41,582 bases of DNA. It comes from Chloroflexota bacterium. GTDB taxonomy: Bacteria; Chloroflexota; Dormibacteria; Dormibacterales; Dormibacteraceae. The number at the start of each line of letters is the position of its first letter. Within the stretch, counting starts at the first letter, position 1. The notes beneath the pieces were generated by a model. That model saw nothing but the letters and a program-made list of their open reading frames with translations. It was not told where the DNA came from and did no database searches. The stretch spans positions 1 to 41,582 of the forward strand of contig VBFO01000113.1 in the NCBI GenBank assembly GCA_005881025.1. Reading direction: 5' to 3'. The translations under genes were made by a program, and so were the position numbers. Shown here one piece after another: positions 1 to 41,582 of this stretch.

Positions 1-1187
1 AATTCGTGCGTCACCTTCTGATCGGAGGACGCTTTGGTTCGATAGTCGACGACGGGTTGGTCAGTGAAGTGGATCGCGAAAAGTGATCCGACTCCATTGA
101 CCTGTGCGCGCACCCCGTGCGTCGCCAACACCTCAGTCAGCTGCTCGCAGACCCGAGCGCCCTTGCGGTTCAGGTCCTGATACACGTCTGGGGTGAGCTC
201 GGTCATCGCCGCCAGCCCGGCCGCCATGCCGAGTGGATTGCCGTTGTAGGTCCCACCCTGGGCCAGGTTCGGCTTCCGGCGCGGGTCCAGCAGCTCCATC
301 ACGTCGGCGCGACCTCCAAACGCCGCCACAGGAAGGCCGCCGCCGATGATCTTTCCAAGGGTGGTCAGGTCAGGCATCACCCCGTACAGCTCCTGGGCTC
401 CGCCGGGTGCGACGCGCAGTGAGATCACCTCGTCGAAGATCAGAAGAATTGACAGCTCTGCGGTCACGCTTCGGAGCCGCTCCAGGTAGGCAGGCGTCGC
501 GGCGATCACGCCGCCGGCACCGATGATCGGCTCCAGGATCACGGCTGCCAGCCCGCCAGCCTCTCGGCGAATGATCGCCTCCGCTGCGTCTGGGTTGTTG
601 AACGGCAGCACGACAGTCTGCTCCAGCGCCCAGCTTGGGGTGCCGATCGAATCCGCCTGTGCGATTGGTGCGTCCGGCGGACCTGCTCGATCCACGTCAG
701 GATGGGTGCTCACCTCGGCGTAGTCGTGGGTTCCGTGGTAGCCGCCCTCGATGCGAGCGATCTTCGGCCGTCCGGTGAAGGCCCGGGCCAGTCGCATCGC
801 GAACATGGTCGCCTCGGTGCCTGAGTTGCAGAACCTGACCGCCTCCAGGCTCGGCACCCGCTCGCAGAGGAGCTCAGCGAGCTGAACCTCCACGGGGTTG
901 GCGGCGGCGAAGCCGGTGCCGAGAGCAGCCTGCTTCCGAATCGCCTCCACCACCTTCGGATGAGCGTGCCCGAGGATCATCGCGGTGTAGTTGCCGAGCA
1001 TGTCGATGCGTTCGATGCCGTCCGCATCCCAGATCCGGCAGCCCTCGCCGCGGGTGATGTACAGGGGATACGGATCGAAGTACGTGGTGGTGCGGGTCGT
1101 GCCTCCTGGCATGACCCTGACCGCCTGCTCGTGAATGGCTCGCGACCCGGGTGTCAGCTGCCTGTAGATGGCTTCTGCGTCGACCAC
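1..1187 (-). CDS. Class III aminotransferase, glutamate-1-semialdehyde aminomutase-like (C-terminus cut by window edge)
   Basis: A PLP-dependent fold-type I aminotransferase that leaves the window at its C-terminal end; about 395 codons are visible of a usual ~430. The reading shows VMPGGTTRTT near the N-terminus, the cofactor-phosphate region NSGTEATMFAMRLAR, the PLP-ring Asp in LLIFDEVIS, and the Schiff-base Lys in TTLGKIIGGG (about residue 279). This is the GSA-aminomutase subgroup, which also includes amino-acid aminomutases, so a role in haem synthesis is not implied and no haem genes are nearby. The start is taken as GTG at 1187. Upstream the same frame is closed by the TGA of the sigma-factor gene, 21 nt away, so the two genes lie in one frame separated by that stop and are probably cotranscribed. 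No clear Shine-Dalgarno precedes the GTG, so the start is only moderately sure. Confidence 0.85.
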   Translation of the reverse strand, partial: MVDAEAIYRQLTPGSRAIHEQAVRVMPGGTTRTTTYFDPYPLYITRGEGCRIWDADGIERIDMLGNYTAMILGHAHPKVVEAIRKQAALGTGFAAANPVEVQLAELLCERVPSLEAVRFCNSGTEATMFAMRLARAFTGRPKIARIEGGYHGTHDYAEVSTHPDVDRAGPPDAPIAQADSIGTPSWALEQTVVLPFNNPDAAEAIIRREAGGLAAVILEPIIGAGGVIAATPAYLERLRSVTAELSILLIFDEVISLRVAPGGAQELYGVMPDLTTLGKIIGGGLPVAAFGGRADVMELLDPRRKPNLAQGGTYNGNPLGMAAGLAAMTELTPDVYQDLNRKGARVCEQLTEVLATHGVRAQVNGVGSLFAIHFTDQPVVDYRTKASSDQKVTHE

Positions 1188-1208
1188 ATCGGCGAGGCTA
1201 CAACAGAC

Positions 1209-1823
1209 TCAGTCGGCGGCTGGGGCGAAACCTCGCTCGACGCCCTGCGGCTCGTCCGCGTGCGCTCCATAGGTCTGGCTCAGCATTCCGCGCAGCCTCT
1301 GCTTTGCGATTGCCAGCCGCGATGCGACAGTGCGCTCCGGGATGCCCAGCGCTTGCGCGATGGCGCGGTTCGTGTAGCCGTGGTAGTGCCGGAGCACGAT
1401 CGCGGCCGCCTGCTTGGGCGGCAGCTTGGCCAGGGCCAGCGCGAGATCTCGGCGCTCGATCTCCTCCTGAGGATCAGGAGGACCCTCCGGCCGGCCCATG
1501 CGCCTGATGACCTCGCCGACCTCGCGCAGCTTCATCTTGCGGCGATAAGACACCGCCGCGTTGATCGCAATCCGGTGCACCCAGGCCTCCGCGGGCGCGA
1601 TCGGCTGCCAGGTGTCCCATTTCTTGTAGGCGCGCTCGAAAGCGTCCTGGCAGCAGTCTTCCGCTGCCGCCCGGTCACCGAGCATCGCCGTCAGCGTGCC
1701 GAGGATGCGGCCGTATGAGGTCTGATAGAGGCGCTCGAAATCGGCTTCAGATCCAGGTTGATATGAAGTTGGCGGTGTGGTCACCGTCTCGGAGTCGGCG
1801 TTGCTGCTGTTGCGAGTGGACAT
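1209..1823 (-). CDS. ECF-type RNA polymerase sigma factor
   Basis: A 204-residue sigma-70 family protein of the extracytoplasmic-function type. Sigma region 2 spans about residues 28-95 (DFERLYQTSYGRILGTL, then AAEDCCQDAFERAYKKWDTW). Region 4 spans about 128-180 (LPPKQAAAIVLRHYHGYT, then the helix-turn-helix AIAQALGIPERTVASRL). The N-terminal ~25 residues are Ser/Thr-rich and probably disordered. A G-run (GGGGGG) lies about 5 nt before the ATG. No anti-sigma factor gene is adjacent; its neighbours are the aminotransferase downstream and a divergent diguanylate cyclase. Regulation by a soluble or unlinked partner is inference. Confidence 0.92.
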   Translation of the reverse strand: MSTRNSSNADSETVTTPPTSYQPGSEADFERLYQTSYGRILGTLTAMLGDRAAAEDCCQDAFERAYKKWDTWQPIAPAEAWVHRIAINAAVSYRRKMKLREVGEVIRRMGRPEGPPDPQEEIERRDLALALAKLPPKQAAAIVLRHYHGYTNRAIAQALGIPERTVASRLAIAKQRLRGMLSQTYGAHADEPQGVERGFAPAAD

Positions 1824-2017
1824 CCAAACCCCCCATTGCTCCGATCAAGAATCAGCGTCTCTCGCCGCCTCTACTTTCCTACTGGGGGGCTCGGGCGGTC
1901 ACCGTACGGTGGGTGGGTTTTTGGCTAGCACAGGTGCGGTATCCGTGGCGGTCGCCAGGCTACATGTAAAGGTTTCTAAATTCGAGTACGGCGCACCCAG
2001 CCCGACGTTCCAGTAGC
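1824..2017. promoter_or_regulatory. Divergent intergenic region between sigma factor and GGDEF gene, with 12-bp palindrome
   Basis: This 194-bp spacer separates two divergent regulatory genes and must hold both promoters. A perfect 12-bp palindrome, CACCGTACGGTG, lies at 1900-1911, and TACATGTA at about 1961-1968 is a second short dyad. I could not assign -35/-10 boxes with confidence. The palindrome is a candidate operator or ECF-type element, by inference from position only. Confidence 0.4.
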
Positions 2018-3493
2018 GTGAGCGACGCCCACGAGATCCTGGGCAATGTCGCGGCCGCGCTTGCTGCGGAAACGCATGAGAGCGGCAGGAAGACGCTGGA
2101 GGTCCTGCGCATCCGGTCGCCGGAGCTGATAGAGCTCACCGAGCAGACCGGCGAGGATCTGGTGGCGACTTCAGCGAGCTTCATCGAGGTGCTGCTTGCG
2201 TCATTGCGCCAGCAGGCGGAGCCTCCCTGGATCGAGTACGAGCAGCGCGCGCGCGATCACGGCCGCCTTCGCGCCGCACAGGGCGTGGCGCTCGAGGCGC
2301 TCATTGACGTGCTGGCGGTGTATCGCCGCGCGACGGTCGAGCTTCTGTCGCTTTCTCTCGAGGGCCAGCTGCTTCGCGATGAGGTACTGACCCTGGCTCA
2401 GAGCCGGATCGAGGATGTCATCGAGAGGCTGACGTCGAGCATGGCCCGCGGGTACCTTGACCACCTCGACGAGGAGCACCGCAACCGCGAGAGCGACCTC
2501 TACGGGCTGGCCGCGATCGCAGCGATCATGGGCCGGTCGCTGGACATCGGCGAGACCGCAGAGGTGGCGCTGGCCGAGACGCTGGCCGCACTCGGTCTGG
2601 ATGCCGGCGCGATCTGGCTCCGTGAACGTGCCGTCTACCGGCTGGCGCACACCATCGGACTTGAGGCGGACGAGGTCGATGCATACGTCGAACATGCAGG
2701 GCCGGACGTGCGGGCCACAGTTTCGGCGGTGGGGCGCTCGGAGTCGCGCGTCGAGGGAGTCGCGGGCGGCGACGGTTGGAACGCGCTGCGCGCCCAGCTC
2801 CGTGTCGGTGGGCGCACCGTCGGCATGATGACGGCCGGCACGCAGCGTGATCGCATCTTTGGAGCCTCGGACCTGCTGCTGATGGCGGCCGTCGCCGACC
2901 AGGTCGCGGTCGCGATCGACCGTGCCAGGCAGTTCTCGAACGAGGCGCGCACCGATCACCTCACAGGGCTCGCCAACCGGCGCGAGTTCGAGCGCGTGAT
3001 GGAGCGTGAGGTCGCGCTGACCGAGCGCCACGGTCGCCACCTCACCGTGATGATGGTCGACGTCGACAACCTGAAGAAGATCAACGACCGGCACGGACAT
3101 GGAGCAGGCGATGACGCGCTGCGCCTGGTCGCGCAGGAGCTCCAGCGCGTCGTTCGAGCGTCGGACGTTTGTGGTCGTCTTGGAGGCGATGAGTTCGGCG
3201 TGGCGATGCCCGAGACCGACCTGCATCGGGCGCGCGAGGTGGGGCGCCGGCTCAGGACTGCTATCCAGTCGATGAACCTGGGGTCGAAAACGACCCATTC
3301 GGTCGAGGTCAGCATCGGGATGGGCGCGTGGAAGCCGGGCATGGACTGGCAGGCGCTGTACGAGATCGTCGACAAAGAGCTCTACGAGGACAAGAGGCAC
3401 CACAAGGAGGTCAGGCGGTGGGCCGCCGAGCGGAAGGCCCCGGCCGTCAGGCTTCGCGGTGGCGCCGGCCGGCGCCGAATCGCCGGCAGCTAG
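2018..3493 (+). CDS. Diguanylate cyclase: helical N-terminal domain, GAF, GGDEF
   Basis: A 491-residue protein starting at GTG. Residues 1-150 form an all-helical domain resembling the N-terminal region of RsbR/PucR-type regulators (VYRRATVELLSLSLEGQL). A GAF-like sensor domain follows at about 165-300, then a GGDEF domain from about 313 (DHLTGLANRREFE). The active-site motif GGDEF is intact at residues 389-393, so c-di-GMP synthesis is expected. The inhibitory I-site RxxD is present as RASD exactly five residues before it, implying product inhibition. No EAL domain and no membrane segment are seen, so it should be a cytosolic sensor. It converges on the response-regulator gene: the two stop codons overlap inside the palindrome CTAG (3490-3493). 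Confidence 0.93.
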   Translation: MSDAHEILGNVAAALAAETHESGRKTLEVLRIRSPELIELTEQTGEDLVATSASFIEVLLASLRQQAEPPWIEYEQRARDHGRLRAAQGVALEALIDVLAVYRRATVELLSLSLEGQLLRDEVLTLAQSRIEDVIERLTSSMARGYLDHLDEEHRNRESDLYGLAAIAAIMGRSLDIGETAEVALAETLAALGLDAGAIWLRERAVYRLAHTIGLEADEVDAYVEHAGPDVRATVSAVGRSESRVEGVAGGDGWNALRAQLRVGGRTVGMMTAGTQRDRIFGASDLLLMAAVADQVAVAIDRARQFSNEARTDHLTGLANRREFERVMEREVALTERHGRHLTVMMVDVDNLKKINDRHGHGAGDDALRLVAQELQRVVRASDVCGRLGGDEFGVAMPETDLHRAREVGRRLRTAIQSMNLGSKTTHSVEVSIGMGAWKPGMDWQALYEIVDKELYEDKRHHKEVRRWAAERKAPAVRLRGGAGRRRIAGS

Positions 3494-4128
3494 TCGATCA
3501 GCGCCAGCTCTCTGGCCTTGACTATCGCCTGCACCTTTGAGTGCACGCCGAGCTTGGCGCCCAGGCTCCTGATGTGAGTGCGCACTGTCGCGTAGCTGAT
3601 CCCGAGCTTGGTTGCGATCTCGCGGCTCGGCAGTCCCTCCGCCATGAGTCGCAAGACCTCCTTCTCGCGCGCGGTGAGGCTTTCGCGCTGACTTTCTGAC
3701 TCTCGCCGCCGGTTGAGCAGTGCAGCAATCGCAGTGGGTGTGATCAGGGTCCCACCGGATGCGACCTTGCGGATCGCATCGACGACCTCACTGGCGGCCT
3801 TCGACTTGTGAATGAAGCCGCTGGCCCCCGACTCCAGTGCGGCGAAGCGCGCGACGTCGCTGTCCTCGCGCGTGAGGAAGATGTGCCTGGCGCTCGGGTT
3901 CACCCGGCGAATCGCCGCCGCCGCATCTGCGCCGGTGCCATCGTTGAGCCTGAAGTCGACCAGGACCACGTCTGGCGAGAGCTCCGACGCAGCGGGCGCC
4001 GATTCCGCGACCGAGCCGACATTGCCAACCACCGTCATGTCCCGCTGGTCGTTGAGGAGCGCGGTCAATCCGTCGGCCACGATCTGGTGGTCCTCGATGA
4101 TGAGGACGCGGATCGTCTTGTCAGTCAC
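3490..4128 (-). CDS. NarL/LuxR-family response regulator
   Basis: A 212-residue two-component regulator. The receiver domain (residues 5-125) has the acidic pair in VLIIEDHQ, the phospho-acceptor Asp in VLVDFRL (about residue 57), Thr in FLTRED and Lys in IHKSK. The C-terminal LuxR helix-turn-helix reads LTAREKEVLRLMAEGLPSR and then REIATKLGISYATVRTHI. An upstream in-frame ATG at 4188 exists, but the GTG at 4128 overlaps the kinase stop as GTGA, the usual translational-coupling arrangement, and the receiver begins right after it. It is cotranscribed with the kinase at 4125-5417. Its targets are not visible here. Confidence 0.93.
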   Translation of the reverse strand: MTDKTIRVLIIEDHQIVADGLTALLNDQRDMTVVGNVGSVAESAPAASELSPDVVLVDFRLNDGTGADAAAAIRRVNPSARHIFLTREDSDVARFAALESGASGFIHKSKAASEVVDAIRKVASGGTLITPTAIAALLNRRRESESQRESLTAREKEVLRLMAEGLPSREIATKLGISYATVRTHIRSLGAKLGVHSKVQAIVKARELALID

Positions 4129-5417
4129 GGGACGGGAACCCAGAACTCGACGATGGTACCTGCACCGGGTTCGCTCGTCACCTTGCACCAGCCGCCCGCC
4201 AGGTGCGCGCGCTCATTGAGGGCGAGCAGTCCCAGGTGGCCGGGCAGGCGGCTCCGCTCCGCAAGGACGAACCCACGACCATCGTCGATGACCGCCCCGT
4301 AGATGCCGGCATTCTCCGCCTTGAGTGTGACTCGCACCCGCGCCGCCGCGGCGTGCTTCTCGACATTCGTCAGCGCCTCGTTGACCTGGCGGTATAGAAG
4401 AGCCTTGATCTCATAGGGAGGCTCGACAGGAATCGCGAGCTCGGCGTCGACCTGATAGTCCACCGCCAGCCGCATTCTCTCGATCCGCTCCTGCACCGCC
4501 TGCTGGAGCCCCGCCGCTGCCTCGAGCGAGGGGGGCCTGATGTTGAGCAGCATATGGCGCAGCGCGTCTTCGACCTCCCCGAGCAGCGTTCGCACATGTT
4601 CGAGGCTTCCCGAGGCGGGGCCGCCCTTGTCCTGTGCAGAGGCTCGAGCCAGCTCCAGCTCGGCCGCGGTCAGCTTCTGCAATGCGCCGTCATGCAGGTC
4701 AGTCGCGAACGTCTTGGTGGCGCGGTCGACTGCGGTCGATAGGTTCTTGAGCAGGAGGGCGCGGGCGGCATCGATCTTCTGCAGGCGTGCCACCGTCTCT
4801 TCCAGCTGCGCCTCGGCTTGCTTGAGCTGCCACACGAGCCCGGCGGCGAGCCCGCTTACCTGCAGGGCTGCAGCGTCGGCGCGCGTGAAGCCGTCGGGAC
4901 GGTTTGAGTCGTAGGCGGCGATCACTCCGAGCCGCTCATCGCCCGCACGCCACGGCGCGCTGATGGCGTCCTTCACCTGCAGGACCTCGAGCACCCTGCG
5001 ATCACTCTCGGACTGCCCCTGATCGTTGAGCGCGGATCTGAAGATGTGGTCCCCGTAGACGACCCGACTGGTGAGGTCGGTGCCTTCTGGGTCGCATGGC
5101 GCCGGGTACAGGCGCGCGATGAAGTCGTCGCCGATCCCATACGCACCGGCGATGGCGGTCAGGGTCCGGTCCGGGTTCAGCTGCCAGAAAAGCACTCGCC
5201 GTGCGCCCACGAGGCCGGCGATGCTGGCCGTCAGCAGCTGGTAATGGGTCGCCTGGTCGCCGCCCGCGCGGAGGTTGGATGAGATGGCGTTCAGGGCCTT
5301 CAGGGCAAGCTCCTGGGCACCCTCGAAGCCGTCCCCACCCGCGCGGTCGGAGAGGCCGAGGTCGAGCCGATCCAGCTTCCGTTCCAAGCCGACACCGGTG
5401 CCGGCGCCGATATCCAA
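4125..5417 (-). CDS. NarL-type sensor histidine kinase with GAF domain
   Basis: A 430-residue soluble sensor kinase. A GAF domain occupies about residues 55-205 and is followed by a coiled-coil linker (QLKQAEAQLEETVARLQKI). The HisKA_3 dimerisation domain carries the phospho-acceptor His in FATDLHDGALQKL (about residue 241). The HATPase domain shows the N-box NEALTNVEKHA, the G1 box DDGRGF and GHLGLLALNERAH. No transmembrane segment is present, so the signal is probably cytoplasmic. The start is TTG at 5417, with AGGGAGGG nine nt upstream. An inverted repeat GTGAA-C-TTCAC lies at 5458-5468 in the promoter region. It is translationally coupled to its cognate regulator. Confidence 0.92.
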   Translation of the reverse strand: MDIGAGTGVGLERKLDRLDLGLSDRAGGDGFEGAQELALKALNAISSNLRAGGDQATHYQLLTASIAGLVGARRVLFWQLNPDRTLTAIAGAYGIGDDFIARLYPAPCDPEGTDLTSRVVYGDHIFRSALNDQGQSESDRRVLEVLQVKDAISAPWRAGDERLGVIAAYDSNRPDGFTRADAAALQVSGLAAGLVWQLKQAEAQLEETVARLQKIDAARALLLKNLSTAVDRATKTFATDLHDGALQKLTAAELELARASAQDKGGPASGSLEHVRTLLGEVEDALRHMLLNIRPPSLEAAAGLQQAVQERIERMRLAVDYQVDAELAIPVEPPYEIKALLYRQVNEALTNVEKHAAAARVRVTLKAENAGIYGAVIDDGRGFVLAERSRLPGHLGLLALNERAHLAGGWCKVTSEPGAGTIVEFWVPVP

Positions 5418-5594
5418 TTGTGTAAACCCTCCCTACCGCTCGCGGTCGATTCTACTCGTGAACTTCACATTCGTACACGAGAGGGTCGTCATTATGCCGG
5501 TACTGACCGGTTCTTCGGCGTTTGTCTAGCGAAGGGACGCCACTGGCTGCTTCAGTGGCGCTCCCCAAGCGGGAGACAGAACGAGGTGGAGCTC

Positions 5595-5855
5595 ATGTAC
5601 CCAGGTGGCGGCGGTGGTGGCTTCGGAGCGCAGTGGGTGGAGCTCAATCATCTGGATCGGATCCTCGCCCAGCTTACCCGGCCGCAGCTCGCCGGATCTG
5701 GCGTCCCGCCTGCGGTCGAGGACGACCTCGAGAGCATCGGGCTGAGCGCCTATCGGACCGGGCGGAAAGAGCTTGTGCAGCGCGTGTGGGGCCGCAAGCG
5801 ACCGCTTCTGCGGAGCCTCGAGCCGGACGACGACCCGATCCCGCCCTGCGCCTGA
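5595..5855 (+). CDS. Small hypothetical protein, Gly-rich N-terminus (86 aa)
   Basis: I do not recognise this product. It begins MYPGGGGGGFGAQWVELNH and continues as an amphipathic, charged segment ending EPDDDPIPPCA. The ATG at 5595 is preceded by AGGTGG with about 6 nt spacing, a good ribosome-binding site, although the frame stays open upstream to about 5418. A 9-bp GC hairpin lies about 30 nt beyond the stop and could terminate it. Competing ORFs overlap in other frames, but this one has the best start and a terminator-like end. The gene is likely but unproven, with no function assigned. Confidence 0.5.
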   Translation: MYPGGGGGGFGAQWVELNHLDRILAQLTRPQLAGSGVPPAVEDDLESIGLSAYRTGRKELVQRVWGRKRPLLRSLEPDDDPIPPCA

Positions 5856-5885
5856 CCCCTTCACATACGCCCCTGCATTGCATTG

Positions 5886-5908
5886 GCGGCCGGGCTTGCC
5901 CCGGCCGC
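5886..5908 (+). terminator. GC-rich hairpin, probable terminator of the 86-aa gene
   Basis: Arms GCGGCCGGG (5886-5894) and CCCGGCCGC (5900-5908) form a perfect 9-bp stem with a 5-nt loop, followed by GACTTTGTTTACC. The T-tract is interrupted, so intrinsic termination is plausible rather than certain. Confidence 0.5.
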
Positions 5909-5946
5909 GACTTTGTTTACCTCGACGCTAACGCGGCATGGAGTGA

Positions 5947-6042
5947 CTCTTAGTAAGAGCCGAACCTTATACCGGAAGGAGAGCAGCCACGGTGGCGAAG
6001 CCACCCTGGCGATGAGAGGAAACCATTTGGGTTTCCTCTCAT
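5947..6042. repeat. Array of three further hairpins between small gene and patatin gene
   Basis: Three perfect inverted repeats follow each other: CTCTTA-G-TAAGAG at 5947-5959; GGTGGC-gaa-GCCACC at 5991-6005; and a 13-bp stem with arms ATGAGAGGAAACC (6012-6024) and GGTTTCCTCTCAT (6030-6042) around a 5-nt loop. The last sits 2 bp beyond the stop codon of the minus-strand patatin gene and is the obvious candidate for its transcript end, although no U-tract follows on that strand. On the minus strand this stretch also reads as a 31-codon ORF (6040-5948) beginning MRGNPNGFLSS. Confidence 0.6.
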
Positions 6043-6044
6043 TA

Positions 6045-6977
6045 CTATGCTGCGGCTTCGGCGCCTGCCAGCCCGACCTCGGCCTTCCTGGCCTTCTTCG
6101 CGGCCGCCTCGACATTCGAGCCTGACTCGGTCAGCAGCCTCCACGCTGAGTCGAAGCCGCGGTCGATGAGCTCGGCCGTGTGGCCGAAGTCGGCAGGCGA
6201 CACGGCGAGCGGGTCCAGCGCCGGGATCACGACGATGTCGGCGACGTCTCGGTGGATGGCGATCTCCGACTCGAGGCGCTGCTCCACGAGTCGCGCCAGC
6301 GCCTGGAGCGCCATCCCGAGCGCGTTCGTCGGCTCCTCGTGAAGCCACGGATAACCGATCGTGAGCACGTAGATCCTCTGCGCGCCCAGGCCGACGGCGG
6401 CCTCGATCGGCGTGTGGTTGGCAACGCCGCCGTCCACCAGCTCACGCTTGCCGATGGATACCGGCGGGAAGACGCCGGGGATCGCGCAGCTCGCCAGCAG
6501 TGCGGGAACAGCCGGCCCGCTCGAAAGGACTGAGGCGCGGCCGTTGCGGAGCTCGCTGGCGACCACGTGTACCGGTATCTGAGCCTGTTCGAGCCGCTCA
6601 TAGGGGATATGGCGCTCGAGAATCGACCGAAGGCCCGCGTTTGAGATGAGGTGGTTCGACCGGCCCAGCAGACCCGCCGCCGCCGTCCAGCCAAGCGGGA
6701 ACACGTCGTCTCGCCTGAGGCCCTTCCAGATCTCGGCCAGCCTGGCGACGCCTTCGGAGTTGGGCCATCCCCCCACCCATGCCGCGTTAACAGCGCCCAC
6801 CGAGGTGCCGATGAGCATGTCCGGCTTGATCCCCGCGTCGAACAGTGCCTGCAGCATCCCGACCTGGATTGCGCCCAGGCTGCCGCCGCCGGACAGCACG
6901 AAGGCGACAGGGCGGCGGCCGCGAAGAAGGCGCCGAAGCATTCGCGACTTGATCGGCCGGTGGCCGTTGCTTCCCAT
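6045..6977 (-). CDS. Patatin-like phospholipase (RssA/YchK-type)
   Basis: A 310-residue patatin-fold acyl hydrolase with a Ser-Asp dyad. It shows the oxyanion loop VLSGGGSLGAIQVG, the nucleophile elbow GTSVGAVNAAW (GxSxG) and the dyad Asp in LVDGGVANHTPIEAA. A membrane-lipid or acyl-ester hydrolase acting in the cytosol is expected from the family; the substrate is unknown. The ATG at 6977 is preferred because AGAGGG precedes it by about 10 nt. An in-frame TTG at 7034 would add 19 low-complexity residues and has no ribosome-binding site. The gene stands alone, with a strong hairpin just past its stop. Confidence 0.9.
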   Translation of the reverse strand: MGSNGHRPIKSRMLRRLLRGRRPVAFVLSGGGSLGAIQVGMLQALFDAGIKPDMLIGTSVGAVNAAWVGGWPNSEGVARLAEIWKGLRRDDVFPLGWTAAAGLLGRSNHLISNAGLRSILERHIPYERLEQAQIPVHVVASELRNGRASVLSSGPAVPALLASCAIPGVFPPVSIGKRELVDGGVANHTPIEAAVGLGAQRIYVLTIGYPWLHEEPTNALGMALQALARLVEQRLESEIAIHRDVADIVVIPALDPLAVSPADFGHTAELIDRGFDSAWRLLTESGSNVEAAAKKARKAEVGLAGAEAAA

Positions 6978-7316
6978 TCGTAAGTGCCCTCTAGATGTAG
7001 AAACGCTCGACGCGAGAGGGCTGGCATAGTCCAAACGTAGTGGTCGAGTCGCATTTGTTTAGGTCCGGAAAATACTTGTCGTGTTGGCGGCGTTTCCATG
7101 ACATATGGACGCGCGCAGACCCCTTCATGTAGCTCCCGCCCGCGTTCCCCTTAGACCACTCGTCAGGCTGGCCGTGCGGGTCCTGGGGCCCGGTCCGCTA
7201 CGCCTGAGGATGGTGAAGTTCGCGCACGAGCTGGAAACGCCCGACCGGAACCCCGAGACCCTGCGCAAGGCCGCCTAACCAGGCCCTCGGTACTTCACTT
7301 GAGGCAGGCGTTTCTA
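6978..7316. other. Gene-poor stretch with a possible 57-codon ORF
   Basis: This 339-bp stretch must hold the patatin promoter on the minus strand. On the plus strand an uninterrupted ORF of 57 codons runs 7105-7278 (begins MDARRPLHVAPARV, ends MVKFAHELETPDRNPETLRKAA). It lacks a convincing ribosome-binding site, so I do not call it a gene. I see nothing else here. Confidence 0.35.
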
Positions 7317-7529
7317 ATGCAGATGGATGATTTCGACATGTATCTGGAAGTCTTGCTCGCGCGCATGCTCGATCGAGTCGTGGAGCGCCCTGCCCCTCCG
7401 CGCCGGGGCCAGGAGGACCGCCCACTGCCATTCCACTCGCTGGTAGGCGGCCTCACCGGATCGCCGCTCGAGCTGATCGTCGGCGAGGCGATCCCTGTGC
7501 CTGTGCCGGTGGTCGCGCCGGCTCGCTGA
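7317..7529 (+). CDS. Small hypothetical protein (70 aa)
   Basis: Not recognised. The product begins MQMDDFDMYLEVLLARMLDR, a short amphipathic helix, and ends in a Pro/Val-rich tail (IPVPVPVVAPAR). Start candidates are ATG at 7317 or 7323, or TTG at 7299; GAGGCAGG upstream is a loosely spaced ribosome-binding site. The main support for a real transcript is the well-formed intrinsic terminator 33 nt beyond the stop. Overlapping minus-strand ORFs have no such support. No function can be proposed. Confidence 0.45.
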   Translation: MQMDDFDMYLEVLLARMLDRVVERPAPPRRGQEDRPLPFHSLVGGLTGSPLELIVGEAIPVPVPVVAPAR

Positions 7530-7562
7530 CTCCCTGAAAGAACCCTTCCTCCCCTCTCGTGG

Positions 7563-7595
7563 GGCCGGGCCGCAAGGCTCGGCCTCCAAGTTTTT
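7563..7595 (+). terminator. Rho-independent terminator
   Basis: A 9-bp stem, GGCCGGGCC (7563-7571) with GGCTCGGCC (7576-7584) including one G.U pair, is capped by a GCAA (GNRA) tetraloop. It is followed within 7 nt by TTTTT (7591-7595). This is the clearest intrinsic terminator in the window and ends the small plus-strand gene before it. Confidence 0.8.
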
Positions 7596-7715
7596 ATGGG
7601 AGGAAACCCGGATGGGCGAAACCCGCCTCTGCCGGCATTCGCGTTCTTCGCGAAGCTTGCAGGCACGCGAGTGCGTGCACTCGCGCTATTCGATGGCGCG
7701 CGGACAGCAATCTAA
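7596..7715 (+). other. Structured segment with possible 39-codon ORF (MGGNPDG...) and hairpins
   Basis: Immediately after the terminator T-run, an ATG opens a 39-codon frame beginning MGGNPDGRNPPLPAFAFFAK. The same DNA holds a 15-nt-period near-repeat (GGAGGAAACCCG and GGGCGAAACCCG), the palindrome CTTCGCGAAG (7646-7655) and a hairpin with arms CGCGAGTGC and GCACTCGCG (7666-7685). Its first seven codons match the minus-strand element at 6040-6020 apart from four bases. It has no ribosome-binding site. It may be an intergenic repeat or the 3' end of the PaaK-like transcript rather than a gene. Confidence 0.4.
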
Positions 7716-8911
7716 GGCACCTCGACGATCCTCTTGGCCTTCAGGTCTGCTCGCGGCAGCGCCCCGGCCTGAACCACCCGGCAACCAAGCCTGACGCCCA
7801 GCGCCTGGCGAAGGTCAGCCTCCAGCCGCTCGACCGAAAGCCCCGGTGCCTCCTCCACGACCACCGTCACGTCGTCCATCTGCTCCACGCTCCGCCGCTC
7901 GATCAGGAACTCCGATGAGCCCGCGTGGCGGCGCACGATCTCCTCGACCTGAGATGGATACAAATTGACGCCGCGGACCGTGAGCATGTCATCGACCCGC
8001 CCCCGGATCCCGCCCGCGAGCTTCAGGTAAGGGCTCCCGCACGAGCAAGTTTCGCGGGACGAGACGACCCGATCGCCGGTGCGATACCGAATCAGCGGCA
8101 TCCCCCACCGGCCGAGATTGGTGCCGACGAGCTCGCCCTCCTCGGCGGGCCGCCCTCGCTCATCGAGCACCTCGAAGATGAACTCCGACTCGATGAGATG
8201 TATCCCGTCACGCTGCGCGCAGCTGTGCCCGGTGGGGCCGAGCTCGGTCATCCCGGTGTGGTCAAACGACGTCGCCGAGTACGCCGCCTCGATCGCGTCG
8301 CGCGTCGAAGGGATGCTTGCGCCTGGCTCGCCTGCATGGATGGTGACCCTGATCTCGGAGGTGGCCAGGTCCAACCCAAGCTCCCGCGCATGCAGGGCCA
8401 TGCGCAGCGCGTAGGTCGGTGTCGATAGCAACACGGTTGCGCCGAGGTCGCGCAGGCTTCGAATCCTCTGCTCCGTCGTCATCGCGCCGCCCGAGATCGC
8501 CAGCGCACCAACACGCTCTGCCCCTGCGAACGCAGACCAGAAACCGATGAAGGGACCGAAGGAGAACGCGAAGAAGACCCTGTCCGTCGGAGTCACGCCG
8601 GCGGAGCGATAGACATGGTCCGACCAGATGCGCAGCCACCAGTCCCATGACTCCTTTGTGTCGAGCCACCGCAGAGGCTGGTCGCCGCTCGACCCTGAGG
8701 TCTGGTGCATCCGCACGTACCGATCGAGCTCGTAAGTCAGGTTCGATCCGAACGGGGGATTGACGCCCTGATCCGCGACCAGCTCATCCTTGCCGGTGAG
8801 AGGCAGGCTCTCGAAGTCGTCCCAACCTTGAACATCGACGAGCCGATCGCGCCAGAACTGGTTGCTCTTGAGCACCTCGCGCAGTCCGTTGCGCAGCCGC
8901 TCGAGCTGCAC
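7712..8911 (-). CDS. PaaK-like AMP-forming acyl-CoA ligase
   Basis: A 399-residue member of the phenylacetate-CoA ligase branch of the adenylate-forming superfamily, which activates a carboxylic acid as acyl-AMP and then the CoA thioester. The ATP-binding loop reads HQTSGSSGDQP (about residue 70), followed by DHTGMTELGPTG, the YRTGD motif and a C-terminal Lys in LKAKRI. Four Cys/His-type positions (TCSCGSPYLK) resemble the zinc-like site of this branch. The start is GTG at 8911, 19 nt after the aminotransferase stop. It is the last gene of a minus-strand unit with an RpiR regulator, a membrane protein and an omega-aminotransferase. A role in activating the acid formed after transamination is inference; aryl substrate preference cannot be read from sequence. 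Confidence 0.85.
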   Translation of the reverse strand: MQLERLRNGLREVLKSNQFWRDRLVDVQGWDDFESLPLTGKDELVADQGVNPPFGSNLTYELDRYVRMHQTSGSSGDQPLRWLDTKESWDWWLRIWSDHVYRSAGVTPTDRVFFAFSFGPFIGFWSAFAGAERVGALAISGGAMTTEQRIRSLRDLGATVLLSTPTYALRMALHARELGLDLATSEIRVTIHAGEPGASIPSTRDAIEAAYSATSFDHTGMTELGPTGHSCAQRDGIHLIESEFIFEVLDERGRPAEEGELVGTNLGRWGMPLIRYRTGDRVVSSRETCSCGSPYLKLAGGIRGRVDDMLTVRGVNLYPSQVEEIVRRHAGSSEFLIERRSVEQMDDVTVVVEEAPGLSVERLEADLRQALGVRLGCRVVQAGALPRADLKAKRIVEVP

Positions 8912-8930
8912 CGCACGCAGGGCGTCGGTC

Positions 8931-10262
8931 TCAGCCGGCGAGGGCGCGGTCTCCGATCTCTAGCACGCTGTCGAGGATCTCGAAGCCTTCGTCGAGCTCT
9001 GCCTCGTTGATGCAGAGCGGTGGGTTCGTCATGATCGTGTTCCAACGCACGAACGTGTACAGGCCGGCCTCGAGCAGGGCCTGGCCGATGGCCTTCATCT
9101 CCGGTGAGGTGCCGTTGAACGGAGCGAGCGGCTCCTTCGTCCTGCGATCCCTCACCAGCTCGAGAGCGCCGAAAAGGCCGATCGACCTCGTGGCGCCGAT
9201 GCACGGATGCCGCTCCTGCAGCCTGCGGTGATGGCGCGCGAGGACAGCACCCATGCGCTGCGAGTTGCCCACCATGTCGTCCTCTTCGTAAGCCTGGATC
9301 GTGCCCAGAGCTGCCGCGCATCCAAGCGGGTGGCTGTTGTATGTGAGCCCGCCCCAGAAGACGTGATCGTCGAAGTAGGCGGCCACCGAAGGCCGCAGGC
9401 CAACCGCCCCGAGCGGCACGTAGCTGCTCGTAAGGCCTTTGGCCAGTGTGATCAGGTCAGGTACGACACCCCAGTGGTCGACGGCGAACCAGCGGCCGGT
9501 CCGGCCGAAGCCGGTCATCACCTCGTCGCAGATCAAAAGGATCCCGTGCCTCGTGCAGATGTCGCGCACGCCCTGCATGTACCCGTCGGGCGGGACAAGA
9601 ACGCCGTTCGTGCCCGAGACCGGCTCGAGGAGAAAGGCGGCGATGGTCCCCGGGCCCTCGAGGCGGATCGTCTCCTCCAGGTGCTCGAGCGCGGGGCCTG
9701 CCTCGTCCCAGCCGCGCTCGACGCCGTGGTATGGATCCAGGACGTGCACAACGCCGGCGGCCTGTTCGTTGGGCCAGCGCCGGGGGTCGCCGGTTGCCTG
9801 CACCGCAAAGCCCGTGGATCCGTGGTACGAGCGATACCGGGCCAGGATTTTCGGCCGGCCCGTGACCGCCCGCGCGATCTTGATCGCGTTCTCGTTGGCG
9901 TCCGTGCCGCCGAGTGTGAAGAAGACCTTGTCGATGTCACCCGGCAGCAGCTCGGCCAGCTTCTGGCCCAGACGGGCGCGGGCCTCCGTGGCCATGAAGG
10001 GGCTGATGTAGGGCAGCCGGTCGGCCTGGGCCTTGATCGCGTCGATGATCCGGCGATCGCCGTGGCCGGCGTTCACGCACATGAGCTGGCTGTTGAAGTC
10101 GATGAAGCGGCGGCCGTCCACGGTTTGGAAGCGCACGCCTTTGGCGCTCGCGATCGGCATCGGCTTGATGCCCGCCTGGGCTGACCAGTCGTAAAGCGTG
10201 TGCCGCAGGCAGAGCTCCGTGATCTCCTCGGCGCTGAGCGGCTTCACCACCTCGGTCTGCAA
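8931..10262 (-). CDS. Class III omega-aminotransferase (taurine/beta-alanine:pyruvate type)
   Basis: A 443-residue PLP aminotransferase. The N-terminal signature HTLYDWSAQAGIKP is typical of the taurine--pyruvate/omega-amino-acid branch. The cofactor sites are FFTLGGTDANENAIKIAR, the Asp of CDEVMTGFGRTG, and the Schiff-base Lys in ITLAKGLTSSYVPLGAV (about residue 273). It would move the terminal amino group of an omega-amino acid or diamine to a keto acid. The start is TTG at 10262, one base after the stop of the upstream membrane-protein gene, with GAGGG just ahead; GTGs four and five codons in are alternatives. It belongs to the RpiR-controlled unit. The exact amine donor is not determined. 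Confidence 0.93.
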   Translation of the reverse strand: MQTEVVKPLSAEEITELCLRHTLYDWSAQAGIKPMPIASAKGVRFQTVDGRRFIDFNSQLMCVNAGHGDRRIIDAIKAQADRLPYISPFMATEARARLGQKLAELLPGDIDKVFFTLGGTDANENAIKIARAVTGRPKILARYRSYHGSTGFAVQATGDPRRWPNEQAAGVVHVLDPYHGVERGWDEAGPALEHLEETIRLEGPGTIAAFLLEPVSGTNGVLVPPDGYMQGVRDICTRHGILLICDEVMTGFGRTGRWFAVDHWGVVPDLITLAKGLTSSYVPLGAVGLRPSVAAYFDDHVFWGGLTYNSHPLGCAAALGTIQAYEEDDMVGNSQRMGAVLARHHRRLQERHPCIGATRSIGLFGALELVRDRRTKEPLAPFNGTSPEMKAIGQALLEAGLYTFVRWNTIMTNPPLCINEAELDEGFEILDSVLEIGDRALAG

Positions 10263-10263
10263 C

Positions 10264-11283
10264 TCAGCCCTCGGCCGGCTTGGCTCCTGATCGGGACCAC
10301 AGGGTCACTCCCAGGCGGAGATTGCGGAAGACCTCCTCGCTCACGAGGAAGCCCGCGAATATCAGCACGACGCCGAGGAACTCGCCCAGGAAGAAGGACC
10401 AGGTGACGCCGAACCGGTTGAGGCCGCTGGTCACGCCAGGGATGAACGCGCCGAGCGCGATCAAGAGTGTGGCCGGCACGCGCGAGTTGAGCCGGCCCTC
10501 GAGCAGGGCCTGCACGGCCGCCGGCAACGAGGCCACGAGATTCACCGACACCGCGGCCAGCCCGTAAAGCTGCGCGAGCACTGGGGTCTGCACCTTCGCT
10601 CGCAGCAGCTTGCGCTTCGGCATGTACACGTAAGCGGAGTAGATGGCGCCGAACACGAGGCAGAGTGCGCCCGCGATGTTGAAGGGACCCGTCAGCACGC
10701 GCAGGTAACCCGGAAACGCAGTGCCGACCGGGACGCCCGTGGCGGCGTCGACCGCCCAGCCAGGTTGAGGGAGCGGTGCGCTGAGCACCGAGTAAGCAAC
10801 CGCGAGCGAGCCGATCAGCAGGATGCCCATCGCGATGTGAGCGGCAAGGCCTCTTCGTAACGCCGTCGCAGCGATGACCGCCACGCCGCCCGCAAACGCG
10901 ACAGCGAACGCAATGGTGCCGGCGGTCCGAGACCCCGGATAGAGCGGCGTGAACGCAAGCGAGAGCACGCCTCCGATGACGATGGTGACGCCGGCGAAAT
11001 AACCGAATCGCGTCTTGGCCAGCAGGTAGATCGTGCCCGCACCGAGATACGACGCCACGAAGAATGCCCCCATCAGGTACCAGGCGCGATACAGCGGTTC
11101 GCTCCATCCAAAAGCACTGCCGATGAACTCGGTGCCGGCGCTGACGCCGTACCAGAGCAGGCCCATGGCCCACACGAGCTGAAAGCTGTGCCGGCGCTGC
11201 CACCACTGGTCGAGTACGAAGGCGGCGAACAGGAAGCTCAGAACGCTCGACCCGAGGGGCAGCCAGACGTTCAGCGCGCTCAA
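10264..11283 (-). CDS. Polytopic membrane protein of unknown function (9-10 TM)
   Basis: 339 residues with nine or ten hydrophobic segments, at about 7-27, 34-55, 64-88, 94-114, 120-141, 147-170, 196-219, 233-255, 262-282 and 293-315. I do not recognise a transporter family. Short basic loops (MPKRKLLRAK) suggest normal inside-positive topology. It sits between the RpiR regulator (29 nt upstream) and the omega-aminotransferase (1 nt downstream), so an uptake or sensing role for the same substrate is plausible but unproven. The start ATG follows the family-independent rule of the first Met in the first hydrophobic segment. Confidence 0.75.
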   Translation of the reverse strand: MSALNVWLPLGSSVLSFLFAAFVLDQWWQRRHSFQLVWAMGLLWYGVSAGTEFIGSAFGWSEPLYRAWYLMGAFFVASYLGAGTIYLLAKTRFGYFAGVTIVIGGVLSLAFTPLYPGSRTAGTIAFAVAFAGGVAVIAATALRRGLAAHIAMGILLIGSLAVAYSVLSAPLPQPGWAVDAATGVPVGTAFPGYLRVLTGPFNIAGALCLVFGAIYSAYVYMPKRKLLRAKVQTPVLAQLYGLAAVSVNLVASLPAAVQALLEGRLNSRVPATLLIALGAFIPGVTSGLNRFGVTWSFFLGEFLGVVLIFAGFLVSEEVFRNLRLGVTLWSRSGAKPAEG

Positions 11284-11312
11284 CCCGTCCTTAAGACTAA
11301 GGGGTCGCTGGA

Positions 11313-12062
11313 CTACGGTTCGGGGCTGCCGATGACCTCTTTGCCGCTGAGGCGCTCGAGGCTCTGCATGCGCGCCTGGGCGCGTGGGCCGAGTCGAGTC
11401 AGCACTGCGGCCACCACGGCCTCAAGGACGGCCATCGCCCCGACCAGAGAGTCGAATGGTCCAACCGTCTCGACGCTGGTCACCACGACCTGCTTGGCGA
11501 ACGCCGATGCCGGCGACAGCCAGGGGTCGGTGAAAAGGACGACGTTCCCGCCCTGGCTCGAGACGAGCCTGGCGCTGTCGATGGTGTCGGCTTGATAGCG
11601 GCGATAGTCGAACACGACCAGGACGTCGCCCTTGCGCATGTCGAGCAGCTGCTGAGCGGCCGCCGTCCGCTCGGAATCGACGAGCCCGATCCCCGGCCGC
11701 AGCAGGTGCAGCTGTGCCGCGAGGTAGCGGGCGAGCGGCCCGCTGACCCGGCCGCCGAGCACAAGGATCCGCCGCTTGATGTCCGCGAGCAGCTCGACCA
11801 CCTCGTCGACGTCGTGATTCGAGAGCAGCTCCAGCGTGGCCTCCAGGTTGTGGGCCGCTACCAGGAGCGATCTGGTCACGAGCGAGCCCGCCTGCTGTGG
11901 CGATTGCTCCTCCTGGTAGCGCGCGAGCGGGGAGGAGAGCCGCTCCTGCACCTCGAGCCGAAGCGCTTCCTGGAACTCTGGATAGCCGCGAAAGCCGAGC
12001 TTGGTGATGAACCTGGTGACGGTGGGCGCGCTGACGCCCGCCCGCTCGGCGAATCGAGCCAC
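11313..12062 (-). CDS. RpiR-family regulator (HTH + SIS); true N-terminus upstream but without a canonical start
   Basis: An RpiR-type repressor/activator. It has an N-terminal helix-turn-helix (FAERAGVSAPTVTRFITKLG) and a C-terminal SIS domain that senses a phosphosugar or related ligand (RRILVLGGRVSGPLARYLAA, then KGDVLVVFDYRRYQADTI). The listed GTG at 12062 falls inside the conserved N-terminal domain. The same frame continues upstream with WAERKLARVFLASYPIAGL, which is plainly RpiR sequence, back to a TAA at 12153-12155, and no ATG/GTG/TTG occurs in that part. An ATG at 12168 is in another frame and would join by a one-base change in the CCCC run at 12126-12129. The gene is either frameshifted, mis-sequenced, or started at a non-standard codon. 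It is divergent from the PuuD-type gene across a shared operator. Confidence 0.8.
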   Translation of the reverse strand: MARFAERAGVSAPTVTRFITKLGFRGYPEFQEALRLEVQERLSSPLARYQEEQSPQQAGSLVTRSLLVAAHNLEATLELLSNHDVDEVVELLADIKRRILVLGGRVSGPLARYLAAQLHLLRPGIGLVDSERTAAAQQLLDMRKGDVLVVFDYRRYQADTIDSARLVSSQGGNVVLFTDPWLSPASAFAKQVVVTSVETVGPFDSLVGAMAVLEAVVAAVLTRLGPRAQARMQSLERLSGKEVIGSPEP

Positions 12063-12141
12063 GCTCTCGAGGCCGGCGATGGGGTACGAGGCCAGGAAGA
12101 CCCGGGCCAGCTTGCGCTCGGCCCACCCCTGCGAGGCGTCC

Positions 12142-12157
12142 TGTAACGTTCTTTACA
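12142..12157. promoter_or_regulatory. Candidate RpiR operator
   Basis: TGTAACGTTCTTTACA has perfect TGTAA/TTACA arms six bases apart. It lies between the divergent rpiR-type and puuD-type genes, where an autoregulatory site would be. RpiR proteins bind such short dyads; the assignment is inference. Confidence 0.45.
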
Positions 12158-12160
12158 TTT

Positions 12161-12189
12161 TTGCGCATCTAGCTCTCTTCTGGTACATT
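12161..12189 (+). promoter_or_regulatory. Candidate promoter of the puuD-type gene, leaderless
   Basis: TTGCGC (12161-12166) and an extended -10, TGGTACATT with TACATT at 12184-12189, are 17 bp apart. The expected start of transcription falls at about the ATG at 12196, which has no Shine-Dalgarno, so the mRNA is probably leaderless. The boxes match consensus only in part. Confidence 0.4.
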
Positions 12190-12195
12190 CTTGAC

Positions 12196-12894
12196 ATGGC
12201 CGTCAAGACCAGAGGAAAGCCTAGCGCGCCGCGGATCGGCATCACCACGAGCCGCAGCCGTGGGGACGACTACTACATCCCGTACCGCAAGGCGGTACAG
12301 GCCGCGGGTGCGGTCCCTGTCGACCTGCCGGTCGGCACGCGCGAGCTGCCCGACGTGGACGGGCTGCTGCTGCCGGGCGGCTGGGACGTCGACCCGGCCC
12401 TCTACGGCGAGGAGCCGGACCGGAGGCTCGGCGAGGTCGACCGGGAGCTCGACGACACGGAGCTGCGCCTGTTCAAGCAGGCCCGAAGCGAAGGGCTGCC
12501 CGTGCTCGGCATCTGCCGCGGCCAGCAGGTGATCAACGTCGCGCTCGGCGGCTCGCTCGTCCAGCACCTCGACGACCACGACGCGAGAGCGATCGGCCGC
12601 AGTCATCTCGCGCACGGCATCACGGTCAGCCCGACTTCAGAGCTGGGGCGCGCCGCGGGCGCAAGCATGCTGCGCGTGAACAGCCTGCACCACCAGGCCG
12701 TGAGAGAGCTCGCGCCAGGTCTGATCGAGAGCGCGCGCGGCGACGATGGCACCGTCGAGGGCTTGGAAACCAGTGACGGACTGGTGGTCGCCGTGCAGTG
12801 TCATCCCGAGGAGCTCACGGTCGACATGCCTTGGGCGCGCACGCTGTTCGAGCGGTTCGTGGCGCGCGCGGGAAGTCACACGCCCCGCTCGTAG
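12196..12894 (+). CDS. Gamma-glutamyl hydrolase, PuuD-type (peptidase C26)
   Basis: A 232-residue class I glutamine-amidotransferase-fold hydrolase. In the Puu route this family removes glutamate from gamma-glutamyl-GABA and similar N-glutamylated amino acids. The nucleophile elbow is LGICRGQQVINVALGGSL, the catalytic His/Glu are in VQCHPEE, and VNSLHHQAVRELAPG and LLLPGGWDVDPALYGEE are the family substrate-pocket motifs. The ATG at 12196 is chosen because the longer frame upstream would run into the rpiR control region. It converges on the gamma-glutamyl ligase gene with a 19-bp overlap, placing the ligase and hydrolase of one pathway side by side. Confidence 0.9.
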   Translation: MAVKTRGKPSAPRIGITTSRSRGDDYYIPYRKAVQAAGAVPVDLPVGTRELPDVDGLLLPGGWDVDPALYGEEPDRRLGEVDRELDDTELRLFKQARSEGLPVLGICRGQQVINVALGGSLVQHLDDHDARAIGRSHLAHGITVSPTSELGRAAGASMLRVNSLHHQAVRELAPGLIESARGDDGTVEGLETSDGLVVAVQCHPEELTVDMPWARTLFERFVARAGSHTPRS

Positions 12895-14159
12895 CGGTTC
12901 CGCTCCCACTCGGTGACGGTGTTCTGAAACGCCTTCAGCTCCCACCGTCTCGACGTGGCGAAGTAATCGCTGAACTCCTCCCCTAGCGCGCGGCGAAACG
13001 TCTCGTCCACCTCGAAGCAGCGCAGGGCTGACTCGAGCGAACCTGGCAGCATGGCGAGATCGTCGCGTGCGTACGCGTCGCCCACCACGGCATCAGGCGG
13101 AGTCGCCTTGCGGCGCAGGCCGTCGGTGGCGGAAACGATCAGCGCCGCCACGGCGAGATATGGGTTCGCGTCAGCGCCCGGCCGCCGGCATTCGATGCGG
13201 CACATCTCCGCCCGCCCCGGTCGGATCGCGCGCACGGCGCACGAGCGGTTGTCCGGGCCCCAGCTCGCGTTGGTCGGCGCGAAGTAGCCGGGGACGAGGC
13301 GCTTGTAGGAGTTGATCGTCGGGTTGAGCAGCAGTGAGGCGGCCGGCAGGTGGTCCAGCACGCCCGCGATGGCCGAGCGCATCGCGGCTTCATCGGTGGC
13401 AAATGCGTTTTCGCCTTCGCGCCAGCAGGAGAGGTGGACATGCCCGCTCGATCCCTCCTCACCCTGTGCGGTCTTGGCCAGGAACGTGGCCTGCATGCCG
13501 AGCGACGCCGCGACCTCCTTCATCGCCAGCTTCGTGAATGCCGCATCGTCGGCCGCCTGCAAGGCCGGCCGGGCGGCGAGGTTGAGCTCGAGCAGTCCCG
13601 GCGCCGCCTCGGTGTGGACGGCCGTGAGCTCCACGCCAAGCGCCGACAGCGCGGGGCGCAGCCGCGTGACGAGCTGTTCGACGCCACCCAGCTCCGCCAG
13701 GCTGTAGCTGATCCCGCTGGACGCGAACCGGCCATGGCCGTCGCGTACGCGCACCTCGTACTCGATGGCGGCAACGGCCTCGAAGCCGAGACTCGACAGT
13801 CCGTCGAGCGCTCTGCGCAGCACCTCGCGCGAGGCCAGCTCACACGGCCGCCCGTCCGGCCATCTGGGCGTGCCGATGCAAACCATCCACCCGGGCCGCC
13901 ACTCGAGCGGATGCAGGGTCGACGGATCTGGATGCAGGATCAGGTCCGCGGCGCCCGACCGGATGCCGAAGCGCTCGTAGTCGGAGATCGGCGTGTCGAC
14001 GGGGTCGAGGCCAAGCAGCAGGTCGGTCATGGCGGTGCCGTGGCGCAGGGCGGACTGGAACGCTTCTGGCCGCAGCGCCTTGCCGCGGAGCGACCCGTTG
14101 ACGTCGGGCATGCCGAGCATCACGAACTCGGCCTGGTCTACAGAGATTTGCTCACCCAC
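12876..14159 (-). CDS. Glutamine synthetase-like gamma-glutamyl-amine ligase (PuuA/GlnA-type), copy 1
   Basis: 427 residues of glutamine-synthetase fold. Catalytic positions are kept: the metal-binding pair in AAIEYEVRV, Glu in HTEAAPGLLELNL, His in SSGHVHLSCW, the Arg region NASWGPDNRSCAVR, and RIECRRPGADANPYLA. Its N-terminal domain is short, and it lies among amine-catabolic genes rather than ammonium-assimilation genes. This points to the ATP-dependent ligation of glutamate to an amine, as in PuuA, IpuC or GlnA3/GlnA4. It is the last gene of the eight-gene operon and starts (GTG 14159) 22 bp inside the end of the preceding aminotransferase gene. The amine accepted is not known. Confidence 0.9.
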   Translation of the reverse strand: MGEQISVDQAEFVMLGMPDVNGSLRGKALRPEAFQSALRHGTAMTDLLLGLDPVDTPISDYERFGIRSGAADLILHPDPSTLHPLEWRPGWMVCIGTPRWPDGRPCELASREVLRRALDGLSSLGFEAVAAIEYEVRVRDGHGRFASSGISYSLAELGGVEQLVTRLRPALSALGVELTAVHTEAAPGLLELNLAARPALQAADDAAFTKLAMKEVAASLGMQATFLAKTAQGEEGSSGHVHLSCWREGENAFATDEAAMRSAIAGVLDHLPAASLLLNPTINSYKRLVPGYFAPTNASWGPDNRSCAVRAIRPGRAEMCRIECRRPGADANPYLAVAALIVSATDGLRRKATPPDAVVGDAYARDDLAMLPGSLESALRCFEVDETFRRALGEEFSDYFATSRRWELKAFQNTVTEWERNRYERGV

Positions 14160-15442
14160 GCGTCCACCTCGCGCATCACCGCCGCCGTCCGCGACACCAT
14201 CTCGTCGAGCTCCGCATCAGAGCTGACGAAAGGAGGAGCCAGCAGGATCTGGTCGCCGGCGTAGCCGTCGGGCGTCGACTGTGTCGAGCCGATGAGCAGG
14301 CCGTGGTCGAGCGCCACGTCCTCGGTCCGGTGCGCGACGTCAAGGTGGGCGGGCAGAAACGAGCTGCCGTCCCGCGGGTCGAGCAGATCGAACCCGAGCA
14401 GGAACCCCCGGCCGCGCACCTCGCCAACGATCGAGATCCCGGCCAGCGCTTGCTTCAACTGCTCCAGCAGCCGCGGCCCGCGGTCGCGCACGCGCTCGAC
14501 CATGCGCTCATCCACGAGCGCGTCGATGACCGCGAGCGCCGTGGCACAGGACAAAGGCGCGCCGTCCCACGTGTGGCCGAGGTCGAACGACCGCGAGCCG
14601 GCGGCGATGGCGTCATACACGTGCTGCTTGCACAGCACCGCGCTGATCGCGGCGTAGCCGGCGCCGAGGCCTTTTCCCACCGTGACGATGTCGGGCTCGA
14701 TCGGCAGCTGCTGGTAGGCGAACCAGGTGCCGAGCCGGCCCATACCCGTGACCACCTCGTCGAAGCACACGACGAAGCCGTGCTTCTCGCGTCGCTCGGC
14801 CAGGCCTCGCCAGAATTCGTCTGGCGGCGAGTAGGCGGGACGCGCCGCGGCGCCCACTGGTTCGCAGAAGAATGCTGCGATGGTTCCGGGGTCGGCCTGC
14901 TCCAACTGCTCGTCGAGCTCGCGCAGCGACGGCGAGATGTGCAGGTGTCGGGAGAGGTAAGGGCCGTATGGCGCCTGAAGAGTGTGGGCACGACCACTCA
15001 GCGCCAGGGTCGCCATCGTCGAGCCGTGGTAAGCCTGCGCGAAAGAGATCACCTGCCAGCGGTCAGCCTCACCGCGGTCGACGTGATACTGGCGCGCGAG
15101 CCGCAGAGCAGTCTCGTTGGCCTCGGATCCGCTGGATGCGAAGCGCACGCGCGCCATCTCCGGAGCCGCCACCTCCAGCAACCGCGCCGCCAGGTCCTCC
15201 TGGGGCTGGTTGGTGAAGTGGTCCATGTACATGTAGGCGATCTCCTCGGCCTGTCTCGCGCCGGCATCGACGACCGCATGCGCGACATGCCCGAGGTTCG
15301 ACACCATGGCTCCGCCCGAGCACGCATCGAGGATCTTCCCGCCAGAGTCGGTGTAGAGCCAGACGCCTTCGCCGCGCTCGATGCTCGGATAGCCGAGGTC
15401 GAGAAAGCGGGGGAAGGTGCTCGTGCGGTCGGCGGTGATCAT
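14138..15442 (-). CDS. Class III aminotransferase, copy A
   Basis: A 434-residue PLP aminotransferase. It has the N-terminal GEGVWLYTDSGGKILDACSG, cofactor contacts in FASSGSEANETALRLAR and FAQAYHGSTMATL, the Asp in CFDEVVTGMGRLG and the Schiff-base Lys in VTVGKGLGAGYAAIS (about residue 255). The reading frame extends far upstream, but the ATG at 15442 overlaps the amidotransferase stop as ATGA and matches the homologous start of its paralogue at 17450. The two share the same signatures (AYSPP.EFWRGLAERR, GHTWDGAP), so the pair arose by duplication, with the amidotransferase gene between them. The amino donor is undetermined. Confidence 0.93.
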   Translation of the reverse strand: MITADRTSTFPRFLDLGYPSIERGEGVWLYTDSGGKILDACSGGAMVSNLGHVAHAVVDAGARQAEEIAYMYMDHFTNQPQEDLAARLLEVAAPEMARVRFASSGSEANETALRLARQYHVDRGEADRWQVISFAQAYHGSTMATLALSGRAHTLQAPYGPYLSRHLHISPSLRELDEQLEQADPGTIAAFFCEPVGAAARPAYSPPDEFWRGLAERREKHGFVVCFDEVVTGMGRLGTWFAYQQLPIEPDIVTVGKGLGAGYAAISAVLCKQHVYDAIAAGSRSFDLGHTWDGAPLSCATALAVIDALVDERMVERVRDRGPRLLEQLKQALAGISIVGEVRGRGFLLGFDLLDPRDGSSFLPAHLDVAHRTEDVALDHGLLIGSTQSTPDGYAGDQILLAPPFVSSDAELDEMVSRTAAVMREVDAWVSKSL

Positions 15443-16131
15443 CGGCCGCGGGTCGCGATCGCGTCCCGGAAGCGATCGAGCAGGCGCCAGGTCCTCCGCC
15501 TGGCGTCGGCGGCGATCCGCATGGTCTCCGCAAGCAGACCCTCCGGATCGACGCCTTCGGCCCTGAGCTCGTGCGGGTACGCGCGCACCCAGCCCTCCAT
15601 GATCTCCGGCGTCACCTCGGGATGGAACTGCAGCCCGAGGCTGCGCCCGGCCACGAACGCCTGCGGGCCGATCTCTGTCTCCGCGATCACTGTCGATCCG
15701 GGAGGCGGGGTGAACGTGTCGAAATGCCATTGGAACCACGGCCCCTCGCCGATCAGGTCAGGGTCCTTCGTACGCACCGGCAGCCATCCGATCTCCGACT
15801 GCTCGGACCGATAGTTCTGCGCGCCGAGGATCCGCGCCAGCATCTGCCCGCCAAAGCAGAGGCCGAGGATCGGCACGTCGGCGGCGCGTGCGTCCTCGAA
15901 CAGCTTGACCTCGCGCGGGATGAACGGGATCGAATCGTCAAAGGCCGCGAACTCCGAGCCGAGCGAGACGATCAGGTCGTAGTCGCGTGGATCGACCTCC
16001 CGGTCTCCTTGGTCGATGCGAAGCGTGTCCACCTTCGCGTCCTGATCGTGGAGCCAGCCAGTCATCAGGCCGGGCGGCGTGGGTGCCTCGTGCTGAAGGA
16101 TCAACGTGCGCGGCTTCCAGGCGGAGGTCAT
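15439..16131 (-). CDS. Class I glutamine amidotransferase domain protein
   Basis: 230 residues with the GMP-synthase-type amidotransferase fold standing alone. The nucleophile Cys is in LGLCFGGQMLARILG (about residue 91), and His and Glu are in LQFHPEVTPE (about residue 170), so the Cys-His-Glu triad is complete. No synthase partner domain is fused or adjacent. In this operon it may act as a second gamma-glutamyl hydrolase on glutamylated intermediates, or channel ammonia to an aminotransferase product; both are inference. ATGA overlaps bind it to the aminotransferase genes on both sides. Confidence 0.9.
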   Translation of the reverse strand: MTSAWKPRTLILQHEAPTPPGLMTGWLHDQDAKVDTLRIDQGDREVDPRDYDLIVSLGSEFAAFDDSIPFIPREVKLFEDARAADVPILGLCFGGQMLARILGAQNYRSEQSEIGWLPVRTKDPDLIGEGPWFQWHFDTFTPPPGSTVIAETEIGPQAFVAGRSLGLQFHPEVTPEIMEGWVRAYPHELRAEGVDPEGLLAETMRIAADARRRTWRLLDRFRDAIATRGR

Positions 16132-17450
16132 CGGAGCTCGCGCTCGATGTCGCGCGCGACAGTGTCAACAGTCGACGCGAAACGCGCCACCATCTCCGCC
16201 AGGTCGGCGTCGGGGGTCGTGAACGGCGGGGCGAACAGCGTCTGGTCGCCCGCGAAACCGTCCCTCGTCGGCATGGTGGAGTAAACGATGACGCCTTGCT
16301 CCATCGCCGTGAGGTCGATCCGTCGGGCGACCCCGAGCTCGGGCGGCAGGAACGACCGGCCATCGCGCGGGTCCACGTACTCGACCCCGAGCAGGAAGCC
16401 TTGGCCGCGGACCTCGTGGATCATGGGACTGCCCTTCAGCGCGGACGCCAGCTCGTCCCTCAGCGATGGTCCACGCTCTCGCACCCTCTCGATCAGCCGC
16501 TCGTCCCGCAGGACCTCGAGCACCTTCAGGCCGACCGCGCACGAAACCGGGGCGCCGTCCCAGGTATGGCCCACGGTGAGCTTGCGGGACCCTGCGGCGA
16601 ACGCCTGGTACACGTGGTCCGTGCAAAGGACCGCGCCGATGGCCGCGTAGCCCGCGCCGAGCCCCTTGGCCGTGGCGATGACATCCGGCACCAGCGGCAG
16701 CTTCTCGGCCGCGAACCACTCGCCCGTCCGGCCGATCCCGGTGACCACCTCGTCGTAGCAGATGAGAAAGCCATGACGGTCGCGGCGCTCCGCCAGCCCG
16801 CGCCAGAACCTCTCGGGCGGTGAGTAGGCGGGCAGCGCCGCGGCGCTGATCGGCTCGCAGAAGTACGCAGACACGTTCTCCGGTCCGGCCTCCTCGAGCA
16901 CCGCGTCGAGCGCATCAAGCGCCGCCTGGCCCGTGGGGTCGAAGCGCCAGGTGCTGGGTGGGATGTGCAGGTGCCTGGGCAGGTATGGCCCGAAGGGCCG
17001 CTGCAGCCCTGGGCGTCCGGTCAGGGCCAGCGTCTCCATGGTCGGTCCGTGATAGGCCTGCGCCGGCGAGATGACCTGCCAGCGCTTCATGTCTCCGCGC
17101 TCGACGTGGTAGCTGCGCGCGAGCTGGACCACTGTCTCGTTGGCTTCGGCGCCGCCGGTGACGAAACGGACGCGCGTGAAGCCGGGCGGTGCGACCTCCA
17201 CCAGCTCCGCGGCCAGCTGCTCGCGCGGCGGGTTGGTGAGCCGCTCGTTGTGCACATAAGAAAGACGCGAGGCTTGCGCGGACGCCGCGGCGATGACATC
17301 TCGCCTGCCATGACCCAGGGTGGCCGCCATCGAGCCGCCGCTCATGGCGTCGAGGTAGCGCTTGCCGGTGCTGTCTTCGACCCACGCTCCCTCACCGCGC
17401 ACCACGACCGGGTAGTGGCGGTCGAGCTCGAGCTGAAAGACAGCGCTCAT
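16128..17450 (-). CDS. Class III aminotransferase, copy B
   Basis: A 440-residue paralogue of the aminotransferase at 14138-15442. Key sites are FVTGGAEANETVVQLAR, AQAYHGPTMETLALTGR, the Asp in CYDEVVTGIGRTG, the Schiff-base Lys in IATAKGLGAGYAAIGAVL (about residue 260) and GHTWDGAPVSCAVG. Two diverged copies in one operon suggest two different amine/aldehyde pairs, or a heteromer. The start ATG overlaps the kinase stop by 4 nt (ATGA). Confidence 0.93.
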   Translation of the reverse strand: MSAVFQLELDRHYPVVVRGEGAWVEDSTGKRYLDAMSGGSMAATLGHGRRDVIAAASAQASRLSYVHNERLTNPPREQLAAELVEVAPPGFTRVRFVTGGAEANETVVQLARSYHVERGDMKRWQVISPAQAYHGPTMETLALTGRPGLQRPFGPYLPRHLHIPPSTWRFDPTGQAALDALDAVLEEAGPENVSAYFCEPISAAALPAYSPPERFWRGLAERRDRHGFLICYDEVVTGIGRTGEWFAAEKLPLVPDVIATAKGLGAGYAAIGAVLCTDHVYQAFAAGSRKLTVGHTWDGAPVSCAVGLKVLEVLRDERLIERVRERGPSLRDELASALKGSPMIHEVRGQGFLLGVEYVDPRDGRSFLPPELGVARRIDLTAMEQGVIVYSTMPTRDGFAGDQTLFAPPFTTPDADLAEMVARFASTVDTVARDIERELR

Positions 17451-18940
17451 GTCTGCGCGAAGACCGGCTTCAGCGCGTAGTACACGTCCCGATAGCGGCG
17501 GTAGGCCTCGTCATACATCGCGTGGCGTTCGGGATCGGGCACCTGCTCCTCCGGCCGGTAAGACACGAATGCCTTGACCGCGTCCGCGACGCGTGCGAAG
17601 AGGCCGGCGCCGACGGCGGCCAGGATGGCCGCGCCGGTGGACGTCGTCTCGACGCTGGTGGGCACGCGCACGGGCAGCCCGGTGACATCGGCCTTGATCT
17701 GACGCCACAGCACACCCTTCGCACCACCGCCGACGATCGTCAGGCGGCGCACGTCCAGCCCTGCGTTGTGCATCGCTTCGAGGATGTCGCGCAGTGCGAA
17801 TGCGCTGCCCTCGAGCAGCGCCCGCGTGAGATGCCCTTTGCCGTGGGCGAGCGTCAGCCCGTAGAACACACCACGCGCCGCCCCGTTCCATTCGGGCGCC
17901 ATCGCGCCCTGCATGCAGGGAAGGAAGACGAGACCCTCGCATCCTGGCGGCACGTCGGCGGCCGGGGCCGTGATCCGGTCGTAGTCATCGGTGTCGCAGA
18001 ACTGGTCCCGCCACCAGCGCAGGTTGCCGCCCGAGACGAAGCCTGGATTCTCGAGCAGCCAGCCGTCCGGGTCGGCGTGCGGATGGCACTCGACCAGCAT
18101 GGTCGGATCCTCTCGCGGAGTGGCGGACACGGCGCACACCGGTTCCGCGGTGCCGGCGACGTCGCAGACCTCGCCCGGAGCCAACACCCCGGCGCCAAGA
18201 GTGGCCGCCATCTCGTCACCGCAGCCGGTGACCACGACTGTCTCCGGCGACAGCCCGGTCGCGCTCGCAAACTCGCGCGTCACCTTGCCAACCGCGGTCG
18301 TACCGCCGGCCAGCTCGGGCAGCATGCGCCGGTCCACGCCCGTGACGCCGAGCACCGGCTCGGACCAGGTCCGGGTGCGCGGGTCGAGAAGCGCCAGCGA
18401 GGATGCGTTCGAGTAGTCGACCGCATCGACACCGGCAGCCTCGCGGAGCACGTACGACCCCGGCGGCATCAGGCGCGCAGCCCGGGCAAAGACCTCCGGC
18501 TCGCGCCGCTGCACCCACAACGCCTTGAAGACTGCGTGGGACGAATCCAGGTTCGCACCGACGTGGTGGTAGAAGTCCGGCGGCGACATCTTCTCCGCCA
18601 CGGCGGTCGCCTCCGCTTCGGCGCGCCGGTCCATCCAGATCATGGCCGGGCGCAGCGGCCGGCCGTTGGCGTCGCAGACGACCATGCCGTCCAGCTGCGA
18701 TCCGAACGAGATCCCCTTGACCGCCGACGGCCCCTCGGGCACGGAGCGGAGCACCTCCGCCACGGTCTCGTGCACGGCTTCGGCCCAGAGCCTCGGGTCC
18801 TGCTCGGCCCATCCCGGCTGCGGAAACGAAACGTCGTAGCCGCGGTACGCCGAGGCGACGAGACTTCCCTCCGCGTCATGCAGGACGGTGTTGGTCCCCT
18901 GGCTGCCCACGTCACAGCCGATGACGTAGGGACCGCTCAC
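17447..18940 (-). CDS. FGGY-family carbohydrate kinase (xylulokinase-like)
   Basis: A 497-residue sugar or sugar-alcohol kinase. The N-terminal ATPase phosphate-1 motif is YVIGCDVGSQGTNTVL. The catalytic Asp is in VVVTGCGDEMAATLGAG (about residue 243), with adenosine-binding LTIVGGGAKGVLWRQI near residue 405 and TTSTGAAILAAVG beyond. It would phosphorylate a ketose or polyol from ATP. Combined with the dehydrogenase before it and the aldolase before that, it makes a complete oxidise-phosphorylate-cleave sugar module inside an amine operon. The xylulokinase label is only the closest broad family; substrate specificity in FGGY kinases is hard to read. Confidence 0.92.
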   Translation of the reverse strand: MSGPYVIGCDVGSQGTNTVLHDAEGSLVASAYRGYDVSFPQPGWAEQDPRLWAEAVHETVAEVLRSVPEGPSAVKGISFGSQLDGMVVCDANGRPLRPAMIWMDRRAEAEATAVAEKMSPPDFYHHVGANLDSSHAVFKALWVQRREPEVFARAARLMPPGSYVLREAAGVDAVDYSNASSLALLDPRTRTWSEPVLGVTGVDRRMLPELAGGTTAVGKVTREFASATGLSPETVVVTGCGDEMAATLGAGVLAPGEVCDVAGTAEPVCAVSATPREDPTMLVECHPHADPDGWLLENPGFVSGGNLRWWRDQFCDTDDYDRITAPAADVPPGCEGLVFLPCMQGAMAPEWNGAARGVFYGLTLAHGKGHLTRALLEGSAFALRDILEAMHNAGLDVRRLTIVGGGAKGVLWRQIKADVTGLPVRVPTSVETTSTGAAILAAVGAGLFARVADAVKAFVSYRPEEQVPDPERHAMYDEAYRRYRDVYYALKPVFAQT

Positions 18941-19989
18941 GGAACGATTACGACTTTGAGACCGGAACCCGAGCGGATGGTTGCAAACGCTTCACCGATC
19001 TGGTCGAGCGGGAACCGGTGTGTGACCACCGCCGCCAGCTCCTTCCGGCGCCGCTCCAGGTAGTCCATCGTGATCCTGTACTGGCGGTGGGTGGCGCCGT
19101 ACGCGCCCAGGATCGCGAGCTCTTTGTAGTGGAGCTCGTTCATGTCCAGCGGGCTCACAGGGTCGTGCTTCGGCAGGCCGGCGAAGTAGACGATCCGCGC
19201 CCGCTTGGAGGCCATCTGCAGCGCGGCCTGCTGCGCCTTCTTCGACGGCGCCGCGACGCACACGCGCTCGGGTCCCTTGCCGCCGGTCGCCTCCAGCGCC
19301 TGGGCGACGCCGTTGTCCTCGGCCGCGACCCACGCCTCGTCGACGAAAGAGCCGACCGCCTTCAGGGCGATCTCGAGGCGCTGCTGGTTGACGTCTGTCA
19401 GAAACACGCGCTTGGCACCGCGGTCACGCGCCATCATCGCCTGCCAGCAGCCGATCGGGCCGGAGCCGAGGATGACGACGCTGTCGCCGATGTTGACGTC
19501 GAGCATCTCGATGCCGTTGAGGGCGCACGCGAATGGATCGGCGATCGTGGCGACGTCGGACGGCAGGTCGGGCGGCAGGGGGATCAGATTCTTCATCGCG
19601 ATCGGAGGCACCGTTGCGTACTCGGCGTACGCGCCGGGAAAGGGCTCGTACCCGTAAAGCAGGTGCTGGTCGCAGAGGTTCTGGAACCCGTCCATGCACC
19701 AATGGCAGCGCCCACAGGTGAGGATGGAGCCCAGGAAGACGCGGTCGCCTTTCTTCACGCCCGGTGGAAGGACGGCATTCGGACCCACCTGCTCGAGGAT
19801 GCCGACCGGCTCGTGGCCCAGGATCCACGGCGCGGGCGCCTTGGGATCGCCGTTGAAGAAGGTGCGCGCGTCGGTGCCGCAGATGCCGCAGGCCTCGACG
19901 TGCAGGATCGCGCCTTCGGGGTCGAGCTCCGGCTCCGGCGCCTTACGGATCTCGACGGCGTCGACCGCCGTCATGAACGCCGCCCTCAT
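18937..19989 (-). CDS. Zinc-dependent medium-chain alcohol/polyol dehydrogenase
   Basis: A 350-residue MDR-family dehydrogenase. Catalytic zinc ligands are Cys in VEACGICGTDAR and the His of ILGHEPVG. The structural zinc lobe keeps all four cysteines (CGRCHWCMDGFQNLC). The Rossmann fold shows VILGSGPIGCWQAMMARD. The third catalytic-zinc position, usually the Glu of an EPLAC-type motif, reads DPFACALNG here, a conservative Asp. This subgroup (sorbitol, threonine and polyol dehydrogenases) oxidises a secondary hydroxyl with NAD(P). The frame is open far upstream, but ATG at 19989 begins the conserved fold and overlaps the aldolase stop as ATGA. The substrate is probably the sugar-alcohol part of whatever the operon degrades. 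Confidence 0.92.
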   Translation of the reverse strand: MRAAFMTAVDAVEIRKAPEPELDPEGAILHVEACGICGTDARTFFNGDPKAPAPWILGHEPVGILEQVGPNAVLPPGVKKGDRVFLGSILTCGRCHWCMDGFQNLCDQHLLYGYEPFPGAYAEYATVPPIAMKNLIPLPPDLPSDVATIADPFACALNGIEMLDVNIGDSVVILGSGPIGCWQAMMARDRGAKRVFLTDVNQQRLEIALKAVGSFVDEAWVAAEDNGVAQALEATGGKGPERVCVAAPSKKAQQAALQMASKRARIVYFAGLPKHDPVSPLDMNELHYKELAILGAYGATHRQYRITMDYLERRRKELAAVVTHRFPLDQIGEAFATIRSGSGLKVVIVP

Positions 19990-20828
19990 CGCGCCGCCAC
20001 GGTGCCGAGCTCCTCCTGCAAAGCCGACATCGCTCTGGTGGCGGGCCAGCGCTCGCGGATCACGTGCGACAGCGCTCGCGTGATCGCCTCGGGGGACGAG
20101 TGCATGAAGATGTTGCGGCCCACCGAGCAGCCGATCGCCCCGGCCGTCCTGGCCAGCTCCATACGCCGCAGCAGCTCGGCGTCTTCGAGCCGCGATCCGC
20201 CGGCCAGCACGACGGGGATGCCGTTGGCGGCCTCGACCAGCTTGGCGAAGGACTTCTCGTCGCCGGGCCAGTTGGTCTTGATGATGTCCGCGCCAAGCTC
20301 GCCGCACAGCCTCACGTTGCGGCGCAGGTACTCGAACCCGTAGCGGTCCTTCAGCTCGCTCACCGACGCGTATGTGGTGGGGAACTCGGCCTCGGCGATG
20401 AACGGGATGCCCAACGCCTCGCACGCCCGGCCCACACCGGCGAGGGTGCGGATCATGCCCGGCTCCGAGCCGGTGCCCAGGGCGGTGAAGAGCACGACCG
20501 CGTCGGCGCCCAGGCGTGCCGCCTCCTCGACCTCGGCGATCTGCACGATCTCTGGCTCGGGGCGGTCCGGGTTGGCCGATGCGGAAAGCAGGAGGGCGAG
20601 CGACGTCGTCGGAGCAAACGCGGGCTCGGCGACCCGGATCATGCCCTTCGACATCATGATCACGTTGGCCCCGCCCTTCACCGTCTCAGAGGTGCGCGTC
20701 GTGATGTCGGCCAGGGGTTCGAGGAAGGTGGGCGAGGTCATGCCGTGGTCGAGGGCGCAGATGATCGAGACGCCTTCGCGGTCGATGACGCGTTTCAGCC
20801 GCATCGCTTTGCCGACGCTTCGAATCAC
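19986..20828 (-). CDS. Class I (Schiff-base) aldolase, DhnA/FbaB/LsrF family
   Basis: A 280-residue TIM-barrel lyase of the DeoC/LacD/LsrF superfamily. The family opening is VSIICALDHGMTSP. The Schiff-base Lys is in ADIIKTNWPGDE (about residue 184). The phosphate-binding end is VVLAGGSRLED plus GAIGCSVGRNIF. It probably cleaves (or thiolyses, as LsrF does) a phosphorylated keto-sugar made by the neighbouring kinase. Translation begins at GTG, overlapping the GntR stop as GTGA, which makes it the first enzyme gene of the operon. Confidence 0.9.
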   Translation of the reverse strand: MIRSVGKAMRLKRVIDREGVSIICALDHGMTSPTFLEPLADITTRTSETVKGGANVIMMSKGMIRVAEPAFAPTTSLALLLSASANPDRPEPEIVQIAEVEEAARLGADAVVLFTALGTGSEPGMIRTLAGVGRACEALGIPFIAEAEFPTTYASVSELKDRYGFEYLRRNVRLCGELGADIIKTNWPGDEKSFAKLVEAANGIPVVLAGGSRLEDAELLRRMELARTAGAIGCSVGRNIFMHSSPEAITRALSHVIRERWPATRAMSALQEELGTVAAR

Positions 20829-21559
20829 GACGACCTCCTTCCTGGCCCGCGCCGCAGCACGGTGAACTCGAAGGCGTTCGCCAGGTGGTACTCGTACGAG
20901 GAGAGGACGGCCGTCCCCTCCTCGGTGTAGTCCACCTGCCAGATCGCCAGCATCTGCTCCCCTCTGGGCACCCCCAACCGGCGCGCGACGGTGACGTCGG
21001 CCGTGACCGGCTGAAAGGTGGCCACTCCGTATGAGATGACGATTCCCAGGTCGCGCTCGAGCACCTCGTAGATCGACCGCTTGAGCATCTCATCCGCGAG
21101 CTCGGGCCGGTCGGCGACGAGCCGCCCGGGCAGGATATCGCGCGAAAGCACCACCGGCTTGCCGTCGGCGGTCCTGATCCGCTCCACCACCAGCACGTCC
21201 GCGCCTGGCTGAAGCTCGAGGCGCGTCGCCTCGCTGACCGTGGCCGGCTCGAGCCAGTGGCGGCACTCGCCGACACCGGCCTCCATGCCCGCGGCCCTGA
21301 TCGCGTCGGTGACCCCGAAGTTCAAATCCAGGCTGTTGGCCACGCGGCGCCCGGTGGTGACGAACGTGCCCGAGCCCCACATGCGCCGGATCAGCCCCTC
21401 ACTCTCCAGCGCCCTGAGCGCGTCGCGCAGTGTCGCGCGGGACACGCCGAACTCGGTTGCCAGGGCGGGCTCTGAGGGCAGGCGGGAACCCGCCGGGAGC
21501 ACCCCGCGATCGATCCGATGGCTGAGCTCGTCCCTGACCTGGACGCTGCGGGTGGGCAT
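20825..21559 (-). CDS. GntR-family regulator, HutC/FarR subfamily (UTRA domain)
   Basis: A 244-residue repressor with a winged helix (VRDELSHRIDRGVLPAGSRL, then ATEFGVSRATLRDALRALES) and a C-terminal UTRA ligand domain (about residues 90-235). UTRA proteins usually sense the pathway substrate or a phosphorylated sugar. ATG 21559 is chosen over TTG 21586 because the best promoter puts transcription start at about 21563, so the TTG would not be transcribed. That makes the message almost leaderless. The operator-like dyad TTGTCTGACAA lies in the promoter spacer, indicating autoregulation. It heads the eight-gene operon and most likely also controls the divergent permease operon. Confidence 0.92.
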   Translation of the reverse strand: MPTRSVQVRDELSHRIDRGVLPAGSRLPSEPALATEFGVSRATLRDALRALESEGLIRRMWGSGTFVTTGRRVANSLDLNFGVTDAIRAAGMEAGVGECRHWLEPATVSEATRLELQPGADVLVVERIRTADGKPVVLSRDILPGRLVADRPELADEMLKRSIYEVLERDLGIVISYGVATFQPVTADVTVARRLGVPRGEQMLAIWQVDYTEEGTAVLSSYEYHLANAFEFTVLRRGPGRRSS

Positions 21560-21569
21560 GGGGCTTGTA

Positions 21570-21599
21570 AGTATCTTGTCAGACAACTTGCGGGGTCAA
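21570..21599 (-). promoter_or_regulatory. Promoter of the GntR operon with embedded operator
   Basis: On the minus strand, TTGACC (21599-21594) and GATACT (21575-21570) are 18 bp apart. The dyad TTGTC-A-GACAA (21576-21586) fills the space between them. A repressor bound there would block polymerase. The dyad has the form expected for HutC-type GntR operators; binding is inferred. Confidence 0.55.
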
Positions 21600-21635
21600 G
21601 CGACAGAAGGTTGCCTGCACCAGCCAAACTCGCGC

Positions 21636-21664
21636 TTGACGAGATCCAGGGCCTCACCTAGCAT
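21636..21664 (+). promoter_or_regulatory. Promoter of the permease/ligase operon
   Basis: TTGACG (21636-21641) and TAGCAT (21659-21664) have exactly 17 bp spacing. Transcription should begin near 21671, leaving a ~70-nt leader before the TTG start of the permease gene at 21741. Confidence 0.5.
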
Positions 21665-21670
21665 TCGCCC

Positions 21671-21695
21671 ACGGCTTCAAGCCGTCAGACAACTT
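21671..21695. promoter_or_regulatory. Operator cluster: palindrome plus second GntR half-site copy
   Basis: The perfect dyad ACGGCTT-C-AAGCCGT (21671-21685) begins at the expected transcription start. The 12-mer GTCAGACAACTT (21684-21695) repeats the one at 21578-21589 in the GntR promoter. Placement just after the start site suits roadblock repression by the same GntR protein. The two signals overlap by two bases. Confidence 0.5.
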
Positions 21696-21740
21696 CAGCG
21701 TCCGGGCCGTTCGACAGGAGCCCGGGAGGGGGTAGTTGAC

Positions 21741-23339
21741 TTGTCTCAAGAACGGCGCAAGGTAGGGTCGGTCGCCTATCAGGAGGCCAGTCCCGCGTAC
21801 TTCGCGAAGCGGGCACTCAAACGTCACGCGGCGTTCTGGTCGCTGTGGTCGCTGGGCGTGGCGGCGGTCATCTCCGGCGACTTCTACGGCTGGAACGTCG
21901 GGCTCGCGGTTGGCGGCTTCGGCGGACTGCTGATCGCCACCATCTTCATCGCGGTCATGTATTACGGCCTGGTCTTCAGCATCGCCGAGATGTCACCGGC
22001 CCTTCCTCACACTGGGGGCGCTTACTCGTTTGCCCGCTCCGCCTTCGGGCCATGGGGAGGGTTCGTCACCGGTCTGGCCGAGAACATGGAGTACGTCATC
22101 ACCCCTGCCGTCGTGGTCGGCGCGATGGGCGTTCTCATGCAGAGCATCTTCCAGAACCCACCCTTCAACGTCACCGGAAACCCGTGGTGGAACAGCCCGG
22201 TGACCTGGTTCGTCGTGTTCTACATCATCTTCGTCGCCATCAATGTCCGAGGCATCGTGGCCACGATGCGCTTCACGGTGGCGATCAACGTGCTCGCGCT
22301 GGGCATCCTTGCCTTCTTCTTCCTCGCCGTAATTTTTTCGGGGAAGCTGGATTTCGGCTTGCTTTTCAACATCGCGCCGACCAGCGGGAACTCGTTCTTC
22401 TTGCCCTTCGGCATCGGGGGCATCTTCACAGCCATCCCATTCGCCATCTGGTTCTACCTGGCGATCGAGGAGCTGCCGCTGGCCGCCGAGGAATCGCATG
22501 ACCCGAAGAGGGACGTCCCCAAAGCTGCGGTCTGGGGCCTGACCACACTGATCATCACGGGGGCCCTGATCTTCCTGCTGAACCCAGCCGTCGGTGGCGG
22601 AGCCAAGGCCCTGGGCAACTCGGGACAGCCACTGTTCGACGGCTTGATCGCCGTGTTCGGGACTGGGGTCGGTACGACCGCGCTGGCCCTGATCGGACTC
22701 TGTGGGCTGATCGCCAGCTTCTTCACGATCATCTACGCCTACGGTCGCAACACGTACTCGCTATCGCGCGCCGGTTACTTTCCGCACTTCCTGTCGGTCA
22801 CACACCCGACGCTCAAGACGCCGCACATCGCGCTCGTCGCCGGCGGGGTGGTCGGTTGCATCCTGGCCATCGTCGTGTACTTCATCAGCCAGCGCGGCGG
22901 GGCGTCTGCCGGCCAGTTTGTGGCCTCGCTCCTCAACATGGCAGTGTTCGGTGCCGTGATCTCGTATGCGATGCAGTGCGCCTCGTTCATCTTTCTCCGA
23001 CGGCGTTTGCCGAACATCGACCGTCCCTATCGCAGCCCGGTGGGTGTATGGGGCGCGGGCATCGCCGGGGTGATCGCACTCGTCTCGCTGGTCTCGCTCT
23101 ACACGAACCCTCTGTACGTCTGGGGCGTCGTCGGGACGCTCGTGTACTTCTTGCTTGGGGTCGCCTACTTCGCAATCGCCGGACGCCACCGCCTGGTGCT
23201 GTCCCCCGAGGAGGAATTCGCGTTGACAGCGGGCCAGCACGGCCACCCGGAGACCGAGGGCTACGGTCAGACGCACGTCACCGACATTCCTGGGGGTGGA
23301 GGGGCAGAGCCCGCTCCGCAGCAGGCCCCCACAGGCTGA
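21741..23339 (+). CDS. APC-superfamily amine permease (ethanolamine permease type)
   Basis: A 532-residue, about 12-TM amino acid/polyamine/organocation transporter. The first segments read SLGVAAVISGDFYGWNVGLA, then VFSIAEMSPALPHTGGAYSF and FGPWGGFVTGLAENMEYV. These are, from memory, closest to bacterial ethanolamine permeases of the family. It should import the amine that the next gene glutamylates. The start is TTG at 21741, with GGGAGGGGG ahead at 8-nt spacing; the longer open frame upstream overlaps the GntR gene and its promoter. The hydrophilic C-terminus (residues ~495-532, rich in Gly, His and Pro) is cytosolic. First gene of the rightward operon. Confidence 0.88.
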   Translation: MSQERRKVGSVAYQEASPAYFAKRALKRHAAFWSLWSLGVAAVISGDFYGWNVGLAVGGFGGLLIATIFIAVMYYGLVFSIAEMSPALPHTGGAYSFARSAFGPWGGFVTGLAENMEYVITPAVVVGAMGVLMQSIFQNPPFNVTGNPWWNSPVTWFVVFYIIFVAINVRGIVATMRFTVAINVLALGILAFFFLAVIFSGKLDFGLLFNIAPTSGNSFFLPFGIGGIFTAIPFAIWFYLAIEELPLAAEESHDPKRDVPKAAVWGLTTLIITGALIFLLNPAVGGGAKALGNSGQPLFDGLIAVFGTGVGTTALALIGLCGLIASFFTIIYAYGRNTYSLSRAGYFPHFLSVTHPTLKTPHIALVAGGVVGCILAIVVYFISQRGGASAGQFVASLLNMAVFGAVISYAMQCASFIFLRRRLPNIDRPYRSPVGVWGAGIAGVIALVSLVSLYTNPLYVWGVVGTLVYFLLGVAYFAIAGRHRLVLSPEEEFALTAGQHGHPETEGYGQTHVTDIPGGGGAEPAPQQAPTG

Positions 23340-23358
23340 GTTCGTCATATGGTCAGCA

Positions 23359-23388
23359 GCTGGTGAGCGCGCGAGAGCGCTCACCAGC
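23359..23388 (+). other. Intercistronic 12-bp hairpin between permease and ligase genes
   Basis: Arms GCTGGTGAGCGC (23359-23370) and GCGCTCACCAGC (23377-23388) pair perfectly around a 6-nt loop. It ends 15 nt before the Shine-Dalgarno of the next gene and has no T-tract. An mRNA-stability or processing element that sets the ratio of transporter to enzymes fits better than a terminator. Confidence 0.6.
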
Positions 23389-23415
23389 GAACATTCAGGA
23401 CCAGGAGGTGTCGAG

Positions 23416-24792
23416 TTGCTGACCAAGGAACCCGCCGCAGGACACGCCCGCAAGCCAGGCCTCAGCACTGAACAGCTTGGCGTGGCCGTCAAGGCAGGCG
23501 ACATCGACACTGTGGTCGTCGCGTTCACCGACATGCAGGGGCGCCTCATGGGCAAGCGGGTGGAGGCCGAGTACTTCATGGAGACGGCCGCGCACGGGGA
23601 GGCGGTGGAGGGCTGCAACTACCTTCTGGCGCTCGACATGGAGATGGATCCGGTACCGGGTTACAAGATCGCCAACTGGGACAGCGGTTATGGCGACTTC
23701 GACATGCAGCCGGACATGGGCACCTTGCGGCGCATCCCGTGGCTCGAGGCGACCGCGCTCGTGCTGTGCGATGTGGCGTGGCACGACGGAACTCCCGTGC
23801 GTCCCTCGCCACGGCAGGTGCTCAGGGCGCAGGTCGAGCGTGCGCGCAAGCTCGGTTTCGAGCCGATGTTCGGCTCCGAGCTGGAGTTCTATCTATTCAA
23901 AGAGACGTTCGCCGAGGCCCACGCGAAGGGATACAACAACCTCACGCCATCGGTGCCGTACATCCTCGACTATCACGTGCTCGCGACCAGCTACGACGAG
24001 CCGTTCATCCGCGCAGTCCGCAATGGCATGAAGGGCGCCGGGATCCCGGTCGAAAGCTCCAAGGGAGAGGCGTGGCCGGGGCAGCAGGAGATCAACTTCA
24101 GGTTCTCCGACGCCGTGACGATGGCGGACAACCACGTCATCTACAAAAACGGCATCAAGGAGATGGCGCACCAGCGCGGGTGCTCCGTCACGTTCATGGC
24201 CAAGCCGGATCACACCTGGATCGGCAGCTCGTGCCATGTCCATTCGAGCCTTTGGCGGGAGGGACGGAACGCATTCGATGGCGAGTCCCCGACCTTCAAG
24301 CAGTACCTGGCCGGTCACATCGCCGGCGCAGCTGAGATCGCCATCTTCCTCGCTCCCAACGTGAACTCCTACAAGCGGTACGCGGCAGCTTCGTGGGCGC
24401 CGACCACGCTGGCATGGGGACATGACAACCGCACGTGCGGGTTCCGGATCGTCGGCCATGGGCAGCACCTGCGCACCGAGTCCCGGATCCCTGGAGCCGA
24501 CGTGAACCCTTACCTGACGTTTGCGGCTCTCATCGCCGCTGGGCTCAGTGGCATCGAGCAGAAGCTCGAGCTTGGTCCCGAGTTCAAGGGCAACGCCTAC
24601 GAGTCCGACGTGCAGAGGTTCCCTCACACGCTCCGCGAGGCGATCGCTGCGCTGGAGAAAGGCAAGATGGCGCGCAAGGCGATGGGCGACGACGTCATCG
24701 ACCACTACCTCAACTACGCGCGCACGGAGCAGGCGCTGTTCGACAAGGTCGTCACCAACTACGAGCGCGAAAGGCTCTTCGAGCGGGGATGA
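23416..24792 (+). CDS. Glutamine synthetase-like gamma-glutamyl-amine ligase, copy 2
   Basis: 458 residues of glutamine-synthetase fold with the catalytic set in place: Glu pair in FGSELEFYLFK, Glu in EAWPGQQEINFRF, His in GSSCHVHSSLWREG, the Arg region AWGHDNRTCGFRIV and TESRIPGADVNPYLTFAAL. Being next to an ethanolamine-type permease and followed by an aldehyde dehydrogenase and an SDR, it most resembles the GlnA4/IpuC logic: glutamate is attached to an amino alcohol or amine to protect it during oxidation. The start is TTG at 23416, five bases after a near-perfect Shine-Dalgarno AGGAGGTG. It differs clearly from copy 1, so the two ligases probably accept different amines. Confidence 0.92.
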   Translation: MLTKEPAAGHARKPGLSTEQLGVAVKAGDIDTVVVAFTDMQGRLMGKRVEAEYFMETAAHGEAVEGCNYLLALDMEMDPVPGYKIANWDSGYGDFDMQPDMGTLRRIPWLEATALVLCDVAWHDGTPVRPSPRQVLRAQVERARKLGFEPMFGSELEFYLFKETFAEAHAKGYNNLTPSVPYILDYHVLATSYDEPFIRAVRNGMKGAGIPVESSKGEAWPGQQEINFRFSDAVTMADNHVIYKNGIKEMAHQRGCSVTFMAKPDHTWIGSSCHVHSSLWREGRNAFDGESPTFKQYLAGHIAGAAEIAIFLAPNVNSYKRYAAASWAPTTLAWGHDNRTCGFRIVGHGQHLRTESRIPGADVNPYLTFAALIAAGLSGIEQKLELGPEFKGNAYESDVQRFPHTLREAIAALEKGKMARKAMGDDVIDHYLNYARTEQALFDKVVTNYERERLFERG

Positions 24793-26156
24793 GTCGAGCG
24801 ACCGCGACCCTCGAGGTGATCAACCCGGCGACCGAGAAGCCCATCGCGCATCTGGAGCGCGCCGGTGTGGAGGACACGGATCGCGCGGTGGCCGCCGCGC
24901 GCGCGGCATACCCCGCCTGGCGCGCGGTCAAGCCGGCCGACAGGGCCCGCCTGCTGCGGCGCGTGGCGGCGCTGGTGGAGGAGCACGGCGAAGAGCTGGC
25001 CAGGCTGGAGACCGCCAACGTCGGCAAGCCGCTGGGCGACTCGCGGTGGGAGATGGGCATGGTGGCCGACGTCTTCCACTTCTACGCCGGAGCGATCGAC
25101 AAGCACTACGGCGAGACGATCCCGGTGGCGGGCGGTGTCGACATGACCTTCCGCGAGCCGCTGGGCGTGGTCGGGCTGATCGTGCCGTGGAACTTTCCGC
25201 TCATGCTCGCCAGCTGGAAGCTCGGACCGGCCCTGGCATGCGGCAACACAGTGGTCCTGAAACCGGCCGAGCTCACGCCGCTGACGGCGCTTCGCTTCGC
25301 CGAGCTGGCCCTCGAGGCCGGCCTCCCTTTGGGGGTCGTCAACGTGCTGGTCGGGCCCGGCTCGGTGGTGGGAGAGCGGCTCATCGCCCATCCGGACGTG
25401 GCCAAGATCGGGTTCACCGGCTCGACCGAGGTCGGTCGGCGGGTGATGGAAGGCGCTGCGCAGACGATCAAGCGGGTCACTCTCGAGCTCGGAGGTAAGT
25501 CGGCCAACCTGATCTTTGCCGACGCGGACCTCGAGCGGGCCGCGGCCGCTGCACCCAGCGCAGTCTTCGGCAACGCAGGCCAGGACTGCTGCGCGCGGTC
25601 GAGGATCCTGGTCGAGCGCTCGGTGTACGAGCGATTCGCCGGCCTGCTGACCGACGCCACCCGTAAATTCCGCGTCGGCGACCCGGAGGCCGACGGCACC
25701 GACATGGGCCCGCTCGTCTCTGCCGGCCAGCGCGCGAAGGTCGCGTCCTACGCCGAGGGCAAAGCGATGTTCAAGGGCGACGTCCCGGCCGGACCTGGAT
25801 TCTGGTTCCCGTGCACGCTGGTGGAGGCATCGAACTCCGACCGCGTGGCGCGCGAGGAGGTGTTCGGGCCGGTGGCGGCCGTGATCCCGTTCGAGGACGA
25901 AGCGGATGCCGTGCGCATCGCCAACGACACCCGCTACGGCCTTTCGGGCTCGATCTGGACGCGGGACGGCGCCCGTGCGATGCGGGTCGCACGCGGCATC
26001 GAGTCGGGAGTCCTGTCGATCAACTCCAACAGCTCAGTGCGTGTGGTGGCGCCCTTTGGAGGCGTCAAGCAGTCGGGCTTTGGTCGCGAGCTGGGCATGC
26101 ACGCGATGGACGGTTACTCCGACGTCAAGAACGTGTTCATGTCGACCGAGTCCTGA
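24789..26156 (+). CDS. NAD(P)-dependent aldehyde dehydrogenase (PuuC/gamma-glutamyl aldehyde type by context)
   Basis: 455 residues of the ALDH superfamily. Landmarks are IVPWNFPLMLASWKLGPALA, GFTGSTEVGRRVM, the general base Glu in VTLELGGKSANL (about residue 234), the catalytic Cys in GNAGQDCCARSRI (about residue 266) and EEVFGPVAAVIPF. Compared with the usual ~480-495 residues it is short. The central stretch after VSAGQRAKVASYAEGKA passes straight to MFKGDVPAGPGFWFPCTLVE, so the usual loop there is trimmed. It would oxidise a gamma-glutamylated amino aldehyde to the acid. It is ATGA-coupled to the ligase gene. Confidence 0.93.
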   Translation: MSRATATLEVINPATEKPIAHLERAGVEDTDRAVAAARAAYPAWRAVKPADRARLLRRVAALVEEHGEELARLETANVGKPLGDSRWEMGMVADVFHFYAGAIDKHYGETIPVAGGVDMTFREPLGVVGLIVPWNFPLMLASWKLGPALACGNTVVLKPAELTPLTALRFAELALEAGLPLGVVNVLVGPGSVVGERLIAHPDVAKIGFTGSTEVGRRVMEGAAQTIKRVTLELGGKSANLIFADADLERAAAAAPSAVFGNAGQDCCARSRILVERSVYERFAGLLTDATRKFRVGDPEADGTDMGPLVSAGQRAKVASYAEGKAMFKGDVPAGPGFWFPCTLVEASNSDRVAREEVFGPVAAVIPFEDEADAVRIANDTRYGLSGSIWTRDGARAMRVARGIESGVLSINSNSSVRVVAPFGGVKQSGFGRELGMHAMDGYSDVKNVFMSTES

Positions 26157-26923
26157 TGGGGCGGCTTGACGGAAAGGTCGCCGTGATCACCGGCGCGGCC
26201 GGGGGCATCGGGCGGGAGGCCGCGATCCTGTTCTCGTCCGAGGGCGCGAAGGTTTGCATTGCTGATGTCGGTGCCGAGGCGGGGGAGAAGGCGGCGAAGG
26301 AATGCCGTGAGGCCTTCTTCTTCAAGGCCGACGTCAGCGACCCGAACAGCGTGCAGGCCATGTACGCAGAGACGAAGAAGCGATACGGCCGCGTCAACGT
26401 GCTCTACAACAACGCAGGCATCATGCCCGCCGACGACGACTCGATCCTCACGACCGAGCCGGATGCGTGGGACCGCGTCCTGGCCGTGAATGCCAAGGGC
26501 GTCTACCTGTGCTGCAAATACGGCATCCCGCACCTCCTCGAGGCTGGCGGCGGGTCCGTCATCAACGTCGCCTCGTTCGTGGCCCTGGTCGGCGCCGCCA
26601 CCTCGCAGATCGGATACACGGCGTCGAAAGGCGCGGTGCTGTCGATGAGCCGCGAGCTCGCCGTGCAGTTCGCGCGCCAGGGCGTGCGGGTGAACGCGCT
26701 GTGCCCTGGCCCGGTCGAGACACCGCTGCTCATGCGCCTCTTCTCGGAGACACCGGGGGCATACGAGCGAAGGCGCGTGCACCTGCCCATGGGCAGGCTC
26801 GCGCAGGCGCGTGAGATCGCCAACGCGGCGCTGTTCCTGGCCAGTGACGAAGCGAGCTACGTCAACGGCTCGACGTTCCTGGTCGACGGCGGCCTCACGG
26901 CCGCGTACGTGACTCCCGAATAG
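26156..26923 (+). CDS. Short-chain dehydrogenase/reductase
   Basis: A 255-residue classical SDR: nucleotide motif ITGAAGGIGREAA, Asp in CIADVGAEAG (prefers NAD(H)), LYNNAGIMP, catalytic Ser in INVASFVALVG and Tyr/Lys in YTASKGAVLSMSREL, ending SYVNGSTFLVDGGLT. In this operon it is the natural candidate for oxidising a gamma-glutamylated amino alcohol to the aldehyde used by the preceding ALDH. The start overlaps the ALDH stop as TGATG. Confidence 0.93.
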   Translation: MGRLDGKVAVITGAAGGIGREAAILFSSEGAKVCIADVGAEAGEKAAKECREAFFFKADVSDPNSVQAMYAETKKRYGRVNVLYNNAGIMPADDDSILTTEPDAWDRVLAVNAKGVYLCCKYGIPHLLEAGGGSVINVASFVALVGAATSQIGYTASKGAVLSMSRELAVQFARQGVRVNALCPGPVETPLLMRLFSETPGAYERRRVHLPMGRLAQAREIANAALFLASDEASYVNGSTFLVDGGLTAAYVTPE

Positions 26924-27576
26924 ACAGCCGCAGAGCGGTCGTCCGCGATGCGCTCGGCATCGCCGTCGCCACCGGTGCCTACGCGCTCTCGTTCGGCGCC
27001 ATCTCCGTCACCGCGGGCCTCTCCATCGTCCAGACCTGCGCGCTCTCACTGCTGATGTTTACCGGCGCTTCCCAGTTCGCGTTTGTGGGCGTGATCGGGG
27101 CGGGCGGCAGCCCCTGGGCCGGCGCCGCGACGGCGGCCCTGCTGGGAACGAGAAATGCCCTCTACGGCCTGCGGCTGGCCTCGCTCCTTTCGGTTCGAGG
27201 TCCACGCCGGCTGGTGGCGTCGCAGCTCGTGATCGACGAGACCACCGCCATGGCGATCGCCCGCGATCAGCCTGATCTGAGCCGTTTTGCTTTCTGGGCC
27301 ACCGGGGTGGCGCTCTTCTCGCTGTGGAACCTCGGCACGCTCATCGGCGCCCTGGCCACGCACGCGCTGCCGGATCCGAAGGTCCTGGGCTTCGACGCCG
27401 CCCCGCCCGCGGCGTTCCTCGCACTGCTCGCGCCGCGCCTGCGCGCGCGAGAGCCGCTGGCGATCGCTTTCGCTGCCGCGCTGGTGGCGCTGATCGCTCT
27501 GCCGTTCGTTCCGGCGGGCGTGCCGCTCCTGATCGTCGCGGTGATCGTCGTCTTGTACGGGGTGAGGTCGCGATGA
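26920..27576 (+). CDS. azlC: AzlC-family branched-chain amino acid exporter subunit; apparent ATA start
   Basis: A 218-residue membrane protein, large subunit of the AzlCD exporter. The AzlC signatures are GAYALSFGAISVTAGLSI, SLLMFTGASQFAFVGVIGAG and LLGTRNALYGLRLA. The first in-frame ATG (27055) lies inside the second conserved segment, so the gene must begin earlier. From the in-frame TGA near 26851 to 27055 there is no ATG, GTG or TTG. The ATA at 26920 overlaps the SDR stop by 4 nt (ATAG), copying the ATGA overlaps elsewhere in both operons, and gives the normal length and N-terminus (DSRRAVVRDALGIAV). A sequencing error of ATG is the alternative. Export of an amino acid end product is the likely role. 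Confidence 0.85.
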   Translation: MDSRRAVVRDALGIAVATGAYALSFGAISVTAGLSIVQTCALSLLMFTGASQFAFVGVIGAGGSPWAGAATAALLGTRNALYGLRLASLLSVRGPRRLVASQLVIDETTAMAIARDQPDLSRFAFWATGVALFSLWNLGTLIGALATHALPDPKVLGFDAAPPAAFLALLAPRLRAREPLAIAFAAALVALIALPFVPAGVPLLIVAVIVVLYGVRSR

Positions 27577-27875
27577 CATGGGCTGCGCTGCTGGTGGCGG
27601 CAGGGGTCTGCTACGCGATCAAGCTGGCCGGCCTGTCGCTGCCCCAACGGTTCCTGAAGGACCCGCGGATCCAGCGCACGGTTCCACTGCTGCCGGTCGC
27701 TCTGCTGGCCGCCCTGATCGCGACGCAGACCTTCGCGTCCGGCCAGCACCTGGTGCTGGATGTGCGGGCGGCCGCGCTTGGAGTGGCTGCGATCGCGGTG
27801 CTGTTACGCGCTCCGTTCCTGATTGTGGTGGCCGCCGGCGCCGCCACGGCCGCCCTGCTGCGCCTAGCGCTCTAG
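27573..27875 (+). CDS. azlD: AzlD-family exporter subunit
   Basis: A 100-residue, three- to four-TM partner of AzlC (WAALLVAAGVCYAIKLAG, then the conserved RTVPLLPVALLAALIA). The start ATG overlaps the AzlC stop as ATGA. It closes the rightward operon and overlaps the convergent alpha-mannosidase gene by 12 bp. Confidence 0.9.
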   Translation: MTWAALLVAAGVCYAIKLAGLSLPQRFLKDPRIQRTVPLLPVALLAALIATQTFASGQHLVLDVRAAALGVAAIAVLLRAPFLIVVAAGAATAALLRLAL

Positions 27876-30449
27876 CTTCAGCGTCACGACCTGGAATGGC
27901 CTGAGGTCCAGCTCCAGTGACGTCTCCTCACGCTCGCGCTCGAGCAGGTCGCACAGCAGGACGCGCCGGGCGGGCAAGGTCGTCGTGACCCCAGCGTGGC
28001 AAGGCCGTCCCCACGCCTCGTAGAGGCGCACGATCACCGCGTCGGAGTCTTCGGCGCGTTTGATCGCCTCGACGATCACCTGCGTTGTGTCTACCTCCAC
28101 CAGCGAACGCGTTGTGCCGAGGGGCAGGTTGGTGGGCAGGATGCGCAGCGGGCGGTTCAGGTCCTCGGCCGCCTGGATGACACCCGCCTCGCGGAAGCCA
28201 CCTGGGTGCGGCATCAGCGCATACGTGAACGTGTGCGTGCCCTGGTCCGCGTGCGGATCTGGATGCGTCGGCGCCCGCAGAAGGGACAGCCGCATAACGC
28301 CGTCATGGATGTCGTATCCGTGCTTGGAGTCATTGAGCAGAGCGACTCCGTAGTCGCCGTCTCCCAGGTCAGCCCACCGCTGCGCGCACACCTCGAACAT
28401 CGCGCGGGCCTGCGGCGTGTCCATGTGCGTCGGGCGCTGGACATGGCCGAACTGAACCTCATATGTCGCTTCACGAGCCGATACCGCCACTGGAAACGCG
28501 ACCTTCAAGATCTTGTGTCGCTCATTCCAGTCCACAGTCGTGGAGAAGAGAATCACCCGTGAGCCGGGCTCGAGCGAGATCGCCTGCGTGACGGTCGAGT
28601 CACCAAACCGACGCCCGACGGTCACGAACGAGTCGCGGTGCTCGATGTCCAGGTCCCATGCATCCCACCTCCGTGGGTTGTCCTCATGCAGCTCGAGGAC
28701 GTTGCCCGGCCCGCCGAGGACCTCGCGCCCGATCTCCTTGTCCCAGATCGAGCTCACGACTCCGTTGCCGCCGACTTCGACACGCAGGAGCTCGTTCTCC
28801 AAAGACGTGGACGAAACGAGCGGACGTTTCTCCAACACCGTCCATCCGCACGGCGGAACACCGCCGCGGGAATGTGATGTCGCGTTGAACACCGCAACGT
28901 TCGGCCCACGGCCCGCGATCGGATCCGTCGCTCTCGAGGTCATGTCCTCGGCGGACGCGACGACCGCGGCAAGATCGCGCTCCGCATCCTCGTAGACCCA
29001 GTCGATGCTCGACCCCGGCAGGATGTCGTGGAACTGGTTGGTCAGCAACGTCTTCCACGCTCGGTCGAGCTCCTCGCGCGGGTAGGATCCTGCCGCGACC
29101 GACCACATCTCTGCCTCACGCAAAGCGTCCTGCGCACGCCGGTTGAGGAGCTTCGTCCGTGCCTGTGAGGTGTAGGTTCCGCGGTGAAGCTCGAAATAGA
29201 GCTCGCCGCGCACTGTCACAAGGTCGTGCGCCTCAGCCGAGGCGTGCTCGAAGAAGTCGGAGGCCCGTCCCAGCGGCACCCCGAGCTGCTGGGCCGACTC
29301 GATCATCTCGGCGGTCGGGCCGCCGCCGCCATCCCCGAACCCGAAGAGATACAGAGACCGGTTCGAGTGCGCCGCGTCCTTGAAGCTGCGAGCCGACCGC
29401 TCGACCTGGTCCGCGGTGAGGTCGCCGTTGTACGTGTCTGCGGGCGGGAAGTGCGTGAAGACGCGCGACCCGTCGATGCCCTCCCACCAGAACGTGTGGT
29501 GCTCGGGCTTGTTGGTGTCGTTCCAGGAAAGCTTCTGCGTCAGGAAGTAATCGCAGCCGGACTCCTTGATGAGCTGCGGCAGGTTGCCCGGATAGCCGAA
29601 CACATCTGGGAGCCAGACCACACGAGTCTCGTAGCCGAGTTCCTGCATTAAGAAGCGCTTGCCGTGCAGCAGCTGGCGGACCAGCGACTCACCCGAGGGC
29701 AGGTTGCAGTCGGCCTCGACCCACATCGCCCCGACCGGCTCCCACTGACCCGCAGAGGCAGCAGCCTTGATCCGCTCGTAGAGATCCGGGTACGACTCCT
29801 TCATCCACGCGTACTGCGCGGGCTGCGAGGCCGCAAATACGTAATCAGGGTGCTCGTCCATCAGGGCCAGCTGCGTGGACCAGCTGCGGGCGCATTTGCG
29901 CCTGGCCTCGCGCAGCGGCCACAGCCACGCGGTGTCGATGTGCGCGTGACCAACTGCGGTGATGCGATGTCCTCCGAGCTCGAGCCGCGCCAGGCTGGAG
30001 GGGTCGCCGTCCCAGAGCATCAGCTCGGCCTGGCTGAGAAGAAACGCGGGCTCGGCGGATTTGCGCATCGCGATCATCGATGTCGCCGGCTCCGCGCCCG
30101 ACAGCGTGGTCATCGGGTTGGCGGCCGCCTCCAGGAAGAAGTCGACGTGCTGCCCGTCGACAGGTAGCGCGCGGTGGTTGGGGTCCACGCCGCGCCAGGG
30201 TTTTCCGTCCCTCCATGCCAGGGCTTCGCAGGTGAAGCCGGTCGGGCCGTGGAATCCGAGGTCGAACACGGCGGCGACCCGCTTGCCCGCCCACTCATCG
30301 GGCACCCGGCCCGTGACGTGAAACCAGGTCGTGCTCCAGGGCGGACCCCACGCATCGCCCACGCGAAATGGATGGAACGCACCCTCCATCGCCTGGGCAA
30401 ACGAGATCGGCTCGCCGCGCACGAGCTGCGCGGTCAGCTCCAGCTCCAT
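27864..30449 (-). CDS. Alpha-mannosidase, glycoside hydrolase family 38
   Basis: An 861-residue GH38 enzyme. The zinc/active-site opening is AVGHAHIDTAWLWPLREA (about residue 167). The catalytic nucleophile Asp is in WLPDVFGYPGNLPQLIK (about residue 282), followed by FLTQKLSWNDTN and TNQFHDILPGSSID. The C-terminal beta-sandwich domains run from about 530. There is no signal peptide, so it is cytosolic and acts on imported oligosaccharides. The frame extends 29 codons further, but ATG 30449 is the first Met in normal sequence and the extension overlaps the divergent GNAT gene. It is transcribed away from that gene and is not part of the amine operon. Confidence 0.93.
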   Translation of the reverse strand: MELELTAQLVRGEPISFAQAMEGAFHPFRVGDAWGPPWSTTWFHVTGRVPDEWAGKRVAAVFDLGFHGPTGFTCEALAWRDGKPWRGVDPNHRALPVDGQHVDFFLEAAANPMTTLSGAEPATSMIAMRKSAEPAFLLSQAELMLWDGDPSSLARLELGGHRITAVGHAHIDTAWLWPLREARRKCARSWSTQLALMDEHPDYVFAASQPAQYAWMKESYPDLYERIKAAASAGQWEPVGAMWVEADCNLPSGESLVRQLLHGKRFLMQELGYETRVVWLPDVFGYPGNLPQLIKESGCDYFLTQKLSWNDTNKPEHHTFWWEGIDGSRVFTHFPPADTYNGDLTADQVERSARSFKDAAHSNRSLYLFGFGDGGGGPTAEMIESAQQLGVPLGRASDFFEHASAEAHDLVTVRGELYFELHRGTYTSQARTKLLNRRAQDALREAEMWSVAAGSYPREELDRAWKTLLTNQFHDILPGSSIDWVYEDAERDLAAVVASAEDMTSRATDPIAGRGPNVAVFNATSHSRGGVPPCGWTVLEKRPLVSSTSLENELLRVEVGGNGVVSSIWDKEIGREVLGGPGNVLELHEDNPRRWDAWDLDIEHRDSFVTVGRRFGDSTVTQAISLEPGSRVILFSTTVDWNERHKILKVAFPVAVSAREATYEVQFGHVQRPTHMDTPQARAMFEVCAQRWADLGDGDYGVALLNDSKHGYDIHDGVMRLSLLRAPTHPDPHADQGTHTFTYALMPHPGGFREAGVIQAAEDLNRPLRILPTNLPLGTTRSLVEVDTTQVIVEAIKRAEDSDAVIVRLYEAWGRPCHAGVTTTLPARRVLLCDLLEREREETSLELDLRPFQVVTLKLER

Positions 30450-30469
30450 CGGGCGATTAGTGTGTGGCA

Positions 30470-30895
30470 ATGCGCATCGAAGCCGCGACCGAGGCCACTC
30501 CCGCGCTGCTGGAGGCACTGAGGTCGCTGCTGCCACAGCTGAACCCGCGCCTGCCGGAGCTGACCATGGAGAAGCTTCAGGCGGTGGTCGATGACCCCGC
30601 AGCCACTCTCCTCGCCGTCTATGACGAAGGCACGGTGATGGGGGTGGCGGTGGTCCTCACGTACACGACGCCCTCATGGAGGAAGGCGCGCATCGAGGAC
30701 GTCGTCATCGATGAGAAGGCGCGCGGCCGCGGCCTGGGCAAGGCGCTGGTGGAGCGGTGCATCGAGCTGGCGCGCGAGCGAGGTGCCGAGGTGGTCGAGC
30801 TCCAGTCGGCGAGGTGGCGCGAGGCCGCCAACCGGCTCTATCCCGCGCTGGGCTTCGAGCTCCGCGAGTCGAACCTGTACCGCCTCACGCTATAG
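30470..30895 (+). CDS. GNAT-family N-acetyltransferase
   Basis: 141 residues with the acetyl-CoA pyrophosphate loop EKARGRGLGKALVERCIELA and the C-terminal motif WREAANRLYPALGFELRES typical of small GNAT enzymes. The substrate is unknown. ATG 30470 or GTG 30464 could start it. Its start is only about 20 bp from that of the divergent mannosidase gene, so each promoter must overlap the other's coding sequence or one message is leaderless. Confidence 0.88.
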   Translation: MRIEAATEATPALLEALRSLLPQLNPRLPELTMEKLQAVVDDPAATLLAVYDEGTVMGVAVVLTYTTPSWRKARIEDVVIDEKARGRGLGKALVERCIELARERGAEVVELQSARWREAANRLYPALGFELRESNLYRLTL

Positions 30896-30943
30896 AGGTG
30901 CGTCCGGGAAACCACTCGCCAAAGCATCGGCCCATTTCCGCCG

Positions 30944-30971
30944 AGCGTCCTTCGGACGCTGACGCCGGCGT
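30944..30971. terminator. UUCG-capped hairpin and adjacent palindrome downstream of the GNAT gene
   Basis: AGCGTCC-TTC-GGACGCT (30944-30960) folds as a stem closed by the very stable C(UUCG)G loop. The palindrome ACGCCGGCGT follows at 30962-30971. It lies between the convergent GNAT and oligoendopeptidase genes and could end transcripts from either side. There is no T-tract. The remaining intergenic DNA to 31069 shows nothing else. Confidence 0.55.
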
Positions 30972-31069
30972 TAGGGGGCCCGGCGCTTGTCGTCACGCAT
31001 CTGCGCGATGCGCTCCTCCTCGCGCCACCCCTGCCTTGGCGTCGGCGGTCTGGGCCGCGCCTTGACGAG

Positions 31070-32896
31070 CTAATCCCCGGACACACCTCTAGCGACCAGG
31101 GATTCAAGCCGGGTGACCATGTCCGCGAGGGTGGCGAACGCCGCCTGCACCGGCTCAGGCGACGACATGTCCACGCCGGCCATCCTCAGGCCGTCCAGCG
31201 GATACATCGAGCCGGCGCTCTTCAGAAACTCGCGATAGCTGTCGACGGCGCCCGGCTCGCCGGCGGCGACGCGATTCGCGAGGTGATGCGCCCCCGCGAT
31301 CCCGGTCGCGTACTGGTAGACGTAGAAATTGCTGTAGAGGTGCGTGTGGAACTGGGCCCACGTCGAGCCTGCGCGGGCACGATCCGGCCCGTTCATGTCG
31401 ACCTCTTTTCCATACACCTCACCGATCAGGTCGGCCATCAGCTCGTTCAGGTACTCCGCCGTGAGCGCGCCTCCGCGCTCCGCCCGCTCGTGGATCTCGA
31501 GCTCGAAGCGGGCCAGCGACGGCATGATGAAGAAGTAGCGCTGGAAGTTCGACATCGCCTCTTCGATCACCGCGATCTGGAACGCCGGCTCCTTGTGCGT
31601 GTCGAGCAGGTGGCGCCGCGTCAGCGCCTGATGCATGTTGGAGGCGACCTCGGCCTGGAACAGGCCGTAGTTTGAATAGACGAAGGGCTGCGTCCTGCGC
31701 GCAAAGTACGAGTGCATAGAGTGGCCCAGCTCGTGAGCCAGGGTGCTCATCGAGTAGATGTCGTCGTTGTAGCTCATGAAGATGAAGGGCGGGGTGTCCG
31801 GTGACCCGGTCGAGAAGGCGCCCATGCGCTTGCCCTTGTTCGGGTAGACGTCCACCCAGCGATCCTCGAGCGCGCCACGGCGCAGGATGCGGACGTAGTC
31901 ATCGCCCAGCGGGGCGACCCCTTCCGCGACCCACTCGACGGCCTGCTCGTATGGGACCTTGAGCGGCGGCCCGAGCGGAGCCCGCGTGTCGTAGGCCTTC
32001 AGCGGATCCAACCCAAGAGCTTTGCGGCGCACGCGCCAGTACCTGTGCCAGGTACCGAGGTTGTCCCTGAACGTGCGGATCACGTTGTGGAACACGTCCG
32101 CGGGGACGAAGTTCGGCTCCAGCGCGGCATCAATAGAAGACGCGTACCTGCGCGCGCGCGCGTAGAAGACATCGCGCTTGATCCCGCCCGCCAGGCTCGC
32201 CGCCATCGTGTGCTGCATGGCCAGGTGGGCGTCCGCGTAATTCTCGTAGGCGGTTCGGCGGGTCGTCCTGTCATGGCTGGTCAGGAGCGCGCCGATGGTG
32301 CCTTGCGCTACCTCCTCGGGTCCGTCTCTGCCTTCGGCCGGCGTGAACGTCATGTCGGTGTTGGCCAGCACCGGATGGGCGGACAAAGCTGTGGCCAGCG
32401 GGTCTGTGACCTGCGACAGGATCTCCTCGACCTCGGGGATACGCACGTGGCGCTGCAGCTTGTCGATGCGCTCGAAATAGTGGCCGAGATGCTTGAGGCG
32501 TGGGCTCGATGCCGTCCACTCACGGAGCTTCGGAAATCCCGTCGCGATCATCTCGGGCAGGGCGAATGACATCGCCGCGCTGAGCTGCGCGGCCGTCGAG
32601 CGTGCGCGGTCCGAGCGCGCCGCCGCCTCCTGGTCGCCGGCGTCGCAGGAGTACTCCATGTTGGCGTACACGACGATCCTGGCCATGAGGCGCTGCAGCT
32701 TCTCGGAGGCATCGAACCAATCGGCGAGCGTGTCGGGAGAGTCGCCGAGGTGACCCTTGAACTCCTGCAGGTCGGGAAGCCCGGCGAGCACCGTGGCCAC
32801 GCCTGCCTCCCACGCTGCCTTGTCGGCGAAGACGCTCTCACTGTTCCACGTGAAGCGCTTGTCCACGTTCGCGCGAGCGGGCAGGCTCCTGGACAT
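31070..32896 (-). CDS. pepF: Oligoendopeptidase F (M3 metallopeptidase)
   Basis: A 608-residue zinc peptidase of the M3B family that degrades short peptides in the cytosol. The zinc motif is TLAHELGHSMHSYFA (HExxH, about residues 387-391), with the third ligand Glu in FQAEVASNMHQAL. Family marks WNSESVF, IFMSYNDDIYSMSTLAHE and GSTWAQFHTHLYSNFYVYQYAT are present. The length is normal and the ATG start at the conserved N-terminus is secure. It is a single gene, convergent with the GNAT gene and divergent from the alpha/beta hydrolase gene. Confidence 0.95.
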   Translation of the reverse strand: MSRSLPARANVDKRFTWNSESVFADKAAWEAGVATVLAGLPDLQEFKGHLGDSPDTLADWFDASEKLQRLMARIVVYANMEYSCDAGDQEAAARSDRARSTAAQLSAAMSFALPEMIATGFPKLREWTASSPRLKHLGHYFERIDKLQRHVRIPEVEEILSQVTDPLATALSAHPVLANTDMTFTPAEGRDGPEEVAQGTIGALLTSHDRTTRRTAYENYADAHLAMQHTMAASLAGGIKRDVFYARARRYASSIDAALEPNFVPADVFHNVIRTFRDNLGTWHRYWRVRRKALGLDPLKAYDTRAPLGPPLKVPYEQAVEWVAEGVAPLGDDYVRILRRGALEDRWVDVYPNKGKRMGAFSTGSPDTPPFIFMSYNDDIYSMSTLAHELGHSMHSYFARRTQPFVYSNYGLFQAEVASNMHQALTRRHLLDTHKEPAFQIAVIEEAMSNFQRYFFIMPSLARFELEIHERAERGGALTAEYLNELMADLIGEVYGKEVDMNGPDRARAGSTWAQFHTHLYSNFYVYQYATGIAGAHHLANRVAAGEPGAVDSYREFLKSAGSMYPLDGLRMAGVDMSSPEPVQAAFATLADMVTRLESLVARGVSGD

Positions 32897-33110
32897 CGGG
32901 TTCTAGCGTAGCTGGGGGGCCCAGCCGAAAGACCTCGGCGAGAGATTCGGTGATCCAGGTGGCACAGATGCGAGTGAAGCGACGAGCAGCGCAGCGAGCG
33001 CATTAGAAATTCGTAAGCGAGCAGCGCAAGAGCTGAACCCGCAGATGGGCCGCATGGGCGCCGAAGATCCGTCGAGGGCCTTTCCGGCTGGGCCCATTAG
33101 GATGGAGCGA
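32897..33110. repeat. Intergenic region with short direct repeats (CGAGCAGCGCA)
   Basis: The 11-mer CGAGCAGCGCA occurs at 32983-32993 and 33018-33028, either side of an A/T-rich core (ATTAGAAATTCGTAAG), with a further GCGAGCG copy at 32995. The block does not read as protein and resembles a small dispersed repeat or degenerate element. The rest must hold divergent promoters; I could not assign them. Confidence 0.4.
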
Positions 33111-33995
33111 ATGCCGCGTTTACACGCGAACGGCATCGACATCGAGTACGAGACGATGGGCGATCCCGGCGACCCGCCGATGCTGCTCATCATGGGCCTC
33201 GGCGCACAGCTGATCAGCTGGGACGACGGCTTCTGTGCTGCGCTGGCGGATCGGGGATTCCACGTGATCCGCTACGACAACCGGGATGCTGGACTCTCGA
33301 CCAAGATGGAGGCCGCCGGGCCCGCCGACATCATTGCGGCATACAGCGGAGATCCCAGGCCGGCGTACTCGCTGGAGGACCTCGCCGACGATGCGGTGGG
33401 GGTGCTCGACGGGCTGCGGATCGGAGCGGCTCACATAGTCGGCGCTTCGATGGGTGGATTCATCGCCCAGCTCGTCGCCATCAACCATCCCGACCGTGTC
33501 CTGTCGCTGACGTCGATCATGTCGGGCCCGGGTGGGCACGACGCGGTCCGGCCTACCGCCGAAGCCGCCGAGATGCTGATCCGGCCGCCCGGCCCGACGC
33601 GCGAGGAACGCATCGAGCTGGGCGTGATCGCGCGTGAGCTGTTTGCGGGACAGGGCAATCCCTTCGATCACGCCGATGAGAGAAGGCGCGTCGAGCGGGC
33701 ATACGACCGCATGTACTACCCGGCCGGATTCGGGCGGCAGCTCGTCGCCATCCTGGCGTCCGAAAGTCGGAAGGCGCGTCTCGGTGGCGTCAGGGTGCCG
33801 GCGCTGATAGTTCATGGCCTGGACGATCCGCTCATCCCGGTTGAGAACGGGCGCATCGTGGCGGCCGCCATCCCTGGAGCTCGCCTGCTGGAGCTCGCGG
33901 GGATGGGCCACAACCTGCCCGCTCGCTACTGGCCCGAGGTGGCGGACGCGATCGCACAGACCGCACGGGCCGCGGCTTCCCGCCTCTCCGCCTAG
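33111..33995 (+). CDS. Alpha/beta hydrolase
   Basis: A 294-residue hydrolase of the lipase/esterase-like alpha/beta fold. It has the oxyanion region LLIMGLGAQLISWD, the nucleophile elbow IVGASMGGFIAQL, the acid Asp in IVHGLDDPLIPVE and the catalytic His in LAGMGHNLP. The whole resembles the aclacinomycin methylesterase-like group, whose natural substrates vary widely. ATG 33111 is preferred to upstream Mets (33102, 33045) because GGAG lies just ahead and the fold begins there. Its stop overlaps the CcdA start (TAGTG), so the two are cotranslated. Confidence 0.88.
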   Translation: MPRLHANGIDIEYETMGDPGDPPMLLIMGLGAQLISWDDGFCAALADRGFHVIRYDNRDAGLSTKMEAAGPADIIAAYSGDPRPAYSLEDLADDAVGVLDGLRIGAAHIVGASMGGFIAQLVAINHPDRVLSLTSIMSGPGGHDAVRPTAEAAEMLIRPPGPTREERIELGVIARELFAGQGNPFDHADERRRVERAYDRMYYPAGFGRQLVAILASESRKARLGGVRVPALIVHGLDDPLIPVENGRIVAAAIPGARLLELAGMGHNLPARYWPEVADAIAQTARAAASRLSA

Positions 33996-34759
33996 TGCTC
34001 GCGGTAAGCACGCTCGACTCCATCAGCCCCGCGCTTGCCTTCCTCGCCGGGCTCGTGTCGTTCATATCGCCCTGCGTGCTTCCGTTGGTCCCGGCTTACA
34101 TCGCGTACCTCGGGGCACGCGCGGGCAAGCCTGTCGCGGTGGCGGCGGGTGGTCCGCAGCCACCAGGCCGGCTCGATCCCCTACCCGTCGCGACCGCCGG
34201 GCTTGGCTTCGTGGCCGGGCTGTCGCTCATCTTCATCCTGTTTTTCTATCTGTTCTCGCTGGCTGTCCAGCCGGTGCGCACCTACGTGCCGGTGGTCGCA
34301 GGCGTGCTCGTGATCGTGATGGCGGCGCATGTGGCAGGAATCATTCGCATCCCGCTTCTGGATCGGGAGTACCGCGCAGTCGATACGGCGCCGGCACGCG
34401 GGGGAGTCGCGGGCGGCTTCCTGCTGGGCATGGGTTTTGCGAGTGGATGGACACCGTGCATTGGGGTCACGCTCAGCGCCGTCCTGACCTCGGCGATCAC
34501 CGCGGGCCCGGGACCGCAAGGCCTGGTCCTGATGGTCGCCTACTGCCTGGGGCTCGGGCTGCCGTTCATCGCGCTGGCGTTCATGCTCGAGAAGGCTAGG
34601 CCGCTGATCCGGATGGTCAACGAGCACCGGCGGGCGATCGACCTTGTCTCCGCGGGAGTGCTGGTGGCGATGGGTGTCCTGCTCCTGACCAATCACCTCG
34701 CACTGCTTTCGTCGGGCATCACACAGCTGGTGCCGGGCTGGCCCTCGGGGGCGCTGTGA
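33995..34759 (+). CDS. ccdA: CcdA/DsbD-type thiol-disulphide transmembrane protein
   Basis: A 254-residue, six-TM protein that carries electrons from cytosolic thioredoxin across the membrane for cytochrome c maturation or other extracytoplasmic thiol reduction. The two redox cysteines are in FISPCVLPLVPAY (about residue 27) and ASGWTPCIGVTL (about residue 155). The loop after TM1 is Gly/Pro-rich and longer than in minimal CcdA proteins. GTG start. No thioredoxin-like partner (ResA/CcsX) or ccs gene is in the window, so its partner must be encoded elsewhere. Confidence 0.92.
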   Translation: MLAVSTLDSISPALAFLAGLVSFISPCVLPLVPAYIAYLGARAGKPVAVAAGGPQPPGRLDPLPVATAGLGFVAGLSLIFILFFYLFSLAVQPVRTYVPVVAGVLVIVMAAHVAGIIRIPLLDREYRAVDTAPARGGVAGGFLLGMGFASGWTPCIGVTLSAVLTSAITAGPGPQGLVLMVAYCLGLGLPFIALAFMLEKARPLIRMVNEHRRAIDLVSAGVLVAMGVLLLTNHLALLSSGITQLVPGWPSGAL

Positions 34760-34766
34760 GCACGAC

Positions 34767-35330
34767 TTAGATCGGGTAGAGCTTCAGTACAAGCAGAATC
34801 ACTGCAACCACGACCAGCGTGACCCCGGCCAGCCATTGGGCGCGCTCACGGAATCTGTCGCCGATACGCGCGCCAAGACGAATCCCGATCTGAGCTGCAG
34901 CAAAAGCCTGAAGGGCGATCCAGGCCACGGTGATGGTGATGGGCAGGCCGACGAGTCCTGCGCTGATACCAATGGTCAGCTCGTCCAGGCTGATGCCCAG
35001 ACCCAGGCCCAGCACTGCGATCCCACGGGATCGGGCCAGCAGGCCGAGGCGGCGCTCCTCGCGGTCCTCATCTCCTCGCGGCCACAGGAGCAGGGCGCCG
35101 GCGCCCAGGAGAAAGAAGATCGCTCCGTATTCGGCCCGCGGGCCCATCAGCTCGCCCAGGGCCCGGCCGGCCAAAATTCCGACGATCGGCATACCCGCCT
35201 CGAAAGCCGTGAACACAAGTGCAACCCGGAGGCGGTCGCGAGGAGCGAGGCCTGCCACGCCAAGGGCTGCAGCCAGGGCAAACGTGTCCAGCCCCAGCGG
35301 GAGCAGGAGGCCGGCGGCTAGGAGGAGCAG
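34767..35330 (-). CDS. MntP/YtaF-family divalent-cation exporter; CTG start proposed
   Basis: About 187 residues, six TM segments. The two membrane half-repeats carry conserved acidic residues in GLDTFALAAALG and GISLDELTIGISAGL; with the proposed start these are residues 15 and 116, close to Asp16 and Asp118 of 188-residue E. coli MntP (numbers from memory). The reading frame is open to ATGs at 35528 and 35543, but the 66-71 residues they add are hydrophilic shadow sequence of the methyltransferase gene. No ATG/GTG/TTG occurs nearer. CTG at 35330, which lies 13 bp inside the end of that gene, gives the family length. Manganese export is the usual function. Confidence 0.75.
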   Translation of the reverse strand: MLLLAAGLLLPLGLDTFALAAALGVAGLAPRDRLRVALVFTAFEAGMPIVGILAGRALGELMGPRAEYGAIFFLLGAGALLLWPRGDEDREERRLGLLARSRGIAVLGLGLGISLDELTIGISAGLVGLPITITVAWIALQAFAAAQIGIRLGARIGDRFRERAQWLAGVTLVVVAVILLVLKLYPI

Positions 35331-36301
35331 GTTTCCAGAACGCTGTTGCCGGCTCCGGTCGCCAGGACTCGCATGAGCTTGAGCCCAGCCTCCGTGAGCA
35401 GCGCTGTCTGCGCCGGGATTGTGCGCACCCGGCCGCCCGACACTGCGAGCCCGATGACGTCCGCCAATGGGATTGGCTGCGGATCGACGATGAGCAGCTT
35501 CGCCTGCGGGGCCATCGCCTTCCTGCATGCACGCAGCACGCACAGCGCGCGTTCGTCGTCGAGCGCATGCAGCACGCCGCCGAGCATGTAGATGTCGCCC
35601 GCGGACGGGACCGCCTCGAAGATGTCGGCAACCTGGACATCGCAGCGGTCATCCAGACCCTCCGCTCGCAGCCGAGACTGCGCCTTCGTGGCGAAACCTG
35701 ATGACTCGACCAGCATCCCCTTGAGCCCCCGGTTCGCGCGCAGCACGGCTCGGATGAGATGGCCTTCGCGGCCGCCAACGTCGACCACCATCTCTGCGCC
35801 GGAAAAGTCATAGGCGCGGACCGCGGCTTCGGCCGACCGGGCCGTCTCCACGTTGACCGCGTCGTGATACGCACGCGCGGCGTCGGCATTGGAGGCGAGG
35901 TAGGAGTAGTGAGACTTGCGGTAGGCGTGCTCGAAGGCGGTACCTCCACGCGTGACCGCTGACAGGAGCTCGGCCATCGCGTGGTAATGCTCCTCTCCGT
36001 AAAGAAGAGCGAGCGGGCGCAGCGAATCGGGCGCGCCTGACCGCAGCAGGGCGCTCATGAGGGTGTTGCCCACGCGGCCGTCCTCGCCGATCTCGAACAC
36101 GCCTGTGCCGGCAAGCGCGCTCACCACGCGCCGGAGCGGGTCGGGCCGGGCTCCACACTCGGCGGCGAGCTGCTCGTAGGTCAGGGGCCCGCGCGCCAGG
36201 TGGTCGGCGAGGTTGAGCCGGGCGGCCACATAGAGCATCTGGGTGACCGCGAATCCGCCCATCAGCGCCCCCAACCGCGCCCGCTCGTCCAACTCAGCCA
36301 C
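35318..36301 (-). CDS. SAM-dependent O-methyltransferase (plant-type OMT / hydroxyneurosporene MT family)
   Basis: 327 residues: an N-terminal winged-helix dimerisation domain (LADHLARGPLTYEQLAAEC) and a C-terminal Rossmann methyltransferase with SAM motif I MVVDVGGREGHLIRAVL. The region that is usually LHDWDDE reads GVLHALDDERALCVLRACRK: the His is kept but the following Asp-Trp is lost, so catalysis or substrate may differ from classical members. The start is GTG at 36301, back to back with the Lhr gene. The gene ends overlapping the MntP-like gene, and the two form a short operon. The substrate is unknown. Confidence 0.88.
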   Translation of the reverse strand: MAELDERARLGALMGGFAVTQMLYVAARLNLADHLARGPLTYEQLAAECGARPDPLRRVVSALAGTGVFEIGEDGRVGNTLMSALLRSGAPDSLRPLALLYGEEHYHAMAELLSAVTRGGTAFEHAYRKSHYSYLASNADAARAYHDAVNVETARSAEAAVRAYDFSGAEMVVDVGGREGHLIRAVLRANRGLKGMLVESSGFATKAQSRLRAEGLDDRCDVQVADIFEAVPSAGDIYMLGGVLHALDDERALCVLRACRKAMAPQAKLLIVDPQPIPLADVIGLAVSGGRVRTIPAQTALLTEAGLKLMRVLATGAGNSVLETCSS

Positions 36302-36353
36302 GATGTTAAGGCGAACGGTTGTTTGTAGATCGGGAACTGTTCAAACTGGAGTC
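36302..36353. promoter_or_regulatory. Compact divergent promoter region, methyltransferase / lhr
   Basis: Only 52 bp separate the two GTG starts. The stretch is less GC-rich than its surroundings. It holds an imperfect inverted repeat, GAACGGTT and AACTGTTC, 15 bp apart, the second arm overlapping the small dyad GAAC-T-GTTC. No clear boxes could be assigned. Confidence 0.35.
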
Positions 36354-39300
36354 GTGGGGAGCGCACTCGATCTCTTCTCGGCCACGACTCGCGACTGGTT
36401 CCGCGCCTCCTTCGCCGCTCCCACCGACGTGCAGGAGCGGGGTTGGCGTGAGGTCGCCGCGGGCAAGCACGCGCTCATGGCCGCCCCGACGGGCAGCGGC
36501 AAGACGCTGGCCGCCTTTCTGTGGTGCCTCGACCGGCTGGCCTCCGAACCCACGCCACCCGACGCCGAGCGCTGTCGCGTCCTTTATGTGTCGCCCCTGA
36601 AGGCACTGGCACACGACGTCGACCGCAACCTGCGGTCGCCGCTCGTGGGGATCCGCCGCCAGATGGAGTCCGCGGGCCTGTCCGCGCCAGACATCTCGGT
36701 TGCCATCCGCACGGGCGACACCCCGTCAGATGTGCGGCGGTCGATGGAGCGCCATCCGCCCGACATCCTGATCACGACGCCCGAGTCGCTGTTCCTGCTC
36801 CTCACCAGCGCCGCGCGGCGCATGCTCGGGTCGGTTCGCTGGCTGATCGTCGACGAGATCCACTCGGTGGCGGCGACCAAGCGCGGATCACACCTGGCCC
36901 TGAGCCTCGAGCGGCTGTGCGCCCTGACCAGGGCCGAGCCGCAGCGGATCGGACTTTCGGCCACACAGCGCCCATTGGAGGAGGTCGCGCGATTCCTGGG
37001 AGGGGCCAGGGAGGTCGCGATCGTCAACGCCGGAAGGCTGAAGACGATGGAGGTCGCCGTCGAGGTGCCGGTGGACGACATGTCGCGCCTGTCCGCGCAG
37101 GACGACGGCGGCGCAGTGCAAAACAGCATCTGGCCGGCGATCTACCCGCGCCTGCTCGAGCTCATCCAGGCGCACCACTCGACGATCGTGTTCGTCAACT
37201 CGCGGCGACTCGCCGAGCGCCTCGCTGCGCGCATCAACGAGCTGGCCGGCGAGGACCTGGTCAGGGCCCATCACGGTTCGATCGCTCGTGAGCAGCGGCT
37301 GCTCATCGAGGATCAGCTGAAAGCCGGCGCCCTGCGTGGGCTCATCGCCACTTCGACCCTCGAGCTAGGCATCGACATGGGAGCTGTCGATCTGGTGCTC
37401 CAGGTCGAGGCGCCGCCCAGCGTTGCAGCGGGCATCCAGCGAGTCGGGCGCGCGGGCCACTCGGTGGGCGAGGTGTCGCGCGGAGTCGTCATCCCCAAGT
37501 TCCGGGGCGACCTGCTCGAGTCCGCGGCAGTGGTCGAGGGGATGCTGGAGGGGCGCATCGAAACCACGGTGGTTCCTCGCAAGCCGCTCGACGTGCTTGC
37601 GCAGCAGGTCGTCGCGATGTGCGCGATGGAGGAATGGAAGGTCGACGAGATGGCGGCCGTCGTGCGCCGCGCGTATCCGTACAGCGAGCTCGGTCCTCGC
37701 GCGTTCGAGTCGGTGCTTGACATGCTGAGCGGCCGGTATCCATCCGATGAGTTCGCCGAGCTGCGCCCCCGGATCGTGTGGGACCGCGTGGCCGGAACTG
37801 TGCGCGGGCGCGCGGGCGCGCAAAGGCTGGCCGTGACCAACCCGGGCACGATCCCCGATCGCGGGCTCTACAGCGTGAACCTCGTCGAGGACGGGCGCCG
37901 CGTCGGTGAGCTGGACGAAGAGATGGTGTACGAGAGCCGGGTCGGCGAGACGTTCGTGCTCGGCGCTTCGACCTGGCGCATAGCGGAGATAACGCCGTCG
38001 CAGGTGCTGGTGACGCCTGCACCCGGGGAGCCGGGCAAGATCGCGTTCTGGAAGGCAGACGCGCCCAGCCGGCCGGCTGAGCTCGGCCTCGCCCTCGGCA
38101 AGATGGTCCGTGAGCTGCGCGCGCTGGAGCCGGAGGCTGCCGCGAGCAGGCTGCGCGAGCGCGCCGGCTTCGACGACCGCGCGGTCAAGAACCTCATGGC
38201 CTACCTCGACGACCAGGCGGCCGCGACCGGCTCCGTCCCCGATGACCGCACAGTTGTGGTCGAGCGCTTCCGGGACGAGGTCGGCGACTGGCGCGTTTGC
38301 TTCCACAGCCCGCTGGGCGGACGGGTGCATGCGCCCCTGGCGCTCGCCCTCGAAGCGCGTCTGCAGGAACGGCTGTCGGTGGATGCGCGAGCCCTGTGGA
38401 CGGATGACGGCATCGCGCTCCACCTGCCCGACGTCGAGTCCCCGCCGCAGCTCGAGGAGCTGCTGCTGGACCCGGAGGAGGTGAACGATCTCGTCTCGGC
38501 ACAGCTGCCGGGGTCGGCCCTGTTCGCGGCACGCTTCCGCGAGAACGCAGCCCGATCACTGCTGCTCCCTCGGAGAAGGCCAGGCCAGCGCACGCCGCTG
38601 TGGCAGCAGCGCATGAGGAGTGCCGGCCTGCTCCAGGTCGCCGGCCGTTACCCCGACTTCCCAATCCTCGCCGAGACCTGGCGCGAGGTCATGACCGATC
38701 ACTTCGACATGCCGTCGCTGATCGAGTTTCTGCGCCGGATCCGCTCGCGGGAGGTTCGGGTCGTGGCGGTGGACACCGAGCGGGCCTCGCCGTTCGCTTC
38801 CTCGCTGCTGTTCTCGTACGTGGCGGAGTTCATGTACGAGGGCGACGCGCCGCTCGCCGAGCGGCGGGCGCAGGCGCTCACGCTCGACCGCGAGCTGCTC
38901 GCCGAGCTGCTCGGCAGCGAGGACCTGCGTGAGCTGCTCGACCCGGAAGCGATCGCACAGGTCGAGCTGGAGCTGCAGGGTCTGCTGCCCGAGCGCTTCC
39001 CACGCGACGCGGACGAAGCGCATGACCTGCTGGTCCGCCTGGGCGACCTGAGCGATGCAGAGGCGGCTGCGCGCGGGGTCGACGGAGGATGGCTGCGCGA
39101 GCTCGAGCGGGCGCGGCGCGTGGCGCTGGTGCGCATCGCCGGGACCTCGCGCTGGATCGCCGCCGAGGACGCCGGCAGATACCGCGAGGCGCTGGGTGCA
39201 AGCCTGCCCATCGGTCTGCCCGACGCATTTCTCGATCCAGGTCCGGAGCCGATGGAGTCGATGGTCCGCCGCTACGCGCGCACGCACGTCCCGTTCGTGG

Positions 39301-40685
39301 CGGCTGACGTGGCCACGCGCTGGGGCGTCCCGGAAGCGGCGGTGCAGCGGGCGCTCAGCGTGCTGTCCTCACGTGGAGACGTGATCGCCGGCGAGTTCCG
39401 GCCTTCCGCGCATGGCCGTGAACACTGTCATCCGGAGGTGCTGCGGCTGCTGCGGCGCCGATCGCTGGCGGCGCTGCGGCGCGAGGTCGAGTCGGTTCCT
39501 GCTCAGGTTCTGGCGCGCTTCCTTCCCGAGTGGCACGGCATCGGCTCGCGCGCGGCGGGCATGGACCGTTTGCTCGAGGTCGTCTTCCAGCTGCAGGGCC
39601 TGGCTTTGCCGGCCAGCGTCATCGAGCGCGACGTGATCGGGAGCCGCGTGTCGGGCTACAACCCGCGCCTCATGGACGAGCTGGTGTCGATGGGCGAGGT
39701 CGTGTGGGTCGGTCGCGGAGCGCTTGGCGCGGTCGATGGGCGCGTCGCGCTGTACCTGCGCGACGACGCGCCCCGCCTGGTGCCCGAGCCGGCGTCGGAT
39801 CGGCCCGCCTCTGAGCTGCATCAGAAGATCCGCGACCATCTTGGGAATCGCGGCGCGAGCTTCTTCCGCGATCTCTACACGGCGTGCGGCGGGGGCGACG
39901 AGGACGTTCTGCTCGATGCGCTGTGGGACCTGGTCTGGTCGGGCGAGGTGACCAACGACACCTTTGCGCCGCTGCGACTGCTGGGCCCTGCCGCTCGCAG
40001 GCCCGCTCGCCGGCCGCGGCTGCCGCGGCTCACTCAGCCGCGGGCATCAGGGCGGTGGTCGCTCGTCGCGAGCTTGGTCGGCGCCGGGCGCAGCGCGACC
40101 GAAAGGCTCCACGCGCAGGCCGGCGTGCTTCTGCAGCGCCACGGCGTCCTCACCCGCGACGCTGTCGTCGCCGAAGGCTGGCCCGGCGGTTTTGCCGGTC
40201 TGTATCCAGTCCTGCGCGCGATGGAGGAGTCGGGCCGCATCCGCCGCGGCTACTTCATCGAGGGTCTGGGCGGATCGCAGTTCGCCCTACCCGGCGCAGT
40301 CGACAGGTTGAGGGCGATGCGCGACTCGACCGGCGGCGTGGTGGCCCTGGCGGCCACAGATCCTGCCTGCGCGTTTGGGTCTGTCCTGTCCTGGCCCGAG
40401 TCATCCGATGGGCGCATGGCGCGCGCGGCCGGCGCGTATTGCGTGCTCGATGGAGGCGAGTTGGTGCTCTACCTCGAGCGGGGAGGACGCAGCCTGCTCA
40501 CCAATGGCGACGTCTCGACCGAGCATCTGCGCGCGCTCATCGCGGTCGCGACCTCAGGCGCCGGCAAGATAGAGGTCCAGAAGGTAGATGGCGCTCCGGT
40601 GTCGCAATCCGCCCTGGCGCCGCTCCTACGCGAGGCGGGTTTCAGCTCGACGCATCGCGGGCTGATCGCATACGGCGCTTCCTAG
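36354..40685 (+). CDS. lhr: Lhr-type ATP-dependent helicase (full length)
   Basis: A 1443-residue large superfamily-2 helicase, close to the ~1500 residues of actinobacterial and proteobacterial Lhr. Domain order: RecA1 with Walker [15 protein letters not shown] (about residue 43) and DEVH-type box IVDEIHSV (about 166); motif [12 protein letters not shown]; RecA2 with [24 protein letters not shown] and motif [14 protein letters not shown]; then a winged helix and the long Lhr C-terminal domain to the end. It unwinds DNA and RNA:DNA hybrids in repair. GTG 36354 begins the conserved region; ATG 36303 would add 17 residues and sits on the divergent gene's start. No nuclease gene is adjacent. Confidence 0.95.
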
Positions 40686-40721
40686 CCCCAATCGCTTCGC
40701 CGGTACGATTTACGCCTTCGT

Positions 40722-40795
40722 CGGGGAGTAGCGCAGCCCGGTAGCGCACTTGACTGGGGGTCAAGTGGTCGCGGGTTCAAATCCCGCCTCCCCGA
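40722..40795 (+). tRNA. tRNA-Pro (anticodon GGG)
   Basis: A full cloverleaf. The acceptor stem is CGGGGAG (40722-40728) with CTCCCCG (40788-40794), then discriminator A. The D arm uses GCGC/GCGC. The anticodon stem CTTGA/TCAAG holds loop CTGGGGG with anticodon GGG at 40756-40758, and the T arm is GCGGG-TTCAAAT-CCCGC. The CCA end is not encoded; CTTTT follows at once and probably terminates. Confidence 0.97.
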
Positions 40796-40884
40796 CTTTT
40801 CCAGACCAAACTTTCTCTATTTGAACTCGCCGGAGGTCCTATCGGCCAAGAAGGCCTAATACGTACGTCTGGGCTGGGTCTTAC

Positions 40885-41358
40885 TCAGTCCAGTCCCTTG
40901 CCGGGGACCGAGCGTTCTTCGACCTTGGCTTCGAGCAAGCCCTTCAGGTCGCTGAGGTTGGCCTCAACTTCGCGACGGAGGCTCGCCGCCATCAGTGGCT
41001 GCGCGAGGCGGATTAGTCCCGAAGCCCGCATCTCGATACGAGAGGTGAGCCTGGCTCGGTCCGAGCCTGCCGGTTCGACCACGTACCAGCCCTGCGCGGC
41101 CACCGAGCCCGAGGTTACCTTGAAGGAGACCAGCCGATTGGGCTCGTACTGCGTGAACTCATTGCTGGCCTCCATCCGACGCCCCATGAACATCCGCACG
41201 AGCGTGTGTCGGGTGCCGACACCAATCGTGCCCTCCGTCGCACGGCGAACTTCGAACAGCCCGCGCTGCCAGCGCGGAGCATTCGTGTGGTCGCTCACGT
41301 ACTCGAACACGTCCTCCTGGCTTCGGTCAATGACGATGCTCTTCTCTACCTTGATCAT
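40885..41358 (-). CDS. SRPBCC-family protein (polyketide cyclase/START-like fold)
   Basis: A 157-residue single-domain protein of the helix-grip fold (IKVEKSIVIDRSQEDVFEYV, then NAPRWQRGLFEVRR and VVEPAGSDRARLTSRIEMR), which binds hydrophobic ligands in a cavity. The role is unknown. ATG 41358 is chosen because GAGGG precedes it by about 5 nt; the in-frame start at 41415 would run into the divergent TetR region. A TetR regulator is encoded next to it in the opposite direction and may control it. Confidence 0.88.
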   Translation of the reverse strand: MIKVEKSIVIDRSQEDVFEYVSDHTNAPRWQRGLFEVRRATEGTIGVGTRHTLVRMFMGRRMEASNEFTQYEPNRLVSFKVTSGSVAAQGWYVVEPAGSDRARLTSRIEMRASGLIRLAQPLMAASLRREVEANLSDLKGLLEAKVEERSVPGKGLD

Positions 41359-41421
41359 CGCAACCCTCTTTGAGGCCCCATTCAATCCACTGGTGTCGGT
41401 CACTAGAGGCCGCAACTAGTG

Positions 41422-41582
41422 ATGGACCCTGATAGTGTGGCAGCGGCGATGTCTGCTGTCAAGAGATTGGCGCCTGCCAGGCTGTCCCGCCGCGAACGGG
41501 CGAAAGCGACGCAATGGCGGATCGTCAAAGCTGCATACACGCTCTTCTGCGCGCGGGGATACGCCGGCACCACGATGGCTGA
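41422..41582 (+). CDS. TetR-family regulator, N-terminal fragment (cut by window edge)
   Basis: The visible 53 codons give a basic leader and the first helices of a TetR DNA-binding domain: RRERAKATQWRIVKAAYTL, then FCARGYAGTTMA. The start could be ATG 41422, GTG 41437 or ATG 41449; none has a strong ribosome-binding site. It is divergent from the SRPBCC gene, a common regulator/target arrangement. The ligand domain lies outside the window. Confidence 0.8.
   Translation, partial: MDPDSVAAAMSAVKRLAPARLSRRERAKATQWRIVKAAYTLFCARGYAGTTMA

Follow-up and report, generated by a model that had tools for sequence, protein, structure and literature searches.

Among the known intrastrand triplex motifs of bacteria are the BoxC/PIT/TM_ECO sequences of Escherichia coli (Holder et al. 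2015, PMC4666352). According to the accessible part of that study, an oligonucleotide of the motif forms a stable triplex and blocks DNA polymerase in vitro, the motif marks variable loci, and in vivo footprinting gave no support for its stable formation (PMC4666352). In the portions of the literature that were available, earlier support for natural bacterial intrastrand DNA triplexes consists of oligonucleotide biophysics together with genomic association. Small dispersed palindromic intergenic repeats are also found in the form of REP/BIME and MITE repeats, including the GTAG/CGTC-tagged REPs described in the accessible part of PMC3733652.

The repeat analyzed here lies in a stretch of 41,582 nucleotides (the window) from a soil bacterium of the Chloroflexota, family Dormibacteraceae, whose assembly comprises 2.6 Mb in 172 contigs and is 87% complete. 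Judged from its sequence, the window copy is probably (at a probability of about 0.7) a non-coding mobile, MITE-like repeat of ~170 nt whose 3' end is a predicted class I purine-motif intrastrand DNA triplex. It shares with BoxC/PIT/TM_ECO, as far as the accessible part of that report goes, an intergenic and multi-copy nature, a purine motif of about 8-10 triads (predicted here) with G.G-C as the mainstay, and a tie to local genome variability rather than to gene function (PMC4666352). In the same source TM_ECO belongs to class II, with the order pyrimidine, purine and third strand, whereas the present element is of class I, with the order third strand, purine and pyrimidine; the class II order and consensus CCCTCNCCC...GGGNGAGGG...GGGNGAGGG of BoxC/TM_ECO are thus not those of the element, which differs in both sequence and order. 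TM_ECO measures 34-37 nt with loops of few nucleotides, whereas here a ~170-nt dispersed repeat ends in the motif, and the linker can hold a hairpin (PMC4666352, accessible part). The window linker, from third strand to purine arm, spans 30 nt (5984-6013) and falls outside the 1-6-nt loop rule of the published database, as far as that rule is given in the available text, whereas the 5-nt linkers of Peribacteria would fall within it. In the available part of the TM_ECO report the motif is described without mobile-element association and more often upstream of genes, whereas the element sits mostly beside gene stops (PMC4666352). Unlike REP/BIME, the element occurs in carriers without Y1 transposase, and no terminal inverted repeats were seen in it. 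In H-DNA, mirror-symmetric purine tracts form reverse-Hoogsteen triads through a strand swap in duplex DNA; the element has similar mirror purine tracts, but its three strands lie on one DNA strand and are joined by a hairpin fold.

New features are the covariation of triads, the hairpin-joined third strand and the placement of the motif at the end of a mobile repeat which, at one locus, is present, inverted, duplicated or absent. A literature search whose coverage excluded most subscription papers turned up no publication on mobile elements ending in a triplex, nor any on the present repeat. Triads that vary by reverse-Hoogsteen rules constitute comparative evidence of selection for a three-stranded fold, and the copies are natural 'mutants' with matched third strands, which makes folding in cells and the effects on replication and rearrangement directly testable. 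Searches restricted to 1-6-nt loops miss elements with a hairpin-tied third strand.

Anatomy and distribution of the repeat

A preliminary description of the window had pointed to a short string shared by two sites, each next to a hairpin. The first of them, at 6012-6042, forms the 3' end of an intergenic repeat of ~170 nt on the plus strand, from about 5874 to 6042 (Table 1). The perfect 13-bp hairpin described there is confirmed, with 6012-6024 pairing with 6030-6042 at 2 nt from the patatin stop codon (6045-6047). The length was established by blasting a 3-kb copy locus (L135) against relatives, where the query stretch of about 1403-1573 recurs at many unrelated loci. When the genomic copies are set side by side, they share a layout consisting of a GC-rich 5' hairpin, a variable middle, a constant CCGGAAGGAGAGCAG, a variable hairpin and a final GATGAGAGGAAACC-loop-GGTTTCCTCTCAT. 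At least nine copies were read in the genome of the window, on contigs C43 (the window itself), C14, C3, C160, C117, C130 (a variant), C158, C147 and C46.

Table 1. Coordinates of the repeat, its remnant and the adjoining host gene within the window
Feature	Position	Strand	Remarks
Whole repeat element, about 169 nt	5874..6042	+	Aligned with 19 other full-length copies; 5' edge approximate
5' hairpin GCGGCCGGG / CCCGGCCGC	5886..5908	+	9 pairs; covariation in 20 copies
Predicted third strand GGAAGGAGAG	5974..5983	+	5976-5983 face the duplex; triad covariation with 6014-6021
Linker hairpin, third strand to terminal hairpin	5986..6010	+	Covariation in 28 copies; predicted fold
Terminal 13-bp hairpin	6012..6042	+	Purine arm GAGAGGAAACC 6014-6024; pyrimidine arm GGTTTCCTCTC 6030-6040
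Patatin-like phospholipase gene	6045..7034	-	PF01734, E 6.1e-32; stop codon abuts the 3' end of the element; host gene, outside the element
Remnant, 3' end of a second element	7594..7615	-	Loop plus pyrimidine arm only

The terminal hairpin is maintained through compensatory changes. Among 28 diverse copies, 98.9% of the cells in the linker and terminal hairpins are paired, 13 of their 21 pairs show changes on both sides in at least one copy, and double-changed cells amount to 88 versus 25.6 after shuffling. Such both-side changes involve 7/8 pairs of the linker hairpin and 6/13 pairs of the terminal one, in which 99.7% of cells are paired. The 5' hairpin behaves in the same way in 20 copies (7/9 pairs with both-side changes, 96.6% of cells paired).

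One subtype (L055, L085, L118, L061) carries inside the linker a variable stretch of ~30 nt between two constant GC-rich arms, which differs among copies. The linker region of L062, L076, L115, L117, L120 and L123 contains another small palindromic module, about CTGGGGTCCCCGCG-loop-CGCGGGAG, as if small repeats nested in one another. Three partial copies (L201 and L202 on contigs C184 and C11 of G105, and L203 on contig C16 of G113) keep the 5' hairpin and have the 3' end changed or rebuilt; the one in G113 has AAGGGAACC opposite GGGAGGGTT, a third strand with two T.

The reading as a dispersed intergenic repeat, one of those offered in the preliminary description, is supported by these multi-copy, intergenic and family-wide occurrences. 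A first model (R1) found the element in 5/121 genomes spread across the phylum, and a more diverse covariance model (R2), the check that had been proposed, gave 1-69 matches in each of 33/42 genomes of the family of the window, counts that include some antisense matches arising from the palindromic hairpin. Outside the family, 4/68 other genomes of the class yielded a single weak match each. Several genera of the family have no matches among the incomplete metagenome-assembled genomes (MAGs) examined, and copy number within the family ranges from 0 to tens. An exact scan for the hairpin alone in a collection of 84,980 species returned 79 stretches, most of them in soil MAGs labelled Dormibacterota or 'Chloroflexi CF_' and 27 in other phyla.

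Covariation of the predicted third strand with the terminal duplex

The conserved upstream segment GGAAGGAGAG mirrors the purine arm GAGAGGAA of the hairpin instead of complementing it. Comparison of subfamilies extends this relation, for a change in the purine arm is matched by one in the upstream purine segment, again as mirror image and not as complement: third strand GGAAGGAGAG goes with duplex GAGAGGAAACC, GGAATGGGAG with GAGGGAAAACC, GGAAGGTGAG with GAGCGGAAACC, GGAGGGAGAG with GAGAGGGAACC and GGAGGATAAG with GAGAAGGAACC. Inspection by eye ruled out a K-turn as well as Watson-Crick pairs between the purine segment and the pyrimidine arm, the relation being mirror and not complement.

Antiparallel purine-motif triplexes are built from A.A-T, T.A-T and G.G-C triads, as stated in the available part of PMC10609763. 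The agreement of the copies with this rule was examined by taking 235 aligned matches and removing 112 that overlapped a better match, 9 duplicate sequences and 16 gapped copies, some of which do not fit the triads. The remaining 98 ungapped copies represent 34 distinct third-strand/duplex combinations and only 14 duplex types. The underlying models were seeded with hand-chosen copies spanning the duplex types, picked after the mirror relation had been noticed; in the covariance model the third strand counts as unpaired, and the model is unable to force triads on it. In the distinct set, 86.8% of the cells are G.G, A.A, T.A or T.C, compared with 72.4% after random re-pairing (reached in 0/2000 trials). 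Since the shuffles preserve column make-up and not relatedness, the resulting z of 7.2 overstates significance, and, as the triad tests leave kinship among copies in, the effect size matters more than the z-score. Sliding the strands by 1-3 places gives 24-65% fit and the parallel register 35%.

The individual positions point in the same direction. At triad 6, duplex A (11 combinations) is faced by T in 6 and by A in 5, and duplex G (23 combinations) by G in 20 and by A in 3. T, which faces C-G in antiparallel triplexes, does so in 6/6 combinations with duplex C. Where duplex types differ at 1-2 of the 8 places, the third strand differs at the facing place in 45/70 comparisons and elsewhere in 37/258. 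Most of the 34 combinations fit at 7-8 of 8 places, with T.C-G counted as fitting, and some at 5-6; the common duplex type GAGAGGGA is most often paired with GGAAAGAGAG, of which only 6/8 places fit. The conserved t1-t2 (GG) and d9-d11 (ACC) form no standard triads. The window copy fits at 8/8, within the range of 6-8 or more consecutive A.A-T, G.G-C and T.A-T triads that defines such motifs, and its third strand (5974-5983), purine strand (6014-6024) and pyrimidine strand (6030-6040) follow each other in class I order on one DNA strand. Triads that co-vary in mirror register are what characterizes a class I purine-motif intrastrand DNA triplex. The 3' end of the element would be built to fold as a single DNA strand, in which the upstream purine strand GGAAGGAGAG may lie antiparallel to the purine arm in the major groove of the 13-bp hairpin, third strand and hairpin together giving eight predicted reverse-Hoogsteen triads.

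The same structures could instead belong to an RNA, whether a small RNA, a 3'-UTR element or a protector of transcript ends, with the purine segment as a loop or as a Shine-Dalgarno-like site for a protein or the ribosome. The hairpins do co-vary and fold stably as RNA, and the copies are found at gene ends: the next gene at the 3' end of the element is convergent in 73/98 copies, with its stop at most 7 nt from the element end in 45/98 according to a rough ORF caller, and a simpler count places a convergent-frame stop 3-10 nt past the arm in 54/97. However, Watson-Crick RNA pairing does not explain why purine segment and purine arm covary in mirror register, the window copy has no T-run after its hairpin, and copy number varies from 0 to tens within one family. 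Furthermore, the triads are in line with DNA and not with RNA, since the accessible part of PMC4666352 reports that purine-motif triplexes do not form in RNA. Searching Rfam with the window and 14 loci gave no match to the element at gathering score, only tRNAs and weak sub-threshold hits, among which Twister-sister (0.38), CC0196 (0.17) and suhB (0.75) are far under threshold. The suggestion of a structured RNA family therefore holds for the conserved structure, but an RNA identity is unlikely.

Two more specific RNA candidates were dropped as well. A resemblance to SRP RNA (GGAAGGA-GCAG) was abandoned because the copies in other phyla lack the flanking pairs. A riboswitch had been suggested by the copy on contig C117 (L005, 3504-3602), which sits ~10 nt before an ATG and, in contrast to most copies, in sense orientation, the downstream gene being presumably nrdR from its translated reading frame; it was discarded in view of the predominance of convergent neighbors.

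Turnover, spread and occurrence in other phyla

Comparison of related genomes indicates that the repeat comes and goes. At one orthologous locus the element is present in one species, and another species of the same genus has an empty site. A second locus, between genes that we take, from reading their sequences, to be thioredoxin-like and PII-like, was inspected in 13 of 17 genomes (12 plus G105; in G139, G141, G150 and G151 the flanks are split or missing). There the element is forward in 8 genomes, with two copies in G147, inverted in 3 and absent in 2; the inverted cases are one full copy, one truncated copy and one 46-nt fragment detected by blast in G145. Copies also occur in short tandem arrays with a period of 172-211 nt, and two of these arrays also take in sequence of flanking genes. 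This turnover, whether by gain or by loss of copies, fits both active mobility and structure-induced rearrangement. Like MITEs, the element is short, non-coding and dispersed, with empty sites present; terminal inverted repeats and target-site duplications were not seen at the two loci with empty sites.

In a possible scenario, the triplex would arise in DNA when the strand is single, that is, on the lagging strand or in a repair or transposition intermediate, and the predicted structure could stall the polymerase, favoring template switching, duplication and local rearrangement. The repeat may have been spread by a trans-acting enzyme that recognises its folded ends. One candidate for such mobilization is a Y1 (RAYT) transposase of the IS200/IS605 type, or another HUH enzyme, moving a REP/PATE-like element in trans with the hairpins as recognised ends. 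It would agree with the structured ends, which have no visible terminal inverted repeats, with the dispersal between genes, and with presence and absence at one locus. Nevertheless, the Y1 transposase that REP/PATE elements have in their carrier genomes (Y1_Tnp, PF01797) was found in 0/33 carrier genomes of the family and in 3/19 genomes of a mixed set, and Y2_Tnp in 2/33 carriers, which makes this origin very improbable. The three genomes with most element matches have neither Y1 nor Y2, and also lack reverse transcriptase, which occurs in 6/33 carriers and 3/9 non-carriers. By their occurrence in carriers and non-carriers, none of these three enzymes fits as the mobiliser. The sole genome of the 42 with Y1 transposases is a non-carrier (G054, 11 matches).

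A further alternative is a protein-binding site or a terminator module that gene conversion has spread and whose mirror symmetry is an accident of purine-rich sequence. This reading would be in keeping with the way the element replaces or abuts terminators at the thioredoxin/PII-type locus. It is given equally little credence, as it conflicts with the mirror-register covariation, including the T facing C-G in every combination with duplex C, and with short-linker versions of the arrangement recurring in unrelated phyla. This recurrence was assessed in the flanks of hairpins chosen without regard to the third strand. Because 28% of shuffled stretches reach 7/8 in a looser triad test, 7/8 alone over 100 nt is no evidence, and the test was repeated with tight limits. 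An 8/8 third strand 11-100 nt upstream was then present in 38/54 hairpins of Dormibacterota-type MAGs (shuffle mean 1.6, maximum 7), and a 7-8/8 third strand at a linker of 3-10 nt in 14/27 hairpins of other phyla (shuffle mean 2.1, maximum 5). About half of the non-Dormibacterota hairpins have no third strand and are probably unrelated terminators, so that a bare hairpin match is not an element. The linkers of Peribacteria, Clostridia and others measure 5-8 nt, the length required for a direct turn between third strand and duplex, whereas in the family of the window the linker holds a hairpin. The predicted third strand would accordingly reach its duplex through the linker hairpin in the family and through the 5-8-nt linker in other phyla.

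Taken further, the triplex-ended repeat could represent mobile elements that use a DNA triple helix as transposition end. A recombinase outside the Y1/Y2 HUH kinds would recognise or cut the class I triplex once folded in single-stranded DNA, and the device would recur in Peribacteria, Clostridia and an Actinomycetota MAG, where the linker is short, and in an Omnitrophota MAG, where a hairpin fills the linker. This broader proposal is put forward as a tentative one that is rather doubtful at present.

In Oscillospiraceae and Clostridia MAGs (L079, L082, L104, L107 and L119) further strong hairpins precede the short-linker triplex motif and GTTACTT...AAGTAAC palindromes come after it, forming a larger repeated unit.

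The second site in the window and its short reading frames

The two members of the shared string are both real but unequal, the first being a complete element and the second best read, from its sequence, as a 21-22-nt truncated remnant of an element 3' end, with neither purine arm nor third strand. Minus strand 7615-7594 is identical to element 3' ends at 21/22 and 20/21 positions, and the best match in three shuffled windows reaches 14-15 of 21. As described, the plus strand from 7596 reads ATGGGAGGAAACCCGGATGG directly after the T-run of a terminator-like hairpin; the minus-strand start lies at 6042, not at 6040, and reads ATGAGAGGAAACCCAAATGG. The two 20-nt strings agree at 17/20 positions. 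With at most 3 mismatches the shared pattern occurs in the window at these 2 sites only and in 0 of 100 shuffles, and the genome search that had been called for yields 6 occurrences in 2.6 Mb, with 0 in a reversed control; the match is therefore not due to chance, yet it is a small part of a larger element. The analysis did not find the inverted repeats reported beyond 7620 to be part of the element.

Short ORFs of 30 and 39 residues open at both sites as had been noted, but they are by-products of the palindrome, since the first copy reads ATGAGAGGAAACC on both strands, and the coding frame is not the conserved feature. A pair of tiny MxGNPxG proteins is thus hardly credible: both sites do open a short frame, but its start is supplied by the palindrome, the hairpin of other copies varies through compensatory base pairs that take no account of codons, and the rest of the element is missing at the second site.

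Elsewhere in the window, a tRNA-Pro (GGG anticodon) at 40722-40796 is the sole Rfam match at gathering score. The remnant, for its part, adjoins the stop codon of a convergent gene that encodes the C-terminal domain of an AMP-binding enzyme.

Follow-up and report, generated by a model that had tools for sequence, protein, structure and literature searches.

A 41,582-nt stretch of DNA from a soil Chloroflexota bacterium (contig VBFO01000113.1, here called the window) carries a composite cluster. Its core encodes a GntR repressor, a DhnA-type aldolase, a Zn-dependent alcohol dehydrogenase (Zn-ADH), and an FGGY kinase and faces an operon headed by an ethanolamine-type permease, Eat; attached to it is a separable module of two aminotransferases, an amidotransferase, and a ligase. 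Gene content, linkage, co-inheritance, an operator motif, and a signature in the kinase pocket suggest that GntR represses one regulon whose role is to break down an amine-bearing polyol (an amino alcohol or amino-alditol), a reading that we hold at slightly under even confidence. More tentatively, the cluster may represent a widespread, undescribed amino-polyol pathway with a new FGGY specificity, an amino-polyol kinase, in Chloroflexota, Actinomycetota, Acidobacteriota, and Bacillota; gamma-glutamylation would shield the amine while polyol-type enzymes dismantle the carbon chain.

Layout and control of the cluster

The features are as follows, with profile scores in bits.

12196-12894, plus: peptidase C26/gamma-glutamyl hydrolase, PuuD-like (PF07722, 165), convergent with the operon end
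12876-14159, minus: GS1, glutamine-synthetase-like gamma-glutamyl ligase 1 (PF00120, 292)
14138-15442, minus: class III aminotransferase A, AT_A (PF00202, 260)
15439-16131, minus: GATase, class I glutamine amidotransferase-like hydrolase (PF00117, 41; PRK07053-like)
16128-17450, minus: class III aminotransferase B, AT_B (PF00202, 270)
17447-18940, minus: FGGY kinase, clade 1 of an amine-associated FGGY family (PF00370/PF02782, pocket signature, tree)
18937-19989, minus: Zn-ADH, medium-chain, threonine/inosose/polyol dehydrogenase-like (PF08240/PF00107)
19986-20828, minus: DhnA-type class I aldolase, DeoC/LacD family (PF01791, 103)
20825-21559, minus: GntR/HutC-type (UTRA) repressor (PF00392 and PF07702)
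21570-21599, minus: sigma-70-type promoter of the GntR operon, TTGACC-18-GATACT (promoter scan)
21576-21586, no strand: putative operator 1, perfect palindrome TTGTCAGACAA, within the GntR promoter spacer; kept in nearly all clade-1 loci having the region
21636-21664, plus: sigma-70-type promoter of the permease operon, TTGACG-17-TAGCAT (promoter scan)
21683-21693, no strand: putative operator 2, imperfect CGTCAGACAAC, just 3' of the permease promoter; AAGTTGTCTGACG in relatives
21741-23339, plus: Eat, APC-family ethanolamine-type permease (TIGR00908, 377.5 against a cutoff of 381.75, a near miss)
23296-24792, plus: GS2, glutamine-synthetase-like ligase 2, in the GlnA4 position (PF00120, 324)
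24789-26156, plus: aldehyde dehydrogenase, ALDH (PF00171, 553; ATG at 24789)
26156-26923, plus: short-chain dehydrogenase, SDR, PRK06057-like (NF004713, 374.8 against a cutoff of 404; ATG at 26156)

The eight minus-strand genes from GntR to GS1 overlap as an earlier note on this DNA described, by 4 nt six consecutive times and then by 22 nt, and Pfam bears out the families it assigned to them; none of the eight reaches any NCBIfam cutoff in the profile search. Must such overlaps mean one pathway, as the note also held? They need not, for the aminotransferase/GATase/ligase part is a separable module. Overlaps also vary among relatives, several of which have short gaps instead, so gene coupling alone is weak evidence; the gene set itself is kept between genera, between families, and between phyla. 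The span first considered, 12876-21559, was right as to the overlaps but misses the divergent operon (21741-26923) and the convergent C26 gene (12196-12894), both of which belong to the cluster. AT_A and AT_B are 57% identical. GS2 has alternative starts, and its true one is probably downstream of 23339.

How might the two operons be controlled together? The promoter scan of the region found two promoters against 0.0 expected, and the conserved operator motif TTGTCNGACAA lies at both. Across 736 kb, a relaxed form of the TTGTCNGACAA pattern gives 29 matches, almost all of which fall in the GntR intergenic region, and the GntR protein is predicted from sequence to bind the motif as a repressor. 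Its open reading frame begins with ATG; a longer version from a TTG at 21586 would extend into the operator.

A kinase family in amine company

The accepted substrates of FGGY kinases, which are classed as carbohydrate kinases, are few and either neutral or acidic. The kinase in the window belongs to this superfamily, with both domains (PF00370 and PF02782) over cutoff and the catalytic D242 invariant, and within it to an unnamed family of two clades that together form one clade in the tree (support 100/96). Common to both clades, and absent or nearly so in XylB-like paralogs in the alignment, are D84, E243, E266, and H286; the acidic pocket residues are placed by alignment only, and the AlphaFold2 model of the kinase (pLDDT 46) is too poor for placing them. 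In the glycerol kinase GlpK, Glu84, Asp245, and Phe270 contact glycerol (PMC3245297), and it is at the glycerol-contact columns or their neighbors that the amine-associated family differs. An acid at position 84 is found in GlpK and LsrK too.

Known specificities were tried and rejected. As a XylB xylulokinase the protein scores 365.7 against a cutoff of 380.25, with L83, D84, and E243 replacing the XylB Met-His motif and the Asn after the catalytic Asp. As GlpK it scores 214.5 against 590 and has, by alignment, L, D, S, and P at R83, E84, Y135, and F270. Reading the kinase and aldolase as the AI-2 enzymes LsrK and LsrF is ruled out by scores of 218.8 against 528 and 93.7 against 297.

No other enzyme of the cluster reaches a substrate-specific model either. 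The aldolase, whose nearest solved structure is MJ0400, falls below the cutoffs of TIGR01949 (ADH synthase; 171 against 299) and PRK07226 (209.5 against 241), and the best NCBIfam matches of the Zn-ADH, Tdh and IolM, are each below cutoff. GS1 scores far below the GlnA cutoff, both ligases miss that for gamma-glutamylputrescine synthetase (NF045547; 217 and 209 against 650), and no curated model is reached that would mark either ligase as a gamma-glutamylethanolamide synthetase.

What surrounds the second clade? Two of its kinases adjoin Eat permeases that score above the TIGR00908 cutoff of 381.75 (415.6 in L079 and 395.2 in L089), and others have EutH (PF04346) as a neighbor, as in the culturable Eubacterium callanderi (L086). 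The neighborhoods of the kinase family thus include ethanolamine-type transporters of two unrelated families, but some Anaerolineae clade-2 kinases adjoin sugar-type ABC transporters rather than amine transporters. A conserved TIM-barrel protein of the clade-2 clusters (alignment A2) gives a good model (pLDDT 93) whose PDB matches are all generic barrels with a wide range of functions. A Shinella plasmid cluster (Fe-ADH, HAD, and FBA) has a clade-2-like context, but its FGGY kinase is without the signature and is not a member.

An inherited core and a movable module

Of 110 genomes from the class, 12 have the kinase, the very same 12 have the aldolase, and 11 of these have Eat (the contig of the 12th is cut); at the thresholds used none of the three is found elsewhere. 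Presence of the core is patchy within a genus yet spread over two families, and the same set is found again in Actinomycetota. By our own count over clade-1 contigs with enough flank, an Eat homologue is present on 18 of 21, and of the three that remain, two have C26 or GATase genes. Most f1-family relatives have a C26 hydrolase next to the cluster. A compact version, L067, has C26 hydrolase and ALDH genes after the FGGY gene in the same operon, with a 4-nt C26/FGGY overlap, and represents a separate, independent joining of sugar genes with amine genes. In L083, the sugar trio (aldolase, Zn-ADH, and kinase) has no ligase nearby.

Do relatives carry the sugar and amine genes in separate loci under different regulators, as a chance fusion would have it? 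For the aminotransferase/GATase/ligase half they do. Six kinase-less relatives have the AT_B-GATase-AT_A-GS1 module without the trio, with an FCD-type GntR regulator wherever the contig extends that far, and G076 has the sugar and aminotransferase modules on separate contigs. The FCD regulator is missing from the module in linked clusters, where it joins the core in at least three arrangements: in the same operon (f1), divergently behind Eat (f4), and convergently (L060). Most Actinomycetota clade-1 clusters lack the aminotransferases. The module is accessory and exists as a stand-alone amine pathway too. For the link between the sugar genes and the Eat/ligase operon they do not.

The earlier idea of one sugar-amine operon therefore survives in altered form: the trio is tied to the Eat/ligase operon, which was absent from the original gene list, while the amine half that was on that list is separable. 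That sugar and amine genes come together for a reason is upheld, the trio being almost always accompanied by amine transport or gamma-glutamyl genes, with a common operator and an acidic kinase pocket.

The proposed pathway and its rivals

Company of amine genes, common operator, and acidic pocket make the amino-polyol, as first proposed, a reasonable class of substrate. Eat would take up the cation, and a GS-like ligase would convert its amine to a capped form, the gamma-glutamyl amide. A ketone could then be made from a secondary alcohol by the Zn-ADH, the polyol end phosphorylated by the kinase, and the ketose phosphate split by the aldolase into triose phosphate and a (gamma-glutamyl-)amino-aldehyde for oxidation by ALDH. 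C26 and GATase may strip the glutamyl cap, and the aminotransferases, where present, may pass the amino group to a keto acid. If true, this would (i) add amine specificity to FGGY kinases, through an acidic-pocket family found with ethanolamine-type transporters of unrelated folds, (ii) unite the catabolic logic of gamma-glutamyl shielding with that of kinase/aldolase cleavage, and (iii) provide a carbon and nitrogen source for mostly uncultured soil Chloroflexota and Actinomycetota.

The main rival, doubtful but serious, has one repressor governing two pathways: a GlnA4-type ethanolamine-to-glycine route (Eat, GS2, SDR, ALDH, and C26) and a plain polyol route (Zn-ADH, FGGY, and DhnA), for nutrients arriving together, an example being ethanolamine and glycerol from the two halves of a membrane lipid. 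The window indeed has a permease clustered with a GS-like ligase, ALDH, SDR, and an amidotransferase (12196-12894 and 21741-26923), matching the gene content of the Streptomyces coelicolor glnA4 cluster, and the divergent operon by itself could carry out the ethanolamine-to-glycine conversion proposed for Streptomyces (PMC6529630); such a pathway leaves the sugar trio unexplained. Glycerol kinase is the nearest PDB entry to one clade-2 kinase, and some clade-2 clusters include GlpD- or GlpA-like dehydrogenases or an Fe-ADH_2 dehydrogenase. Against this, the pocket gains the acids E243 and E266 and is without the Arg83 and Phe270 of glycerol kinase, an aldolase is superfluous for a glycerol route, and L067 places an amine hydrolase and ALDH inside the kinase operon.

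An unlikely alternative is C2 assimilation, in which DhnA condenses an ethanolamine-derived aldehyde with triose phosphate and the kinase and ADH process the resulting sugar. Ethanolamine-type transporters predominate, aldolases are reversible, and the aminotransferases could conceivably convert ethanolamine to glycolaldehyde, but most Actinomycetota clade-1 clusters lack them and the kinase substrate would be amine-free, against the pocket signature. That unrelated operons merely adjoin here is very improbable: the separable module with its own regulator in kinase-less relatives and the split contigs of G076 speak for it, but the module joined the core in three different arrangements, and for the core chance is ruled out because the trio and Eat are inherited all-or-none with a conserved operator in common.

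How does the amino-polyol regulon compare with known systems? The claim that no described pathway has this gene set holds in the literature searched, which covered FGGY kinases together with AraM or EutH and gamma-glutamylation combined with an aldolase. The S. coelicolor glnA4 cluster (SCO1610-SCO1615), proposed for ethanolamine catabolism, likewise has SDR, ALDH, a gamma-glutamyl ligase (glnA4), and a glutamine amidotransferase, as well as a permease, which is of the ethanolamine type in other Streptomyces; as published it lacks aldolase, Zn-ADH, FGGY kinase, and class III aminotransferases and has a different regulator (PMC6529630). Paenarthrobacter sp. YJN-5 plasmid pYJN5-2 carries a module with ALDH, class III aminotransferase (57%), GS-like ligase, C26 hydrolase, and FCD regulator, but it is without the sugar trio and has 5-oxoprolinase genes. 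The Puu-type gamma-glutamyl-putrescine pathway follows the same logic of ligase, ALDH, C26 hydrolase, and aminotransferase, but its synthetase cutoff is far above the ligases here, and we know of no sugar trio in it. AI-2 degradation (LsrK and LsrF) also pairs an FGGY kinase with a DhnA-type aldolase. Polyol and ketose pathways with dehydrogenase, FGGY kinase, and aldolase share the order oxidize, phosphorylate, cleave; unlike theirs, the trio here is tied to an amine permease and a gamma-glutamyl ligase, and the pocket of the kinase is acidic and neither XylB- nor GlpK-like.

Extent of the cluster

The eight minus-strand genes reported in the earlier note (a GntR regulator, a DhnA aldolase, the zinc dehydrogenase Zn-ADH, an FGGY kinase, the class III aminotransferases AT_B and AT_A, a GATase between them, and the glutamine synthetase [GS]-like ligase GS1) are all present and joined as claimed, by six overlaps of 4 nt and a seventh of 22 nt. 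Pfam confirmed each family, and ATG 21559 remains the best start for GntR. None of the eight reaches an NCBIfam cut-off, so the substrate cannot be read from any gene name. The extent had been drawn too short at both ends, missing a hydrolase gene and a divergent operon:

12196-12894, converging on the operon end: C26 gamma-glutamyl hydrolase
Plus strand, divergent from GntR: ethanolamine-type APC permease (Eat), scoring 377.5 bits where the cut-off is 381.75
Plus strand, divergent operon: second GS-like ligase (ligase 2)
ATG 24789, plus strand, divergent operon: aldehyde dehydrogenase (ALDH), overlapping the end of ligase 2
ATG 26156, plus strand, divergent operon: SDR

A minus-strand group at 7712-12062 adjoins the cluster, with an RpiR regulator (11313-12062) at its head, an ORF without a Pfam hit, a class III aminotransferase above the PRK06062 cut-off, and a PaaK-like protein; such an aminotransferase and PaaK-like gene likewise adjoin the cluster in L042. 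At 27864-30536 lies a GH38 alpha-mannosidase gene; in L016, L018, and L022, its homologues are neighbours of another FGGY paralog, one that is XylB-like.

The kinase core and its regulation

Among 110 genomes of the class, the kinase was found in 12: the window's own and 11 others, at 75-79% identity. Below them is a clean gap, and paralogs at ≤39% identity come next. The DhnA aldolase occurs in exactly the same 12 and Eat in 11, the contig of the twelfth being cut; at the thresholds used, neither was found in other genomes of the class. Carriers are patchy within a genus and span two families, and the cassette is therefore inherited all or none. In a wider scan of 84,980 species genomes, the GntR-DhnA-ADH-FGGY block recurs in Actinomycetota MAGs, in most cases accompanied by Eat and by ligase 2, SDR, or ALDH genes. 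In the most compact form, L067, one operon comprises GntR-DhnA-ADH-FGGY-C26-ALDH, with C26 and FGGY overlapping by 4 nt, and ligase 2 and Eat lie to one side of it. Here amine genes have joined the kinase operon a second time, independently.

The window kinase belongs to clade 1 of an amine-associated family. In the tree, clades 1 and 2 form one strongly supported group (100/96), and clade-1 kinases of Chloroflexota are nested within Actinomycetota ones, suggesting cassette transfer. Clade 2 takes in Anaerolineae and other Chloroflexota, Acidobacteriota, Propionibacteriaceae, and Bacillota.

Are the two window operons controlled together? The palindrome TTGTCAGACAA lies at 21576-21586, between GntR and Eat, within the GntR promoter spacer. 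An imperfect copy at 21683-21693 lies immediately downstream of the promoter of the permease operon, and a consensus scan placed exactly one promoter per strand at these places (0.0 expected). Almost every clade-1 locus covering this intergenic region keeps the palindrome, and a relaxed pattern gave 29 matches in 736 kb of loci, almost solely there; the palindrome is missing at that position from clade-2 loci and stand-alone aminotransferase loci. Such conservation and confinement argue that one repressor most likely controls both operons through these predicted operators.

What might the kinase act on? Clade-2 kinases adjoin a permease above the ethanolamine permease cut-off in L079 and L089 and lie near EutH in L086 (homologues in L084 and L087). 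The divergent transporter of the clade-1 relative L083 is of the ABC type, with a binding protein whose closest matches, weak ones, are 2-aminoethylphosphonate binders. That one kinase family is found next to unrelated transporter families with ethanolamine-like substrates suggests that its own substrate is cationic. The exceptions are those Anaerolineae members that carry sugar-type ABC systems, and L060, whose ABC system is of the oligopeptide type. Clades 1 and 2 have in common D84 (H in XylB), E243 (N in XylB, Q in GlpK), E266-P267 (G-V in XylB types), H135, H286, and W351, absent or nearly so in XylB-like paralogs. GlpK contacts glycerol through Arg83, Glu84, Tyr135, Asp245, and Phe270 (PMC3245297); at these columns, read from alignments, the window kinase has L, D, S, D, and P, and compared with GlpK it has one positive charge fewer and two acids more (E243 and E266). 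There is a real chance that its specificity is new.

Clade-2 clusters have a glycerol-1-phosphate-type Fe-ADH_2 dehydrogenase in place of Zn-ADH. In L079 (8587-15199), L069-L075, L081, and L085-L087, the kinases lie with this glycerol-1-phosphate dehydrogenase-like enzyme, a HAD-IIA phosphatase, and a TIM-barrel protein; in Eubacterium callanderi (L086:18278-19384), EutH is directly downstream of the TIM-barrel gene, near the kinase cluster. The conserved barrel matched no known family, and PDB gave generic barrels only (model pLDDT 93). The clade-2 cluster of L076 has a DhnA homologue, and the TIM-barrel gene was not found there, which hints that the two proteins do similar work.

The aminotransferase module

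Separate loci with different regulators, which the earlier note took as the sign of a chance fusion, were found for the aminotransferase half, AT_B-GATase-AT_A-GS1. Orthologs of AT_B and GS1 are present in kinase-less genomes too, and ALDH is divergent to AT_B in six of six (G072, G073, G079, G097, G101, G103). Where the contig continues, all of these except G101, which has an unassigned ORF in the regulator's place, show AT_B-GATase followed by a second GntR-family regulator and AT_A-GS1; the regulator's FCD domain was shown for G097, with similar sequences in the other four. An APC-type permease comes next in stand-alone loci with long enough contigs. G076 has the two modules on different contigs, the aminotransferase part adjoining an FCD-like gene. 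A related set is found on a Paenarthrobacter plasmid; in strain YJN-5 (L109:12558-25756), an ALDH-aminotransferase-ligase set is duplicated and inverted, accompanied by 5-oxoprolinase and FCD regulators and close to two IS21 copies.

The module is thus an add-on to the core, an accessory amine pathway that also exists on its own. In linked clusters it sits behind FGGY (family f1), behind Eat (f4), or convergent to FGGY (L060), and the FCD gene is absent; a linked module without its own regulator argues for functional union with the core.

Proposed route and likeness to the glnA4 cluster

The joint sugar-plus-amine idea holds for the core, on evidence other than that first offered, and gives way for the aminotransferase half. 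An amino-polyol is our tentative best guess; close behind it comes the reading that two ordinary pathways were merged into one regulon. For an amino-polyol, Eat would import the substrate, a ligase would cap it, Zn-ADH would oxidize, FGGY phosphorylate, and DhnA cleave it, ALDH would oxidize the amino-aldehyde, and C26 or GATase would take off the cap before transamination. This most likely order, in which we infer each step past the identity of its gene, accounts for nearly every gene. Phosphorylation may instead precede oxidation, given the clade-2 exchange of Zn-ADH for Fe-ADH_2.

The divergent operon belongs to a known kind: together with the C26 gene, it has the same gene set as the glnA4 cluster of Streptomyces, which encodes an SDR, an ALDH, a gamma-glutamylethanolamide synthetase, a glutamine amidotransferase, and a putative ethanolamine transporter (PMC6529630). 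By composition, the operon and the C26 gene are of the glnA4 type, with a ligase of putative specificity.
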